This document shows, one piece after another, positions 1 to 64,000 of a stretch of DNA of 64,000 bases. The position numbers and the translations under genes are program-made. The notes beneath the pieces are model-generated. The model did not search any database, had not been told where the DNA came from, and was given only the letters and a program-made list of their open reading frames with translations. Location: contig NZ_JADQDO010000001.1 in NCBI RefSeq assembly GCF_015694465.1, forward strand, positions 248,001 to 312,000. The letters are read 5' to 3'. The DNA is from Microvirga alba (GTDB lineage Bacteria; Pseudomonadota; Alphaproteobacteria; Rhizobiales; Beijerinckiaceae). How positions within the stretch are numbered: the first letter of the stretch is position 1; each line of letters starts with the position of its first letter.

Positions 1-16
1 GGAAGGTCGCTTGCGC

Positions 17-1234
17 ATGAGCGCATTCATTCGCATTTCCCATTTGTCCAAAGTGTTTGCCCTCGCCGAGCATGGCGGCGGGCCGGTATCGCTCATGGGT
101 GCGCTCCGGTCCGGAAAGCGCGAAGTTGTCCAACGCGAGGTCCGTGCGCTCGATGACGTTTCCTTCGAAATCCGTGAAGGGGAACGGGTTGGCATCATTG
201 GTCGTAATGGCGCGGGAAAAACGACTCTGCTTTCGATCCTGGCGGGTATTTCCGACCCAACCTCGGGGACGATCGAGGCAGAAGGTGACATCCATGCGAT
301 TCTGACGATCGGCACCGTTCTTCGGGAAGATGCCACAGGGCGGGAAAACATCTATATCGATGGCCTGTTCCATGGAAAGTCCAGAGCTGAAATTGATGAT
401 AGCGTTCAGGAAATTATCGACTTTACGGAGCTAGGCGAGTTTATCGACCGGCCTGTACGCACCTATTCCTCTGGCATGAAGGCCAAACTGGCATTTGCTT
501 TGGGATCCGCCATCAAGCCGGACATCCTGATTATCGATGAGACTCTATCGGTCGGTGATGCGTTCTTCGCGGATAAAGCATCGCGGCGCATGCGGGAAAT
601 CGCGGATAGGGGCCGGATCGTTATCCTCGTATCGCATGGCTTGAGTTCCATCGTTGAGATGTGTGACCGATGCCTTTGGCTCGATCAGGGACGTCTCATC
701 ATGGATGGATCTCCCGCTGAGGTCACCCGTGCTTATCAAGCCAGCGTCCAGCAAGCGGATGAAGCGGAATTCAAACGCAAGTTCGAAGCTGGAGATCCGG
801 TCGTGAGGAGGCCGGATCTTGGTCGCCTCGAACATCTAGGGCTGATTCAGAGGGCCGAAGAGATCAAGGCAACGGCATTGGCGTTCGAGCCACTTACCTT
901 TCATTTGAAAGGACTTGTGACGGGCATGTCTCGCTCCCTCGACGCGCACTTACGCATCGTCAGGGTGGATGGCCGCACCCTCTGGGACGATCGCCTCTCA
1001 AGTCATGGCTTAGTTCTGCCCGCATGTGGATCTTTTGATATTGAGGTCGCTTTTGACCCCTTCATCCTAGGTGCGAACCTGTTTCGTATCGACGCCCAAC
1101 TTCTGGATGAGGCCGGGCCGATTGACCAAATATCCCGGGCTTTCGAGGTCATCGACGAACATGGGCAGCATGGCGGTACACCGCTCCTATTTTATCCCCC
1201 TCTGATCAAAACTTGCTCTCTCAAGGATGTCTGA
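17..1234 (+). CDS. Polysaccharide ABC transporter ATP-binding protein (Wzt-like)
   Basis: This is the ATPase of an ABC exporter that moves a lipid-linked polysaccharide (O-antigen or capsule type) across the inner membrane. Near residue 63 it has a clean Walker A (GRNGAGKTT), then a signature variant (YSSGMKAKLAFAL) and a Walker B with catalytic Glu (ILIIDETL), all typical of the Wzt/KpsT/TagH family. A C-terminal extension of about 140 residues after the ATPase resembles the Wzt C-terminal module, which in known systems binds the glycan end. The ATG at 17 is preferred because GGAAGG lies at 1-6; a TTG at 11 is also in frame. The permease gene follows directly and further glycan genes lie downstream, so this is the front of an export operon. 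Confidence 0.9.
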   Translation: MSAFIRISHLSKVFALAEHGGGPVSLMGALRSGKREVVQREVRALDDVSFEIREGERVGIIGRNGAGKTTLLSILAGISDPTSGTIEAEGDIHAILTIGTVLREDATGRENIYIDGLFHGKSRAEIDDSVQEIIDFTELGEFIDRPVRTYSSGMKAKLAFALGSAIKPDILIIDETLSVGDAFFADKASRRMREIADRGRIVILVSHGLSSIVEMCDRCLWLDQGRLIMDGSPAEVTRAYQASVQQADEAEFKRKFEAGDPVVRRPDLGRLEHLGLIQRAEEIKATALAFEPLTFHLKGLVTGMSRSLDAHLRIVRVDGRTLWDDRLSSHGLVLPACGSFDIEVAFDPFILGANLFRIDAQLLDEAGPIDQISRAFEVIDEHGQHGGTPLLFYPPLIKTCSLKDV

Positions 1235-1235
1235 A

Positions 1236-2027
1236 ATGGTGCTTGCCGGATTCGATCGCCGTGATCTAGGCATGATGGTGAGCCTAACCCGCATGTCGCT
1301 GACGGACCGCTATCTCGGATCGGCTCTTGGGCTCGCATGGGCGGTGCTGAGTCCGTTGGCGATGCTGGGGATATTTTGCTTTGTCTTTACCTATGTCTTC
1401 CCGGGACGACTTCCCGGACGCGAGGGGACCTTGCCGTTCCTTATCTGGCTGATTAGTGGCTACGGCCCTTGGCTCTCAATCAGCGAGGGACTGGGAACGG
1501 CGACAGGCTCCGTGGTGGGCAATGCCGGTATCGTCAAGAATATCGCTTTCAAATCTGAATTGCTGCCAATTGTCAGCGCGATAACCGGCCTCGTGCCTCT
1601 TGTCGTCGCCTTTGGTCTAATCGTGGTTCTTCAGGCATTTGGAGGGATTTGGCCCAGTCCTGCTCTCATCGCCCTACCGATCGCCATTATTCTCCAGATT
1701 GTCTTCGTGTCCGGTCTCGGCCTTTTTCTGGGAGCGCTCAACGTCTTTGTGCGAGACACGGCGCTCATTCTACCGAACGTGCTGACAATCATTCTTTTCG
1801 CATCACCTATCTTCTATCCGTTGTCAGCCTACCCGAAAGGCGCGCAGGCTGTCCTTGTCTACAACCCGTTCTATGTTCTAGCCGAGTGTTACCGACAGCC
1901 AATTCTGGAAGGTGCCCTGCCGCACTTATGGACGCTCGGTTACATGACGGTGATCTCTGTTGCCGTCTTCCTCGGCGGGCTATGGTGGTTTCGCCGGTTG
2001 AAGTCCTTTTTCGATACACGACTTTAA
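1236..2027 (+). CDS. Polysaccharide ABC transporter permease (Wzm-like, ABC-2 type)
   Basis: An integral membrane protein of about 263 residues with around six hydrophobic segments and the ABC-2 permease pattern, starting with an amphipathic N-terminus followed by a long first helix (LGLAWAVLSPLAML). It should form a dimeric channel with the preceding Wzt-like ATPase. An in-frame ATG at 1227 overlaps the upstream stop, but the ATG at 1236 has AAGGA at 1223-1227, the better ribosome-site spacing. The start lies right at the end of the ATPase gene, implying translational coupling. The exported glycan cannot be identified from sequence. Confidence 0.9.
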   Translation: MVLAGFDRRDLGMMVSLTRMSLTDRYLGSALGLAWAVLSPLAMLGIFCFVFTYVFPGRLPGREGTLPFLIWLISGYGPWLSISEGLGTATGSVVGNAGIVKNIAFKSELLPIVSAITGLVPLVVAFGLIVVLQAFGGIWPSPALIALPIAIILQIVFVSGLGLFLGALNVFVRDTALILPNVLTIILFASPIFYPLSAYPKGAQAVLVYNPFYVLAECYRQPILEGALPHLWTLGYMTVISVAVFLGGLWWFRRLKSFFDTRL

Positions 2028-2108
2028 CAAAAGGCCTGACGGAGTCGCCTTGCGCCATTGCGTCAGTCTGATGAAAATCTAAGTAAATTAGGATCGTGAA
2101 ACGAGATC

Positions 2109-2819
2109 ATGGGCCGCGTCGTCGCCATTCATCAGCCAAACTTTTTTCCCTGGCTTGGCTATTTTGATAAGATCAGGCAAGCGGACGTCTTTATCTTTCT
2201 CGATGCCGTGGACTATCCACGTTCTGGTAGCGGAGGCATGGGTTCTTGGGTCAATCGGGTTCGATTGAACATCCAAGGAAAAGAGCACTGGGTAGGCTGT
2301 CCCGTAAAACGTCTGCCCCTTGGCGCCCCGATCTCTGCCGCGGAGATCGATGATCAACAGCCTTGGCGTTTGAAGCTTCTGCGCAGCCTCCAGGCCAATT
2401 ACGGACGCGCCGAGCATTTCAAACAGGTCATGGACCTCCTTGGGCCGCTCATCGACGCGCGAGAGTTCAACTTGGCGCGTTTTAACATCGCTGCTATCAG
2501 TTCCATTGCGTCCTACCTGGGTCTATCCGCAGAATTCGTGCTGCAATCGCAGCTCTCGGTGCCGGGCGAGAGCACCGAACGGTTGATCGCGCTGACAAAG
2601 GCGGTTGGTGGCGACACCTATCTGACGGGAGGCGGCGCAAGTGGTTATCAAATAGACAACCTATTTCCCGAAAATGGCCTGTCCCTTCGCGGTCAATCAT
2701 TTACGCCGCGTCCCTATGGTCCTCCTGAAAAGTATATCGCTGGCCTCTCTATTATCGATTACCTGATGCATGACGGCCGCCCTTTTACGGAAAGCTTTGC
2801 GGAAACGGCAGCGCAATGA
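2109..2819 (+). CDS. WbqC-like family protein
   Basis: A 236-residue protein with the WbqC family opening (AIHQPNFFPWLGYFDKI) and the later conserved part around WVNRVRL and YLTGGGASGYQ. WbqC-type proteins occur in O-antigen and other surface-polysaccharide clusters; their biochemical role is poorly established, and a part in making or transferring an unusual sugar or amino-acid modification has been suggested. Its stop overlaps the start of the next gene by four bases (ATGA), so the two are probably made together. Family assignment is firm and function is open. Confidence 0.8.
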   Translation: MGRVVAIHQPNFFPWLGYFDKIRQADVFIFLDAVDYPRSGSGGMGSWVNRVRLNIQGKEHWVGCPVKRLPLGAPISAAEIDDQQPWRLKLLRSLQANYGRAEHFKQVMDLLGPLIDAREFNLARFNIAAISSIASYLGLSAEFVLQSQLSVPGESTERLIALTKAVGGDTYLTGGGASGYQIDNLFPENGLSLRGQSFTPRPYGPPEKYIAGLSIIDYLMHDGRPFTESFAETAAQ

Positions 2820-3592
2820 GTAAGCTTATTGGCGAGCAGCCTGGTGAGGCTCGGACAAACTGGGACGAATTCACGGAAACGGGATTTCGCGATCTGCTGA
2901 AGTCCTTGAAATCACGCTCCTATAATTTTGCGAGTTTCGCCCACCCTCCCGAGACGAAACATGTTCTGTGGCGACACGACGTGGACCAGTCGCTGCATCG
3001 GGCTGCACGGCTCGCCGAGATCGAGGCAGAAGAGGGGGCGCGCGCCGTATATTTTCTCAATCCGCGATCACAATTTTATAATCTTCTCGAACCGGTCTCA
3101 GCGGCGCTTACTCGCCGGGTTCGCGACGGAGGGCATGAGATCGGGCTCCACTTTGATGCTTCTGCGTTTGATGTTCGCATCTGGACGGCTTCGACACTCG
3201 CGCAAGCCGTTCATGCCGAGAGGGTTTTGCTGGAGTCAATTCTCGGCCAGCCCATTCGCACCATGAGCTGGCATAATCCGGATATGTCCAATCTTCTGGA
3301 TTTCAAGGACCGTGAAATTGGCGGTCTCATCAACGCCTATGCTGATGCTTATAAGCGAGACTACAACTATGTTTCGGACTCCAATGGCTATTGGCGTTTT
3401 ACTCCAATGGCAGAGGTGATTGCAGCGGGGCACCCCAAGCTTCACCTGTTAACCCACCCGGAATGGTGGACTCCTGAACCACTTTCGCCATCAGAGCGCG
3501 TCGACCGTTGCATTTTTGGAAGAGCACGTGCCATCAGGCATGAATACGATACCATTCTCGCAAAAGGCGGCAGGAAAAATCTAAAAAGTTAA
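2816..3592 (+). CDS. Polysaccharide deacetylase-like protein
   Basis: A 258-residue soluble protein. Two patches recall the NodB/polysaccharide-deacetylase fold: WRHDVDQS near residue 52 (in the place of the TFDDG metal motif) and HEIGLHFD near residue 104. Later histidine and tryptophan patches (MSWHNPD, LTHPEWWT) could complete a metal site. The sequence is divergent, so hydrolysis of N-acetyl or another group is inferred from the fold and from its place directly after the WbqC-like gene in a glycan cluster. The start codon overlaps the upstream stop. The downstream 205 bp before the next gene shows no further coding sign. Confidence 0.65.
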   Translation: MSKLIGEQPGEARTNWDEFTETGFRDLLKSLKSRSYNFASFAHPPETKHVLWRHDVDQSLHRAARLAEIEAEEGARAVYFLNPRSQFYNLLEPVSAALTRRVRDGGHEIGLHFDASAFDVRIWTASTLAQAVHAERVLLESILGQPIRTMSWHNPDMSNLLDFKDREIGGLINAYADAYKRDYNYVSDSNGYWRFTPMAEVIAAGHPKLHLLTHPEWWTPEPLSPSERVDRCIFGRARAIRHEYDTILAKGGRKNLKS

Positions 3593-3800
3593 ACTTTTCC
3601 ATCGCGCTTCCGTGGCCGTGGTCGACTTCCGAGAACGGTAGGGTCAGATGGTGCACGGATGGGCCTTGCCAGTCGGTTCCCATCCACCGACGCGAAATAT
3701 ATCCACCATTGGCCCAAAGCTTCTGCGCCTTGGCTGAGCCATTGCTGATAAACCCTCTCCAAGGAGCGGATGCAAATACTGGGATTGAAGGAAATTTTTG

Positions 3801-6794
3801 ATGCCTGTCGGACGAGGAAGCTCCAATCCGGTACTAGGTCAACGGTTCGGTCGTAAGTCGAGCCTAAGGCTTCTCCTTGTCGGCTTCTTCGACCCGAATG
3901 GGCTTCTGACGATCCGAGAAAATATCGCGGCCCTCCAATGGATGAGCCGTCACACGATCGATGTTGCCAATATGTGGCCGGGCGGCTCTGAGTGGCTGGC
4001 CTTTCCATCGACGTTTGATCCTCGTGATTACCACGGAATCATCTTCCATCCGACGGTCAGCTATCATCCCAATAACATAGCGGGAATCGATCGAAAGATC
4101 GCACTGAAGCTCCGCGACTATCGCGGTCTGAAGATCTTGATGAAGCAGGATGAGCAATTCAGGAGCGGACGTTTCGCCGAAATCATCGACGATAAGAAGT
4201 TCGATCTTCTCGTGACCTGCCTCGCTCCTTCCGAGTGGGAGAAAGTCTATCCCCGGAGGATTATTGGAGACTGCCGCATCCTCCAGTCCCTGACGGGCTT
4301 CGTCTCGTCCGAGATGCGTTCGGATTTCTGGCGCGAGCCGGCAACGGGGCGCCCCATCGATGTGAGCTACCGAGGCTCTTTACAGCCATTGTCGTTCGGA
4401 CATTTGGGGCTCGAGAAGCGAGAGATCGGAGAAAAGTTCCTCAAGCAGGTCGAACGTAGCGGCATAACGCTGAGATGCGACATCTCCTCCCGGTGGGAAG
4501 ATCGCCATTTTGGGCAGGACTGGATCGGTTTTCTGCAGAACAGCCGGGCCACACTCGGGGTGGAGTCGGGTTCGAACCTCTTCGACTTCGACGGCCGGGT
4601 TGAACAGGAGTGTGCCCGATTTGCCGAGCAGAACCGGGACATGGATCCCTGGAGCGATGCTTACTACCAGAAAGCGCACGCTGAGTTCCTGCATAAATAT
4701 GAAGGCAACGTATTCTACAACCAGCTCTCGCCACGCCATTTCGAGGCCGCCGCTACGGGGGCCGTGCAAATCCTGTACGAAGGCACCTACTCCGACGTCT
4801 TCGAGCCATGGCGGCACTTCATTCCACTGAAGAAAGATTTTTCTAACTTCGCCGAAGTGGTGGATACGGTCAGAGATGACGTTCGGCTACGTGAGCTCGC
4901 GACGAATGCCTATGAAGACATCATTCTCAACCCCAAGTATACGTATCAACAATTCGTCAGGGAAATCGATGCGATGATCGAGCAGATCGCTTCCGAGAAA
5001 AGCGTGGTACGGTCCAAGGCGGCCTCCGGCGGTCCTCTGCAAACGAGCGAGAAGCCCGTCCTCTTCATCCTCGCGAGCCACGATCCCGTGCTTGATCCGC
5101 GCATCGGATGGTGGGCCGAGAAGTTGGTCGAATTCGCCACGGTCGTCGAGGTTGGTTTCCATCGCCATGCAGGGAAGACAACCGGTTGCGAATTGGAAAA
5201 CGTTGCCGACGGGCATCTGCGTCTTCGTATCGACCCTGAGCAACAAGGCGACAGTTGGCTACGGTTCGTCGATGATGAAGGCCGCGTGGAACAAAACGCA
5301 GGGCTAAGCGTCCTCAAAAACCTCATGCTCGCGGCGATGATCAAGGACGATCATCTTAACTCTCGCTTCGGTCTCTTGGGGGGAGCTGAAGATCGCTTTC
5401 GGTTTCGATCGCATCTCAATTATTACGTCTCAATAAACTCCAACTTGATCGAGGTCTGCCAGAAGCTGGGTTCGCCCTCGGCCATCATTGCATGTGATCT
5501 GGATACATTGCCTGCTGGCGTCGCGTTGGCGGGGGGCTGGGATATTCCGCTGATCTACGATGCCCATGAGTTCTGGCCCTTCTCCTTTCCCGGCGCTCTC
5601 GCCGGGGAGAGCAGCTTCTGGGAAGCGGTGGAGCGGACACTCATTCCGTCTACGGATTTGCGCATTTGCGTGTCTCCACAATTGTCGAATGTCATGGCTG
5701 AAGCCTATGGTCACCCCTTCGAAACTGTTCCGAACGCGGTTCCGACGCGGGATGCGAAGGAGGTCCGTTCCAATCCGAAGGTTCCGGTTCGTAAAGACCA
5801 GGTTGAATTCCTCTATCAGGGGATTTTCGCTCCGACCCGAGGCATCGATCTGCTGATCAAGGTTTGGAGGAAAACGTCGTCGCGATGCGTCCTCGTTTTG
5901 CGAGGCCCGGACGGCTCTTACAAAGATCAGATGCGGGATCTGGCGGCTCGGGAGGGCGTTCTGGGGGGGCGTGTCATCTTCGGCGAGCCGGTCGCCGAGG
6001 ATCAATTGATTGCTGCCGCGAGCCGTTCTGATGTTGGCATCATCCCGTATGAGCCGGCCAACATTAACAATAAGTTTTGTTGTCCGAACAAGCTCTCGCA
6101 GTACATGGCGGCAGGCCTTCCCATTCTCGCGAACAGGACCGATTTCGTGCGGAATGTTCTCGATGAATCTGGCGGGGGAACCTGCGTCGACTTCACCAAC
6201 GAGGAAGCCCTCATCGAAACCATCAACCGCCTTGCCGAGGATGATGGAGATCGGATGCGAATGGCAGACAAGGCTCACGCGTTCTTCGCTGAGAAATTCA
6301 ACTGGGATGTGGTTTCTGCGGGTGCGGTCGCTTCCGTCAAAAGCCTTGTTGCGGATGCCTGCTCGACGACGCCTACTCTTGATTTATCTTGGATCGTGAG
6401 CACGCCGCCGGTCCAGCCGGACACGGCCCATGAGGCGTTGATTCCGGAGACGGTGGTCCTGCCGGAAATCATCACAAACTTCGTCCTGTCCCTGCTCAAC
6501 GCAACGAATGGTCAGCCTGTTGATGCGGAGCGGCTTTCGAAGCTCTGGCCCGTCCTCGGCGAGCAATGGGCGCAACGAGTTAAGGATCTGGAGCAGGAAC
6601 TCAAACGGGGACAGGGCGTCGAGGTCGCTTTGCAAGGCGAGATCCAACGGTTGCAGGAATGCGTCCGCGAGTTGGCTCAAATAGCAGAAGCCTACGACAA
6701 CCTGAATATGAGACCTTCGCAACTGCTCTCCCGCCTGGGGGCAATTGCGCGGGAGGAAGTTCGAAAGAGAGTCAAGCCTGCGAAAGGCGACTGA
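3801..6794 (+). CDS. Two-module glycosyltransferase (CgeB-like N-terminal module plus GT4 module)
   Basis: A protein of 997 residues made of two sugar-transferase modules. Residues about 15-400 resemble CgeB/spore-maturation-type glycosyltransferases, ending in the conserved stretch around SPRHFEAAATGAVQILYEGTYSD. Residues about 420-850 form a second GT-B enzyme of the GT4 type, with a donor-site block (GIIPYEPANINNKFCCPNK, then YMAAGLPILA). The last 70 residues (about 920-990) are rich in Glu, Gln, Leu and Arg and may form a short coiled coil that tethers the enzyme to partners. The ATG at 3801 follows GAAGGAA at 3787-3793; a TTG one codon upstream is less likely. It probably adds two successive sugars to the glycan exported by the upstream ABC system. 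Confidence 0.85.
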   Translation: MPVGRGSSNPVLGQRFGRKSSLRLLLVGFFDPNGLLTIRENIAALQWMSRHTIDVANMWPGGSEWLAFPSTFDPRDYHGIIFHPTVSYHPNNIAGIDRKIALKLRDYRGLKILMKQDEQFRSGRFAEIIDDKKFDLLVTCLAPSEWEKVYPRRIIGDCRILQSLTGFVSSEMRSDFWREPATGRPIDVSYRGSLQPLSFGHLGLEKREIGEKFLKQVERSGITLRCDISSRWEDRHFGQDWIGFLQNSRATLGVESGSNLFDFDGRVEQECARFAEQNRDMDPWSDAYYQKAHAEFLHKYEGNVFYNQLSPRHFEAAATGAVQILYEGTYSDVFEPWRHFIPLKKDFSNFAEVVDTVRDDVRLRELATNAYEDIILNPKYTYQQFVREIDAMIEQIASEKSVVRSKAASGGPLQTSEKPVLFILASHDPVLDPRIGWWAEKLVEFATVVEVGFHRHAGKTTGCELENVADGHLRLRIDPEQQGDSWLRFVDDEGRVEQNAGLSVLKNLMLAAMIKDDHLNSRFGLLGGAEDRFRFRSHLNYYVSINSNLIEVCQKLGSPSAIIACDLDTLPAGVALAGGWDIPLIYDAHEFWPFSFPGALAGESSFWEAVERTLIPSTDLRICVSPQLSNVMAEAYGHPFETVPNAVPTRDAKEVRSNPKVPVRKDQVEFLYQGIFAPTRGIDLLIKVWRKTSSRCVLVLRGPDGSYKDQMRDLAAREGVLGGRVIFGEPVAEDQLIAAASRSDVGIIPYEPANINNKFCCPNKLSQYMAAGLPILANRTDFVRNVLDESGGGTCVDFTNEEALIETINRLAEDDGDRMRMADKAHAFFAEKFNWDVVSAGAVASVKSLVADACSTTPTLDLSWIVSTPPVQPDTAHEALIPETVVLPEIITNFVLSLLNATNGQPVDAERLSKLWPVLGEQWAQRVKDLEQELKRGQGVEVALQGEIQRLQECVRELAQIAEAYDNLNMRPSQLLSRLGAIAREEVRKRVKPAKGD

Positions 6795-6858
6795 GTTGGC
6801 AGGACCGCTTCCCATTAGCTCGCGTAAGACTACCTGAAAATGATCATCCGGATCCTTG

Positions 6859-8469
6859 ATGACCTCTCCTCTGATCGAAAAGCAACCGCGCGTCTGCTTC
6901 ATCTCGTTCTCGCCGATTGCCGATGATGCGCGTGTGCGACGCCATGGCGATGCGCTGCACGAGATCGGCTGGACGGTTTCTGCAGTCGGGTACCCCGCGA
7001 GATCGGCTCCCGTCCCCGATTGGACGATTGTCGATACGGTGCCGGATTTGCTGGAACAGGGGGACACCGACAGATCCCCAGACCGCGATGAGAGAAGAGA
7101 AGTCGAGGAGCAAATCGCGGCCGCCCGGAGAAGGGCGAGCCAAGCGAAAAAGGAGCTCATCTTAAGCCGTGCGAGCGACTTGCGGAGTGCTTGCGCGGCT
7201 GCCGGTGGGGCCGTTTCGCGGGGGAGGGCGACTATCTCCCATGGCGTCCCGCTGCTTGGCGTACTCATCCCCTATGCGGCAGCTTTCGCCTATTGGCGTG
7301 TGCGCGGCTTTGGAGGCGAAGTCAGAGGAGGGTTCGTATCCCTTCTGAAGCCGGTGACTCGTCGCTTATTTTCTCTGAGACGCCGTGCTGAACACGCCGT
7401 TCTTAAGTGCCTAGGCGTTCATCGGATTGCGCCCGAGGTAACGTCGTGGCAGGAGTTCAAGCCTTATCTCTCGCTGTTGCAAGCTCATGTGGACAGCAAG
7501 CGCGCACTGGAAATCTACTGGTCCTGGCCAACGGTGACGGAGATGTACGCGAAAGCGCGTACGATCGACACCGATCTCTGGGTCGCGAACGATTGGATCA
7601 CGTTGCCGATCGTCGCAAAGCTCGTCGAGGAAAAGGGCGGTTCGTATATCTATGATAGCCATGAGTTCGGGACGCAGGAATATCCGAACGATCCGCGTTG
7701 GCGCGCTTTTACGCAGCCGATTGCCAGGGCTGTCGAGCGACGGTTCATTCGTGATGCAAAATTCCGCTTTTCCGTTTCTCCCGGCATATCAAAGGAGCTG
7801 ACGGCTTTGTATCGGCTTGACGTACCCTGCGCCGTCATCCGGAACATGCCCCATCGGCAGGACCCCGTGTTCCGTCCGACGGGAGAGAAGGTTCGGGTGC
7901 TCTATCACGGTATTGTCGCCGAGGAGCGAGGCCTTGAGGCTGCGATTGAAAGCGTCGGTTCATGGAGGCCCGAGTTTAGCTTGACGATCCGCGGCCCCGG
8001 CCATCCTGACTATATCGCGCGGCTTGCGAGCTTGATCCGAAGCGCAGGGGTCTCCGATCGCGTTGAAATCGCGCCTCCGGTGCCGGTGACTGAACTCGTC
8101 CGCGCTGCGAAAGAGTTCGACATCGGTTTCTTCGCGCTACCGGACAACTCGTTGCATAATCAGTTCGCGCTTCCGAACAAGTTCTTTGAATATGTGAACT
8201 CCGGCCTGGCACTTTGCGTCACAAATTGTCCTGATATGGCGGAATTGACACGGCGCCACGATCTCGGGGTCCTTATAGACAGTATGCGCCCTGAAAGCAT
8301 TGCGGCGGCGATCAACGGGCTCGATCGGGTATTGATTGATCGCTACAAACAGAATGCGATCAGGGCATCCGAGACGCTCTGCTGGCAGAGCGAGCGCTGG
8401 AAGCTGGTCGACGCCTGCAAAATAGGGATAGCGGCAGCCCACACACCGCTCGCGGCGCGAACCGATTGA
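6859..8469 (+). CDS. Glycosyltransferase, GT4-like with a central insertion
   Basis: A GT-B fold glycosyltransferase of about 536 residues. The N-terminal Rossmann part starts with VCFISFSPIADDARVRRH. The C-terminal donor-binding part has GIVAEERGLEAAIES and FFALPDNSLHNQFALPNKFFEY, similar in style to the second module of the preceding 998-residue protein, so the two may share ancestry. Between about residues 75 and 195 lies an insertion rich in Arg and Ala with one hydrophobic stretch (GVLIPYAAAFAYW) that may attach the enzyme to the membrane. It is the last gene of the plus-strand glycan cluster. Acceptor and donor are unknown. Confidence 0.82.
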   Translation: MTSPLIEKQPRVCFISFSPIADDARVRRHGDALHEIGWTVSAVGYPARSAPVPDWTIVDTVPDLLEQGDTDRSPDRDERREVEEQIAAARRRASQAKKELILSRASDLRSACAAAGGAVSRGRATISHGVPLLGVLIPYAAAFAYWRVRGFGGEVRGGFVSLLKPVTRRLFSLRRRAEHAVLKCLGVHRIAPEVTSWQEFKPYLSLLQAHVDSKRALEIYWSWPTVTEMYAKARTIDTDLWVANDWITLPIVAKLVEEKGGSYIYDSHEFGTQEYPNDPRWRAFTQPIARAVERRFIRDAKFRFSVSPGISKELTALYRLDVPCAVIRNMPHRQDPVFRPTGEKVRVLYHGIVAEERGLEAAIESVGSWRPEFSLTIRGPGHPDYIARLASLIRSAGVSDRVEIAPPVPVTELVRAAKEFDIGFFALPDNSLHNQFALPNKFFEYVNSGLALCVTNCPDMAELTRRHDLGVLIDSMRPESIAAAINGLDRVLIDRYKQNAIRASETLCWQSERWKLVDACKIGIAAAHTPLAARTD

Positions 8470-8548
8470 CGTCTACTTGCGACATATGAGCCTTGTTGAA
8501 TAACTTATGATAGCCCCGGGAAGGGTGCTCCGGTTGGAGGGTCTGCAG

Positions 8549-8974
8549 ATGTCTTACGATGAAGGCAATATTTTTGCTCGGATCCTGCGGGGGGAGTTAC
8601 CCGCTCACAAAGTCTACGAAACCGGCTTCGTTCTGGCTTTCATGGATGTCATGCCGAGGAGCACAGGGCATGTCCTGGTGATTCCGAAAGCGAAGGCGCG
8701 CAACATCTTTGACATTGGCGAGAACGATCTTAGCCATGTCGCGAGCGCGGTCCGAGTGATTGCATGCGCCGCGAAAGAGGCCTTCGGCGCGGATGGCATG
8801 TCAATCATCCAGTCCAATGAGAGCGCTGGCGGGCAGGTCGTATTCCATATGCACGTTCACGTGATCCCACGATGGGAGGGGATCGAGCTGAAACCTCATA
8901 CGGGCGGGATGGAGCGCAGCGAAATCCTGGCGGCCAACGCGTCGAAGATCAGGCAGGTGTTGTCGCAACTTTAA
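8549..8974 (+). CDS. HIT family protein (histidine triad hydrolase)
   Basis: A protein of about 141 residues with the histidine triad motif HMHVHVIPRW near the C-terminus and the usual N-terminal pattern (NIFARILRGELPAHKVYE). HIT proteins hydrolyse nucleotidyl bonds such as AMP-lysine or dinucleoside polyphosphates. The ATG at 8549 is chosen because TTGGAGG lies at 8534-8540; an ATG at 8507 would add 14 residues not typical of the family. It follows the glycan cluster on the same strand after 79 bp and is probably an independent housekeeping gene. Confidence 0.9.
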   Translation: MSYDEGNIFARILRGELPAHKVYETGFVLAFMDVMPRSTGHVLVIPKAKARNIFDIGENDLSHVASAVRVIACAAKEAFGADGMSIIQSNESAGGQVVFHMHVHVIPRWEGIELKPHTGGMERSEILAANASKIRQVLSQL

Positions 8975-9780
8975 GACGTCGCAGTCTGGAGTTCTCGCCT
9001 GATACTTTGCAGAAGGTGCTATTTGAGCTCGGGCCGGCTAAGATTTCTTCTTCCATCTTATTAAGATGCCCCCGGATTTTCGGCCACGTGTCAACGGGGA
9101 CGGGCCGCCGATTTCGCCGGCGAGCTGCGCAGGTCACGGGATTCGAGTCTACTTGTCTCGCATGCTGGATGCATCCCGCGGCACTCGCGCCTGGGTATGC
9201 ACGCTGAGACCGCGCCAACGATCGTACGCAACATAAGTGTGTCGCCCATGGCAGACCGTGTGGCTCACGAGAGCTGGTCTTCCTTGGCGCGACACCGCTC
9301 CCCGCAGTGAGCGGCGAAGTTGCGATCACACGGAACTTTGGCCGGACGACGTGTTTGGGACGGTAATTCCTCTCGTACGAGAATATCGCATGGTCGCCGG
9401 ATGCATCGGCCGTTCCGAGTTCCGCGAACTGGCAAGCCCTCCTCGAGCGATTCCCCGTGCGTGCGATCGCCTGAAGCGCGCTCACGTCAATTCATTCGGG
9501 TCATACCGCGTTACTCGCCGGTGGACGACACGTCCTTGTGAACGGCTGCGCAGGCGTCACCGTTTTCCTAACAGGGATTCGTTTCAAAATAGCTTTTGAA
9601 GACAAGACGTTGGGGCGGATCCTGCGTCTCCCGTTTCGGTGGACCTCAGCGATCCCGCCTCCTTCTCCGTGCTGCAATATACGGCCGAAGAAATATAACG
9701 TTGCAATATTTTCTGGACGATGAATTTGATACATTATAATGTGCCATTCCCTATCGTAAGTTTTACCGAAAATTTCAACC
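8975..9780. other. Long intergenic stretch without a convincing gene
   Basis: About 800 bases between the HIT gene and the transglutaminase-RTX gene. Several open frames of 70-180 codons exist on both strands (for example 8949-9485 minus, 9237-9599 plus, 9501-9782 minus), but none shows a recognisable domain, a good ribosome site or protein-like composition; they are rich in Arg, Pro and Ser as expected for shadow frames in GC-rich DNA. The last 130 bases are noticeably more AT-rich than the surroundings. The stretch may hold a decayed gene or long regulatory DNA for the RTX gene. Confidence 0.5.
9735..9740 (+). promoter_or_regulatory. Candidate -10 element upstream of the transglutaminase-RTX gene
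   Basis: A perfect TATAAT lies 41 bases before the proposed ATG, inside the AT-rich end of the long intergenic stretch. No good -35 box is visible at 16-18 bases upstream (TTCTGG or TCTGGA are poor), so activation by another factor would be needed if this is a true promoter. Confidence 0.35.
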
Positions 9781-11655
9781 ATGGCAAAAGACTACAAAGA
9801 ACTCGCATCATTTATGCGCGCCCATAAATCTGACCCCCTCGCGTTGGCGAAGATCATGACATCTTGGGCCTGGGCGTCCCTACTGCCTGGCGGCGGTGCG
9901 GGCGCCGAGCCCGTAAACGCCAAAAACGTGGTTAAGGTCATGAGCGCCTCATGTGGCTGGCGTGATATTTTGATGGACTCGCTATTTGAAGGAATCGGCA
10001 TTCAACATCGCCGAGTGAATTTTTATGATGTGCCATTCCAGACCAATCACACGGCTACAGAGTTGTTCATCAATGGAAAGTGGATGTTTTTTGATTCCAC
10101 TTATGGAGTTTATTTGACCCGGAAAGGCAGTAGCGTTCCTCTATCTATGGAGGAGGCGCGCACTCTTTGGCCAGACGTTGTCATTCAGCAGAGTAATCTC
10201 AAGGGCTGGCAGGGTACGTTTGTCGACCCCAAACAAATAAATGCGAAATCGTACAGTCCAGCGCAGGATACGTTTGGATATGCTCCAAAGAGCTATTATC
10301 AAGCAGACGGCGTCATTACTGGTGAATTCTACAGTCTTTATTTTGGGAACCGGGCGACGTACATGGATGGCCATAACGAAACCGCCATTGGTGGTGGAGA
10401 TCGTTCATGGAACATTGTGCGCGACACCAGCGGGACCAAATCTTGGTCGAAATCAACGACGTTCATCGATCTGCAGGGGCGCCTTGACGCTCAGCACGTG
10501 GTTATGGACGACAAGAGTCAAATATTTACGCACTGGGATTTGGACAACAACTACTCGTGGTCCGTAAAGAAGACAATAATAGCGGAAAATAGCCGCATTC
10601 AGTCGGCACATACTACGTATGATGATGGCTCAAAATTAGCTTTGTATTATGATGTTAAGCTTCTTGATGTATGGGATAGTGTTTTAGATCACTATAGTGT
10701 TAATGGAAAACAGGATTATAAAATCATAACATATGACGATGGAAAAAGACTAGAAATAGATTTTGATGCATCTCAATTGTATTCGTGGTCAAAATACGAG
10801 GATTGGTACGATTCAGCGGGGCAAGTCATAAGCACGACGATCACTTTTGATGATGGGCACGTGAAGTTTTTCGACTGGTCTGTCGCGAGGAAGATTGTCG
10901 TAACGGCGGGTTCCAACTCGGTGGTTGGGACCTCGGGAGACGACGCGCTCTTCGGTTCGAGCGGCGATGACTTCCTCGATGGCGGCGCCGGTATGGATCG
11001 CATGGAAGGCGGTGCGGGGAACGACACATACTATGTCGATGACACCAACGATATCGTGATCGAAAAGGAAAACGGCGGAAATGATACCGTCGTCGCTTCG
11101 ACCGACTATGCTCTCCCCCGCAATGTGGAAAATCTCGTTCTCACAGGTGATGCAATCTACGGGACGGGCCAGGAACTGGACAACTGGGTCGTCGGCAATG
11201 CACGAAACAATGTGCTTTCGGGCGGAGCCGGCAATGATCGGCTTGTGGGCATGGACGGTGATGACCTCCTCTCGGGCGGGACGGGCCGAGATACGTTGGA
11301 AGGAGGGCTTGGAGCGGATACCCTTTACGGTGGTCCCGATGCCGACGTCTTTCTTTGGAGATCACTCGCTGAAATCGGCACGACGCTGAAGAGCTCGGAC
11401 TTCGTGAAGGACTTTTCGCGGGAGCAGGGCGACGTATTGAACTTCAGGCTGATCGATGCGGATGAAACGCGGGCCGGGAACCAGAATTTCACCTTCATTG
11501 GAGACCAGGCATTCAGCGCACCCGGCCAAATTCGTTATGCCTTCAGCGGCAAGGATACGATCCTGTACTTCAATGTCGACAATGACCCGTCGGCGGAGGC
11601 TGTTCTACGGATCGCCGGCAAGCAGGTGCCCGATGCATCGTGGTTCGTGCTTTAG
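9781..11655 (+). CDS. Secreted transglutaminase-like / W-DDG repeat / RTX protein
   Basis: A 624-residue protein with three parts. Residues about 45-115 look like a transglutaminase-type cysteine enzyme: Cys58 (SASCGWRD), His90 (TNHTATEL) and Asp105 (KWMFFDSTYG), with the His-to-Asp spacing of 15 usual in that fold. Residues about 222-371 hold four repeats of about 38 residues beginning with Trp and containing T-x-D-D-G (the first unit has DDK). Residues about 384-520 carry RTX calcium-binding nonapeptides (GGAGNDTYYVDD, GGTGRDTLEGG), followed by a C-terminal part as in type I secretion substrates. No Sec signal peptide is seen, which fits type I export. The region about 10580-10850 is AT-rich compared with neighbours, suggesting acquisition. 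No ABC/HlyD/TolC export genes are nearby. Confidence 0.8.
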   Translation: MAKDYKELASFMRAHKSDPLALAKIMTSWAWASLLPGGGAGAEPVNAKNVVKVMSASCGWRDILMDSLFEGIGIQHRRVNFYDVPFQTNHTATELFINGKWMFFDSTYGVYLTRKGSSVPLSMEEARTLWPDVVIQQSNLKGWQGTFVDPKQINAKSYSPAQDTFGYAPKSYYQADGVITGEFYSLYFGNRATYMDGHNETAIGGGDRSWNIVRDTSGTKSWSKSTTFIDLQGRLDAQHVVMDDKSQIFTHWDLDNNYSWSVKKTIIAENSRIQSAHTTYDDGSKLALYYDVKLLDVWDSVLDHYSVNGKQDYKIITYDDGKRLEIDFDASQLYSWSKYEDWYDSAGQVISTTITFDDGHVKFFDWSVARKIVVTAGSNSVVGTSGDDALFGSSGDDFLDGGAGMDRMEGGAGNDTYYVDDTNDIVIEKENGGNDTVVASTDYALPRNVENLVLTGDAIYGTGQELDNWVVGNARNNVLSGGAGNDRLVGMDGDDLLSGGTGRDTLEGGLGADTLYGGPDADVFLWRSLAEIGTTLKSSDFVKDFSREQGDVLNFRLIDADETRAGNQNFTFIGDQAFSAPGQIRYAFSGKDTILYFNVDNDPSAEAVLRIAGKQVPDASWFVL

Positions 11656-11687
11656 GCCTTCTGCCCTGAGCATCGTGAAATGCGGTT

Positions 11688-11723
11688 ACGAGCCTCGCCG
11701 GTTGGTCCGGTGAGGCTCGTTTC
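11688..11723 (+). terminator. Intrinsic terminator after the transglutaminase-RTX gene
   Basis: A 14-bp stem with one G-T pair (ACGAGCCTCGCCGG pairing with CCGGTGAGGCTCGT) around the loop TTGGT, followed by TTTCTATTT. It sits 32 bases after the RTX stop and ten bases before the end of the convergent epimerase gene, and could serve both. Confidence 0.8.
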
Positions 11724-11732
11724 TATTTGGAT

Positions 11733-12779
11733 TTACTTCTTTGCCTCAACCAGGGACTGGGCGATCTTCGCGCTGCTCTTTCCGATGCCGTATTCGGAAA
11801 TCTCCTGTCGGGGCTTGTAATCCGCGTCGGTCCACAGCCGGTTCCAACCTGCTTCGACGGTTTCGACCCACTCGGTCTCGTCGCGAAGCGTCACGCATGG
11901 CACGCGGTGGAAATAGGCTTCCTTCTGTAGGCCGCCTGAATCGGTGAAAACGCCCGAGGCATTGTGCGTCAGCCAAGCCATGTCGAGGTATCCCAGTGGC
12001 TCGATGAGCTGGACGCCGGCCGGGTTGAGGCCGCTCTTCTCCATGAGTTTACGGGTGCGCGGGTGAACCGGCATGATGATCGGAACGTCGCGCCCGCGAT
12101 CCGACAACCATTGGATGACCCGCGCAAAGCGCTCCGGGTCGTCCGTGTTTTCGGCCCGGTGGATCGTGGCGACGGCGTAGGTCTTGGGCGTCAGGCCGTG
12201 CTTATTCAAAATCTCGGAGCGTCCCTTGGCTCGTTCAACGGCCGCCAGGGTGACGTCGTACATCACATCCCCGACGTGGTGGACGCCCTTGGTGATGCCC
12301 TCCGCCTTGAGGTTCACGACAGCGGTCTGGGTCGGACAATAGAGAAGGGTGCTGATGTGGTCGGCCATCACCCGGTTGATCTCTTCCGGCATCCTCCGAT
12401 TGAAGGATCGAAGGCCAGCCTCGACGTGGGCGACGGGAATGTGGAGCTTGGCGGCGGCAAGCGCGCCGGCGACCGTGGAGTTCGTGTCGCCGTAGATGAG
12501 AACCCAATCGGGCTTCTCGGCGATCATGACCTCCTCGAGCTTCTCGAGCATGCGCCCGGTCATGGCGCCGTGGCCGAGGCTGTTCACCTCGAGGTTATGG
12601 GCCGGGGGCGGAATGTCGAGTTCTTCAAAGAACACGTCGGACATGGCCGCGTCGAAATGCTGCCCCGTATGCACGAGAATTTCGCGAATGCCGCCATGGG
12701 CGGCGAAGGCATGGCTGACAGGGGCGGCCTTGATGAACTGGGGCCGCGCGCCGACAACGGTCAAAACAGTCAGTGACAT
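11733..12779 (-). CDS. wecB: UDP-N-acetylglucosamine 2-epimerase (non-hydrolysing)
   Basis: A 348-residue enzyme interconverting UDP-GlcNAc and UDP-ManNAc, supplying ManNAc-type sugars for surface glycans. Hallmarks: the N-terminal VVGARPQFIKAAPV, YGDTNSTVAGALAA, HVEAGLRS, MPEEINRVMADH and the C-terminal DSGGLQKEA nucleotide site. It is slightly shorter than the usual 370-380 residues but keeps all these blocks. It lies 65 bases downstream of glycerol kinase on the same strand and may be cotranscribed, although its product fits the polysaccharide clusters of this window better. Confidence 0.92.
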   Translation of the reverse strand: MSLTVLTVVGARPQFIKAAPVSHAFAAHGGIREILVHTGQHFDAAMSDVFFEELDIPPPAHNLEVNSLGHGAMTGRMLEKLEEVMIAEKPDWVLIYGDTNSTVAGALAAAKLHIPVAHVEAGLRSFNRRMPEEINRVMADHISTLLYCPTQTAVVNLKAEGITKGVHHVGDVMYDVTLAAVERAKGRSEILNKHGLTPKTYAVATIHRAENTDDPERFARVIQWLSDRGRDVPIIMPVHPRTRKLMEKSGLNPAGVQLIEPLGYLDMAWLTHNASGVFTDSGGLQKEAYFHRVPCVTLRDETEWVETVEAGWNRLWTDADYKPRQEISEYGIGKSSAKIAQSLVEAKK

Positions 12780-12844
12780 GGAATATCCTTCATCGAATAG
12801 CTTGGGCGATTACAGGCTGCGAGCCGCGGAGTCTATCCTGCCGT

Positions 12845-14341
<1,497 letters not shown>

Positions 14342-14380
14342 AACCTGCTCCCCGAAAGCCCGTTTCATGGGCCCTTCTTG

Positions 14381-15901
14381 CTATTGCGCGGCGACGGACG
14401 TTGCCTTCCGCTTGCTGAGATATGTGTCGATCTTCTGGGCTGCGTCCGCTGGGACGTGGAGACCGAGCTTGGAGCGCCGCCAGAGGATGTCCTCGGCACT
14501 GCGCGCCCATTCCCGGCGGACGAGATAATCGACCTCCGTCGCGGTCAGGCCGGCACCGAAATCCTCGCCCAGATCGGCCATGGATGCGGCAGAGCCCAGA
14601 AGCTCCTCAAGCCTCGTGCCGTAAGCGCGCGACAGGCGATAGGCAAGGGCATCCGGCAAGAACGACCAACGCGTTTTCACATTCGCGAAGAAGCGATCGA
14701 AATCAGCATCGGGCATGTCACCGCCCGGCAGTTTGGCCCTTTCCGTCCAGGACGGCTTCATGGCCGGGAAATAGGCCTTCAGTTCATCGAGCGCGTGCTC
14801 GGCGAGCTTGCGGAACGTGGTAATCTTGCCGCCGAAGATCGACAGCACCGGGGCCTGGCCCTGACCATCCTCGAGATCGAACACGTAGTCCCGGGTCACG
14901 GCCGAGGCGTTGGTCGAGCCGTCGTCGAAGAGAGGGCGGACACCGGAATAGGTCCACACCACATCGGCGGGCGTGACCTGATGCTTGAAATGGTGATTCA
15001 CCACGTTGCAGAGATACTGGATCTCGGAATCGCTGATCGTGACCTTCTTGTCCGGCACCGACTCGACCGGAATATCAGTGGTGCCGACGAGCGTGAACTT
15101 GCCCTGATAGGGGATCGCGAACACGATCCGCTTGTCCGTGTTCTGCAGAATGAAGGCCTTGTCGCCGTCGAAGAGCTTGGGAACCACGATGTGGCTGCCC
15201 TTCACGAGGCGCACGCTCTTCTGGGTGTTGAGCCCGAGCTTGGTGTTCAGGACGTCCGCGACAAACGGGCCGCCCGCATTGACCATCACGCGGGCTCGGA
15301 CCTCCGTCGGTTCGCCCGTCTCGACGTTTTGCAGGCTCGCCACCCAGAGGTCGCCCTCGCGACGGGCCGAGACGAGCTTGGTGCGCACGCGGATGTCGGC
15401 GCCCCGCTCGGAGGCATCCAGCGCGTTCAGCGCCACCATGCGGCTGTCCTCGACCCAGCAATCGGAATAGACGAAGGCTGTGTCGAAGCCGGGTTTCAGG
15501 GCTTGCCCCGCCGGATGACGGGTCAAGTGAATCGTCTCGGTGCCGGGCAGGCGCTTGCGCGGGGCGAGGTGATCGTAAAGGAACAGGCCGAGGCGGACGA
15601 ACCAGGCCGGGCGGATGCCCTTTTCATGGGGCAGGATGAAGCGCAGCGGCCAGATGATGTGCGGCGCGGATTCCAGTAGGCGCTCGCGTTCGAACAGGGC
15701 TTCGCGCACCAGCCGGAACTCGTAATATTCCAGATAGCGCAAGCCGCCATGGATCAGCTTGGTGCTGGCGGACGAGGTGTAGCCAGCGAGATCGCCCTGC
15801 TCGCAGAGCACCACAGAGAGGCCTCGGCCCACCGCATCGCGCGCGATACCCGCGCCGTTGATGCCACCGCCAACAATCAGAAGATCGGTCACTGTCGTCA
15901 C
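14381..15901 (-). CDS. glpD: Aerobic glycerol-3-phosphate dehydrogenase
   Basis: A membrane-associated FAD enzyme of about 507 residues that oxidises glycerol 3-phosphate to dihydroxyacetone phosphate and passes electrons to quinone. The FAD-binding LLIVGGGINGAGIARDA is at the N-terminus, followed by LIHGGLRYLEYYEF and later VRPLFDD and DYVFDLED blocks typical of GlpD. The frame is open from an ATG at 15949, but a GTG at 15901 preceded by AAGGAAAG puts the dinucleotide fold at the expected distance from the N-terminus. First gene of the glpD-glpK pair. Confidence 0.93.
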   Translation of the reverse strand: MTTVTDLLIVGGGINGAGIARDAVGRGLSVVLCEQGDLAGYTSSASTKLIHGGLRYLEYYEFRLVREALFERERLLESAPHIIWPLRFILPHEKGIRPAWFVRLGLFLYDHLAPRKRLPGTETIHLTRHPAGQALKPGFDTAFVYSDCWVEDSRMVALNALDASERGADIRVRTKLVSARREGDLWVASLQNVETGEPTEVRARVMVNAGGPFVADVLNTKLGLNTQKSVRLVKGSHIVVPKLFDGDKAFILQNTDKRIVFAIPYQGKFTLVGTTDIPVESVPDKKVTISDSEIQYLCNVVNHHFKHQVTPADVVWTYSGVRPLFDDGSTNASAVTRDYVFDLEDGQGQAPVLSIFGGKITTFRKLAEHALDELKAYFPAMKPSWTERAKLPGGDMPDADFDRFFANVKTRWSFLPDALAYRLSRAYGTRLEELLGSAASMADLGEDFGAGLTATEVDYLVRREWARSAEDILWRRSKLGLHVPADAAQKIDTYLSKRKATSVAAQ

Positions 15902-15991
15902 GAAACTTAGTCTTTCCTTCAAACCGGGCTCTTCCGGCACCCTGCACATGATTCCTTTAGCCGTCTAAGGCAAGTGAAATCTGAACAATGT

Positions 15992-17194
15992 TCACGGCTC
16001 CCGGGCCAGGGCGAGGTTTAGCACAAAAGCCCCGAGAGAGCAGAGGGCCATGACGAGGCAGGCGACCAGCACTGCCTCATAGCTGCCCCACCAGGCCCAG
16101 AGCGCCCCGAATGTGAATGGCGCGGTGGCCATGGACAGCCTGACGGGCGTGGCAATCATTCCCTGGATGGCGCCATAATTCTCCCGGCCGAACAACTCCG
16201 GCGGAAGGAGTGCCTTCACGATCGTCATCATGCCGTTGGACGCTCCGAAGATGCCGGCGAAAATTGCGATTAGCCATGATCCGGCCGGGATGAAGGGGAG
16301 AAGCGCGAAAGCGAGAACGCTGAGCAGCATGGTCAGGACGCCGAGAGCCCGCAGGCTGAGAACCCGCTCGCCGAACGCCATGGCGAGCCGCGCCACGACC
16401 TGAGCCGGTCCGATGATGGAAAAGGCGGCGACGGCGGCGTCGAGGGTAAAACCTCGTTCGATCAGGAGCGGGATCAGGTGGAGGGGGATTCCTGTAGAGA
16501 TCATCCCCTGGGCGACCGAGGTCGCCACGAAGCACCAGAAGGAAGCGCGATAAAGGAGTTGGCGGGGATTTGAAGCCGGGCGGGCCGCGGAATGGGTACT
16601 GCCGGGATGCAGCGCCGACCTTTGAGAGGCTGGAATGCTGATGGCGTGGATTGTGGCGCAAATCCCGAGATTGAATGCGGCAAGGACGACGAGTGCCCCG
16701 CGCCATCCGCAAGACTCGATCAGCAGGTGGGTGAGGGGAATGAACACCGTACTGGCGAAGCCGCCGATGAGCGTCATCGTCGTGAGGCCGCGCCGCGCGA
16801 GAAACCCAAGCCGGCGCGCAAGAACCGCGAAGCCGGGGTCATAAAACACGGCGCTCATGGCGGCCCCCATTCCTACCCACACCAGGATGAAAAGCGGGTA
16901 GCTCTCGATTCTGGACCAGAGAGTGAGGAGAAGCGCCGCCAGAACGGAACCGCCGGTCATGATGGCGCGGCCATGGCCGAGATCGATGAGACGCCCGACC
17001 GGAATCGCGAAGAATGCGGAGGAGATCAGCGCCATGGAATAGGCGGCCGTCAGTGCGGATTTCGACCAGCCGAGTTCTTGCCCCATCGGTTCGATGAAGA
17101 GCGCGAAAGCATAGAAAATCGAACCGTACGAGACGAGCTGGGCCGTCGAGAGGGCAGAGACGAAGCCCCAGGGCATACGATCGGGAGAGGACAT
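15992..17194 (-). CDS. Major facilitator superfamily transporter
   Basis: A 400-residue membrane protein with about twelve hydrophobic segments in two halves. The first half has a typical loop 2-3 region (IPVGRLIDLGHGRAIM). The central loop (about residues 190-210) is polar and Pro/Ser-rich. It resembles the MFS group annotated as monocarboxylate/oxalate-formate-like transporters, but the substrate cannot be told. It lies upstream of glpD on the same strand with about 90 bases between, so a link with glycerol metabolism is possible but unproven. The divergent helicase gene starts 325 bases away. Confidence 0.85.
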   Translation of the reverse strand: MSSPDRMPWGFVSALSTAQLVSYGSIFYAFALFIEPMGQELGWSKSALTAAYSMALISSAFFAIPVGRLIDLGHGRAIMTGGSVLAALLLTLWSRIESYPLFILVWVGMGAAMSAVFYDPGFAVLARRLGFLARRGLTTMTLIGGFASTVFIPLTHLLIESCGWRGALVVLAAFNLGICATIHAISIPASQRSALHPGSTHSAARPASNPRQLLYRASFWCFVATSVAQGMISTGIPLHLIPLLIERGFTLDAAVAAFSIIGPAQVVARLAMAFGERVLSLRALGVLTMLLSVLAFALLPFIPAGSWLIAIFAGIFGASNGMMTIVKALLPPELFGRENYGAIQGMIATPVRLSMATAPFTFGALWAWWGSYEAVLVACLVMALCSLGAFVLNLALAREP

Positions 17195-17519
17195 CGGTCA
17201 GCCTTTGCCTCGTCGCCTCGATCCCCTCATCCGGTTTGCGGGTTCAGGCGCAATCCGTGCCTTATGACAGGGCGCATGGTTGACGAATAGGGCCTGATGC
17301 CTCATATGCACAGCACGGCGTCAGCGCTCTTCGTGAGCCGCTTGAGTGGGCTGCGTGACGGATATTCGCTGAAATACGGCGGAGGCCCGGCCCACTTCTT
17401 CAATCGCTCGACCGTACGGCTGCCCCACACGCGGGTTGTCGCCTTGAGCCCGGCAGGGCCAGATTTCCTGGCAACAAACGCCTTGCGGCTCCCCGCATCT
17501 GTTTGAAAGAACAAACATT
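17195..17519. promoter_or_regulatory. Divergent intergenic region between the MFS gene and the DEAD-box helicase gene
   Basis: These 325 bases must hold promoters for both flanking genes and would give the helicase mRNA a long leader. Small open frames at 17297-17506 (plus) and 17302-17610 (minus) have no recognisable features and I do not call them. I see no clear -35/-10 pair. Confidence 0.4.
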
Positions 17520-18971
17520 TTGACTCTCTTTTCCGATTTCGGATTGGCCCAGCCGATCCTGAAGGCGCTTGTGTCCGAGGGCTATGAAAAGCCCACGCCG
17601 ATTCAGGCACAGGCGATCCCGCATGTGATGGCAGGCCGCGATATCTGCGGCATCGCGCAGACGGGAACCGGCAAGACCGCCGCCTTCGCGCTGCCGATCC
17701 TCCACCGCCTGAGCGAGAAATCGCGTCCGCTGGCTCGCAAGAGCTGCCGGGTGTTGGTTCTCAGCCCGACCCGTGAGCTTTCCGGCCAGATCGCAGACAG
17801 TTTCCGCACCTATGGACGCAACCTGCGCCTCTCCACCTCCGTGGTGTTCGGCGGGGTGACCATCGGCAAGCAGGAGCGCGAGCTGTCCGGCGGCGTCGAT
17901 ATCCTCGTCGCCACTCCCGGCCGCCTGCTCGATCTGATTGATCGCGGTTCGCTGACTCTTCGCGATGTCGAGATCCTTGTTCTCGACGAAGCCGACCAGA
18001 TGCTCGACCTTGGCTTCATCCATGCGCTGAAGCGCGTCGTGAAGCTCTTGCCGAAGGATCGTCAGAGCCTGTTCTTCTCGGCGACCATGCCGAAGACCAT
18101 CGCGTCGCTCGCCGATGACTTCCTGCGTGATCCTGCCAAAGTCGCCGTGACGCCTGTCGCGACGACGGCGGAGCGCGTGGAGCAGAGCGTCATTTTCGTG
18201 CAAACGAGCCAGAAATCGCCTCTGCTCGAGGCGGTTCTTCGTGATGAATCCATTGACCGCGTCCTGGTCTTCACGCGCACCAAGCACGGCGCGGACAAGG
18301 TCGTGCGCTATCTGGAGAAGGTCGGCATCGCCGCCGCCGCCATCCACGGCAACAAGTCCCAGCCGCAGCGTGAGCGGGCCTTGGCCGCGTTCCGCGCGGG
18401 GACCTGCCGAGTGCTGGTCGCAACCGACATCGCTGCGCGCGGCATCGACGTCGACGGCGTCAGCCACGTGGTGAACTACGATCTGCCCAACGTGCCGGAA
18501 TCCTACGTCCACCGCATCGGCCGCACCGCACGCGCGGGCGCAACCGGTCTCGCGATCTCGTTCTGCAATGACGAGGAGCGGGCTTATCTCAAGGACATCG
18601 AGAAGCTGACCCGCCTGAAGGTGCCAGTCATGCCGCTCCCGGCCGATATGCCGGCCCCGGTTCCGGCCTCCGAGTTGCGCGAGCCGCGTCGCGAGCAGCC
18701 GCAGCGCGGTCGCCCGGCTCCCCATGCCCGTGGTCATCAAGGTCACGGTCAGTCGCGCAGTGCTGATCCGAGTGCCGATCGCGGCCCCAAGCGCAGAAGT
18801 CGTGGGCCCAAGCCCGCTGCGAACGCCGGGCAGCCGAATGGCGGTCAGAAGCAATCTCAGGCTAGGCCAGCCCAGCGGCCATCGCAGGGCCAGCCCGCGC
18901 AGAAGCGTTCCGACAACCGGGGCGACGGCGCGCAGGTGGCTTGGCTCGACAAGGGACCGCGTCGCCGCTGA
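17520..18971 (+). CDS. rhlE: DEAD-box ATP-dependent RNA helicase (RhlE-like)
   Basis: A 483-residue RNA helicase. The Q motif (GYEKPTPIQAQAIP), Walker A (AQTGTGKTAAF), LDEAD box, SAT motif (FFSATMP) and the C-terminal-domain motifs (LVATDIAARGIDVDG, HRIGRTARAG) are all present in order. From about residue 390 to the end is a basic, low-complexity tail rich in Arg, Gln, Pro and Gly, of the kind that binds RNA nonspecifically in RhlE/CsdA-type enzymes. The start is a TTG at 17520: no ATG in frame precedes the Q motif, so this gene probably uses a rare start codon. A strong terminator follows. Confidence 0.9.
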   Translation: MTLFSDFGLAQPILKALVSEGYEKPTPIQAQAIPHVMAGRDICGIAQTGTGKTAAFALPILHRLSEKSRPLARKSCRVLVLSPTRELSGQIADSFRTYGRNLRLSTSVVFGGVTIGKQERELSGGVDILVATPGRLLDLIDRGSLTLRDVEILVLDEADQMLDLGFIHALKRVVKLLPKDRQSLFFSATMPKTIASLADDFLRDPAKVAVTPVATTAERVEQSVIFVQTSQKSPLLEAVLRDESIDRVLVFTRTKHGADKVVRYLEKVGIAAAAIHGNKSQPQRERALAAFRAGTCRVLVATDIAARGIDVDGVSHVVNYDLPNVPESYVHRIGRTARAGATGLAISFCNDEERAYLKDIEKLTRLKVPVMPLPADMPAPVPASELREPRREQPQRGRPAPHARGHQGHGQSRSADPSADRGPKRRSRGPKPAANAGQPNGGQKQSQARPAQRPSQGQPAQKRSDNRGDGAQVAWLDKGPRRR

Positions 18972-18991
18972 CGGCAACTGAATGAATGCGC

Positions 18992-19020
18992 AAGGCGCCG
19001 TCTTCGGACGGCGCCTTTCT
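18992..19020 (+). terminator. Intrinsic terminator after the helicase gene
   Basis: A perfect 11-bp stem (AAGGCGCCGTC / GACGGCGCCTT) closed by a TTCG tetraloop and followed by TTTCT, beginning 21 bases after the helicase stop codon. On the minus strand the symmetric stem could also end the Tyr/Arg-rich gene's neighbour transcription. Confidence 0.92.
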
Positions 19021-19033
19021 CATGCGCGGATGA

Positions 19034-19354
19034 CTACAAGCAGATACCCACGCAGAGGGGCCAGTAACCGCGCGAATAATAGTATCCGCGGGGATAATAA
19101 TACCTGTAGGGCCGATAATACCTGTAGCGGTGATAGTACCTGTAAGGGTGATGGTACCTGTAGCGGTGATAGTAGCGCGGGCCTCTCCACCAGCAGCGAT
19201 AAGGGCCGCAGACCCATCTGGCTTGCGTGACCAGATTGCCGGCTTCCTTGGCGATGCTCGGATCCGGACCGAACGGCGTCGCGCGAGCGGGTAGGACCGC
19301 ACCGGCAAACGCCAAGCCTCCCACCATTACGATTGCAGCGAACGCAGACTTCAT
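19034..19354 (-). CDS. Small secreted Tyr/Arg-rich repeat protein
   Basis: A 106-residue protein with a clear Sec signal peptide (hydrophobic residues 4-22, likely cleavage after ALPARA-like Ala near residue 25). The mature part has a Cys pair region (VCGPYRCWW) and then about 40 residues of Tyr, Arg, His and Pro in repeats of HRYRYYRPYRYYYP type, ending with WPLCVGICL, which adds two more Cys. The repeats are visible in the DNA as tandem GGTGATAGTACCTGTA-like units on the plus strand. Short periplasmic or surface proteins of this make-up are common in Hyphomicrobiales and have no established function. AAAGGAG-like purines (TCAGGAGGCC) precede the ATG. Confidence 0.75.
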   Translation of the reverse strand: MKSAFAAIVMVGGLAFAGAVLPARATPFGPDPSIAKEAGNLVTQARWVCGPYRCWWRGPRYYHRYRYHHPYRYYHRYRYYRPYRYYYPRGYYYSRGYWPLCVGICL

Positions 19355-19486
19355 GGCGGCCTCCTGAAAAGGAACAGGACAGACCTGCGCGATGATAGGT
19401 GTTCGACTTGTCGCGGCGTTGATCTTTGTCAGCTTGAATGCGGTGCGGTGTGTGGAGGGCGGCGGTCAAGCTCCTCCTTCAGCCGA

Positions 19487-20650
19487 TCAATGATATGGGT
19501 CTGCCGCGTCGCGTAATCCGTCGCCCATGAAGTTGAATGCGAGCACCACAATCACCACCGGCACGATGGGAAACAGCAGCCACGGGTGAAGCTGTACGGC
19601 AGCGAGGTTTTGCGCCTCGTTGAGCAACACGCCCCAGCTTGTGACAGGCGGACGCAAGCCCAGACCGAGGAACGACAAAGCCGTTTCGCCGAGGATCATC
19701 GACGGGATCGAGAGCGTCGCCGAGGCAATCAGGTGGCTCATGAAGTTCGGAATGAGGTGGCGCGCGATGATTCGTTTCTTGGACGCTCCCATCAGCTCCG
19801 CCGCTTTCACGAAGTCCTCTTCACGCAACGAGAGCAGCTTCGAGCGCACCGCGCGGGCGAGGCCTGGCCAGTCGAGCAGGCCGAGAATGATGGTGATGCC
19901 GAAGAAGACGAGGATCGGGCTCCAGTTCGGCGGGAGCGCCGCCGACAGGGCAAGCCACAACGGCAGTTCGGGCAATGACCGCAGGATCTCGATCATCCGC
20001 TGGATGATGTGATCGACCCATCCGCCGATATAGCCTGCGAGCCCGCCGAAGAAGAGGCCGAGCGCGAATGACACGGCGATGCCGACGATGCCGATGGTGA
20101 GCGAAATCCGCGCGCCATAGATGATGCGGGACAGAAGATCGCGCCCGAGCCGGTCGGTGCCGAGAATGAACATCGTGCTGTCTCTCGGCGGGCAGAACAG
20201 GTGCACGTTGCCCGGTACAAGTCCCCAGAACTCGTAAGCCTTGCCACGGCAGAGAAAGCGCATTGGTTGCGGCGTGGAATAATCCACCGTGTAGACGCGG
20301 CGGAAAGACTCCAGATCGAAGCTGAATTTGTAGGGATAAACGAAGGGGCCGATGAAGCGGCCTTCATGCATCAAATGAACCGGTTGAGGCGGCGCGTAGA
20401 TGAAATCGCCGTGGCGCTGTGTCTGGCTATAGGGCGCGATCACCTCGACGAACGGCACCATGAAGTAAAAGGCGAGGAGGATGAAGGCGGCAGCGACCGC
20501 CACTTTGTGTCGGCGAAATTTCCACCATGTCAGCTGCCATGAGGAGGCGCGGTAGTAGCTTTCGTGCTCGGCGCCCACCGGTTCCATCGCGCCGGGATCG
20601 AAGGCCGCGGGATCGACATAATGCTGTCTCGGCGGCGGAACCCTGTTCAT
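19487..20650 (-). CDS. Peptide-type ABC transporter permease (DppC/OppC family)
   Basis: A 387-residue inner-membrane permease, the second of a pair. After a cytoplasmic N-terminus and a first helix (VAAAFILLAFYFMVPF) comes a periplasmic segment of about 100 residues, longer than in OppC. The permease core then holds ILGTDRLGRDLLSRIIYGAR and the EAA loop (AELMGASKKRIIARHLIPN). It is the last gene of a four-gene operon with four-base overlaps throughout. Substrate not predictable beyond a peptide or peptide-like compound. Confidence 0.9.
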   Translation of the reverse strand: MNRVPPPRQHYVDPAAFDPGAMEPVGAEHESYYRASSWQLTWWKFRRHKVAVAAAFILLAFYFMVPFVEVIAPYSQTQRHGDFIYAPPQPVHLMHEGRFIGPFVYPYKFSFDLESFRRVYTVDYSTPQPMRFLCRGKAYEFWGLVPGNVHLFCPPRDSTMFILGTDRLGRDLLSRIIYGARISLTIGIVGIAVSFALGLFFGGLAGYIGGWVDHIIQRMIEILRSLPELPLWLALSAALPPNWSPILVFFGITIILGLLDWPGLARAVRSKLLSLREEDFVKAAELMGASKKRIIARHLIPNFMSHLIASATLSIPSMILGETALSFLGLGLRPPVTSWGVLLNEAQNLAAVQLHPWLLFPIVPVVIVVLAFNFMGDGLRDAADPYH

Positions 20651-21666
20651 CGCCCGCCTCCCATGCGAATGCGTGGATCGAGCCAGGCGAGCAATAGATC
20701 GGAAATCAACATCCCGATCACCGTGAGCACGGCGACGAACATGAGAATGAACCCGGCCAGAAACTGGTCCTGGCTCTTCAATGCGCTGAGCAGGATCGGG
20801 CCGACCGTTGGCAGGCTCAACACCAGCGACACCAGCACCGATCCGGAAATCAGATGCGGCAAAAGGTTTCCGATATCGGCGATGAACGGGTTCAGAGACA
20901 TGCGGAACGGATATTTCAGCAGGGCCGTGCGGGGCGCGAGGCCCTTCGCCTTGGCAGTCACGTAATATTGCTTGCCGAGTTCGTCGAGCAGGTTCGCGCG
21001 CATGCGCCGGATCATCGCCGCAGTTCCGCCAAGTCCGATCACGAGCGTGGGCACGACGAGATGCGACATGAGCGAACGGATTTTGGGCCAGGTCCAGGGT
21101 TGGTCCGCGAATTGCGCGTCATACAGACCGCCGATGGACACGCCGAACCAACGGTTCGCGTAATAGAGCAGGATTAGCGCAAGCAGAAAACTCGGCGTCG
21201 CAAGGCCGATATAACCAATGAAGGTGGCGACGTAGTCGCCGACCGAATATTGCCGCGTCGCCGAATAGATCGCGATGGGAATCGACACGAGGTGGATGAA
21301 GATCACGACGGCAAGATTGACGAGAAGCGTCAGCCATAGCGCGTCACCGACAACCTCGGTCACCGGCTTGTCGTACTCGAACGACCAGCCCCAATCGCCC
21401 TGAAGCAGGCCGGAAAAGCCGTTGGGGCCCGGCATCACGCCGATCCAGACGAGATATTGCTCCCAGGCCGGGCGGTCGAGTCCGTATTGCTTGATGAGAA
21501 ATTCAGCCTTGGCGATAGAGGCGGTTTCGCCTTGCGCCCTGAGTTCAGCGATCTGGTTGGTGAGGAAATCCCCTGGCGGCAGCTTGATGATGAAGAACAC
21601 AAGCGCCGAGATGATCAGAAGCGTTACGGCCATCGTGACGACGCGGCGCAACAGAAAGCGGATCAT
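20647..21666 (-). CDS. Peptide-type ABC transporter permease (DppB/OppB family)
   Basis: A 339-residue permease with six predicted membrane segments. It begins MIRFLLRRVVTMAVTLLIIS as is normal for the DppB family, and carries the EAA-type loop (YVTAKAKGLAPRTALLKYPF). It pairs with the downstream OppC-type permease to form the channel. Its start overlaps the stop of the substrate-binding protein gene by four bases, and its own stop overlaps the next start likewise. Confidence 0.92.
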   Translation of the reverse strand: MIRFLLRRVVTMAVTLLIISALVFFIIKLPPGDFLTNQIAELRAQGETASIAKAEFLIKQYGLDRPAWEQYLVWIGVMPGPNGFSGLLQGDWGWSFEYDKPVTEVVGDALWLTLLVNLAVVIFIHLVSIPIAIYSATRQYSVGDYVATFIGYIGLATPSFLLALILLYYANRWFGVSIGGLYDAQFADQPWTWPKIRSLMSHLVVPTLVIGLGGTAAMIRRMRANLLDELGKQYYVTAKAKGLAPRTALLKYPFRMSLNPFIADIGNLLPHLISGSVLVSLVLSLPTVGPILLSALKSQDQFLAGFILMFVAVLTVIGMLISDLLLAWLDPRIRMGGGR

Positions 21667-23591
21667 CGGCGCGCCTCTTTGGCAGCGGGCTTGCTCCAGA
21701 ACATTTCATCGAGCCGATAGATGCCGATCATCGCGGTCGGTTCCCAACTATAGATGGCCCGGTCGGGCAGGCCTTCCAGTCCGTCGCGGACGACGATCGG
21801 CTGCAGGGCTCCCGCAATCGTGCCGATGGTCCATTGGTTCTCGACGTGGTTGCGCAGCATCTCGCGCCAGGCATCGGTTTGCACGAGGTCGTCCGCGGTA
21901 TCCATCCAGACATTGTAGAGGTCGAGCAGACGCTTTGCTTCCGGCAGGTCCACCGCCTCACCGTTCTTGCCCTTTGTCTCGATGTATTGGCCCCATTTCG
22001 GCCAGGCGAGATTGTCCTGCCGCATGGGTGCGAATTCGGTCGGAGGCATGACGTCGGTCGGGATCGCGTTGTCGAACCCCTGGCCAGCCGTCATGATCGG
22101 CAGGCCTGCGAAAGCGCGGTTGCGCAGGACGGTCCGGTCCTGTGGCTTCACGAAGAGCCTTACGCCGATTTCGCGCCAGAACTCGCCGATCAAGGTCAAC
22201 CCGTCCACGATCAGACTGCTTTCGCCATCCGTCTCGACGATGATCTCAAGCTCGCGGCCATCGGGCAAGAGGCGGATGCCCGCTCCGTTGCGCTTGGTCA
22301 GCCCGATATCATCGAGAAGCTTTGACGCGAGGATAGGATCATAGTGGGCATTGGTACTGCGCAGCTCTGGCGAGAAAAGCGGGCTCTCCGGCATGACCGT
22401 ATTGTTGCCCTCGGTTCCCAAACCGAAGAGCAGCGCGTTGTTCAACGTCTTGCGGTCGATGCCGAAGGACAATGCCCTGCGGAAGCGCGCATCGCGATTG
22501 AGTTTGCGCCAGACCGGGTCGGTGGTGTTGAGGTTGGGATAGAGCGCCAGCTCGGTCCCGCGCGCGTAGGGCCAGAGCAGTGTCCTGTATCGATGCGCCT
22601 TCTCGCCCTCCTTCAGCACCGGCACATCGTTCATCGACAGGCCGCGGAACAGGAGATCGGCTTCGCCCGCATTGGCTTTTGCCGCAAACAATCCACCGGA
22701 CGCGACATCCATGATGATGCGGTCTACATAGGGAAGCTGGTGCCCCTTGCTGTCGACGCGGTGGTAATAGGGATTGCGCTCGAAGATGAAGCGCGTCGCG
22801 GGCGACGCATTGATCACGCGCCAAGGCATGAGAGTCGGCAGATCGGGATTCGTCTGCTCCTTCATGTCGTCCATGCGGTTGTGCAGGGCCGCCCAGGATT
22901 TCAGTTTCTGTTTCTTCGCCAGTTCTTCGAGCTGCGCCTTGTCGGCATATTTCGCGTGGAAGCGCTTCAGATAGGCGGATGCGCGGTAGATGCCGGGATC
23001 GAGCGGCCCCGCGAGTTGGGGCAGGAAGCGCGGGTTGGGACGGTCCCAGGAGTATCGGATGGTGCGCGCATCGAGCACCTCGAAGCGCGGCAACTTGCCG
23101 TCCACCATCATGAATTCGGGTGGGCCCGCGGGGGAGAGGTCCTTGTTGAGGGCCACATCCTCCCAATAGTAGCGGAAATCCTCCGCCGTGAAGGGAGATC
23201 CGTCCGACCAGCGATGGCCGGCGCGCAAGGTGAAGGTGATAACGCGGTCGCCGTCGCTCTCGACCTTCTCGACAAGATCCGGCTTGAGTTTCACGTCTCG
23301 GTCGTAGCCGACGAGCCGCGTGTAGGTGTAGGCGGAGATGTAGCGAATGTCGCGGGCGCGAGGCACGAGGGTGACGATGTCGCCGCCATAATGGCCGTCG
23401 CGGCCGCCCTCGGGATCGGAGAGAAGCGGCGTCTTCGGAATACGCTCCTCAAGCGGCGGCATCTTGCCCTGAAGCACCTTCTCCGCGAAGAACGGCGGCT
23501 CACTGAACCGTTCCGCGAAGGCCGGCAGCGACAGGAGAACGAAAACGGCGGCCAGACACACGGTCTTCGTGCTGATCCTCGTCAACATCAC
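21663..23591 (-). CDS. Periplasmic substrate-binding protein of peptide-type ABC transporter (SBP_bac_5)
   Basis: A 642-residue extracytoplasmic solute-binding protein with a Sec signal peptide (cleavage probably after LPAFA near residue 26). The family blocks are clear: TFTLRAGHRWSDGSPFTAED near residue 115, FERNPYYHRVD in the middle and FRRALSFGIDRKTLNNALLFG near residue 380. It is longer than typical OppA/DppA (about 540), matching a subgroup that also differs from YejA. The substrate is unknown. Second gene of the operon. Confidence 0.9.
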   Translation of the reverse strand: MMLTRISTKTVCLAAVFVLLSLPAFAERFSEPPFFAEKVLQGKMPPLEERIPKTPLLSDPEGGRDGHYGGDIVTLVPRARDIRYISAYTYTRLVGYDRDVKLKPDLVEKVESDGDRVITFTLRAGHRWSDGSPFTAEDFRYYWEDVALNKDLSPAGPPEFMMVDGKLPRFEVLDARTIRYSWDRPNPRFLPQLAGPLDPGIYRASAYLKRFHAKYADKAQLEELAKKQKLKSWAALHNRMDDMKEQTNPDLPTLMPWRVINASPATRFIFERNPYYHRVDSKGHQLPYVDRIIMDVASGGLFAAKANAGEADLLFRGLSMNDVPVLKEGEKAHRYRTLLWPYARGTELALYPNLNTTDPVWRKLNRDARFRRALSFGIDRKTLNNALLFGLGTEGNNTVMPESPLFSPELRSTNAHYDPILASKLLDDIGLTKRNGAGIRLLPDGRELEIIVETDGESSLIVDGLTLIGEFWREIGVRLFVKPQDRTVLRNRAFAGLPIMTAGQGFDNAIPTDVMPPTEFAPMRQDNLAWPKWGQYIETKGKNGEAVDLPEAKRLLDLYNVWMDTADDLVQTDAWREMLRNHVENQWTIGTIAGALQPIVVRDGLEGLPDRAIYSWEPTAMIGIYRLDEMFWSKPAAKEARR

Positions 23592-25453
23592 GCTGCCTCC
23601 TCTGCGGCCTGGCTTCCCAGACGCACCTTATGACCGGGCTCGATCTCTTTCATGACACCCGCCTCGCCCTGCAGCAGGCGGAAGGGGGCGGGCCATTGCG
23701 AAGGATTGGAGAAACGGTCCGCGCGCAACTTCTCGAAATCGAGCGGCCGGTCGATGTCAGGATCCGGCACGGCGGCGAGCAGTGCTTGCGTGTAAGGGTG
23801 AACCGGGTTCCGGAAGAGAGAAGTCTTTGGCGCTTCTTCGACGATGTAGCCCCGGCACATGACCGCAATCGTATCGGCGATGTAGTCCACCACCGCGAGA
23901 TTGTGCGACACGAAGAGATACGACAGCCCGAGCGCCGATTGGAGATCCTTCAGCAGGTTCAGCACCTGCGCCTGCACCGACACATCAAGGGCGGATACCG
24001 GCTCGTCGCAGAGCAACACGCGCGGTTCGAGCGCGAGCGCCCGCGCGATGCCGAGACGCTGGCGCTGGCCGCCGGAGAAGGAATGCGGGTAGCGCCGCAA
24101 GGAACGCTTATCGAGCCCGACCATGTCGAGCAATTGCGTGGCCCGCGCGTAGCGTTCGTCCGGAGTGCCGATGTCGTGGATGCGCAAGGGCTCGGTTAGG
24201 ATTTCGTAGACCGTCATGCGCGGATTGAGCGACGAGAACGGGTCCTGGAAGATGAACTGCACGGAGCGGCGATATTCGGTGAGCGCGGCACCCTCCAGCT
24301 CGAAGACATCGCGCGGACCCGTGCCATTATCGAACAGAACGCGCCCGGAATCCGGATGCATCGCCCGCATGATCATTTTGGAAACGGTCGTCTTGCCACA
24401 GCCTGACTCACCGACGAGGCCGAGCGTCGTGCCCGTCGGCAGGGAGAGGTTGACGTCGTTGACGGCCCGGATTGTCCTGATCTTGCCGGAGAACCAGCCC
24501 GAGCGGAGGGTATAGCTCTTCGTCAGATTCTCTACTTTCAGGATCGGGCCCTTGGGTTCGATCCGCTCGGGTGCGTGTGCGTTCGCGAGAGTGGCGCTTT
24601 TGATTTCCCGGATCGGAGTCAGGCGCTCGTCGACGGCCATGGCGAAGCGCGGCACGGCGCGCATGAGCGCCTGGAGATAGGGGTGTTGCGGGTTGCGGAA
24701 AATGTCTTCCCGCGAGCCCGCCTCCATGACCCGGCCGCGATACATGACCACGACCTCGTCGGCGACATTCGCCACCACCCCGAGATCGTGAGTGATGAGC
24801 AGCACCGACATGCCGGTTTCGGTTTGCAATTCCTTGATGAGATCGAGGATCTGGGCCTGCGTCGTCACGTCGAGTGCGGTCGTCGGTTCGTCCGCGATGA
24901 GAAGGGCAGGGCGGGTGATGAGCGCCATGGCGATCATGGCGCGTTGCCGCAACCCGCCGGAGAGCTCGAACGGGTACGTGCTCAAGGCACGTTTCGGGTC
25001 GGGAAAACCCACCCGGGCCAGCGCATCGATTGTCCGCTCGCGCGCCTCGGCGCGGCTGACACGGGCATGGATGACAAGCGCTTCGGAAATCTGATCGCCG
25101 ATGGTGTGGAGCGGCGAGAGCGATGTCATCGGCTCCTGGAAGATCATGGCGATACGTCCGCCGCGCAGCGCATGCATGGCGTCGCTCTCGGCGCCAAGCG
25201 CGGCAATATCGAGCGTGGCGTTGCTGACCGCATCATTGAAGACGATGGAGCCGCCCGAGATGTGGGCCTTCTTCGACAGGATCTGGAGAATGGCTTGCGC
25301 CGTCACGGATTTACCGGAGCCGGATTCCCCCACGAGAGCCACGGTCTTGCCCCTCGGAATGTCTAAAGACAATCCGTTCACCACCCGGAAGTCTCCGGTC
25401 TCGGTCATAAAATCGACCGTCAGCTGACGGATCGACAGGAGCGGCGTATCCAT
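23588..25453 (-). CDS. Peptide-type ABC transporter ATPase with two nucleotide-binding domains fused
   Basis: A protein of about 621 residues carrying two complete ABC ATPase domains in one chain, equivalent to OppD plus OppF (as in YejF or GsiA). The first domain has GESGSGKSVTAQA and LSGGLRQRAMIAMAL; the second has GESGCGKTTVSKM and FSGGQRQRLGIARALALEP. Each ends with the RNPxHPYxQAL block typical of oligopeptide importers. The ATG at 25453 is directly preceded by GGAGGAGCTC, an ideal ribosome site; the frame extends upstream to 25495 without a better start. It is the first gene of the operon, an order less usual than binding-protein-first. Confidence 0.93.
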   Translation of the reverse strand: MDTPLLSIRQLTVDFMTETGDFRVVNGLSLDIPRGKTVALVGESGSGKSVTAQAILQILSKKAHISGGSIVFNDAVSNATLDIAALGAESDAMHALRGGRIAMIFQEPMTSLSPLHTIGDQISEALVIHARVSRAEARERTIDALARVGFPDPKRALSTYPFELSGGLRQRAMIAMALITRPALLIADEPTTALDVTTQAQILDLIKELQTETGMSVLLITHDLGVVANVADEVVVMYRGRVMEAGSREDIFRNPQHPYLQALMRAVPRFAMAVDERLTPIREIKSATLANAHAPERIEPKGPILKVENLTKSYTLRSGWFSGKIRTIRAVNDVNLSLPTGTTLGLVGESGCGKTTVSKMIMRAMHPDSGRVLFDNGTGPRDVFELEGAALTEYRRSVQFIFQDPFSSLNPRMTVYEILTEPLRIHDIGTPDERYARATQLLDMVGLDKRSLRRYPHSFSGGQRQRLGIARALALEPRVLLCDEPVSALDVSVQAQVLNLLKDLQSALGLSYLFVSHNLAVVDYIADTIAVMCRGYIVEEAPKTSLFRNPVHPYTQALLAAVPDPDIDRPLDFEKLRADRFSNPSQWPAPFRLLQGEAGVMKEIEPGHKVRLGSQAAEEAA

Positions 25454-25484
25454 GAGCTCCTCCAATGGCCTTGAGCATAACGCG

Positions 25485-27416
25485 TCAGGTCCCAACCGTG
25501 ATCCTGTCTGGGTTACGAAACAACTCGTCTATCCGCAAGAAATGGATGCCGCTTGCGGCGAAATAGGCCATCAGCCGCTCGCAGAACGACCAGATCGCGT
25601 CGTCGTGGATGAGATGATGGGTCAGGACGCCGATCGGCTCGTTCCTGTCCGCCGTTCCCTCGACGCGTCGGTCAACCGCCTCCGCGAGTCTGGCGACGGT
25701 CCTTTCGGGCTCAACGAGGCTGCGCGAGCCATGCCAATCGATCGGGTCGATATGGGTGTTGATCTGAAGCAGATTTTTGGTCGGGTGCGGCGTGTCCCGA
25801 TCCTTGAAGGTTGAAAGGGCCTGATAGCCTTTGCGAGGCAGGAAGGGCACCAACCCGGTTGAAATCCGGTTCCAGGGCGGCACGAAAACGGGTAGCAGCT
25901 TGTCGCCCAGGGCCGCCTTTGCGGTCTGCAATGCCTGTCCAGCCTCGTCGGCCATGGCCTCGACGGGACGATGATCGCCGAACTCGGCCTTCTTCTCGCC
26001 CTTCGGCGCGTAATTGGCGTGGCTCGCCCCGTGGACGAGCGCGAAGACATTGCCTTCAGTTTCCAGACGCTGGACGAGAGAGGGGTTCAGGGCTTGCGGG
26101 ATCGCGGCGAGCGCCATTCCGGCGTCATACCGACGAGCGAGGCCGAGAAGGCGTTCCAGCGCGGGTGTATGCGCCACCGCGTCGTCATCTCGCCACCAGA
26201 AACCGATGGGGCAACCCCTATCCTTCGCGCGATTGATCGCCTGCGAAAGCTGCGACCAGTCGAAGGTCCGTTGTCGCGCTGGCGCAGCGAGGTCGATACC
26301 CTCGACGATGGCGACGCTTTGCCGCGCCCCGTCGAGGGACAGATCGGGAGCCTCCGACGAGACGCGCGCAAGCCCCCCGCGGACGGCTTCGGCGAGGCGC
26401 CCCGGCGACAGGATGTCTTCGGGGATGATTTCGGCAAGGCCGATGGCCTTGAGGCGCTCGGCGCGCAGACGTTGCTCCGTCTCGTGGCCCGCTTCGAATG
26501 GCACAAGCACCGGCCTCACACCGGCGCGGAGGATGTCGACGACCGTGTTGTAGCCCGCCTGACTGACCGAAAGCTTGGCTTTGGATAACAGAGCGCGAAA
26601 ATCAGGCCGCGCTCGTTCCACGCTTGCGTGGGGGGGGGCTCCCGCCCGAAGCGATTGAACATCCGTCTCCGCGACACCCGGTCCGATCAGGATGCGCCAG
26701 GACCTGTCCGGGATGAGGCGCGCCGCCTCGATGCTCGCGCGATAGAGCGGAAGACTCGCGGCGCTCGAGCCTCCCGAGACGACGATGCCGTTTCGCGCAT
26801 CGTCGGGGACAGGCGCGTCGTTCTCGTCCACATAGCCGGTATATCGCAGCAGGGGGCGGATCTCATCGTCCACGGGCCAGGACGCCTCCAGCGGAGCGAG
26901 CCTCGGGTCGCCATGGACAAGCACGGCATCGTAATCCCGAATAAGCCGCGCATGAATCTCGGCAACCCGTTCGGGCTTTGTCGGGGCGACGAGAATATCG
27001 CGGATCGAACACAAGACGAGCGGAGGGGGAGACTGGCGACGCGCTTCATCGACGAGCGCGCCGAATTCGTTCGCGAGCACGCGGCGGCCGAAGGGGAAAA
27101 GCTCGGTGATGAGAATGTCTGGTCGGGTGGCGTGAAAGGTCTTGAGCAGAAGATCGCGGCGTTCGGTCAGGCGCTTTTCATCGATTGGCGCGCCGCTTTC
27201 GTCCAATAGCGCCCTGAAGTCCGTGCCGACGGTTTTCACGGGCGGCAGCTGAACGAATGAGACGCCATCAAGTGCAATCAGCTGTATCCGGCTTCCGCCG
27301 GAGACGAGCGTGATCGCATGCCCCGCTTTCGCGAAGGCCCTCGCCAAGGCGGCGGCTCGGGTCAGATGGCCAGCCCCGAGAAGATGCGTGACGGCGATCA
27401 GGACGCGCATGCTCAT
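25485..27416 (-). CDS. Glycosyltransferase fused to polysaccharide deacetylase-like domain
   Basis: A 643-residue fusion. Residues 1 to about 375 are a GT-B glycosyltransferase related to MurG/GT28-like and COG4671 proteins: VTHLLGAGHLTRAAALARAF at the N-terminus, and VSQAGYNTVVDILRAGVRPVLVPF as the donor-site block around residue 285. Residues about 400-643 form a divergent deacetylase-like domain with WWRDDDAVAH near residue 408 (metal-type Asp pair), VHGASHANY near 461, VPPWNRIS, and THHLIHDD near the C-terminus. An enzyme adding a sugar and then trimming it, or acting on a neighbour, would fit, but that is inference. Last gene of a four-gene minus-strand run; starts with an ATGA overlap. 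Confidence 0.8.
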   Translation of the reverse strand: MSMRVLIAVTHLLGAGHLTRAAALARAFAKAGHAITLVSGGSRIQLIALDGVSFVQLPPVKTVGTDFRALLDESGAPIDEKRLTERRDLLLKTFHATRPDILITELFPFGRRVLANEFGALVDEARRQSPPPLVLCSIRDILVAPTKPERVAEIHARLIRDYDAVLVHGDPRLAPLEASWPVDDEIRPLLRYTGYVDENDAPVPDDARNGIVVSGGSSAASLPLYRASIEAARLIPDRSWRILIGPGVAETDVQSLRAGAPPHASVERARPDFRALLSKAKLSVSQAGYNTVVDILRAGVRPVLVPFEAGHETEQRLRAERLKAIGLAEIIPEDILSPGRLAEAVRGGLARVSSEAPDLSLDGARQSVAIVEGIDLAAPARQRTFDWSQLSQAINRAKDRGCPIGFWWRDDDAVAHTPALERLLGLARRYDAGMALAAIPQALNPSLVQRLETEGNVFALVHGASHANYAPKGEKKAEFGDHRPVEAMADEAGQALQTAKAALGDKLLPVFVPPWNRISTGLVPFLPRKGYQALSTFKDRDTPHPTKNLLQINTHIDPIDWHGSRSLVEPERTVARLAEAVDRRVEGTADRNEPIGVLTHHLIHDDAIWSFCERLMAYFAASGIHFLRIDELFRNPDRITVGT

Positions 27417-28549
27417 GCTTCAATCTTCGACAGGATCGAGACGAGCGCCGTGCGCAGCCGCACAGAGGCCTGCTCCAGACTACGCTCCTCCACAACAAAG
27501 CGACGAGCGGCGGAGCCGAGGCGCCGTCTCCTGTCGTGGTCCAGGAGGAGCGTCCTCACCGCATCGGAAAAGGCGTTGGCGTCTCCAGGTGGCGTCGTCA
27601 GCAGCCCGGTCTCCCCATCCTCGACCACGCTCGCGACGCCGCCATAGGCTCCCGCCACAACCGGGCATCCGAAGAGTTGGGCTTCCAGCAGGACCATTCC
27701 GTAGGCTTCGTTGACAGCGGGCCAGACAAAGAGATCCGCTTGTTCGTAAAGCTCGCGCAACCGCGCCTTGCTCTCGACCTGTCCGTGAAAGCGTACACGC
27801 TGGCCGAATGGCGCAAACAACCGTGTGACTTCGCCTTGCGCCGCGCCGTCCCCGACGATGTCGAGCGTCCAGGGTTGGAGGCGCAGGTTTTCGAGTGAGG
27901 CCGCGAGGGTCCGGTACGAGGCAAGCTTGTCGCCCTCACGCATCATGGCGACGGCGAGGAGACGCGGCTCTGCATGATTGCGAGGAGGCTGCGTAGGCAC
28001 TTGCGGCCACTCCCGCGCGTCGAGAAAAGGCGGCAGGTCGAAGAGGGCCTGATGGGACGGTCTCGCCGCGTCCAGCGCCTCGCGGTCGAGCGCCGTCATG
28101 ACGAAGATCGCGTCGGCGCGGTCAAGGGCTGCTTCGGCCCCCTGATGAGCGAAAGACCAGGGGCCGTCAGCGCGCTTTGCTGCTCTTGATCCTTCCGCGA
28201 TGACATAGGGAATGTGCAGGGCGTCGGCGACGCGAGGGCCGATCCAGTCCGGCGCTTTATAATAGACGTGGTAGGTGAACCAGAGGCGCGGCCGCCGATC
28301 CTTCGGGAGGTCGCGGTATCGCGTGATCAGGCCTGACGCGATCTCAAGCGATTGCTCTCTGATCCGCTCCTGGGCCGCCGGGTCTCCCGCCTTGTCGAGG
28401 GTGCGCAGGTCGCTGGAGAGGACGGGAGGAAAGCCCGCCTGATCCAGCGCCTTCATCAGCAGGCGCGCCATGGTGCGGTCGCCCGAAGGGGAGGGGGAGT
28501 CCGGGCTCTTCAAGGGTGCGTAGAACGCGACGGGCCTTGAGATGTTCAC
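27413..28549 (-). CDS. Glycosyltransferase, GT4 family
   Basis: A 378-residue GT-B glycosyltransferase. The N-terminus (ISRPVAFYAPLKSPDSPSPSG) matches a glycosyltransferase subgroup that works in surface-glycan clusters. The C-terminal donor site shows LFVWPAVNEAYGMVLLEAQL and PVVAGAYGGVASVVEDGETG, the classical GT4 E-x7-E pattern. It overlaps both neighbours by four bases, so it is translated together with them. Sugar specificity unknown. Confidence 0.9.
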   Translation of the reverse strand: MNISRPVAFYAPLKSPDSPSPSGDRTMARLLMKALDQAGFPPVLSSDLRTLDKAGDPAAQERIREQSLEIASGLITRYRDLPKDRRPRLWFTYHVYYKAPDWIGPRVADALHIPYVIAEGSRAAKRADGPWSFAHQGAEAALDRADAIFVMTALDREALDAARPSHQALFDLPPFLDAREWPQVPTQPPRNHAEPRLLAVAMMREGDKLASYRTLAASLENLRLQPWTLDIVGDGAAQGEVTRLFAPFGQRVRFHGQVESKARLRELYEQADLFVWPAVNEAYGMVLLEAQLFGCPVVAGAYGGVASVVEDGETGLLTTPPGDANAFSDAVRTLLLDHDRRRRLGSAARRFVVEERSLEQASVRLRTALVSILSKIEA

Positions 28550-29820
28550 GCGGGCACCGGCTCTCTCACGCTGATTTCGATCGCGGCTCGGAGCCGCCTT
28601 TCGAGATCATCGATGCCTCCCTCCATGGAGAAGTCGTGCCGCAGACGCTCGAAGGCAGCTGTTCCGAGGGCTTGGCGCCGTTCAGGGTCGCGGGTCAGGA
28701 GGTTCAGCGTGTTCGAGAGCGCTTCCCAATCCCCCGGCGGAACGAGTTGTCCCTCAATGCCGTCGCGGATGAATTCGGGAATGCCGGCAAAATCCGTCGC
28801 GACCAGCGGAAGCTTTTGGCTTGCCGCCTCCATGAGGACGTTCGGCAACCCGTCCCGGTCGCCGGACGCGGCCTTCTTGGAAGGGAGGACGAACATATCG
28901 GCCTCGCGCAGCAGCGCGATGATGTCGGGTTGCGCTTTCGCGCCCAGAAACGCCACCTTGTCGGCGATGCCGGCGTGCTGTGCCTGCGCCTTCAACACGT
29001 TCATCAGCTCCCCGCCGCCCACATGGGCGAAGCGCCAATGCAGGCCCGGAGGAAGTGCGGCGAGCGCCTTGATCAGGTCGTCGAAGCCCTTCTTCGCCAC
29101 GGCTCGCCCGACCGAGACGATGCGGACGGGATCGGCGGGGTTCGAGCCATCGCGCGCGGAGTGAGCCTCCGGCGGCGCGGGAAAGCGGGAAAGGTCGAGC
29201 CCGTGATAGACCAGAGAGACGTGATCGGGCGAGGGGCTCAATGCCTTGAGGTTCTCCGCGCCCTGCGCCGTGCAGGTCACACCCCAGCGGGCCTCCGCGA
29301 GCTTTTCGCGCTTTTCCCAATCCGGTGTGGTCCAGATGTCCTTGGCGTGGGCGGAGAAGGTCCATGGCCTGCCCGTCAGGAGAGCCGCGTAGCGGACGAC
29401 GGAAGCGGGCGTGTGGAGATAATGCACATGCAGATGCCCGACCTCGGCCGGCATCTCGCGGGCCATGACGAAAGCCTGCCCCAAACGCCGGACCCGGTTA
29501 GCTGTGAAGTCACGCCGCAGGTCTCTCCAGAAAGCGCGCGTCAAGGCTCCGAAGCGGGGTTGCTTCAGGCTCCAGAACGCCCCGCGGAGCACGCGCAGGG
29601 GCTCCTCGTAGAGATACTCGGGCAGATAGGTGACGGGCGCCTTGATCTTCCGGTTCATGGGATGCACGGCCCGCTCCGTCGGATGACGGAGAGACCAGAT
29701 CTCAAGCTCCAGGCCACGCTCTTCGAGCGCGAGAATTTCCTGGACGATGAACGTCTCGGATAGGCGCGGATATCCTTTTACAACGACGGCGATCCGTCGG
29801 GCTTCGCTCGAAGGGTGCAT
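28546..29820 (-). CDS. Glycosyltransferase, GT4 family (colanic-acid-type)
   Basis: A 424-residue GT4 glycosyltransferase resembling enzymes annotated as colanic acid biosynthesis glycosyltransferases. It starts with IAVVKGYPRLSETFIVQEIL, a block usual in this subgroup, and has SVGRAVAKKGFDDLIKALA and ASGDRDGLPNVLMEAASQKL in the donor-binding half. It begins eight bases after the upstream glycosyltransferase gene and overlaps the next by four bases. Probably the second sugar-adding step of the locus. Confidence 0.9.
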   Translation of the reverse strand: MHPSSEARRIAVVVKGYPRLSETFIVQEILALEERGLELEIWSLRHPTERAVHPMNRKIKAPVTYLPEYLYEEPLRVLRGAFWSLKQPRFGALTRAFWRDLRRDFTANRVRRLGQAFVMAREMPAEVGHLHVHYLHTPASVVRYAALLTGRPWTFSAHAKDIWTTPDWEKREKLAEARWGVTCTAQGAENLKALSPSPDHVSLVYHGLDLSRFPAPPEAHSARDGSNPADPVRIVSVGRAVAKKGFDDLIKALAALPPGLHWRFAHVGGGELMNVLKAQAQHAGIADKVAFLGAKAQPDIIALLREADMFVLPSKKAASGDRDGLPNVLMEAASQKLPLVATDFAGIPEFIRDGIEGQLVPPGDWEALSNTLNLLTRDPERRQALGTAAFERLRHDFSMEGGIDDLERRLRAAIEISVREPVPA

Positions 29821-29828
29821 CCTGAATG

Positions 29829-31106
29829 TTACTCGGCCGCCTGATGAAAGGCGGGGACATGGGTGTGGTTCGGCTCAATCAAAGCCATAAGCCGCGCCTG
29901 CACCTGGTCAAGACCGTCGAGGAGGCCGGGGATCACCACTTCTGACGGCCGTGGCTGCGAGGACAGGCTCCGGAGTGCCGCCGCCATGCGCTCGGGCGTG
30001 CGCGGTTCGTTGTAGTCGCTCAGCATCCGGACGAGACCGAGCCGCTGCGCTTCTACGGCGCGGATATACTGCTCCAGCCGGGGGCGGGTGCGCGGCACGA
30101 TCAGGGTGCGCTTGTCGAAAGACAGGGCTTCGCAAAACGTGTTGTAGCCGCCCATGGCCACGATGGCCTCCGCCTTCTGCATCAGCAGTTCGATCTTGTT
30201 GTCGAAGGACAGAGCGTCGAGTTTCGATTGCCGGTTTATGCGCTCCATGAAGGAGCGTCGCTTGTCCCGGTCAATGAAGGGACCGAACAGGATCAACGAC
30301 GGCATGTCCAAGGCCTTGTCGGCCTCGTATGCCGAAATCACCCAATCGATCAGATCGTCCCCGTCACCACCGCCGCCGGTGGTCACGAGAATGAAGGGCT
30401 GCCTCGTGATCTTCGGATAGCGTGTCAGGGACGGGGTTGCGGGCATTTCCCGGCGCAGATACCCGGTGTAGGTGATGCGCCGCTCGACATGGGGCGGAAG
30501 GTCCAGGGCGGCGAGGGGCTGATAGACGTCCTTGAGGCCGTAGACCCAGATCTCGTCATAATAGCGAATCAAAGCTTCCTTGGCGTCCTTGCGCTCCCAC
30601 TCCGGAACCAGGAGGGCGGGTTCGTCCATGACGTCGCGGATGCCCAGGACAAGGCGGCAATGGGAGCCATGGAGATAGTCGAGGGCGGGCAAAACCTCGC
30701 CGCGGAAGCCCGTCGGCTCCTTGTCGACGATGAAGACATCGGGCCGGAACGATTTGACGGCCTGCAGAATCAGGTCCTGGCGCAGGCCGACCGCTTCCTC
30801 CAGGTCCACATTGAGGTTCAGGCTGCGATAGTCGCCATCCGGCAGCTTCGTCACGCCGGGAATGCGAATGTAGTCGACCCCGCTGCCGAACTCGAAATTT
30901 CCGATGACCGGCGAGCCCGAGATGATCACGATGGAGGCATTCGAGCCGTCCTCGACGATCGCGTTCGCGATCGCCCGAGACCGGCGTAGATGCCCGAGCC
31001 CGAAGGTATCGTGACTGTAAATAAGGACTCTCGCGCCGTCGTAGCGCCCGGCCGCAGCCTTTCTGGGGGCGGCGTCGGTCTTGAAGTCCATGACCAGGTC
31101 TGCCAT
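29829..31106 (-). CDS. Predicted glycosyltransferase (COG4671-like)
   Basis: A 425-residue protein of the predicted-glycosyltransferase group COG4671. After a short leader it reads ARVLIYSHDTFGLGHLRRSR and later VTTGGGGDGDDLIDWVISAY and AIVAMGGYNTFCEALSFDKR, a glycine-rich linker and an acceptor/donor site analogous to MurG and GT28 enzymes. It shares ancestry with the first half of the 643-residue fusion at the other end of this run. First gene of the minus-strand operon, divergent from the ABC-exporter-like gene 162 bases away. Confidence 0.85.
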   Translation of the reverse strand: MADLVMDFKTDAAPRKAAAGRYDGARVLIYSHDTFGLGHLRRSRAIANAIVEDGSNASIVIISGSPVIGNFEFGSGVDYIRIPGVTKLPDGDYRSLNLNVDLEEAVGLRQDLILQAVKSFRPDVFIVDKEPTGFRGEVLPALDYLHGSHCRLVLGIRDVMDEPALLVPEWERKDAKEALIRYYDEIWVYGLKDVYQPLAALDLPPHVERRITYTGYLRREMPATPSLTRYPKITRQPFILVTTGGGGDGDDLIDWVISAYEADKALDMPSLILFGPFIDRDKRRSFMERINRQSKLDALSFDNKIELLMQKAEAIVAMGGYNTFCEALSFDKRTLIVPRTRPRLEQYIRAVEAQRLGLVRMLSDYNEPRTPERMAAALRSLSSQPRPSEVVIPGLLDGLDQVQARLMALIEPNHTHVPAFHQAAE

Positions 31107-31148
31107 GCGGGCGTCCCTTAGCAGGTAGGAGGTATCTGTTGACGTTAG

Positions 31149-31158
31149 GTCAATTGAC
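31149..31158. promoter_or_regulatory. Palindrome GTCAATTGAC in the divergent glycan-locus promoter region
   Basis: A perfect 10-bp palindrome in the middle of the 162-bp gap between the glycosyltransferase operon and the ABC-exporter-like gene. A nearby partial copy (TTGACGTTAGGTCAATTGAC) suggests a regulator site shared by both directions. TTGACT at 31154-31159 followed 16 bases later by TACCGT is a weak plus-strand promoter candidate overlapping the palindrome. Confidence 0.35.
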
Positions 31159-31268
31159 TTAGGGCACCGATCTCTACCGTTGCAATAGCCCCCGCCTTCA
31201 AATTAAGGCGGCCTTCCCAAACGGAAAGAGGTATCGTCCATGAGAGTGAAGATGGTATCGTCCCGCTG

Positions 31269-33986
31269 ATGGAAAAAAGTCTTTTTCGGTACATCTGGAC
31301 GCATTCGAAACGCGACCAAATGATCGTCTGCGCAGTGGTTCTTGCCTCGCAGCCGTTCTATTTCCTGTCGCTCGACCTGCCTCGCCAGATTGTGAACCAG
31401 GCGATCCAGGGTGAGGCTTTCAAGGACGGAAACGCCACCGCGCCATTCCTGAAGCTGACCTGGCATTGGCCGGACTGGCTCGGTGGGGGCTCGACCCCTC
31501 TCTTCGAAGGTTTTCAACTCAGTCGTGTCGGCCTGCTCCTCGGGCTGTCCTGCCTTTTCCTGCTTTTCGTCATCATCAATGGCGCGTTCAAATACTGGAT
31601 CAACGTCGCCAAGGGCGTGCTGGGCGAGCGGATGCTGCGCCGCCTGCGCTTCGACCTCTTCACGATGGTGCTGCGTTTCACGCCGGACGCCCTGCGCACG
31701 GTGAAGTCGTCCGAGACCGCCACCATCATCAAGGATGAGGTGGAGCCGATCGGAGGGTTTATCGGGGATGCCTTCATCACCCCGGTCTTCCTCAGCATGC
31801 AGGCCTTGACCGCCCTGTTCTTCATCATGGTGCAGAATGTCTGGCTCGGACTGATGGCGCTCGCCGTGGTGGCGATTCAACTGATCATCATCCCTCGGCT
31901 GCGGCGTGAACTGCTTGTCCTCGGCAAGGAGCGCCAGCTGGCCTCCCGCGAGTTGGCGGGGCGCGTCGGCGAGGTTCTCGACGGCATCGAGGTTGTGCAT
32001 GTGCACAACGCCTATGACTGGGAGCGGGCCGAGATCGGCAACCGGCTTTTCACGCTCTACGATCTGCGCGTCCGGATCTACAACCGCAAATTCGTCGTCA
32101 AATTCCTCAACAATTTCCTGTCCCAGCTGACTCCGTTCTTCTTCTACGCGGTCGGCGGCTATTTCGCGTTGCGCGGCACGCTCGATATCGGTCAGCTCGT
32201 GGCCGTCATCAGCGCATATCGCGAGTTGCCGCCGCCCTTGAAGGAGTTGATCGACTGGGATCAACAGCGTCTCGACGTGCAGGTGAAATACGACCAGGTC
32301 ACCCAACACTTCGCCGACGAGCGGCTAGCCCCGCTGATCGAGGCGCGCCTTGCCGAAGTCCAGGACGAGCCGCTTACCGGGCTGCTTGTGGCGGAAGGCC
32401 TCCGGGTGACGGACCCTCATGGCGGCATGGTTCTGGATGGAGCCTCGTTCCGCCTGGAACTCCCTGTTCATGTCGCCATGATCGCCAACGGGGGCGCAGC
32501 CGCGAGCGTCATGGCGCGGATCATCGCTCGGCGCATGCCCGGCTTCGGCGGGCAGATCCGCATCGGCAATCGCGATCTGATGCAGCTTCCGACGTCCATC
32601 GCTGGCCGTCGGATCGCCTATGCGGGTCTCGACCCGATCCTCTTTCCCGGCAGTATCCGAGAGAATCTCATTTATGGCCTGCGCGCACGGCCGGTCCAGA
32701 ATGCCGAGGACGCCAGGCGTAAAGCCGATCGCCGGATCGCCGAGGCCATCCGGACGGGAAATCCGCTCGACGACATCGCCGATCAATGGATCGATTACGA
32801 TCAGATCGGCGTGAGGGACGAGGACCATCTGGATCACGTGCTGGTCGAATTGCTGAATCGCATCGGCATGGGCAACGAAATCTACCTGTTCGGCCTGGCG
32901 GGCTGGATCGACCCCGAGCGCTATCCGCACGTGGCGGAGCGGATCGTCGAGGCACGCCGGCGTTTGCGCGAAACGTTCCAGGCGAGCGGAATGGCGGATC
33001 TCGTCGTCCCCTTCGATCCGGACCGCTATAACGACCAGGCGACGATCGCCGAGAACCTTCTGTTCGGCGTGCCGGTCGCCGATGAATTCATGGGGCGCAG
33101 CCTTGCATCCAACAGTGATTTTAGCGGGGCGATCGATCGAGCCGGGCTGACGGACGATCTCGTCTCGATGGGTTTGCAGATCGCCGAGACCATGACCGAA
33201 ATCTTCGAGGGTCTGCCGCCGGGCCACTCCCTTTTCGAGCAGTTCTCCTTCATCGGGGCGGACGAATTGCCCGACTTCGAGGCCATCCTGCGACGTCGCA
33301 GGAGAACGGAGGCCCTCGGCAGGGAAGACCGGACCAAGCTTCTCTCCCTGCCGTTGGATTATATCGAGGCGAGGCATCGTCTCGGGCTGCTCGACGACGA
33401 GCTGAAACTCCGCCTGGTACGGGCTCGCGCCCTCGTGCGGGAGACACTGGAAAACGCCGAGGTGAGGGGGGTGGAGTTCTATGATCAGGAGCGCGTCTGC
33501 GCCGCCGCGCCCGTGCGGGACAATCTTCTTTTCGGCCGCGTCAGCTACCGCGTCGCCAATGCCCGGCAGCGTGTCGCGGAGGCGATCTCAACCGTTGTCC
33601 GCGAACTCGGATTGCGGGAGGACATCGAGCGGATCGGCCTCGACCATCAGGTCGGTACCGCCGGACGCCTCCTGACGTCGCAGGAGCGCGCGAGCATCAA
33701 TCTTGCCCGCTGTCTGGTCAAAAAGCCGGACATCCTCGTCATCGATGGTGCGCTCGCGCCCTTCGATGAGACGCGCTCCCAGCAGATGATTGACCTTTTG
33801 ATCGATCTTTTTGAACAACAAAGCCTGTTCATGGTGCTTCCGAACGATCGACAGGCCGATAACTTCGATATTCTGATGCGATTTCGCGACGGACAGATTA
33901 CGACAGAAGAACGAGGCGGTCCGGCTCCCGGGGTGAGAAACACCAAGCCGGAGGCCGCACCACGGATAGCAGGAGAGGTGGCATGA
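31269..33986 (+). CDS. ABC-exporter-like protein with degenerate nucleotide-binding domain
   Basis: A 905-residue protein. Residues about 1-340 form an ABC exporter transmembrane domain with several hydrophobic segments and an intracellular-loop region (ERQLASRELAGRVGEVLDGI). The rest aligns with an exporter ATPase but lacks its key residues. The Walker A site at 406-413 reads ANGGAAAS, with Ala412 where the Lys should be. The Q-loop reads AGLDPILFPGSIRENLIYG, with Leu454 for Gln. The signature is LTSQE (802-806), and Walker B ends in Asp826 followed by Gly instead of Glu. About 300 extra residues separate Q-loop and signature and repeat the post-Q-loop motif: ENLIYG (465-470), ENLLFG (595-600), DNLLFG (751-756). 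A normal exporter half is about 580-600 residues. ATP hydrolysis is unlikely; a scaffold, regulator or substrate-gating role is inferred. Stop overlaps the next start by four bases. Confidence 0.85.
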   Translation: MEKSLFRYIWTHSKRDQMIVCAVVLASQPFYFLSLDLPRQIVNQAIQGEAFKDGNATAPFLKLTWHWPDWLGGGSTPLFEGFQLSRVGLLLGLSCLFLLFVIINGAFKYWINVAKGVLGERMLRRLRFDLFTMVLRFTPDALRTVKSSETATIIKDEVEPIGGFIGDAFITPVFLSMQALTALFFIMVQNVWLGLMALAVVAIQLIIIPRLRRELLVLGKERQLASRELAGRVGEVLDGIEVVHVHNAYDWERAEIGNRLFTLYDLRVRIYNRKFVVKFLNNFLSQLTPFFFYAVGGYFALRGTLDIGQLVAVISAYRELPPPLKELIDWDQQRLDVQVKYDQVTQHFADERLAPLIEARLAEVQDEPLTGLLVAEGLRVTDPHGGMVLDGASFRLELPVHVAMIANGGAAASVMARIIARRMPGFGGQIRIGNRDLMQLPTSIAGRRIAYAGLDPILFPGSIRENLIYGLRARPVQNAEDARRKADRRIAEAIRTGNPLDDIADQWIDYDQIGVRDEDHLDHVLVELLNRIGMGNEIYLFGLAGWIDPERYPHVAERIVEARRRLRETFQASGMADLVVPFDPDRYNDQATIAENLLFGVPVADEFMGRSLASNSDFSGAIDRAGLTDDLVSMGLQIAETMTEIFEGLPPGHSLFEQFSFIGADELPDFEAILRRRRRTEALGREDRTKLLSLPLDYIEARHRLGLLDDELKLRLVRARALVRETLENAEVRGVEFYDQERVCAAAPVRDNLLFGRVSYRVANARQRVAEAISTVVRELGLREDIERIGLDHQVGTAGRLLTSQERASINLARCLVKKPDILVIDGALAPFDETRSQQMIDLLIDLFEQQSLFMVLPNDRQADNFDILMRFRDGQITTEERGGPAPGVRNTKPEAAPRIAGEVA

Positions 33987-34429
33987 CCCTTGAGGCCGAG
34001 GTTCAATCCTTGCGGCAGGTGCCGATGTTCCGGGATATCGATCCGGCCCGTCTGAAGCTTCTCGCCTTCACCAGTGAGCGGGTGCAGTTCGCCGACGGGC
34101 AGCGCTTCTTCTCGCAGGGCGATGCTTCCGACGCGGCTTACGTGATCCTCGACGGACGGGCGAATGTGCTGCTCAACACGCCCCACGGCGAGATCCAGGT
34201 GGCGGAACTTTCAGGCAACGCCCTTGTGGGCGAGATGGGCATTCTGTCCGATACGCCGCGCTCCGCCACCATCATGGCCGCCGAACCAACGACCGCCTTG
34301 CGCATCGACAAACGGGTTTTTCTCGAACTTTTGGCGCAATTTCCGCAGATGTCACTGGCTGTCATGCGGGAATTGGCGCAGCGCCTGGAGCAGACAAATG
34401 CTCAGCTTGTCGCACAATCGTCATCCTGA
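33983..34429 (+). CDS. Stand-alone cyclic nucleotide-binding domain protein
   Basis: A 148-residue protein that is almost entirely one Crp-type cyclic-nucleotide-binding domain. The phosphate-binding cassette is well kept: G83-E84, then P92-R93-S94-A95-T96 (LVGEMGILSDTPRSAT), so binding of a cyclic nucleotide is plausible. There is no helix-turn-helix, so it cannot act as a Crp-like transcription factor by itself. The C-terminal helix (LAVMRELAQRLEQTNAQL) could mediate dimerisation or contact the ABC-exporter-like protein, whose gene it overlaps by four bases. It probably controls that protein in response to cAMP or cGMP; this is inferred from the gene fusion-like arrangement. Confidence 0.88.
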   Translation: MTLEAEVQSLRQVPMFRDIDPARLKLLAFTSERVQFADGQRFFSQGDASDAAYVILDGRANVLLNTPHGEIQVAELSGNALVGEMGILSDTPRSATIMAAEPTTALRIDKRVFLELLAQFPQMSLAVMRELAQRLEQTNAQLVAQSSS

Positions 34430-34586
34430 GTTTTGTTGAAAAATAAGGGTTTCTGAGGAAGCTAAGCGGTTCCCGAGGCTGGCTTCGCTTCCCCCTTACG
34501 GTCAAGCTGACCGATTCTCGACACATCTTCCCGCCAAGCCTTGTCCATAAAGACACAAGGGAACGATCCGACCGCCCGGTCTGATC

Positions 34587-35768
34587 GTGTGGGAAAAAAT
34601 GATGCCGACCAATGCGAGCACGCTGCAAGGCGCGACGCTGCCGCAGCCTGTCCAGGTTGCGCGCACGAGCTATGGGCGACACCAAGTCTCTTCCGGCAAA
34701 GACGGCGCCGGGTTGCAGAAAGAAGGTGTATCGAACGAGGGAGCCGGGCCCGTTGGAAAATGGGCGCGCGGCCATACGTGCCGTCTCCTCGCAGCGGCGG
34801 GCCTGATGATCGGATTTCAGGGGATGACGGCGGCTCCCGCCGCGGTCGCGACCTTGCCCAGCGCGCTCATGGCGAGACCGTTGGCTCCGGCGTTGCCAGA
34901 TGTCGACGTCCGCGTGGATGATACGCCCGCGCTCGCAAGCAATCCCGAGCTCTTCAGCGCGATCCTCGAAACCGCGTTTGTGCGCCCCGAGCAGCCTCAG
35001 GCGACGCCTGTCGCGCCATCCGTTGTCGCGGAATATCCGGTCGAAAACCCCGATGAGATCATCCCCTTCAGCGGGCGGAATGTGCCCCGGTGGCTGGTCC
35101 ATTCCATACTTAAAGCAGCCCGCGTGACGGGGGTCGACCCGGTTTACATGATGACGCTCGCCGACGTGGAATCGAGCCTTTCGCCGGAGGCCAAGGCACC
35201 GACCTCGACCGCCGAAGGCCTGTTCCAGTTTATCGACAGCACTTGGCTCGAGACAGTGTTCAACCACGCCAGCGATTACGGTTTCTCGGCGGCGGCGGAA
35301 GCCATCCGCATGGTTGATGGAGACCCGGTCGTCGACAACAGAAAGAACCGCGAATGGATCATGAGCCTGCGCTGCGATCCATATTTCTCCGCGCTCATGG
35401 CGGGTGAACTCATCAAGGATGTGGAGCGCGCATTACAGGCGCAGGGCGAGAGGGAGCTGTCCGAGGCCGAACTCTACATTGCCCACTTCCTGGGAGCGGG
35501 GAGCGCCGTGCGGTTCCTGGAGGTCCTGGACAAGGACCCCAACATGAAGGCGTCGAAGCTCTTTCCCAAAGCGGCCAGGGCCAATACCGGCTTGTTCATG
35601 GAAGGTCGGGGCCGAAAGCGACGCGCTGTCAGCGTCGCCGAGTTCTACAACAAGATCGATTCAAAGATCGTCAGGCGGATGGACCGCTACGAAGATATAG
35701 GCCCTTACCTCGCGGAGGTGTCGCGCATGTCGGAGAGGACGCAACAGGCGAACGCTGTCGTGCGGTGA
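34587..35768 (+). CDS. Lytic transglycosylase (SLT domain), membrane-anchored or secreted
   Basis: A protein of up to 393 residues cleaving peptidoglycan glycan strands. The catalytic-domain pattern is visible: WLVHSILKAARVTGVDP, then ADVESSLSPEA with probable catalytic Glu195, then TSTAEGLFQFIDSTW, and YIAHFLGAGSAV near residue 305. The N-terminal 65 residues are polar and basic and precede one hydrophobic stretch (about 67-88), which may be an uncleaved anchor or a late signal peptide. A GTG at 34587 or ATG codons at 34599/34602 could be the start. It lies downstream of the cyclic-nucleotide gene by 157 bases and could open the wall for the surface-glycan machinery. Confidence 0.85.
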   Translation: MWEKMMPTNASTLQGATLPQPVQVARTSYGRHQVSSGKDGAGLQKEGVSNEGAGPVGKWARGHTCRLLAAAGLMIGFQGMTAAPAAVATLPSALMARPLAPALPDVDVRVDDTPALASNPELFSAILETAFVRPEQPQATPVAPSVVAEYPVENPDEIIPFSGRNVPRWLVHSILKAARVTGVDPVYMMTLADVESSLSPEAKAPTSTAEGLFQFIDSTWLETVFNHASDYGFSAAAEAIRMVDGDPVVDNRKNREWIMSLRCDPYFSALMAGELIKDVERALQAQGERELSEAELYIAHFLGAGSAVRFLEVLDKDPNMKASKLFPKAARANTGLFMEGRGRKRRAVSVAEFYNKIDSKIVRRMDRYEDIGPYLAEVSRMSERTQQANAVVR

Positions 35769-35845
35769 TCCAGGCACTCTCAGCAGATGTAGGGACCAGG
35801 TCCGCGAGGTAGATGCCGTGTCCGATTCAATCGATCGGAAGGGCT

Positions 35846-36082
35846 CTAGAACGCCTTGAACGTGATGATCGTGCGAGTGTCGGCGATGTCGGAAATCGAC
35901 TGCACATTCTCTGCGATGAAGTGCCCGATATCGACGCCGTCATCCACGTGAAACTTGGCCAGGATGTCGTAGTTGCCGGCCGTCGAGTAAATCTCGGACG
36001 CGATTTCACGGTCGGCGAGAATGTTCGCCACGTTATAGGTCTTGCCGAGTTTGCATTTGATCTCGACGAAGAAGGTCTGCAT
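35846..36082 (-). CDS. Stand-alone Lrp/AsnC-type ligand-binding (RAM) domain protein
   Basis: A 78-residue protein (from the ATG at 36082; 82 from 36094) consisting only of the RAM effector-binding domain found at the C-terminus of Lrp/AsnC regulators. It shows the alternating pattern of FFVEIKCKLGKTYNVANIL, then STAGNYDILAKFHVDD and TRTIITFKAF. There is no DNA-binding domain. Such lone domains form ring-like assemblies and may bind amino acids; their physiological role is not established. It sits 76 bases before ugd in a tail-to-tail arrangement with the lytic transglycosylase gene. Confidence 0.85.
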   Translation of the reverse strand: MQTFFVEIKCKLGKTYNVANILADREIASEIYSTAGNYDILAKFHVDDGVDIGHFIAENVQSISDIADTRTIITFKAF

Positions 36083-36171
36083 GGGCCGCTCCAAATCTCG
36101 CTGGTGTTAAATAATAGGGCGGGAGTTAAGGCCACGAGAGAGTTCGTGTGCCGATCGCTCCCGGTCAGAAC

Positions 36172-37479
36172 TCACAACCGCCCGACGCTCATATAAGTAA
36201 AGCCGCGCCGCTGCATTTCGTCCGGGCGGTAGACGTTGCGCAGGTCCACGACCACGGGCTCGGCCAATGCCGCCTTCAGGCGGGTCAGATCGAGCGCGCG
36301 GAACAGGTCCCATTCGGTTACGATGACGAGCGCATCGGCGTTGCGCGCACAATCATAGGCATCCTTGGCGTAGTCCACATTCGTCAGCACGGCCTTGGCG
36401 GCTTCCATGCCTTCGGGATCATAGGCGCGGATATTCGCCCCCGCGTCCTGCAGGGTCGTGATCACGTCGATGGAGGGGGCGTCCCGCATATCGTCCGTGT
36501 TGGGTTTGAACGTCAGCCCGAGAACCGCGATCGTCTTGCCGCGCACCGAGCCGCCGCAGGCCGCCACGACCTTGCGGCCCATGGCGCGCTTACGTTGAGC
36601 GTTCACAGCGGCCACCGTCTCGACGATGCGGATCGGGGCCTCGTAGTCCTGAGCCGTCTTGATCAGGGCCAGCGTGTCTTTTGGAAAGCATGAGCCGCCA
36701 TAGCCGGGACCTGCGTGAAGGAATTTCGACCCGATGCGGTTGTCGAGGCCGATGCCGCGCGCCACGTCCTGCACGTTCGCGCCGACCTGCTCGCACAGAT
36801 CGGCGATCTCGTTGATGAAGGTGATCTTGGTGGCGAGAAAGGCGTTGGCGGCGTATTTCGTCAATTCCGCCGTGCGCCGCGACATGGCGAGCAGGGGCGA
36901 CTGGTTGAGATAGAGCGGGCGATAAATTTCCGTCATGACACCCTTGGCACGCTCGTCCTCGGTGCCGATGACGATGCGGTCGGGGCGTTTGAAGTCCGTG
37001 ATCGCCGCGCCTTCGCGCAGGAATTCCGGGTTCGAAACCACGGCGAAATCCGCGTCGGGACGGGTCTCACGGATGATCCGCTCCACCTCGTCGCCGGTGC
37101 CGACCGGCACGGTCGATTTGGTGACCACCACCGTATAGCCGTCCATGGCGGCGGCGATGTCTCGGGCTGCCTGATAGACGTAAGTCAGATCCGCATGCCC
37201 GTCGCCGCGTCGAGAGGGCGTGCCGACGGCGATGAACACCGCTTCCGCGCTCTTCACCGCATCCGAGAGGTCGCCAGCGAAGGTCAGGCGCCCCTCACGC
37301 ACATTCTTGGCGACGAGTTCGGCCAGGCCCGGCTCGAAGATCGGAATTTCTCCCCGGTTCAGGGCATCGATCTTGGCTGGGTCCTTGTCGACGCAACAGA
37401 CGTCGTGGCCGAAATCCGCGAAGCAGGCACCGGAGACGAGGCCCACATAGCCCGCTCCAATCATCGCAACACGCATCAA
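36172..37479 (-). CDS. ugd: UDP-glucose 6-dehydrogenase
   Basis: A 435-residue NAD-dependent enzyme converting UDP-glucose to UDP-glucuronate, a building block of acidic surface polysaccharides. Visible features: MIGAGYVGLVSGACFADFGH (NAD fold), STVPVGTGDEVE, the catalytic-Cys block GPGYGGSCFPKDTLAL, and the C-terminal VLGLTFKPNTDDMRDAPS. Length is normal for the bacterial family. Placement next to the second glycan locus suggests that the polymer made there contains glucuronate or a sugar derived from it. Confidence 0.95.
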   Translation of the reverse strand: MMRVAMIGAGYVGLVSGACFADFGHDVCCVDKDPAKIDALNRGEIPIFEPGLAELVAKNVREGRLTFAGDLSDAVKSAEAVFIAVGTPSRRGDGHADLTYVYQAARDIAAAMDGYTVVVTKSTVPVGTGDEVERIIRETRPDADFAVVSNPEFLREGAAITDFKRPDRIVIGTEDERAKGVMTEIYRPLYLNQSPLLAMSRRTAELTKYAANAFLATKITFINEIADLCEQVGANVQDVARGIGLDNRIGSKFLHAGPGYGGSCFPKDTLALIKTAQDYEAPIRIVETVAAVNAQRKRAMGRKVVAACGGSVRGKTIAVLGLTFKPNTDDMRDAPSIDVITTLQDAGANIRAYDPEGMEAAKAVLTNVDYAKDAYDCARNADALVIVTEWDLFRALDLTRLKAALAEPVVVDLRNVYRPDEMQRRGFTYMSVGRL

Positions 37480-37646
37480 GATCTCTCCGATTTACTAGAA
37501 ACAGGGTTTAAGGGGGCAAGGGCCAAGCTGCAACCCGGAGCCTGAGAGCCCGGATACACGGCATCTGCGACCTTTTTGAAACAATGATCCCTTTGACTTC
37601 CGGGCCGCCTGCGGACAAAACACCGCCCTTCAACGTGAGGTCGCCT

Positions 37647-38654
37647 ATGGATAATCCTTTTCTCGTCGAGGTCACGCGCGGAAATCTGGTCGAATCGCGC
37701 CATCGCGGCAGCATTGCGGTCATCGATGCCGATGGCTCGACGGTGTTGTCCCTGGGGGATGTGGAGCGGCGGGTTTTCCCGCGTTCCGCCGTGAAGGCGC
37801 TCCAAGCCATGCCTCTGGTGGAGACCGGGATTGCGGACAAGTATGGCCTCACCGACGAAGAGATCGCGCTCGCCTGCGCCTCCCATTCGGGAGAGCCGGA
37901 GCATGCGGCGGTTGCCGAAGCCATGCTGGCGAAGGCCGGAAAAGAGGTAGCATGCCTCGAATGCGGCGTGCATTGGCCGATGGGCGAGGCTGCCAACCGG
38001 GCTCTGGCTGCGCAGGGCCAGCAACCGAGCGCGCTCCACAATAATTGTTCAGGCAAGCACGCGGGGTTCATCTGCCTCGCTTGCGGGATGGCTGAGGATC
38101 CGAAGGGCTATGTGACGGCCGGCCACCCGGTGCAACGCGCCGTGCGAGCGTCCCTTGAGGACCTTACGGGAGCCTCTCATACTGACGAAGTCGGCGGCAT
38201 CGATGGCTGCTCGATCCCGACCTACGCGATTCCTCTGCCGGCGCTCGCTTTTGGGTTCGCGAAATTCGGCACGGGGGTCGGGATGTCGCGCGAGGGCCAG
38301 ATCGCCGCGCAGCGCATCCGTCGCGCGGTGGCGCGCCATCCCTTCATGGTCGCCGGCACGGGCCGTTTCGACACGAAGCTAATGGAAATCCTGGGCGAAC
38401 GCGCTTTCGTGAAGGTCGGGGCCGAGGGCGTCTATTGCGCGGCATTCCCGGAGCTGGGATACGGCGTCGCCTTGAAGGCGGATGATGGCGGCGTGAGAGC
38501 CGCCGAGGCCATGATGGCCGGTCTCGTTCTGCACTACCTGCCGCTCTCCGACAACGAACGCGCGACGGTCGAGGCGCTGGCGCAGCCGGTGCTCAAGAAC
38601 TGGAACGGAATCGAGGTCGGTCGGATCCGGACAGCCCCCGATTTCCTGCAATAA
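37647..38654 (+). CDS. L-asparaginase, class 3 (Rhizobium etli ReAV type)
   Basis: A 335-residue enzyme hydrolysing asparagine to aspartate and ammonia. It matches the rhizobial class 3 family rather than E. coli type I/II enzymes: VESRHRGSIAVIDADGS at the N-terminus, FPRSAVKALQAMP (the SxxK element), LHNNCSGKHAGF and GGIDGCSIPTYAIPL. In the characterised R. etli enzyme the Cys and Lys of the NCSGKH block and the Cys of the DGC block bind zinc; all are kept here. The ATG at 37647 follows GTGAGG at 37635-37640; the frame opens at 37584 without support. Confidence 0.88.
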   Translation: MDNPFLVEVTRGNLVESRHRGSIAVIDADGSTVLSLGDVERRVFPRSAVKALQAMPLVETGIADKYGLTDEEIALACASHSGEPEHAAVAEAMLAKAGKEVACLECGVHWPMGEAANRALAAQGQQPSALHNNCSGKHAGFICLACGMAEDPKGYVTAGHPVQRAVRASLEDLTGASHTDEVGGIDGCSIPTYAIPLPALAFGFAKFGTGVGMSREGQIAAQRIRRAVARHPFMVAGTGRFDTKLMEILGERAFVKVGAEGVYCAAFPELGYGVALKADDGGVRAAEAMMAGLVLHYLPLSDNERATVEALAQPVLKNWNGIEVGRIRTAPDFLQ

Positions 38655-38660
38655 TTTCTC

Positions 38661-38697
38661 CTGAAAGAGCGGGTGAATATCCTTCCCGCTCTTTCAG
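38661..38697. terminator. Bidirectional terminator between asparaginase and RTX genes
   Basis: A perfect 13-bp inverted repeat (CTGAAAGAGCGGG / CCCGCTCTTTCAG) with an 11-base loop, six bases after the asparaginase stop and 19 bases before the convergent RTX gene's end. The run of T after the stem is weak on both strands. Confidence 0.7.
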
Positions 38698-38716
38698 GGT
38701 TCCCTTTGCCGACAGG

Positions 38717-41314
38717 CTAGATGACGAAGAAATCCTTCTCCGTCATCTTGAGCTTCTTGGCGAGTGTCGCGAACTGCACGGCCTTCGCCGCGCCGGTGCC
38801 GTCCGGATCATAGTAGAGCACGCCTTTCTTGGAATCGTAGATGATGCGGTCACTCGCGTCGTGCGCACTGGTGCCGATCCAGAAGGCGTCCTTGGCGAGA
38901 GCACCTTTTTTGGCGATCTTGGTGAAAACGCTCTTTGCCAGATGAATCGTGTCGTCCTTGACGTTGAAGTCCACGATCTTGTCGAGATTGGTCTTCGCAT
39001 TCGGTTTGGTGTCGAAGACGAAAATGTCCTTCCCAAGGCCGCCGGTCAGCAGATCATTGCCGAGTTTGCCGGAGAGCTTGTTCGCTCCGTCATTGCCGAC
39101 GATGGTGTTGTTGGCGTTGTTGCCCGTCAGCTCCAGCGCCGCCGAACCAACGGCGGTCAAATTCTCGAGGGGTGTTGTCAGTGTGAAGCTGACGCTTGCC
39201 ATGACGGTGTCCAGTCCGCCGGCGTCGGTAATGACGTCTCCCGCATCGTCGACATAGTACGTGTCATTGCCGGCGCCACCGTTCATGACGTCCGCACCGG
39301 CTCCACCATCGATCACGTTCCCTGCATTGTTGCCGGTGATGACGTTGTTGAGCGCGTTGCCGGTGAGCGTCAGGGCCCCGGTGCCGGATGCCGTGAGATT
39401 CTCGATATCTGCACTGAGGACGTAGCTGACGGAGGTATGGACCGTGTCGGTGCCGCCGCCTGCAAATTCGACGATCACGTCGCCGGCATTGTCGACAAAA
39501 TAGGTATCATCACCTGCGCCCCCATTCATCTGATCAGCGCCGGTTCCACCATCAAGGGTGTCGTTGCCCTCGCCGCCATCAAGGGTGTCGTTGCCTTCTC
39601 CGCCGGCCAGTGAATCGGAACCGGCACCCCCGTTCATTTGATCGGCACCGGTACCGCCATCAAGGGTGTCGTTGCCCTCTCCCCCGTCAAGGGTGTCGTT
39701 GCCCTCTCCGCCAGCCAGTACATCGGATCCGGCCCCGCCTTTCATCTGATCCGCGCCGGTTCCGCCATCAAGGGTGTCGTTACCCTCTCCGCCGTCAAGG
39801 GTGTCGTTGCCTTCGCCACCTGTCAGTACATCGGAACCGGCTCCGCCTTTCATCTGATCGGCACCGGTTCCGCCATCAAGGGTGTCGTTGCCTTCCCCAC
39901 CGTCAAGGCTGTCGTCGCCTGCTCCGCCGGCCAGTAAGTCGGATCCGTCCTCGCCGTCGAGCCTGTCATTGCCGATGCCACCGTCAAGGGTGTCGTTTCC
40001 TCCCTTGCCAGTGAGATGGTCGTTGCCGATGCCGCCTCCCAGGTAATCGTCATATTCGGTTCCGACATATTGATCGTTTTCTGCGGAACCGGGGAGACTG
40101 ATCCCCTCGAAGCGGGCATCCAGGACTTGTCCGCGGATGCCGTCGGCATCGTCGCTGCGGCCAGCGATGTTTTCACCCCAGGCGACGATCAGCCGACCAT
40201 CGTTGAGTTCGATCAAGGTCGGAGCAACACGCTCCCCTTCGCCGAAAGACCTACTGACGACGGTGTCGTTTCCAATGTGGTTCTTATTCTTGTCGAAGAC
40301 GGCAACGCGGACTTGCGGGACTTCAAACTCGCTATAATCCAGATAGGAGATAGCAAACCCGCCATTCGTCAGCGCGGTGACATGCGGCTCGGTTTGACCG
40401 CGTGCGGTGACCTTGTTGACCACGAAGGCTGAGCCGTCGGCCGTACCGTTAGACTTATAGATCTGGGCCCTCACGCCAAGGCCGTCGCCGTCGCCCGTTT
40501 CCGAGGTCCAGGTAACGATAAAACGCCCATCCGCCAACGCCGTCACAGAGGGCCGCGTGCCCGCTTTGATTGCTTCGGGCAGCTCAAATTGGCTGCCGGC
40601 GGTGACTGCCGTTCCATTGGTCGAAAAGATATGGCCGTACACCTTCTCCGTAGAGGCATCGGGGATGGAACCCATATCATTATAGAAGCTGATGAAGCGG
40701 CCGTCGCCCAATCCGATCAGGGAGGAGTTAGCCGGCGAGCCGTCGGTGACCACATTGACCGATTGCGTTCCGCCATACGGCTTCCCGTCCGCGCCATAGA
40801 CCGCGGCCTTGACACTGGCATCGCCCGCCTCGTCCGTGTAAGTAATGACGAAGCCCTTCTTCGGAAGCGCTGCGATACGCGGCATCGTCAAGGGCGCGAC
40901 ATCGCTCGATGCAATTTCGAAATCGTTGTCGTCCTTCCCGTCGCCATCGCCGTCATAGGCCGAGCCGTTCGCATTGAAGATGCGGGCTCGGATCGAATAG
41001 TAGTCCAAACCGTCGACCTTGCTGTGGTGTTCCCATGCATAAACAAGGCGCCCGTCACTCAGTGCCGTAACGACGGGATTCGTGTTGGTGCCGGCGAGCG
41101 TCGTGTTGATGCGGATAGGATCGCCGTTAGGGACTGCACCGGAATAGAAATGCTGCGCATAGATCGCGCTGACATGACCGGTGTCCGAGTCGCTGGTGTC
41201 CTGCCAGACCGCCAGGAATCTCCCATTATCGAGCGCTTGCAGCTGAGCGGCTTTCTGGACGCCATTCGTTTTGGTGTTGACGAGAAATTCGCCCCAGAGA
41301 ACAGGTGTCGCCAT
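38717..41314 (-). CDS. Large RTX calcium-binding protein with repeated N-terminal beta modules
   Basis: An 865-residue protein. About residues 1-410 are made of roughly seven modules of 55-70 residues with the pattern P-x-V-T-A-L-x-D-G-R-F-I-V-x-W (for example PSVTALADGRFIVTW), suggesting a beta-propeller-like domain. Residues about 415-750 are RTX nonapeptides (GGxGxDxL), including a tandem array of nearly identical 36-residue units. The last 100 residues (FVFDTKPNAKTNLDKIVDF to DFFVI) form the usual C-terminal cap of type I secreted proteins. No Sec signal. The ATG at 41314 has GGGGGA before it; the frame extends to 41404. Probably a calcium-stabilised surface or extracellular protein; no catalytic domain seen. 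Confidence 0.85.
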   Translation of the reverse strand: MATPVLWGEFLVNTKTNGVQKAAQLQALDNGRFLAVWQDTSDSDTGHVSAIYAQHFYSGAVPNGDPIRINTTLAGTNTNPVVTALSDGRLVYAWEHHSKVDGLDYYSIRARIFNANGSAYDGDGDGKDDNDFEIASSDVAPLTMPRIAALPKKGFVITYTDEAGDASVKAAVYGADGKPYGGTQSVNVVTDGSPANSSLIGLGDGRFISFYNDMGSIPDASTEKVYGHIFSTNGTAVTAGSQFELPEAIKAGTRPSVTALADGRFIVTWTSETGDGDGLGVRAQIYKSNGTADGSAFVVNKVTARGQTEPHVTALTNGGFAISYLDYSEFEVPQVRVAVFDKNKNHIGNDTVVSRSFGEGERVAPTLIELNDGRLIVAWGENIAGRSDDADGIRGQVLDARFEGISLPGSAENDQYVGTEYDDYLGGGIGNDHLTGKGGNDTLDGGIGNDRLDGEDGSDLLAGGAGDDSLDGGEGNDTLDGGTGADQMKGGAGSDVLTGGEGNDTLDGGEGNDTLDGGTGADQMKGGAGSDVLAGGEGNDTLDGGEGNDTLDGGTGADQMNGGAGSDSLAGGEGNDTLDGGEGNDTLDGGTGADQMNGGAGDDTYFVDNAGDVIVEFAGGGTDTVHTSVSYVLSADIENLTASGTGALTLTGNALNNVITGNNAGNVIDGGAGADVMNGGAGNDTYYVDDAGDVITDAGGLDTVMASVSFTLTTPLENLTAVGSAALELTGNNANNTIVGNDGANKLSGKLGNDLLTGGLGKDIFVFDTKPNAKTNLDKIVDFNVKDDTIHLAKSVFTKIAKKGALAKDAFWIGTSAHDASDRIIYDSKKGVLYYDPDGTGAAKAVQFATLAKKLKMTEKDFFVI
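39515..39935 (-). repeat. 108-bp tandem repeats within the RTX gene
   Basis: Four consecutive units of exactly 108 bp; a marker ATCAAGGGTG recurs at 39551, 39659, 39767 and 39875, each with a second copy 27 bases on inside the unit. They encode 36 residues (four RTX nonapeptides: GGEGNDTLD, GGEGNDTLD, GGTGADQMK, GGAGSDVLA). The high DNA identity implies recent duplication, so copy number may vary among strains. Confidence 0.9.
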
Positions 41315-41359
41315 GGTGGTCCCCCAAATCGCGCCTGGAATGCCCAGGTCAAATGAAAG

Positions 41360-41380
41360 TTTATAACGTTCCGTAACGTT
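41360..41380 (-). promoter_or_regulatory. Candidate promoter and operator dyad of the RTX gene
   Basis: On the minus strand a near-consensus -10 (TATAAA, 41365-41360) lies about 46 bases before the RTX start. Directly upstream, overlapping its edge, is AACGTT-ACGG-AACGTT, two copies of a self-complementary hexamer ten bases apart. A regulator bound there would occlude or contact RNA polymerase. The -35 region is poor. Confidence 0.4.
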
Positions 41381-41488
41381 GTGCGATTGGGCTCTCACAA
41401 GCAAGATGGTGCAGGAAATTTTTTGTGTGTGGACCTCTCCGAAGGTGGGTCTAAGCCCCCTGAGGGGCCTCCCGGCCCAATGGGGACC

Positions 41489-42475
41489 TCAAAGCCCGAG
41501 CAGGTCCAGAATCTCGCTCGCGCCCGCGTCCGGAGACAGTGTACCCTTCGCGATGGCTGTCTCGATCTCGGGTACCCGTTTGCGTAGCGCGGAATCGTGC
41601 GCCAGGCGGTCATGCAGGCGCTCGTGCACGAGGGCCCACATCCATTTGGTGTCCTGTGCATGCCGTTTCGCCGCCAGTTCGCCGGTCGCTTCCAGGCGCT
41701 TGCGGTGGTCGAGCACCTTGCTCCAGAGTTCGTCGAGACCCTGACCGGTCAGGCCCGAGACGGTCATTACCGGTGGTGTCCAGGCCTCTGAGGCGGGGGT
41801 GAGGATGTGCAGGGCGGCTCTGTATTCGGCGGCGGCGGCCTTTGCCTTCAGGCCCGCATCGTCCGCCTTGTTGACCGCGATCATGTCGGCCAGTTCGAGA
41901 ATACCCTTCTTGATTCCCTGCAGTTCGTCGCCCGCGCCGGGAAGCATGAGGACGAGGAAGAAATCGGTGAGATCGGCGACGGCGGTCTCGGATTGGCCGA
42001 CCCCCACCGTCTCGACGAGGATGACGTCGAAACCGGCGGCCTCGCAGAGCAGCATCGCCTCCCGCGTTTTCGCGGCAACGCCGCCGAGGGTACCGGAGGA
42101 CGGGGAGGGGCGGATGAAGGCGTTCGGGTCCGTTGCGAGCCGCGCCATGCGTGTCTTGTCGCCGAGAATCGCGCCGCCGCTGCGGGTGGAGGAGGGGTCG
42201 ACCGCGAGCACCGCGACCTTGTGGCCCCTCTCCGTCAACATGGACCCCAGGCTGTCGATGGCGGTGGACTTGCCGACTCCGGGAACGCCTGTGATTCCCA
42301 CGCGCACGGCCTTGCCCGTATGAGCCATCAATTCCTGCAACAGTTCTCGCGCCGCCGCCCGGTGGTCGGCCCGGCGCGATTCCATCAGGGTGATAGCGCG
42401 CGCAAGTGCCGCGCGGTCGCCCTTCCGGACGGCCTCGGCGGTTACTTTTGGCTTCGGGCTTGCAACCTTCGTCAT
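41489..42475 (-). CDS. meaB: Methylmalonyl-CoA mutase-associated GTPase MeaB
   Basis: A 328-residue G3E-family P-loop GTPase that guards methylmalonyl-CoA mutase by controlling adenosylcobalamin loading and exchange. It has GITGVPGVGKSTAID (Walker A), the AVDPSSTRSGGAILGDKTRM block, the DVILVETVGVGQSE switch region and NKADDAGL (G4). The ATG at 42475 gives the usual N-terminus; the frame runs to 42589. The mutase subunit genes lie 2-7 kb away on the same strand, separated by plus-strand genes, so they are a functional group and not a single operon. Confidence 0.95.
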   Translation of the reverse strand: MTKVASPKPKVTAEAVRKGDRAALARAITLMESRRADHRAAARELLQELMAHTGKAVRVGITGVPGVGKSTAIDSLGSMLTERGHKVAVLAVDPSSTRSGGAILGDKTRMARLATDPNAFIRPSPSSGTLGGVAAKTREAMLLCEAAGFDVILVETVGVGQSETAVADLTDFFLVLMLPGAGDELQGIKKGILELADMIAVNKADDAGLKAKAAAAEYRAALHILTPASEAWTPPVMTVSGLTGQGLDELWSKVLDHRKRLEATGELAAKRHAQDTKWMWALVHERLHDRLAHDSALRKRVPEIETAIAKGTLSPDAGASEILDLLGL

Positions 42476-42627
42476 GGTCCGAGGAGTAGCATTGTTCCCT
42501 GCGGCTGTAACCGATCGTTCACCACGAGGGGAGAGGAAATCGAGAAGGTTCTCCCTCCGCCTTGTGCTCGCCATCTTCGCGGGCAACACAGCGCTCTCCC
42601 CTTCATTGCTCTTACCTCCCTAGCTCC

Positions 42628-43635
42628 ATGTTTTCCCCCATAACCCGTGTCTCCCGCCTTGCCGTCATCGGCCTTGCCTGCCTCGCATTGTCGGGGTGTC
42701 TGGGTGGGGAGCTGCCTGTCGTGGCTGGATCGAGCGCACCGCGCGCGCAGCGCGCTGGATTGCGGACCGATCCGACACTGCTCGTCGCGACGACGCGGCT
42801 GCCGGTGGCGGGGGCGCTGCAAAAGCCTTGGTTCACCAGCGAGCGTTCGCCCGATCTGGTTTTCGCCGAGGCGCGATTGACCCCGCCGGATCGTTCGCTG
42901 ATCGGCCGTGTCACCTCGGGAGGGTGGAGCATCTCTGCCGTCGATTCCCTCGACAAGAAGAGCGCGGCGCAGGCCTTCGCGCAGGCGGCGCTCGGGCGCG
43001 ATCTTCTGCTTTACATCCACGGTTACAAGGAAAGCTTCGAGACGGCCGCGACCTCGACGATAGAGCTCTCGGAAGGCATCAAGTTCCCCGGCGCGACCGG
43101 CCTTTTCACCTGGCCGTCCGCCGCCTCGACCTTCAGCTATGTGAGCGACCGCGAAAGCGCGATGTGGTCCCGCGATGCGCTGGAAGATTTGTTGACCGCC
43201 ATCGCCAATTCGCAGAGCGGTGGGCGCATCAACATCGTCGCGCATAGCATGGGCACCTTGCTGACGCTCGAGACCCTGCGGATGGTACGCGCCGCCGGCG
43301 GCGAGAGCGCCATGTCACGCATCGGCGCGGTGGTTCTGGCTGCTCCCGACATCGATATCGACCTTTTCGCACGCGGGCTTGAGCGCCTCGGTCCCGATGC
43401 GAAGAAGATCACCGTCATCAGCTCCACCAATGACCGGGCGCTTGCCGTGTCGAGCCGTCTTGCCGGTGGCATCGTGCGCGCGGGCGCGGCGGATCGCGAG
43501 CGGCTGGAATCCCTTGGCGTGCGCGTTGCAGACGCCTCCGAATTCGGCAGCGGCATCATCAACCACGACCTCTTCCTGTCCAATAAGGACGTGCAGCAAG
43601 TGGTGAAGCGGGCGATCGAGCGAGAGCGGCTGTAA
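42628..43635 (+). CDS. Alpha/beta hydrolase lipoprotein (DUF900 type)
   Basis: A 335-residue protein with a lipoprotein signal (LACLALSGC, Cys21 as lipid anchor) and an alpha/beta hydrolase domain of the DUF900 kind. The oxyanion region is LLLYIHGYKESFETA, the nucleophile elbow NIVAHSMGT (Ser in HSMG), and a later Asp (APDIDIDLF) and His (NHDLFLS) could complete a triad. It is probably held at the periplasmic side of a membrane and hydrolyses an ester or amide of unknown kind. The ATG at 42628 is selected because it begins the lipoprotein signal. The promoter region overlaps the 5' end of divergent meaB. Confidence 0.85.
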   Translation: MFSPITRVSRLAVIGLACLALSGCLGGELPVVAGSSAPRAQRAGLRTDPTLLVATTRLPVAGALQKPWFTSERSPDLVFAEARLTPPDRSLIGRVTSGGWSISAVDSLDKKSAAQAFAQAALGRDLLLYIHGYKESFETAATSTIELSEGIKFPGATGLFTWPSAASTFSYVSDRESAMWSRDALEDLLTAIANSQSGGRINIVAHSMGTLLTLETLRMVRAAGGESAMSRIGAVVLAAPDIDIDLFARGLERLGPDAKKITVISSTNDRALAVSSRLAGGIVRAGAADRERLESLGVRVADASEFGSGIINHDLFLSNKDVQQVVKRAIERERL

Positions 43636-43654
43636 GCGCGGGCGCTCCCCGTCA

Positions 43655-43815
43655 CCTCTGTTCCCGGATTTGCTCCGCGCCGCGCATCCAGGACGAGCGG
43701 TAACGAGGCCCGGAAGCCATCCCTGCCGAAACGGTGACCGCTGTTTCTTCTCCGGAACCGACCGCGGTTATGGGTTCCGGGCCCCGCTACGCGGCTCCGG
43801 AGTGACGGGAGTATC
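43655..43815. repeat. Extragenic palindromic repeats
   Basis: Two imperfect palindromes in the gap between the hydrolase and LysE-type genes: one around CCCGGATTTGCTCCGCGCCG at 43664 and one around TTCCGGGCCCCGCTACGCGG at 43776 followed by CTCCGGAGTGACGGGA. Their style (inverted repeat ending in TGACGG) matches short mobile-like palindromes frequent between genes in Hyphomicrobiales. Confidence 0.5.
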
Positions 43816-43874
43816 CCCCCTCGACACCGCGTCTTGTCTATGGCTCTATCATTACATTGATGAGGGTAGAGGCC

Positions 43875-44501
43875 ATGACCATTGAAACCTGGCTCGCATT
43901 TGCCGCCGCCTCCGCCATTCTGCTCGTGATTCCGGGACCGACCATTCTGCTCGTGGTGTCCTATGCGCTCGGGCAAGGCTGGCGCACGGCGCTGCCGATG
44001 GCGATTGGCGTTGCGCTTGGCGATTTCACCGCCATGACGCTCTCCCTCCTCGGTCTCGGCGCGCTGCTCGCCGCCTCGGCGACGGTGTTCACGATCCTCA
44101 AATGGGTCGGCGCGGCCTATCTCGTCTGGCTTGGGCTCAAGCTCTGGCGGGCAGGCGGCACGCTCGATGCAAAACCGCGCACGGATGCGGCGTCCTCGCT
44201 AAAGATGCTGAGCCATGCCTGGCTTGTGACCGCGCTCAACCCGAAGGGCCTGACCTTCTTCGTGGCCTTCCTGCCGCAATTCATCGATCCGAGAGCCGAC
44301 CTTTTCCCCCAGGTCGGCATCTTCGCCGCAACCTTCCTCGTGCTCGCTTTCGCTAACGCCTTCACCTACGCGCTCATCGCCTCACGGGCCCGTGGCGTCA
44401 TGCGCAATCCGCGCGCGATCGGCGCGGTGAACAAGGTGGGTGGTAGTCTTCTGATCGGCGCAGGGATTGCGACTGTTGCGGTGAGGGCGGGACAATCCTG
44501 A
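43875..44501 (+). CDS. LysE/RhtB-family exporter
   Basis: A 208-residue inner-membrane protein with five to six hydrophobic segments. The N-terminal block IPGPTILLVVSYALGQGWRT and the PKGLTFFVAFLPQFID motif after the middle are diagnostic for the LysE/RhtB family, which exports amino acids or related small molecules. The ATG at 43875 is eight bases after GAGGG at 43862-43866; a TTG at 43857 and an ATG at 43860 are also in frame. Substrate unknown. Confidence 0.9.
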   Translation: MTIETWLAFAAASAILLVIPGPTILLVVSYALGQGWRTALPMAIGVALGDFTAMTLSLLGLGALLAASATVFTILKWVGAAYLVWLGLKLWRAGGTLDAKPRTDAASSLKMLSHAWLVTALNPKGLTFFVAFLPQFIDPRADLFPQVGIFAATFLVLAFANAFTYALIASRARGVMRNPRAIGAVNKVGGSLLIGAGIATVAVRAGQS

Positions 44502-44582
44502 GCGACCTCACCAATCGGAGCTCGGACAGGCGCAATACACTCTCTCTCCCACCGGGAGGGGGCAACGCGCGCGGACCGCACG

Positions 44583-44664
44583 TCGTCATCGCTGGGCTTG
44601 TCCCGGCCATCTCGACTGGAAAGACGCCTCACGTGGGCGAGATGCCGGTGATGACAAGGACGGG
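44583..44664. repeat. Dispersed double-palindrome intergenic repeat, copy A
   Basis: Starts TCATCGCTGGGCTTGTCCCG and ends GAGATGCCGGTGATGACAAG, directly between the LysE-type gene and the mutase large-subunit gene. The same layout (a TCATCxCCGGxCTTGTCCCGG arm, a spacer of about 25 bases and a GATGxCCGG..CATGACG arm) recurs near 49.56 and 54.4 kb. Confidence 0.65.
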
Positions 44665-46824
<2,160 letters not shown>

Positions 46825-46980
46825 GGCTTCAATCAACGCTCGTACCGAAAGTCGTTCGGCATTTTAGGCCCTTCGGGTCGGCCGGGCTATCACTTAAAAC
46901 GGCCCGGCCGGGCGAGATATTCGACTATTGGTTCAACGCCTTGGCCTTTTGAAGCACAGCAGGCTTTGAATTCAACAAAT

Positions 46981-46989
46981 ATTATATCA
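46981..46989 (-). promoter_or_regulatory. Candidate extended -10 promoter of the mutase large-subunit gene
   Basis: On the minus strand TGATATAAT (TGn plus a perfect TATAAT) occurs in an AT-rich island about 160 bases before the scpA start. No good -35 is visible, which is tolerated by extended -10 promoters. TTGAATTC occurs as a direct repeat at 46967 and 46994, flanking it. Confidence 0.5.
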
Positions 46990-47082
46990 TGCTTGAATTC
47001 TCATGCTTTTTCGCCGCCTTTCTCCCCGTCCGGACAGCGCCGCTCACCTTTGGCCGCCGATTGAGCGGACATTCCGCAAAGA

Positions 47083-47114
47083 AAAGCCGCCACGCCTTGT
47101 GAAGGCGGGCGGCT
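47083..47114 (-). terminator. Intrinsic terminator after the small secreted protein gene
   Basis: A 14-bp stem with one bulged base (AAGCCGCC, CGCCTT / AAGGCG, GGCGGCTT, loop GTG). Read on the minus strand it is followed by TTCTTTG after the closing AAAA/TTTT pairs, 24 bases beyond the stop of the gene at 47138. It separates that gene from scpA. Confidence 0.8.
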
Positions 47115-47137
47115 TGTCCGCGTCTTGTCTTGTCAGC

Positions 47138-47530
47138 TTAGCTGGAAACGGTGGCGGAGCGTTTCTGCGCCGTCCATCGGCCAGAGCAGCCGAAGCTGCC
47201 GAGCGTCCAGGTTCCGGAGCCCGACTTGCCGTTGAGGCGGCCATTGGCATCGACCTTGGCGATGCTGCGGCGGATGTCGAGATTGACCGCGCCGTCCGGA
47301 CCCACCTTGCCGTAAACCGTGGTCGGGGAATCGCCCTTTGCGAGAAGGTAGCGGACGCTGCCGCTTTCGATAGCGATGGAATAATTGTAGCTGGCGCTGC
47401 AGATGCCGGAATCCGTCACCATCTGGACGCTCCAGGTGCCGTCATTCCGGTTCGGTGTGGCTGCCATGGCGCTGCCAAGAAAAGTCAGGCCGAAGCCCAG
47501 GGCCAAAGCAGATCGTTTCGCAAAGTTCAT
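47138..47530 (-). CDS. Small secreted protein of unknown function
   Basis: A 130-residue protein with a Sec signal peptide (ALALGFGLTFLGSAMA, cleavage before ATPNRND). The mature part of about 105 residues is predicted to be mostly beta strand (WSVQMVTDSGICSASYNYSI, GSGTWTLGSFGCSGRWTAQ) with two Cys that could form a disulphide. It resembles small hypothetical periplasmic proteins widespread in Hyphomicrobiales. The ATG at 47530 has GAAGG eight bases upstream; the open frame to 47626 overlaps the end of the small mutase subunit gene. No function can be assigned. Confidence 0.75.
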   Translation of the reverse strand: MNFAKRSALALGFGLTFLGSAMAATPNRNDGTWSVQMVTDSGICSASYNYSIAIESGSVRYLLAKGDSPTTVYGKVGPDGAVNLDIRRSIAKVDANGRLNGKSGSGTWTLGSFGCSGRWTAQKRSATVSS

Positions 47531-47568
47531 CACTACGCCTTCTCCCGGTTCGAGACCGGGAGAAGGCC

Positions 47569-49437
47569 TCATGGCTGTGCGCAGGCCGCTTCGAGGGCCT
47601 CGCTCAAGACCTTGAGGGTATCGCACCCGGCAAAGATAAAAGTGGCGATGCCTGCGCGGGAGAGCTTTTCTTCGTTCTTACCCGGGCTGCCGGCGAGATA
47701 AATACGGGCCGATCCAGCCTCTCGCAAGGTCGTTGCTGTCGCAGTCGCCTGTTCTTCATAAATCTCATCTGTCGAACAAATGCAGGAAAGCTTTGCTTTA
47801 CTGTCGATGTAAGCTTTCTTGAGACTCTCCTGAGCCGCAAACCCTTCGTTCGTGATGGCTTCTATTCCTGCCGCCTCGAAGAAATTTTTGGCGAAAGTGG
47901 CGCGGGCGGTAAACGCCGCGACGGGGCCGAGATTGGCCAGGAAGATCTTGGGCCGCGAGCCCGTGCGCGCGAGATAGGCGTCAGACGCATCGCGCAGGCG
48001 CTCGAACGGCTCCGCGATGCGGACGGAGGGTAGGGGGGGGATGCTGACGCCACCTTCGCTCGCCGCGAGAGCGGGGAGGCCCTCGTCGTGGGGGATCAGA
48101 ACGGCCACATTCGCCTCGGCGATATTGGGAAATTCGCTGGTGCCGGTGATCGGCTCCTTGCGGGTGGCGACGGCCTTGTCGCGCTGCGTGCGGATGGCCG
48201 CGATGCGGCTTTGCAACACGCCGCGCGTCAGGCTTTCCACGATGCCGCCTTCGCGCTCGATCTCCTGGAACAGCGCCCATGCTTTCTCGCACAGAGCTTC
48301 CGTCAGCGCCTCGAACCCGCCCGCCCCGGCGGCGGGATCGGCCACGCGCCAGAGATTGGCTTCGTCCAGCAGGACCAACTGCGTGTTGCGCGCCACCCGG
48401 CGCGCGAAGGCATCCGGTAATCCCAGCGCGGCGGTGAAAGGCAGGACCGTGATCGCATCCGCCCCGCCGATCCCGGCGGAGAAGGTGGCCACCGTCGCCC
48501 GCAGCATGTTGACCCACGGATCGCGCCGGGTCGTCATCCGCCACGCGGTTTCCGCATGAAGGCGGATCGGCTTCGGCCTGAGGCCGGAAGCCTGTTCCAG
48601 GCGGGCCCAAAGCCGCCGCAGAGCGCGAAATTTCGCGACCGTCAGAAATTCATCCGCATCGGCGACGAGGAGAAAGGACAGCGCATCGCGGGCAGCCTCA
48701 GGCGAATGGCCCTGCGCTTCGAGCGCGCGCAAATACGCGACGCCGGTCGAAAGCGCGGCCGCAAGCTCCTGCGCCTCGCTCGCACCCGCCTCGTGATAGG
48801 GCCGCCCATCGGCGAGGAAGGCGCGCCCCGTGAAACCGCGAGCGGTCAAATCGGCAAGCATTAAGCCCATGCGGCGGGAGACCTCGTCCCACGCCACCGA
48901 GAGTTCACCGAGCGCGGCGAGGCCGCCGATCGGATCCATGCCGAGATCGAGGGACAGGTCGGAGAGCTTGTGGCCGCGTCGTTCGGCGACAGTAATCAGC
49001 CGTTCCGCCATCGGACGGCCCTTGCCCCCCGCATCGAGGCGCAGGTGGACGAGATCGAGCATCACGCCGGAGAGCGCGCGATCGAGATCCTCAACCGTCT
49101 CGGCGCGAACGCCGAAGCCCCGCGCCGCCGGGGCCTTCCCGGTGACGAGCGTCAGCGCATCCGCGCCGCCTTCCAGGTCGAGGACGGCGAGTTCGTTCGC
49201 CTTGGCCGGATCGGGATGGTCGATGCGCTGGGAGACCCGCCAACGACCGGGCTCGGCGCGCGCAATGCGTTGCGCCCTCTCGGCCTTGGGATAGAGCGGC
49301 TGGATGTCGAGGCCATCATAGGTTTTCCTGACGAGCTTCTTCTGAAAATCCGCGCCCTTCAGCACCCCTTCGACCAGCCTGAGCCATTGCTCACGGGTGG
49401 CGGCAGGAAAGTCGGCGGCAAGGGTCAGGTCGTCCAT
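47569..49437 (-). CDS. mutA: Methylmalonyl-CoA mutase, small subunit
   Basis: A 622-residue partner of the catalytic subunit. The barrel part keeps the family pattern (LTLAADFPAATREQW at the start, then AVDWD-like AWDEVSRRMG and YLRALEAQGHSPEAARDALSF) but the C-terminal B12-like domain lacks the DxHxxG motif: the region reads SRPKIFLANLGPVAAFTARA. This is as expected for the non-catalytic subunit of heterodimeric mutases, where only one chain binds cobalamin. ATG at 49437 chosen, with AGAGG nine bases upstream. The gene order mutA, small secreted protein, scpA on one strand suggests a shared control. Confidence 0.9.
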   Translation of the reverse strand: MDDLTLAADFPAATREQWLRLVEGVLKGADFQKKLVRKTYDGLDIQPLYPKAERAQRIARAEPGRWRVSQRIDHPDPAKANELAVLDLEGGADALTLVTGKAPAARGFGVRAETVEDLDRALSGVMLDLVHLRLDAGGKGRPMAERLITVAERRGHKLSDLSLDLGMDPIGGLAALGELSVAWDEVSRRMGLMLADLTARGFTGRAFLADGRPYHEAGASEAQELAAALSTGVAYLRALEAQGHSPEAARDALSFLLVADADEFLTVAKFRALRRLWARLEQASGLRPKPIRLHAETAWRMTTRRDPWVNMLRATVATFSAGIGGADAITVLPFTAALGLPDAFARRVARNTQLVLLDEANLWRVADPAAGAGGFEALTEALCEKAWALFQEIEREGGIVESLTRGVLQSRIAAIRTQRDKAVATRKEPITGTSEFPNIAEANVAVLIPHDEGLPALAASEGGVSIPPLPSVRIAEPFERLRDASDAYLARTGSRPKIFLANLGPVAAFTARATFAKNFFEAAGIEAITNEGFAAQESLKKAYIDSKAKLSCICSTDEIYEEQATATATTLREAGSARIYLAGSPGKNEEKLSRAGIATFIFAGCDTLKVLSEALEAACAQP

Positions 49438-49555
49438 GGGCGGGGCCTCTATCCACGGCGGAGATGTTTGCACTCTGTGCCCGTTCCGCCAAGGGCCCCG
49501 ATTACCCCACTCACCGGGAAGAGGAAATCAGACCAATTGCGACACACTACCTCCA

Positions 49556-49700
49556 CCTTGTCATCACCGGACTTGTCCCGGTGATCCCGTCGTAGAGTGC
49601 CTTTCCCTAACGAGATGGCCGGCACGAGGCCGGCCATGACGGGGAATGACTCTATCGGGCTGGCGATCCCGGATCGCCTGCGGCGCTCGGGACGACCTAA
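49556..49700. repeat. Dispersed double-palindrome intergenic repeat, copy B, plus adjacent palindrome
   Basis: Between mutA and the DUF2267-like gene: TCATCACCGGACTTGTCCCG at 49561, then GATGGCCGGCACGAGGCCGG and CCATGACGGGG around 49615-49645. It is followed at about 49667 by a second kind of palindrome (ATCCCGGATCGCCTGCGGCG, CTCGGGACGAC). Copies A and C of the first kind lie at 44.6 and 54.4 kb. Confidence 0.7.
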
Positions 49701-49706
49701 GTCCGT

Positions 49707-50090
49707 TCAGACAAACTGCGACAGGCCGGGGACGGCGCCGACGATGGGGCCCATCACGTCCTCGCCCGCCTTCTCGCGGCCATAGGCGAAGAGCTCATGC
49801 CCGAGAGGCTGCATCTGGCCCATGGAAACGCCCGCGCCCATGAGCTGGCCGCCGAGCGCCATCACGCCGCCACCCATGGCGCTCATCATGCCCATGAGGC
49901 CACCGCCACCACCGCCGCCGCCCGCCTGGGCAATCGCCTCCTCCGCGCCCGGCAGGGCTGCGATGAGCTGGTTCACCTCGGTCGCTGGGCCTTCCTTGCG
50001 CAGAAACGCCAGGATCAGGCCGATGGCCTTGGTCGAGGTTGCGGCATCGAGGCCCGTCTTCTGCGTGACGCGGGCGATGAGTTCTTCCAT
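49707..50090 (-). CDS. DUF2267-like small protein
   Basis: A 127-residue protein. The N-terminal 50 residues form a helical module (MEELIARVTQKTGLDAATST, then LILAFLRKEGPATEVNQLI) like the repeats of DUF2267 proteins. Residues 57-64 are eight glycines in a row, followed by a Met/Gly-rich middle (MGMMSAMGGGVMALG) and a short C-terminal helix. The composition suggests a small soluble protein with a flexible glycine hinge. No catalytic motif; function unknown. Minus strand, convergent with nothing, divergent from the HerA-like gene 127 bases away. Confidence 0.7.
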   Translation of the reverse strand: MEELIARVTQKTGLDAATSTKAIGLILAFLRKEGPATEVNQLIAALPGAEEAIAQAGGGGGGGGLMGMMSAMGGGVMALGGQLMGAGVSMGQMQPLGHELFAYGREKAGEDVMGPIVGAVPGLSQFV

Positions 50091-50217
50091 GTGATTCTCC
50101 TGATGGTGTCTTTACGCGCGATAGTTCGGGCTGAGGCACTCTAAATCAAGTGAGCCGCATAGTGGAAACCGGGTCGGGAACTCCCTACACTGATAGAACA
50201 TTCGAAAGAGGGACGCG

Positions 50218-51756
50218 ATGCTCCAGGACGGCAAGATCTTCATCGGCAAAAGCACCAAGCCGGAATATCTGGATCTGGCGCTTGCCAACCGGCACGGCCT
50301 GATCACGGGCGCGACGGGCACGGGCAAGACGGTCTCCCTGCAGGTGCTGGCGGAGGGTTTCTCGCAAGCGGGCGTCCCGGTTTTCGCCGCCGACATCAAG
50401 GGCGATCTTTCAGGCATCGGAGCCCCCGGCACGCCGAAGGATGCGTTTCTGAAGCGCGCCAAGGACATCGGCATCGACTACAAGCCGGATCAATTTCCGG
50501 TCGTGTTCTGGGATCTGTTCGGCGAACAGGGCCATCGCGTGCGGGCGACCGTGTCGGAGATGGGGCCACTTCTTTTGTCCCGCTTGCTCGATTTGAACGA
50601 TACGCAGGAAGGCGTGCTCAACATCGCGTTCCGCGTTGCCGACGAGCAGGGACTTCTGCTCATGGATTTGAAGGACCTGCGCGCCCTGCTGCAATTCGTG
50701 GCAGAGAACGCGCAGGATCTCACGACGACTTACGGCAACGTGTCGAAGGCGACGATCGGCACGATCCAGCGCCAGCTTCTCGTACTCGAAAACCAGAAGG
50801 GCGATGAGTTTCTGGGCGAGCCTGCCCTGAGCATCAAGGACCTGATGCGCACCGACCGCGATGGGCGTGGCGTCGTCAATATTCTGGCGGCGGACAAGCT
50901 GATGAACAATCCGCGCCTCTACGCCACGTTTCTGTTGTGGCTGATGTCGGAATTGTTCGAGGCGTTGCCGGAAGTGGGCGATCTCGATCAGCCCAAGCTC
51001 GTGTTCTTCTTCGACGAAGCTCATCTGCTTTTCAGCGATGCGCCGAAAGCCCTTACCGAGACGGTGGAGCGGGTCGTGCGGCTCATCCGCTCCAAAGGCG
51101 TCGGCGTTTATTTCATCACGCAAAATCCCATCGACGTTCCGGAGACGGTCCTCGCGCAACTCGGCAACCGGGTGCAGCACGCGCTGCGCGCCTACACACC
51201 GCGCGAGCAGAAGGCGGTTCGCGTCGCGGCGCAGACCTTCCGCCAGAACCCGGCCTTCGACACCGAGAAGGCGATCACCGAACTCGGCGTCGGCGAAGCA
51301 TTGGTTTCCTCGCTTGAGGGCAAGGGCGCGCCCTCCATGGTGGAGCGCACATTGATTGCCCCGCCCATGGCGCAGGTCGGGCCTATCGATCAGGCTTTGC
51401 GCCAACAGATCATTGCCGCAAGTCCATTGCGCGGAAAATACGAACAGGCCATCGATTCCGAATCCGCCTATGAAATGCTCGCGCAGCGCGCTCAAAAGGC
51501 CGCCGCCGATGCGCAGGCGGCCCAAGGCGGGGGCGGCATTCTCGACATGCTCGGTAACCTGTTCGGTACGAATGGCCAGCGCAAGGGCACCATGACGACC
51601 GGTCAGCGCGTCACCCGCGAGGTCACCCGCACAATCGTCAACCAGACCGTCGGCAGCCTCGCGGCTGAACTCGGCAAATCCATCGGAGGTCGCCAGGGCG
51701 GCTCCATCGGCCGCGCCATCGTGCGCGGCACGCTGGGGGGGATTTTGAGGCGCTGA
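50218..51756 (+). CDS. HerA/FtsK-superfamily ATPase (DUF853, helicase HerA-like C-terminal domain)
   Basis: A 512-residue P-loop ATPase. Walker A is [14 protein letters not shown] near residue 27, Walker B is [12 protein letters not shown] near residue 262, and an arginine-finger-like block follows ([20 protein letters not shown]). This matches the DUF853 group of HerA-related enzymes, whose role is not well defined; DNA translocation or repair is inferred from relatives. The C-terminal 90 residues hold a Gly-rich linker and a basic Gly/Ser segment ([20 protein letters not shown]) typical of the group. Plus strand, with no operon partner. Confidence 0.88.
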
Positions 51757-51767
51757 CAATCTGCTCA

Positions 51768-51806
51768 CCCTCGTCCTTCGAGACGACCTGACGGCCTCCT
51801 CAGGAT
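51768..51806. repeat. Short extragenic palindrome
   Basis: CTCGTCCTTCGAGACGACC and CCTCCTCAGGATGAGG: the outer arms CTCGTCCT and AGGATGAG are inverted repeats with one mismatch. It sits 11 bases after the HerA-like stop and could also act as a hairpin ending that transcript. This layout is a very frequent intergenic repeat in Hyphomicrobiales. Confidence 0.55.
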
Positions 51807-51924
51807 GAGGCCTTGTGGTGCCCTGATAATCCAGCTTCGAGATCTCGCCCTCTTGCACCACGCCGCCTGTTGGATGCACGGTGTCGGCCGAATGCGCAGA
51901 TTCTCATCAACCAGTCAGAGCATC

Positions 51925-53307
51925 ATGTCCCACCTCGACCAAGTTCTCGCCAAAATCGATTCCGACCTCGACACCTCGCTGGAACGTCTGTTCCATTGGC
52001 TCAAGATCCCCTCGATCTCGACCGATCCCGCTTACAAGGACCATTGCCGCAAGGCGGGCGAGTGGCTGGTAGACGAGTTGAAGGGACTTGGCGTCGACGC
52101 GTCGTTGCGTGAGACGGGCGGCCATCCGGCAGTGGTCGGTCATGCGAAGGGCGAAACCAAGCCGCATGTGCTGTTCTACGGCCATTACGACGTGCAGCCG
52201 GTCGATCCGCTGGATCTGTGGGACACGCCGCCCTTCGAGCCGAAGATCGCGACGCTTCCCGATGGTCGCAAAGTCATCAGCGCGCGCGGATCGTCCGACG
52301 ACAAGGGCCAGGTGCTGACCTTCGTGGAAGCCTGCCGCGCGTGGAAGGCGGTGACCGGCTCGCTGCCGATCAACATCACCTTCCTGGTTGAGGGCGCGGA
52401 AGAGGATGGATCGAAGTTCCTGCCCGAGTTCATCGAAGCCAATAAGGATGAGTTGAAGGCCGATGTGGCGCTCGTCTGCGACACGGGCATGTGGGACCAG
52501 AACACCCCCGCCATCACCTCCTCGCTGCGCGGCATGGTCTATGAGGAAGTGATTGTCCGCTGCGCCGATCGGGACCTGCATTCCGGCACGTTCGGCGGCG
52601 CTGCGCAAAATCCGATCCATGTGCTGTCCAAGATCATCGCGGCGATCCACGACGAGAACGGCCGCATCACTATCAAGGACTTTTACGAAGGCGTGCCTGA
52701 AACGCCGACGCAGATCCTGGAGCAATGGAAGAAGCTGAACCTGACGGAAGAGGAATTTCTCGGCGGGATCGGGCTGAAACATTCAGCTGGCGAGAAGGGC
52801 CGTATGCTGATCGAGCAGGTCCAGTCGCGCCCGACCTGCGACGTCAACGGCATCATCGGCGGCTATACGGGCGAGGGCACCAAGACCGTGATCGCGGCGG
52901 AAGCGCGCTGCAAGATCTCGTTCCGCCTCGTCGGCGATCAGGACCCGGCAAAGATTTCGGCGAATTTCAAGGCGTTCGTCGAAGCGCGCATTCCGTCGGA
53001 TTGCTCCGTCGAGTTCATCCATCACAAGGGTTCGCGGGCGCTTGCGCTGCCGCATGACTTCCCGGCGCTCATCGCTGCGAAGGCGGCGCTCCATGACGAA
53101 TGGAAGGCCGATCCCATCATCATCGGCATGGGTGGCTCGATTCCGGTCGGCGGCGATTTCAAGCGCACGCTCGGTCTCGATACCCTCTTCGTCGGCTTCG
53201 GGCTCGACGATGACCGTATCCACTCGCCGAACGAGAAGTACGACCTGAAGAGCTTCCACAAGGGCACACGCTCCTGGGCGCGGATTCTCGCGGCTTTGGC
53301 GAAGTAG
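51925..53307 (+). CDS. M20-family metallopeptidase / dipeptidase
   Basis: A 460-residue zinc-dependent peptidase of the M20 family (DapE/ArgE/CPG2 relatives). Metal-site blocks are in order: VLFYGHYDVQPVDPLDLWDT (His and Asp), SARGSSDDKGQVLTFVEACR (bridging Asp), LVEGAEEDGS (catalytic Glu and ligand), and C-terminal His at FVGFGLDDDRIHSPNEKYD. Relatives are annotated as dipeptidases. The ATG at 51925 gives the standard N-terminus; the frame starts 40 codons earlier across a repeat-like region and is not credible there. Confidence 0.92.
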   Translation: MSHLDQVLAKIDSDLDTSLERLFHWLKIPSISTDPAYKDHCRKAGEWLVDELKGLGVDASLRETGGHPAVVGHAKGETKPHVLFYGHYDVQPVDPLDLWDTPPFEPKIATLPDGRKVISARGSSDDKGQVLTFVEACRAWKAVTGSLPINITFLVEGAEEDGSKFLPEFIEANKDELKADVALVCDTGMWDQNTPAITSSLRGMVYEEVIVRCADRDLHSGTFGGAAQNPIHVLSKIIAAIHDENGRITIKDFYEGVPETPTQILEQWKKLNLTEEEFLGGIGLKHSAGEKGRMLIEQVQSRPTCDVNGIIGGYTGEGTKTVIAAEARCKISFRLVGDQDPAKISANFKAFVEARIPSDCSVEFIHHKGSRALALPHDFPALIAAKAALHDEWKADPIIIGMGGSIPVGGDFKRTLGLDTLFVGFGLDDDRIHSPNEKYDLKSFHKGTRSWARILAALAK

Positions 53308-53323
53308 GGCGAGCGCACGGGCC

Positions 53324-53371
53324 CCTCACCCGGACCTTCGATCCGACCTCTCCCCACCGGGGAGAGGTTGG
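53324..53371. repeat. Palindromic intergenic repeat
   Basis: CCTCACCCGGACCTTCGATC followed by CTCTCCCCACCGGGGAGAGG, the latter a perfect inverted repeat (CTCTCCCC / GGGGAGAG) around ACC. It lies 16 bases after the M20 stop and may also act as a terminator-like hairpin. A fragment with similar wording is at about 44545-44565. Confidence 0.6.
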
Positions 53372-53509
53372 GGCGGCGGTGCTCATCCATCACATTTCGT
53401 GACTTAACCGATCACCAATCGTTTTCATCCGGCCCCCGAATTTTCATTGACGACCTCATGAACTCGGCGTTCGATTAGGACAACAACACTGACCGACAGG
53501 GAGAGCCCG

Positions 53510-54373
53510 GTGGCTTGGTATTCGCAGACATGGAACTGGTTCAACGGCGCGTGGCATGAGGGCAATCCGCCGCTCATCGGGCCGCGCTCGCATGTCTCCT
53601 GGCTCGGCTCCTCGGTTTTCGACGGCGCGCGGGTCTTCGAGGGCGTTGCGCCGGATCTCGACCTGCATTGCGCCCGCGTGAACCGTTCGGCCAAGGTCAT
53701 CGGGCTTGAGCCGACCATGGAATCGCAGGCCATCGTCGATCTCGTCCGCGAGGGCGTGAAGAAATTCGCACCCGGCACGGCGCTCTACGTAAAGCCCATG
53801 TATTGGGGCGAGGCCGAGGGTCTTGCGACCATCGCGCCGGATCCGGAATCGACCCAGTTCTGTCTGAGCCTGTTCGAGGCGCCGATGCCGGTTCCGGGCG
53901 GCCTGTCGGTGATGAAATCGAGCTTCCGCCGCCCGACCCTCGATTGCATGCCCACCGACTCCAAGGCCGGATGTCTCTACCCGAACAACGCCCGTGTCAT
54001 CCGCGAGGCGAAGGCCATGGGTTTCGACAACGCGCTCGTCTGCGACGCGCTCGGCAATGTGGCCGAGACGGCTACGTCCAACGTGTTCATGGCGAAGGAC
54101 GGCGTGGTCTATACCCCCGCTCCGAATGGCACCTTCCTCAATGGCATTACTCGTCAGCGGGTGATCCAGTTGCTCCGCGACAACGGCGCGTCGGTGGTCG
54201 AAGGCACGCTGCGCTACGAGGACTTCGCTGCGGCGGATGAAATTTTCATCTCGGGCAACTATTCCAAAGCCATGCCCGTGCTGCGGATCGATGCCCGCGA
54301 GCTTCAGCCAGGCCCGTTCTATCGCAAGGCGCGCGAGCTCTACTGGGCCTTCGCCCACGACAAGGCGATTTGA
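53510..54373 (+). CDS. ilvE: Branched-chain amino acid aminotransferase (class IV PLP enzyme)
   Basis: A 287-residue fold-type IV aminotransferase making leucine, isoleucine and valine from their keto acids. The PLP lysine lies in TDSKAGCLYPNNARVIREA, the phosphate-contact region in ALVCDALGNVAETATSNVF, followed by TPAPNGTFLNGITRQRVIQL, all family marks. The start is a GTG at 53510 with AGGGAGAG at 53499-53506; no ATG gives the usual N-terminus. D-amino-acid aminotransferase is a less likely alternative. Flanked by intergenic repeats on both sides, so monocistronic. Confidence 0.88.
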   Translation: MAWYSQTWNWFNGAWHEGNPPLIGPRSHVSWLGSSVFDGARVFEGVAPDLDLHCARVNRSAKVIGLEPTMESQAIVDLVREGVKKFAPGTALYVKPMYWGEAEGLATIAPDPESTQFCLSLFEAPMPVPGGLSVMKSSFRRPTLDCMPTDSKAGCLYPNNARVIREAKAMGFDNALVCDALGNVAETATSNVFMAKDGVVYTPAPNGTFLNGITRQRVIQLLRDNGASVVEGTLRYEDFAAADEIFISGNYSKAMPVLRIDARELQPGPFYRKARELYWAFAHDKAI

Positions 54374-54393
54374 GGTCGCTTCCGCCTCTGCTG

Positions 54394-54484
54394 CCTTGCC
54401 CGGGCTCGTCCCGGGTATCCACGCCTTCTACACGCGCCGTTTCCCAGACGTGGATGGCCGGATCAAGTCCGGCCATGACGAAGG
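54394..54484. repeat. Dispersed double-palindrome intergenic repeat, copy C
   Basis: Begins CTTGCCCGGGCTCGTCCCGG and ends GATGGCCGGATCAAGTCCGG with CCATGACGAAGG. Same two-arm layout as the copies at 44.6 and 49.6 kb. It fills the gap between the convergent ilvE and murJ genes. Confidence 0.65.
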
Positions 54485-54518
54485 ATGCGTTCTGAAACGG
54501 GCGCTTAGGTATGCAGAC

Positions 54519-56045
54519 TCATCGGCGTGCCAGACGCACGCCGAAGGCCTTGAGGCCGCCGAGCAGGGTCAGTCCGTACAGGGTGGCCCCAGCGGCTCCG
54601 AGGATCGCGAGCAGGGTCTCGGCTTGCCACGCGGGCAGCGATGCCGTCCAGCGCGACAGGGGCTCGGGGGCGAACCACGCGAAGAGACCGAGCAGGGCGC
54701 TCGCGACCATGACGGCGGCGCAAGTCCGGCCCAAGGTGTGGCTCGGGTCCGTCCAGCCGCGCCGATAGGCCAGCGCCAAGAGCAGGATCAGGTTGACCCA
54801 CACGCCGAGCGACGTGCCAAGTGCCAGGCCGACAACGCCGAAGGGGCCCATCAGCATGATTTTCAGGAGCACGTTCACCGCCACCGCCGTCAGCGAGGCG
54901 TAGAGCGGCGTCACCGTGTCGGCGCGCGAATAGAAGCTCGCGAGCGCTGAGCGGATCAGCACGGCGGCGGGAAGGCCGATGGAATAGGCCGCCAGCGCTG
55001 CACCCGCGCGCCGCGCCGCCTCCGCATCAAAAGCGCCGCGCTGGAACAGGGCGGTCATGATGAGGTCAGGCATGGTGACGAAGGCCACCAGGAAGGGCGC
55101 GGCGAGAGCGAGCGTCATGCCGACGGCACGGTTCTGGGCCGCGTGGGCCCCGGTGACATCGCCGCCTGCAATGCGGCGGCTCATTTCGGGTAAAAGTACC
55201 GTCCCTGCCGCAATGCCGATGACACCGAGCGGCAGTTGATAGATGCGGTCCGCGTAATACAGCGACGAGACTGCGCCGGTTGGCAGGAACGAGGCGATGA
55301 TCGTGTCCGCGAAGATCGCGATCTGCACCCCGGCAGAGCCGATGATGGCGGGGCCGAGGGTCTTGAAGAAACCCTTCATGGCCGGATCGAGGCGCGGTGG
55401 TTCGAGCCCCGGCGCGACCTTGAGTCGTCGGGCCGCCGCCCACACGAGCAAAAGCTCCAGCACGCCCGCGACCGCGATGCCCCAGGCGGCGGCATGGCCC
55501 GCGCTTGGAAACAGGAAGGCCACGGCCAGAGCCGCGATCAGCGACAAATTCAGCAGAACCGGCGCGGCTGCTGCGGCAGCGAATCGCTCATGGGCGTTCA
55601 GGATCGCGGAGAGAATTGTGACGAGGGTGATGAAGAGAAGATACGGGAAGGTGATGCGGGTCAGCGTCACCGCCAGGTCGAATTTGGCCGGGTATTCGGC
55701 AAATCCCGGCGCGAGCAACTGCACGACGACCGGCATCGCCAGGAAGGCCAGGACGAGAAGGCCAATCTGCACCATCAGCATCAGGCTGGTGATGCGGCCC
55801 GCGAAAGTGCGGGCGGGCTTTTCACCCTGCGTTTCGAGAACGCGCGCATAGGTCGGCAGGAAGGCGTTGTTGAATGCGCCTTCGCTGAAGATCTGGCGGA
55901 AGTTGTTGGGAATGCGGAAGGCCACCACGAAGGCGTCGGCTATCGGCCCCGCGCCCATCACAGCGGCGATGACCACGTCGCGGACGAATCCTGTGAGGCG
56001 GGAGACGAGCGTCCAGCCGCCGACGGAAAGGATTTTCTTGAACAT
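54519..56045 (-). CDS. murJ: Lipid II flippase MurJ
   Basis: A 508-residue integral membrane protein of the MOP superfamily with about fourteen hydrophobic segments, flipping the peptidoglycan precursor lipid II across the inner membrane. Family blocks: SRLTGFVRDVVIAAVMGAGP and AFVVAFRIPNNFRQIFSEGA at the N-terminus, and later LPTGAVSSLYYADRIYQLPL. Length is normal. It starts four bases after the GT2 gene ends, on the same strand, which suggests cotranscription with it. Confidence 0.95.
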   Translation of the reverse strand: MFKKILSVGGWTLVSRLTGFVRDVVIAAVMGAGPIADAFVVAFRIPNNFRQIFSEGAFNNAFLPTYARVLETQGEKPARTFAGRITSLMLMVQIGLLVLAFLAMPVVVQLLAPGFAEYPAKFDLAVTLTRITFPYLLFITLVTILSAILNAHERFAAAAAAPVLLNLSLIAALAVAFLFPSAGHAAAWGIAVAGVLELLLVWAAARRLKVAPGLEPPRLDPAMKGFFKTLGPAIIGSAGVQIAIFADTIIASFLPTGAVSSLYYADRIYQLPLGVIGIAAGTVLLPEMSRRIAGGDVTGAHAAQNRAVGMTLALAAPFLVAFVTMPDLIMTALFQRGAFDAEAARRAGAALAAYSIGLPAAVLIRSALASFYSRADTVTPLYASLTAVAVNVLLKIMLMGPFGVVGLALGTSLGVWVNLILLLALAYRRGWTDPSHTLGRTCAAVMVASALLGLFAWFAPEPLSRWTASLPAWQAETLLAILGAAGATLYGLTLLGGLKAFGVRLARR

Positions 56046-56048
56046 GGA

Positions 56049-57035
56049 TCAGGTCCGGCGCAGTCGCGGATCGTCGGGAACGAGGCTCGAGCTGACTTCA
56101 GCTGCGCCGCCGACCCGCTCGGAGACCACATAAAGCGGCCGCCGTTTCACCTCGGCGAAGATGCGTCCGACATATTCCCCGACGATGCCGAGCGACATGA
56201 GCTGGATGCCGGAGAAGAACATGACGGACACGATCAGGCTCGGGAAGCCGGGCAGATCGGAGCCGAAAAGCAGCGTCCGGATCAGGAAGTAGATCGCAGT
56301 GGCGATGGAGAGGAACGAGATCAGGAAGCCGACATAGGTCCAGATCCGCAGGGGAACCGTCGAGAAGGCGGCGATGCCGTCGAAGGCAAAGCGGACGAGC
56401 TTCCTGAAACTCCATTTGGTGGCGCCGTGGAGGCGCTCCTCGACCACGAAGGGCACGCCTATGCCCTTGAAGCCGACCCAGGCATAGAGCCCCTTCGAGA
56501 ACCGTGCCTTCTCGCCCAGCGTCCGCAGGGCCTCGACGCCCTTCCGGTCGATGAGCCTGAAATCGCCTGCGCCTTCGGGCAGGGGGATTTCTCCGAACCG
56601 GGCGAACAATTGATAGAACAGATGGGCGAAGCCCCGCTTGACCCGGGTCTCGTCCGAGCGGTCAGTGCGCTGGCCGTAGACCATCACGTAACCGTCCTTC
56701 CAGCGCTCGACGAACGTCTCGATCATCTCCGGCGGGTGCTGCAGATCGGCGTCCATGATGACGACCGCATCACCGCGCGCATGGTCGAGCCCGGCGGCGA
56801 TGGCGATTTCCTTGCCGAAATTGCGGCTGAAAGAGACCGCCCCGATCCGGGGTTCCGTCATGCTGATGGTTTTGATGATTTCCAGCGTGTCGTCCCGGCT
56901 GCCGTCATCCACGAAAACCACGTCCCAGATGGAGGTGATCCGGTTGAGGACAGGCAGCAGACGCTCGCACAGGGGCGCGATATTGGCGCTCTCGTTGTGC
57001 ACGGGGATGATGACGCTAAGTTTGGGTGACGCCAC
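56049..57035 (-). CDS. Glycosyltransferase family 2 with C-terminal membrane segments (polyprenyl-phosphate type)
   Basis: A 328-residue GT2 enzyme of the DPMS/ArnC/GtrB kind, which loads a sugar onto a polyprenyl phosphate. The catalytic part has SVIIPVHNESANIAPL, VIMDADLQHPPEM (DxD) and GERRDRSDETRVKR-like GQRTDRSDETRVKRGF. Two hydrophobic segments (around residues 225-250 and 260-285) anchor the C-terminus. A GTG at 57035 preceded by GAAGAAGGA is preferred over an ATG at 57062. It is upstream of murJ on the same strand and divergent from hpnK, so it may serve a lipid-linked sugar step. Confidence 0.88.
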   Translation of the reverse strand: MASPKLSVIIPVHNESANIAPLCERLLPVLNRITSIWDVVFVDDGSRDDTLEIIKTISMTEPRIGAVSFSRNFGKEIAIAAGLDHARGDAVVIMDADLQHPPEMIETFVERWKDGYVMVYGQRTDRSDETRVKRGFAHLFYQLFARFGEIPLPEGAGDFRLIDRKGVEALRTLGEKARFSKGLYAWVGFKGIGVPFVVEERLHGATKWSFRKLVRFAFDGIAAFSTVPLRIWTYVGFLISFLSIATAIYFLIRTLLFGSDLPGFPSLIVSVMFFSGIQLMSLGIVGEYVGRIFAEVKRRPLYVVSERVGGAAEVSSSLVPDDPRLRRT

Positions 57036-57096
57036 GCAAAAGTCCTTCTTCGTTGCGCGCATTGAGAGCCGAGTTTGCAGCTTTGCTCAAGGGGCA

Positions 57097-57201
57097 TAGA
57101 GCATTTTTCGGCGAAGTGGATGCCGGTTCGCCGATCCGAAAATGCGACAAATCAACAATCTAGGAGCATGTTCCGATTCCAAGGACGCGGACCATGCTCT
57201 A
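57097..57201. repeat. 105-bp RIME1-like double-palindrome element
   Basis: A discrete element bounded by perfect 8-bp inverted ends (TAGAGCAT ... ATGCTCTA). The first half forms a hairpin (GCATTTTTCGG pairing with CCGAAAATGC, inner GGCGAA/TTCGCC), the second a shorter one (GAGCATG / CATGCTC). Size and two-hairpin design match the Rhizobium intergenic mosaic element RIME1, known to be about 108 bp with two large palindromes. It fills most of the gap between the GT2 and hpnK promoters. Confidence 0.75.
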
Positions 57202-57232
57202 GCGTGCGGCAAGGCTGATTTTGGGGATTTTC

Positions 57233-58078
57233 ATGGTTTCGCGGCGTTCCATCGTGCTCTGCGCCGATGATTTCGGCCTCACCGATGGGGTGAGCCGAGG
57301 CATTCTGGAGCTGGCCGAGGAGGGCAGGATCTCGGCAACGGGGGCGATGGCCAACATGCCGGGCTGGCGTCGCAATGCCTCGGCCTTGAGGCCGTTGAAG
57401 GGCAGGATCGGCATCGGCCTGCACCTGAACCTCACCACCGGATCCCCGCTCGCCCCGATGCCCCATCTGGCTCCGGGTGGCGGGTTTCCGCGCTTGAAGG
57501 ACCTGCTCGCGAAGGCTCTCACCGGTGGGCTGCCGGCCGTCGAAATTCGCAGCGAGATCGCACGGCAGGTCGATGCCTTCGTGGATGCCCATGGTGAGCC
57601 GCCATCATTCGTCGACGGCCACCAGCATGTCCATGTCCTGCCGGTGATCCGGCCTGCGCTCATCCGGGTCCTGGAGGAGAAGGGCTATGGCGGCCGGCTC
57701 TGGCTGCGCGATCCGTCCGACAGCGCCGCCTCGATTTTGCGCCGGCCCATCGGGAGGGCGAAGGCGCTCGTGGTGAAGGGTCTGGCCGCAGGTTTCGCGC
57801 AGCGTGCCCGCGCGGCCGGATTCTGGACCAATGAGGGCTTCTCCGGCTTCTCGCCGCTCGACCTGTCCGTTTCGGCCGCAAGCGTTTTCGAGAGCGCGCT
57901 GACCAGCCTGGGGCCGACGCCGGTGGTGATGTGCCATCCGGGCCATGTGGATGCGGAATTGCGCAGCCTCGATCCGGCCGTGGAGAGCCGCCCAGCGGAA
58001 CTGGCTTATCTCAAGTCCGAGGATTTCGGTGCGCTGCTCGATGAAAGGGGGATCGGGCTTGTCCCCGGCCTGACCTGA
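57233..58078 (+). CDS. hpnK: ChbG/HpnK-family deacetylase
   Basis: A 281-residue YdjC-like carbohydrate deacetylase. It has the metal-site start IVLCADDFGLTDGVSRGILE (DD pair), a second-site ANMPGW and GLHLNLTTGSPL, the HQHVHVLP motif near residue 128, and VVMCHPGHVDAEL near the C-terminus. HpnK proteins act on glycosylated hopanoids; ChbG on chitobiose. No other hopanoid gene is in the window, so the substrate is uncertain; a sugar put on lipid by the divergent GT2 is a reasonable guess. The ATG at 57233 follows GGGGA; a TTG at 57221 is less likely. Confidence 0.82.
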   Translation: MVSRRSIVLCADDFGLTDGVSRGILELAEEGRISATGAMANMPGWRRNASALRPLKGRIGIGLHLNLTTGSPLAPMPHLAPGGGFPRLKDLLAKALTGGLPAVEIRSEIARQVDAFVDAHGEPPSFVDGHQHVHVLPVIRPALIRVLEEKGYGGRLWLRDPSDSAASILRRPIGRAKALVVKGLAAGFAQRARAAGFWTNEGFSGFSPLDLSVSAASVFESALTSLGPTPVVMCHPGHVDAELRSLDPAVESRPAELAYLKSEDFGALLDERGIGLVPGLT

Positions 58079-58134
58079 CAAAGAAAAAGGGCTTCCGAAG
58101 AAACCCTCCAACGTCACCTACAAACGGAATCCGG

Positions 58135-58566
58135 TTACCAGCTTTTGCATGAGAGGTCTCCCTCTTTACAGGTCAGGTGATAGTCTAAGAGCTTGATGTG
58201 CTCCCGTGTAAGCTTTGTCAAACACCCTGAGAACACCATGGAGCGAGCGGATCCGAGGCCTATCGCCTCGAACAGGCACATGTTGTCCCGATACGACTCC
58301 CAAGCCCTCCGTGCCTTGCGCAGGCTCGCGCGCCCTTCGGGTTCGAGCCGTGCCATGAGCTTTGAATAGCGAGCAGTCATTTCACGGTCGGCCATTTTGA
58401 ACTTGTGCCCCTCGCACATGTTCATTTCGTACTGAGTACTGCCTTCGCAGCACATGTCGATTTCGTGCTGAGTTGTGCCTTGGCAGAAGTTCATATCGTC
58501 CTCAGCCCTTGCGGCAGCAGAGGCAAGGATCATCGCCAACAGGGCGACGGGCAGGCAGCGTAACAT
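58135..58566 (-). CDS. LprI-like (DUF1311) periplasmic protein
   Basis: A 143-residue protein with a Sec signal peptide (LPVALLAMILASAAARA) and a lysozyme-inhibitor LprI-type domain of the DUF1311 group. Typical blocks: MTARYSKLMARLEP, then LRKARRAWESYRDNMCLFE. Several Cys pairs (DMCCEG, MCEGH, LTCKEGDLSCKSW) suggest disulphides in the periplasm. An internal near-repeat (TTQHEIDMC, STQYEMNMC) lies at residues 31-51. Role: possibly protection from lysozyme, inferred from family. Convergent with hpnK, with a weak hairpin between them. Confidence 0.85.
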   Translation of the reverse strand: MLRCLPVALLAMILASAAARAEDDMNFCQGTTQHEIDMCCEGSTQYEMNMCEGHKFKMADREMTARYSKLMARLEPEGRASLRKARRAWESYRDNMCLFEAIGLGSARSMVFSGCLTKLTREHIKLLDYHLTCKEGDLSCKSW

Positions 58567-58712
58567 GCAAGTTCCCTTCCTTGTCGGAGGCGGAATGACG
58601 ACGAATCGTTATAAAGATACATTGCCGCGAGATGCCCGTCCGGAAAAGGGTTTCGGCGCGCCTGTCGGCCAAGACCTTGGCAGGCCGAGGTCTGCCTAAG
58701 CCAGCCTCGTGG

Positions 58713-58747
58713 TCCCCAAAACAAAACGGGCCTCCGAAGAGGCCCGT
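58713..58747 (-). terminator. Intrinsic terminator of the superoxide dismutase gene
   Basis: On the minus strand, ACGGGCCTC / GAGGCCCGT forms a perfect 9-bp stem with a TTCG loop and is followed by TTTGTTTTGGGG. It starts 22 bases after the sodB stop. Confidence 0.9.
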
Positions 58748-58769
58748 CTGACATAGGGGTAAGTCCAGC

Positions 58770-59369
58770 TTATTTCGTCGCCGCTTCGTACATTTCTTCG
58801 ACGTGTTCCCAGTTCACGAGGTTTTCCAGGAACGCCTTGAGGTAGTCGGGGCGGCGGTTGCGATAATCGATGTAGTAGGAATGCTCCCACACGTCGCAGC
58901 CCAGGATCGGCTGCGCGCCATGGACGAGCGGATTCTCGCCGTTCGGCGTCTTCATGACGGTGATCTTGCCGTCCTTGATTGCAAGCCACGCCCAGCCGGA
59001 GCCGAACTGGCCCGTTCCGGCGGCAATGAAGTCTTCCTTCATCTTCTCGACGGAGCCGAGATCGGCCACGATCTGCTTCTCGAGCTTGCCGGGCAACGCG
59101 CCGCCGCCATTGGGCTTCATCCAAAGCCAGAAGTGGATGTGGTTGTAGTGCTGGCCGGCATTGTTGAAGAGCGCCTGGTTCTTGCCATACGAGCCCTTCA
59201 CGACCTCTTCGACGCTCTTGCCTTCGAACTCCGTGCCTTTCATGAGGTTGTTGCCGGTGTTGACATAGGCAGCGTGGTGCTTGTCGTGGTGAAACTCCAG
59301 CGTTTCCTTCGACATATAGGGCTGCAGGGCATCGTAGGCATAAGGCAGTTCTGGCAGGGTGAACGACAT
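58770..59369 (-). CDS. sodB: Superoxide dismutase, Fe-type
   Basis: A 199-residue cytoplasmic enzyme dismutating superoxide. Metal ligands are evident: the first His in ETLEFHHDKHHAAYV, a second in GQHYNHIHFWLWM, and Asp/His in CDVWEHSYYIDYRNRRPDY. The Gln of NNAGQHYNH is at the position of Gln69 of E. coli FeSOD, while the place of the MnSOD Gln146 (TPNGENPLV) is Gly; this points to iron as cofactor, or to cambialistic use. Normal length, own terminator, no operon partner. Confidence 0.95.
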   Translation of the reverse strand: MSFTLPELPYAYDALQPYMSKETLEFHHDKHHAAYVNTGNNLMKGTEFEGKSVEEVVKGSYGKNQALFNNAGQHYNHIHFWLWMKPNGGGALPGKLEKQIVADLGSVEKMKEDFIAAGTGQFGSGWAWLAIKDGKITVMKTPNGENPLVHGAQPILGCDVWEHSYYIDYRNRRPDYLKAFLENLVNWEHVEEMYEAATK

Positions 59370-59543
59370 CGGCGTCTCCTTTGAGAGATTAAGCGACCTG
59401 GTGCTTAGTTAAAGCGCGGCGCCTCTGAGGGCAACGGCCAAGCTTCTGACTTTTTCGGGCTCAAGCTTTTCATGATGTTGCCTTTCGCCTATAGATACCT
59501 ACGTTTGCGGTCATTCGCCCATGGTTTGCGTATCGGAGTTTGC

Positions 59544-60509
59544 ATGATCATCGCTCTTTTTGCCCTTTCTGTTGCGATGATTGTGGGCGGTCTTCTGGCG
59601 GCTGTTCTCGGGTGGGACATCGTCCTCGTCGAGCGTGGCTGGACCATGGTGATCGCCGGTACCGTCACCGCGGCAAGCGGCGCGGTTCTCCTGGGCATCA
59701 CTGCCGCCGTCTCGAAGCTCAAGAAAATCCAGTTGGAGCTCATGCGCCTGCACACGGGCCTGAGCGAGGCCGAACCTGCCGCATTGCCCTCGCCATCGGG
59801 CCTTTCGCTGGCGGCTCTCGCCGGAGGGCTCTTCGGTGCGGCCGGTGCGCTCGGCGCAAAGGAAGGGCAGGCGAAGAAGACGAAAGAGGAGCCGGAGTCG
59901 CAGCCGGTTCTTCCGCTGTTCGGCGACGTCGACAGGTTCGAAAGGGAGGGCGAAAGCGCACTTGCGTCTGAGGGTCTGGAAGAGACTCGGGCCGAGGTAG
60001 ACAGATCCTCTGACGCATTCGGGACCCCGTTCGAGCCTCGGATCTCCGCTGTATCCGGGACACCGTTCGAGTCCGAAAAGCCGACGACCGAGGCCGATGT
60101 CCCGGCCGCGAAGGTGCCGGATTTCCTGTTCGCCAACCGCTATCGCGAGACGCTTTATACCGAGACGAGCATCTCTGAAACCGACGAAGGCCTCTACGTC
60201 TCTGAACAAACCGTCCAGGCCTTCGAGCCGGAGTTCGAGGAGGCCGAGCAGCCAGTCGATCAAGGCGGCGCGCCGGAGCCGGAAGCCGTGGCAGAACCCG
60301 AGCCGGTGGAACCGACGCCCCCGCTCGCTCCGCGTTCGACCGCCGCGGTCATCGGCACTTATAATTCCGGGGACAATAAATACGTGATGTTCGCCGACGG
60401 CTCGATCGAGGCGGAGACCCCGCAGGGGATGTTTACCTTCACGTCCCTGGACGAGCTGAAGGAATTCATCGCTTCAGGTGGCGAGAGCAATCAGAAGCCT
60501 GCTATCTGA
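59544..60509 (+). CDS. Membrane protein of unknown function with acidic Pro-rich cytoplasmic part
   Basis: About 321 residues from the ATG at 59544 (GGAG five bases before it); an ATG at 59472 would add 24 residues. Two adjacent hydrophobic segments (IIALFALSVAMIVGGLLAAV and MVIAGTVTAASGAVLLGITA) form an N-terminal hairpin. The next 200 residues are rich in Glu, Pro, Ala and Ser and probably disordered. The last 45 residues form a compact conserved-looking patch (AVIGTYNSGDNKYVMFADGS, then FTFTSLDELKEFIA). Such proteins recur in Hyphomicrobiales without a known role. The 3' end overlaps the convergent isochorismatase-like gene by eight bases. Confidence 0.75.
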   Translation: MIIALFALSVAMIVGGLLAAVLGWDIVLVERGWTMVIAGTVTAASGAVLLGITAAVSKLKKIQLELMRLHTGLSEAEPAALPSPSGLSLAALAGGLFGAAGALGAKEGQAKKTKEEPESQPVLPLFGDVDRFEREGESALASEGLEETRAEVDRSSDAFGTPFEPRISAVSGTPFESEKPTTEADVPAAKVPDFLFANRYRETLYTETSISETDEGLYVSEQTVQAFEPEFEEAEQPVDQGGAPEPEAVAEPEPVEPTPPLAPRSTAAVIGTYNSGDNKYVMFADGSIEAETPQGMFTFTSLDELKEFIASGGESNQKPAI

Positions 60510-61062
60510 GGAGAGGCGAGAGCGCGCGGAAATCCTCCGTCGCAGCCCGCTCCAGCCACTCGAAGACAACCATCTCCATCGTCACCCAGTGGCACCCCGC
60601 CTGCACAAGCCGCGCACGGGCTGCGCTGACGCTGTGTTCGGCCCTGCTTGAGGTTGCATCCCCAACGACAAACACGTGCAGGCCGTTGGTTTTGAAGCCC
60701 AGGGCGCTTTGCAGCACGCAGACATGGGCTTCGGCTCCGCACAGGACGACCTGATCCCGCCCCTGGGCACGGAGCCCTGCAATCCGCTCGGCTGTCGCCT
60801 GATCGCCGGCGGCGGAAAAGGTCGTCTTCGGCAGGATGATTGCGTCGAGCGGAAGGGCCTCGACGATGGCGGGCACGGTCGACCCGAGTCCCTTCGGATA
60901 TTGCTCCGTCACCGTGACGGGCACCCCGAGCCTTCCTGCGCCTTGAAGCAGGATTTCCGTGCGCTCGATGACCCGCTCGCTATCGAGGATCGCGGGCATG
61001 AGGCGGGCCTGAAGGTCGACGACAATAAGCTGAGAACGCGCCGCGTCGAGAAGCATGGTCAT
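60502..61062 (-). CDS. Isochorismatase-like cysteine hydrolase
   Basis: A 186-residue hydrolase of the isochorismatase superfamily. The catalytic Asp is in SQLIVVDLQARLMPAI, the Lys in AIILPKTTFSAAGD, and the Cys in VVLCGAEAHVCVLQSAL, as in nicotinamidase and YcaC-like enzymes. The ATG at 61062 overlaps the stop of the sensor-kinase gene (ATGA), so the two are translationally coupled; this sets the start, although the frame is open to 61293. Substrate unknown. Confidence 0.88.
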   Translation of the reverse strand: MTMLLDAARSQLIVVDLQARLMPAILDSERVIERTEILLQGAGRLGVPVTVTEQYPKGLGSTVPAIVEALPLDAIILPKTTFSAAGDQATAERIAGLRAQGRDQVVLCGAEAHVCVLQSALGFKTNGLHVFVVGDATSSRAEHSVSAARARLVQAGCHWVTMEMVVFEWLERAATEDFRALSPLLR

Positions 61063-63446
61063 TGGTCCGGGTTGAAGGGCGGGGGCTCGCCGGGAATCGG
61101 CATCGTCATCTTGAAAAGCAGCCCATCCGCGCGGAAATCCATGGCCACGTCCGCTTGCAACTGCGTGGTCAGCACGCGCTGCAGAAGTCGCGAGCCGAAG
61201 CCTTGCTGCGAGGGCGCCGAGACGCGAGGCCCGCCCTGTTCGGTCCACGAGAAACTGAGGATCGGCCTGTCGCCTCCGGGCTTGATCTCCCACTTCACGT
61301 CGACCTGACCACCGAACGCGGACAGAGCACCGTGCTTCGCCGCGTTTGTCGTGAGTTCGTGAATCGCCATGCCAACCGGCACCGCCGCCTCTGACGGTAA
61401 TTCGACGAAGGGGCCCTCGATAGTAATGCGATTCCTGGATTCGTCCTCGTAGGGGCCGAGTTCAGTGCGGATCAGATCCTCGAGCGCGGCCTTCTGCCAA
61501 AGATCCTCGGTGAGGAGATTGTGCGTGCGTGCGAGCGATACGATGCGCCCGACGAATCCCTGATAGAACTCGTCGATGCTGGAAGCGGTGCGCGCGGTCG
61601 AACCCACGATGGCTTGAACGGTCGCGAGCGTATTCTTGACGCGATGGTGCAACTCGCGAATGAGCAAGTGCTGTCGCTCCTCCGCCTGCTTGAAGCGCGT
61701 AATATCGAGGTTGGTGCCAACCAAGCGCAATGGATTGCCATCAGCGTCGTAGAAGAGCAGCGCGATGGTGTCGATGACACGAATAGTGCCGTCCGGTCGG
61801 CGCATGCGATACGAAAGATTCAACTCCCGATCATGGCGTGCGAACGCGTCATTGATCAGCTTGTACGTGCGTGCGAGGTCGTCAGGATGAACCTTTTCTT
61901 CCCAACCAAGGGTGTCCCCGCGAAATGTGCCCGGATCGAGGCCGAAGAGACGTTCTTGCTCCGGTGTCCATGTCACTTTTCCGGAAGGGATATCCCAATC
62001 GAAAACGCCGATGCCGGCCGCGCTCTGCGCCAGCGAGAGGCGCTCCTCGCTTATACGTAAAGCTTTTTCCGTTTCCTTCAGGTCGTGAATGTCAACGCTC
62101 GTGCCGACCCAGCCCTTGAATTCGCCCAGGGTGTCGTGGAGGGGAGCAGCCTGAATCATATGCCAGCGATATTCGCCGTCGGCCGACCGGTAGCGCGCTT
62201 CGGTGGTGTAGGTCGATTCATTGCGGCGAACCTCTTTCGAGTCTTCCATAATTCGCGCAATATCCTCGGGGTGAATCGCGCTCATCCAGCTATGGCCAAG
62301 CGCCTCTTGCGCCGGCAGGCCCGAATATCTGACCCAGCGCTCATTGGTGTACGTCAGCTCGAAATCCGGTGTGAGAATCCAGACGAGGGCGGGAAGCGAC
62401 TCCGCGATGATGCGGAAGCGAGCCTCGGTTTCGCGAAGCCCTATTTCGGCCCGCGCCTTTTCAACGGCGGTCCAGGTGCGCTCCGCAACATCCTCTACCA
62501 GAGACATCTCGTCATTGGTCCAGACACGAGGTTCCGCCGAGTGCAGATAAAGCAGCGCCGTCAGTTTCTGGTTCTTGAGCAGCGGTACGGTAAGCGCCGT
62601 TCTGGCATTGAGGGTGCTGTAGGCTTCCTGCACCTTCGGGTCCCTCGTGCGCGGATCGCTCTTGACGTCCTCAACGAAGATCGGCTGGCCCTGCTTCAGT
62701 TCAGCAAGCATTGTCGGTAGAAATTCATAAAGCCGATAGGCGCGGCCTTCATTGCTGATCGCGCCCTTCGACCATTCCCGCTCGACCAGGATGACGCCCC
62801 GCGTCTCATCGACCTCCCCATAACCTGCGCAATCCACCTTCAGGAAATGTCCCAGGCTCCGGGCGGTCGCCTCCATGATCGCATTGGGATCGTCGAGGCT
62901 CCGCAACTGGTCGTTCAAGGTCAGGAGAAACTCCTGCCGGCGCTGGGCAAGGTTCATCTCCTCCCTAGCCTTTTCGCGTTCCGTGACATCCTGCGTCACG
63001 CCAACCAGGCGAACCGGCTTGTCATTCTCGTAGATCGCGGCGCCACGGACCAAAACCCGCCCGATGCGGCCATCGGGTCTGATGACTCGATGCTCGACAT
63101 TGAAATCAGTCTTTGTCGCGAGGGCGAAAGCCATGGCTTGGTTGATCCGCTCCACATCGCCAGGGTGCAGTATCTGTTGCAACCGCGCATAAGTCAGCGG
63201 CTCGCCGGGCGGGAGGCCGAGCGTCGCCCTGCAGGTTGCACCGGCAATCATCTCATCGGTAGCGAGATCGCGTTCCCAGGAGCCGAGTTTGCCGACCTCG
63301 AGCGCCATGCGCAACTTGCTGCTGCTGTTACGGAGAGATTGCTCGGCCTCGCTGAGACGCTTTTCCAAATCCGCGACGCGCTGATTGTCGCTCTTTTTGT
63401 CAGCGACTGCGCCGTCCGCGGAGGGTCGCTTGCCCCGATTGGTCAT
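61059..63446 (-). CDS. Multi-PAS/GAF sensor histidine kinase, HWE family
   Basis: A 795-residue kinase without a clear membrane segment, so probably cytoplasmic. Domains in order: PAS (about 45-160, GKLGSWERDLATDEMIAG), GAF (about 170-335), PAS with PAC (about 345-465, RIIAESLPALVWILTPDFEL), PAS with PAC (about 470-590, IGVFDWDIPSGKVTWTPEQE), then the HWE kinase core. Its phospho-His lies in RELHHRVKNTLATVQAIVG, the N-box in HELTTNAAKHGAL, and the W-x-E in SFSWTEQGGP. HWE kinases are typical of Hyphomicrobiales and often sense light or redox; here no Cys of a LOV domain is seen. No response regulator is adjacent. The downstream gene is the overlapping isochorismatase-like hydrolase. Confidence 0.93.
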   Translation of the reverse strand: MTNRGKRPSADGAVADKKSDNQRVADLEKRLSEAEQSLRNSSSKLRMALEVGKLGSWERDLATDEMIAGATCRATLGLPPGEPLTYARLQQILHPGDVERINQAMAFALATKTDFNVEHRVIRPDGRIGRVLVRGAAIYENDKPVRLVGVTQDVTEREKAREEMNLAQRRQEFLLTLNDQLRSLDDPNAIMEATARSLGHFLKVDCAGYGEVDETRGVILVEREWSKGAISNEGRAYRLYEFLPTMLAELKQGQPIFVEDVKSDPRTRDPKVQEAYSTLNARTALTVPLLKNQKLTALLYLHSAEPRVWTNDEMSLVEDVAERTWTAVEKARAEIGLRETEARFRIIAESLPALVWILTPDFELTYTNERWVRYSGLPAQEALGHSWMSAIHPEDIARIMEDSKEVRRNESTYTTEARYRSADGEYRWHMIQAAPLHDTLGEFKGWVGTSVDIHDLKETEKALRISEERLSLAQSAAGIGVFDWDIPSGKVTWTPEQERLFGLDPGTFRGDTLGWEEKVHPDDLARTYKLINDAFARHDRELNLSYRMRRPDGTIRVIDTIALLFYDADGNPLRLVGTNLDITRFKQAEERQHLLIRELHHRVKNTLATVQAIVGSTARTASSIDEFYQGFVGRIVSLARTHNLLTEDLWQKAALEDLIRTELGPYEDESRNRITIEGPFVELPSEAAVPVGMAIHELTTNAAKHGALSAFGGQVDVKWEIKPGGDRPILSFSWTEQGGPRVSAPSQQGFGSRLLQRVLTTQLQADVAMDFRADGLLFKMTMPIPGEPPPFNPDQ

Positions 63447-63552
63447 GAACGCATGCTTTCGGATACCTCTACAGCTCCGCGCCGCCTCTCTCTATCGGCC
63501 CGGGCTGACCCCAGGATGGTAATTATAGGACATAGGGCTTAAGCCACCACTC

Positions 63553-64000
63553 TTAAAACCCTTCGATGCTTTTAATGGCAAAAGTATAAGCCAAGGCGAC
63601 CTCTTCGAGCCGGTCGAAACGGCCAGCAGCGCCGCCGTGACCCGCCTCCATGTTGAGTTTGAGCAGAATGGGGCCGCCGCCCGTCATCGTCGCGCGAAGC
63701 CTGGCGACCCACTTCGCGGGCTCCCAGTAAGTCACGCGCGGGTCGGTGAGGCCGCCGAGCGCCAGGATCGCCGGGTAAGCCTGTGCCTTCACATTGTCGT
63801 AGGGCGAGTAGGACAGGATGGTGCGGAAAGCGGCTTCGTCCGCGCCTGGGTTGCCCCATTCCGGCCATTCGGGCGGGGTGAGGGGAAGCTCGCTGTCCAA
63901 CATGGTGTTGAGCACATCGACGAAGGGCACCTCGGCGATGATGCCCGCAAAGAGATCCGGCGCAAGATTGGCCGCCGCGCCCATGAGCATGCCGCCCGCG
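63553..64000 (-). CDS. Oligopeptidase B-like serine peptidase (S9), 3' part only
   Basis: The C-terminal 149 residues of a prolyl-oligopeptidase-family enzyme, cut by the window edge. The visible part starts just after where the catalytic Ser motif (GGSAGG) should be, as AGGMLMGAAANLAPDLFAG. It continues with AEVPFVDVLNTMLDSELPLT, YSPYDNVKAQAYPAILALGG, the acid-residue region LTDPRVTYWEPAKWVARLR, and the catalytic-His block MEAGHGGAAGRFDRLEEVA. This order is diagnostic for oligopeptidase B (PtrB). The gene's 5' part lies beyond base 64000. Confidence 0.9.
   Translation of the reverse strand, partial: AGGMLMGAAANLAPDLFAGIIAEVPFVDVLNTMLDSELPLTPPEWPEWGNPGADEAAFRTILSYSPYDNVKAQAYPAILALGGLTDPRVTYWEPAKWVARLRATMTGGGPILLKLNMEAGHGGAAGRFDRLEEVALAYTFAIKSIEGF

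Follow-up and report, generated by a model that had tools for sequence, protein, structure and literature searches.

An open reading frame in the 64,000-nucleotide stretch of Microvirga alba DNA analysed here (the window) raises the question of what function a maintained ABC-exporter-like protein serves after its ATPase motifs have been lost. The frame (positions 31269–33986, plus strand) begins with ATG, runs unbroken over 905 residues, as an earlier note on this DNA had stated, and encodes an ABC-exporter-like protein with a membrane domain and an ATPase fold. Its transmembrane domain (residues 1–350; 31269–32318, plus strand), which the same note had called normal, indeed matches the Pfam profile ABC_membrane (PF00664) over residues 92–315 with 58.1 bits (cut-off 28) and is modelled with long helices. 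The first half of the ATPase-fold domain (residues 370–470; 32376–32678, plus strand) is modelled at pLDDT 89–96 over residues 371–470, and ABC_tran (PF00005) matches residues 390–508 with 31.3 bits (cut-off 25). Foldseek also backs this fold: the model, a monomer like all structure models used here, matches MsbA, TmrAB, PCAT1 and P-glycoprotein with E values of about 1e-13 to 1e-16, at a large overall rmsd. Pfam profiles reveal no C39 peptidase domain in the protein.

The nucleotide-site residues reported as lost are confirmed by the reading frame and by alignments. Walker A, also aligned with orthologues, reads ANGGAAAS (residues 406–413; 32484–32507, plus strand), with Ala412 in place of Lys. 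Leu454 (32628–32630, plus strand) occupies the Q-loop Gln column when the protein is aligned with two canonical exporters from its own genome, the signature aligned with orthologues is LTSQE (residues 802–806; 33672–33686, plus strand), Walker B (residues 822–827; 33732–33749, plus strand) ends in Asp-Gly with Gly827 replacing Glu, and Pro stands at the H-loop column. The possibility that most close relatives keep an intact Lys and Glu does not hold, as neither residue is retained in any of the 36 aligned Microvirga orthologues, all of which share the motif loss with the window protein.

Across the wider family, we compared 158 aligned rows, which include the window's own copy and come from sequence sets that lean towards Microvirga and towards sequences retrieved through conserved patterns of the insert (best 80 of 472). 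Lys412 is kept in 42 rows, Glu827 in 34, both in 30, and Lys412, Asp826 and Glu827 together in a single row; the fused group that diverges most (L071–L077) has uncertain motif columns. Among 96 non-redundant rows, window protein included, the Q-loop column holds Gln in 6 cases and the H-loop column holds His in 11. An LSGGQ signature appears in 1 of 159 family rows; three of the five canonical exporters encoded in the window's genome carry LSGGE. Lys and Glu persist, with Asn replacing the Walker B Asp, in many deeper sequences, among them Rhodospirillales-type ones and Reyranella. Because 42 rows keep Lys and 30 of these also keep Glu, motif loss is graded across the family, and ATP binding, perhaps with slow hydrolysis, may survive in the deeper lineages. 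Loss of the Walker A Lys is clustered, with six changes, on a quick tree in which long branches meet, rooted on two of five canonical exporters and used for this result only. A family of exporter-like proteins poor in ATPase motifs is strongly supported.

A second peculiarity is an insert of about 300 residues between the Q-loop and the signature (residues 475–780; 32691–33608, plus strand), modelled at pLDDT 72–96 and mostly at 88–96. The extra length had been pointed out in the earlier note and is mirrored in the profile matches, which split into about 85–487 and 745–880; the motifs ENLIYG (465–470), ENLLFG (595–600) and DNLLFG (751–756) also lie where that note had placed them. Its proposal that the middle of the ATPase domain was copied twice survives in part. 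One duplication of about 85 residues is clear: the unit at residues 552–637 (32922–33179, plus strand), containing ENLLFG, matches the unit at residues 709–793 (33393–33647, plus strand), containing DNLLFG, with a profile–profile probability of 99.1% and an E value of 6e-19, compared with 1.8% for the best of 30 column-shuffled controls. The first unit shares with these two only a short motif around SIRENLIYG (probabilities of 37% and 70%), and we therefore rejected a third full repeat copy.

The strongest clue to a new gating mode or a scaffold role is a cyclic-nucleotide-binding (cNMP) protein of 148 residues (33983–34429, plus strand; PF00027, 69.9 bits), a partner that the earlier note had overlooked. 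Its start and the stop codon of the ABC-like gene overlap, and no second Pfam domain was found in it. To assess how general this pairing is, we counted the 142 loci, among L039 to L190, that hold a family gene after identical copies were dropped (142 of 149); L009–L038, whose flanks are short, lie outside these counts, and flanks otherwise vary (median 5.1 kb upstream and 6.2 kb downstream, smallest 1 and 168 bases). A cNMP domain is present in the same chain or operon, a HetC-like arrangement, in 129 of the 142 loci, as the directly downstream gene in 115 and as a C-terminal fusion in 14 (from 11 genomes). The 13 remaining loci constitute the paralogue-B group; no cNMP gene lies beside the Methylobacterium radiotolerans plasmid copy of the family. 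Partnership between the ABC-like and cNMP proteins is thus strongly supported. Residues Gly83 (126 of 127 rows), Glu84 (116 of 127) and Arg93 (125 of 127) are conserved, the Glu and Arg belonging to the phosphate-binding cassette; a cyclic nucleotide is the putative ligand. The model of one fused relative gives its cNMP part (about residues 881–1022) pLDDT values of 82–97.

The surroundings point to surface glycans. Divergent from the ABC-like gene lies a conserved neighbour, a glycosyltransferase with GT28 C-terminal or MJ1255-like profile matches (29829–31106, minus strand), followed on the same strand by two glycosyltransferases of GT1/GT4 type (28546–29820, EpsE-like although under that model's cut-off, and 27413–28549) and a 643-residue protein with a GT28 C-terminal domain (25485–27416). 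A further conserved neighbour, whose membership in the system is a candidate one, is an oligopeptide-type ABC importer (19487–25495, minus strand), comprising by profile matches a double ATPase (23588–25495), a binding protein (21663–23591) and two permeases (20647–21666 and 19487–20650); importer genes also neighbour family genes in S. meliloti and R. leguminosarum and at seven further loci. Downstream of the window's cNMP gene is a lytic transglycosylase-like protein with an SLT domain (34587–35768, plus strand; PF01464, 26 bits, cut-off 21.3), a neighbour found in 27 loci, all of them from Microvirga.

Some loci also encode proteins that might handle the ligand. A class III cyclase starts within 3 kb downstream on the same strand in 18 of the 142 loci and is absent from that interval in 124; six further loci carry one farther off or on other strands (24 in all). 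A metallo-beta-lactamase-fold (MBL) hydrolase gene is present in 28 loci, its product scoring higher with an RNase Z model (69.9 bits, cut-off 293) than with one for cyclic-nucleotide phosphodiesterases (48.1 bits, cut-off 400). The order ABC-like, cNMP, MBL and cyclase occurs in seven loci (L049, L079, L092, L093, L095, L104 and L177).

Our preferred explanation, to which we assign a probability of roughly 0.45 as a whole, including the step that the window protein is no longer a normal ATPase, is that an ABC-exporter fold is switched by a cNMP subunit instead of by ATP hydrolysis and serves surface-glycan export or its control. The former ATPase domain, rebuilt by the duplicated insert, would form a conformational adaptor, on which the cNMP protein would act from the next gene or from within the same chain. 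In the two-gene forms this presumes a physical complex, and we guess that the cNMP domain docks on the insert. Cyclic nucleotide binding would then gate the transmembrane domain between states, one of which may open a path for the putative cargo, a glycan, lipid-linked glycan or ion; alternatively, the output could be a signal received by the glycosyltransferases encoded nearby. Where a lineage has them in the operon, the cyclase would make the ligand and the MBL-fold hydrolase could destroy it. Besides the motif loss, the selection and the gene linkages, the explanation is favoured by the invariant residues of the repeats and by the greater identity between paralogues A and B in the insert and C-terminal part than in the first 475 residues. 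Points against it are the 124 loci with no cyclase within 3 kb downstream, the paralogue-B and M. radiotolerans copies that have no cNMP gene beside them, the better RNase Z score of the MBL protein, the Lys and Glu kept in deeper lineages, and a membrane domain that is better conserved across the family than the insert. We propose more tentatively that the family represents a cyclic-nucleotide-gated type of ABC protein, in which a separate or fused subunit that binds a cyclic nucleotide took over from ATP binding and hydrolysis, and whose fullest form, the four-gene operon, may make, read and remove its own signal controlling glycan export.

The same observations could describe a scaffold or sensor that transports nothing, a membrane anchor passing the cyclic nucleotide signal to glycosyltransferases much as SUR regulates a partner channel. 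We regard this as rather unlikely, even though the loss of ATPase motifs, the cNMP partner and the occurrence of glycosyltransferases in 97 of the 129 cNMP-bearing loci all fit it. The best-conserved part of the protein across the whole family is the membrane domain, not the insert (mean column conservation of 0.60 compared with 0.45–0.54 elsewhere), and this domain also has the lowest dN/dS of any part (0.089), which suits a membrane path or a membrane partner at least as well.

ATP hydrolysis could alternatively be supplied by a partner, either an unlinked canonical half-transporter of which the family protein is the degenerate half, or the ATPase of the neighbouring importer. Exporters in which one nucleotide site is degenerate (TM287/288, TmrAB, ABCC1 and CFTR) are well studied and are maintained despite lost catalytic residues (PMC7756269); some relatives here keep both Lys and Glu, and the window's genome has 15 ABC_membrane places, the 905-residue protein included. 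We searched the flanks of the 142 loci with a profile of five exporters from that genome (positive control, 5 of 5), which matched 18 open frames outside the family. Of the ten frames then scanned, one is a full canonical exporter (609 residues) at L072, the single such case among the 142 loci; seven contain oligo_HPY, a domain of oligopeptide importers (L046, L079, L081, L082, L098, L101 and L181), and two have ABC_tran only (L039 and L087). The remaining eight of the 18, at 123–459 residues, are too short for a full exporter. The one partner from within the family, paralogue B (sequences from 12 of the 36 genomes carrying it), was rejected as a canonical half because its motifs are as degenerate as those of paralogue A, to which it is 36–40% identical over the insert and C-terminal part (about residues 520–889) and 22–28% identical over the first 475 residues. 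Borrowing is further disfavoured by the ATPase-fold domain that the ABC-like protein itself possesses and by the importer's own permeases. Hydrolysis by a partner is an unlikely explanation, though an unlinked one may still supply it. A transmembrane-domain-only protein from the same genome (L058), considered as a split form, was rejected; its neighbour is an FtsH-like protease.

Less probable still is an unorthodox or weak ATPase, in which the insert repeats rebuild the nucleotide site and other residues replace Lys and Glu. Invariant residues at equivalent positions of both repeats would suit this idea: R563 and R720, like N596 and N752, never vary over the 96 rows, and neither does G756 of the later unit. 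Many of the deeper sequences, moreover, combine a GxxxxGK Walker A with Asn-Glu at Walker B. However, the insert matches no Pfam family, even at E values up to 10, and its profile retrieves no nucleotide-binding protein from the PDB at E values up to 1. Two weak matches from that search, CpcN (1.7e-5, none of its individual stretches passing) and a glutathione transferase (0.68), were rejected as chance.

Finally, an exporter vestige kept only by operon structure, which might be read from the S. meliloti 1021 copy lying in two frames in its record, is barely credible given the invariant residues of the family, orthologues in 37 of 37 Microvirga genomes and purifying selection over all parts (median dN/dS of 0.137 for 251 of 253 pairs of 23 sequences in the genus). 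Motif loss common to the 37 genus proteins together with this selection indicates neither chance nor decay. The earlier note saw a maintained exporter-like protein, dead as an ATPase, among glycan genes, and the domains, motif loss, selection and orthologues agree with this. Of the order's 249 genomes 84 contain family members, as do 31 of the 398 genomes of the phylum, all within one class. PMC10945364 names SMb20813 as the msbA homologue of S. meliloti, possibly the same gene as the family copy of that species.

In the plasmid records examined, most family genes that have a name bear the label 'ABC transporter ATP-binding protein' or something close to it, and one Ruegeria record reads 'cyclic nucleotide-binding domain-containing protein'. 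Annotation as an ATP-binding transporter hides both the loss of ATPase motifs and the usual nucleotide-sensor partner. If cNMP-dependent gating is true, a ligand other than ATP can take over the conformational switching of ABC proteins, and many alphaproteobacteria, among them plant symbionts, would couple cyclic nucleotide signalling to their surface glycans. With motif loss graded as it is within the family, the steps of this change could be traced.

Searches of the open literature returned no description of this family. Its membrane and ATPase domains, by sequence and Foldseek matches, resemble those of type I ABC exporters of the MsbA or ABCB kind, from which the window protein differs by its lost catalytic motifs, its duplicated insert and its cNMP partner. 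TM287/288, TmrAB, ABCC1 and CFTR keep one active site, whereas a family homodimer or a pairing with paralogue B gives no canonical site. A precedent for the partnership is HetC of Nostoc, a peptidase-type ABC exporter that needs its cNMP-type domain (PMC10986499). HetC carries this domain at its N-terminus, has a C39 peptidase, and depends on a residue of its ATPase. Because the HetC domain is protected by ppGpp and not by cAMP in that account (PMC10986499), the ligand of the cNMP proteins described here may be other than a cyclic nucleotide. Unlike in HetC, the cNMP domain of the window family is C-terminal or separate and the ATPase motifs are lost; the window protein also has no peptidase match. 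The 'bacteriocin-type transport-associated' cNMP proteins of TIGR03896 likewise go with ABC exporters, and the window's cNMP protein matches that model at 40 bits, far below its cut-off of 161; no bacteriocin genes were seen among the scanned neighbours of family loci. CFTR and SUR, which still bind ATP, use the ABC fold as a channel or a regulator, and by analogy the window protein may represent another use of this fold for something other than pumping.

The ABC-exporter-like protein of 905 residues encoded at 31269–33986 on the forward strand combines the membrane domain of an ABC exporter with an ABC ATPase-type domain, each scoring above the Pfam cut-off, and matches solved ABC exporters both in sequence and in fold. 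An earlier note had described extensive motif loss in its nucleotide site, and each change is present as stated: the Walker A Lys is Ala, the Q-loop residue is Leu, the signature reads LTSQE and the Walker B Glu is Gly. The H-loop His is likewise absent. Judging from these residues, the protein almost certainly lacks normal ATPase activity.

This protein belongs to a conserved family. Orthologues of the window-type gene (paralogue A), with 66–79% identity, occur in all 36 other genomes of the genus that were searched (37 of 37 including the window's own). Searches with a profile of the insert separating the Q-loop and signature recovered a family member in 84 of 249 genomes of the order and 31 of 398 genomes of the phylum, with all matches falling in a single class, that of the window. 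Holders among the best 80 of 472 matches include Microvirga, Methylobacterium, Enterovirga, Camelimonas, Reyranella and Rhodospirillaceae. Family matches (E up to 1e-60) are also found in 262 of 72,556 plasmid records, the majority from Rhizobium (144) and Sinorhizobium (80). The Sinorhizobium meliloti 1021 copy (locus L196, pSymB 832723–853384) is split over two frames; several other plasmid records among the matches listed also match in two pieces, and most of those listed match in one.

Comparison of aligned sequences indicates that the nucleotide site has been lost stepwise across the family. Among 158 aligned rows, the window's own included, Lys412 is retained in 42, Glu827 in 34 and both in 30, and a single row retains Lys, Asp and Glu together. 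In many deeper family sequences the Walker A reads GxxxxGK and the Walker B has Asn-Glu; aligned sequences from the window's genus retain neither Lys nor Glu. A quick family tree, rooted with two canonical exporters of the window's genome, requires six transitions between Lys and its absence. Despite this motif loss, all parts of the gene are under purifying selection within the genus: over 251 pairs, the median dN/dS is 0.089 in the membrane domain, 0.155 in the insert, and 0.209 and 0.127 in the two ATPase-domain parts.

The insert (residues 475–780) matches no Pfam family and is modelled mostly with high confidence (pLDDT 72–96, minimum near its start). Residues 552–637 and 709–793 are duplicated units (profile–profile probability 99.1%, E 6e-19; the maximum among 30 shuffled controls was 1.8%), and the equivalent positions R563/R720 and N596/N752 do not vary in any of the 96 non-redundant rows. 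A more distant copy, paralogue B, of about 850 residues, is present in 36 of the 37 genomes of the genus (L039:8441–10990 on contig C18 in the window's genome). Because the identity between A and B is higher in region 520–889 (36–40%) than in the first 475 residues (22–28%), the insert is the part most kept between them; across the whole family, conservation is highest in the membrane domain (0.60 versus 0.45–0.54).

Directly after the ABC-like gene, with its start overlapping the stop codon, lies a forward-strand gene (33983–34429) for a free cyclic-nucleotide-binding (cNMP) domain protein, in which a Pfam scan gave nothing beyond that domain. Such a gene is directly downstream on the same strand in 115 of the 142 loci that encode a distinct family member, and in another 14 the cNMP domain forms the C terminus of the ABC-like protein itself, as in the fused relative L097, where it is modelled with pLDDT 82–97. 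The 13 loci without it form the B group, comprising 12 from the window's genus (L039, L059–L066, L068–L070), whose B proteins are as degenerate as A, and L089. The phosphate-binding cassette is retained (Gly83 in 126, Glu84 in 116 and Arg93 in 125 of 127 rows). As a control, only 2 of 15 exporter-type membrane domains in the window's genome have any of its 8 cNMP domains at a distance of up to about 2 kb: the window gene and a pair on contig C25 that is on opposite strands, about 1.2 kb apart. In annotated records the two genes adjoin in Mesorhizobium, R. leguminosarum and S. meliloti and are fused in Ruegeria conchae; the Methylobacterium radiotolerans plasmid copy has no adjoining cNMP gene. 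The ABC-like and cNMP proteins are very probably partners.

In exporters, ATP binding between two ATPase domains is normally coupled to the membrane domain. As its motifs read, the ATP site of the ABC-like protein cannot function in this usual way, and its usual companion is a nucleotide-reading domain, so that the most economical account of both features is a cNMP subunit that serves as a new switch. It would replace the ATP site, acting via the rebuilt ATPase domain and insert, and its output could be transport, a channel or glycosyltransferase control. We give such cyclic-nucleotide gating a probability of roughly 0.35–0.45.

A class III cyclase domain, above the Pfam cut-off in the two representatives scanned, is present in 24 of 142 loci, and in 18 it shares the strand of the ABC-like gene and starts no more than 3 kb from it. 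The window's genus contributes two of the 18 (L046, L135); L046 is from G007, the genome lacking paralogue B, and has the cyclase 3′ of the cNMP gene that accompanies paralogue A. At L085:4364–6115, downstream of the cNMP gene, the cyclase is joined to a 2Fe-2S ferredoxin-type domain, and the signal might there be tied to redox state. A metallo-beta-lactamase-fold (MBL) hydrolase occurs in 28 of 142 loci, with the HxHxDH motif in 23 of 23 aligned proteins; it scores higher with an RNase Z model than with a cyclic-nucleotide phosphodiesterase model, far under both cut-offs. Seven loci have the order ABC-like, cNMP, MBL, cyclase. At 12 of the 13 B loci the hydrolase is the gene immediately after paralogue B; B loci also contain a WecA-like sugar-phosphate transferase and sugar epimerases.

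Glycosyltransferases occur at 97 of the 129 loci that have cNMP, and in both main clusters most members (145 of 151 and 137 of 149) are oriented divergently to the ABC-like gene. A Mesorhizobium plasmid has the order three glycosyltransferases, methyltransferase, ABC-like, cNMP, MBL, polysaccharide deacetylase and glycosyltransferase, with a nucleotide sugar dehydrogenase one gene further on. A UDP-glucose/GDP-mannose dehydrogenase family protein near the window locus (36172–37479, reverse strand) would fit a uronic-acid-containing glycan. An oligopeptide-type ABC importer (19487–25495, reverse strand) is a recurrent neighbour, found also in S. meliloti RCAM1750 and R. leguminosarum WSM2304; its ATPase occurs in seven further loci (L046, L079, L081, L082, L098, L101, L181), and in L079 and L101 no more than about 100 bases separate it from the ABC-like gene, upstream of which it lies. 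Importer and family may serve the same pathway. Of the 142 loci, only one was found to have a full canonical exporter in its flanks. The window also encodes RTX calcium-binding repeat proteins at 38717–41404 (reverse strand) and 9781–11655 (forward strand). Elsewhere in this genome, L058:5411–6358 (contig C11), adjoined by an FtsH-like protease gene, encodes a 316-residue protein with an ABC membrane domain (43.8 bits) and no ATPase domain; frames in L057 and L067 are 34–35% identical to the window protein's membrane domain, yet have no Pfam match.

In descent and fold the ABC-like protein is an ABC exporter, but it lacks the catalytic features by which a working exporter is defined. HetC, whose cNMP domain has ppGpp as a reported ligand (PMC10986499), differs from it in domain order, peptidase and ATPase; by analogy, the ligand here may be ppGpp or another compound. 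Whereas the exporters described in PMC7756269 are degenerate at one site, the ABC-like protein has no canonical site of its own.
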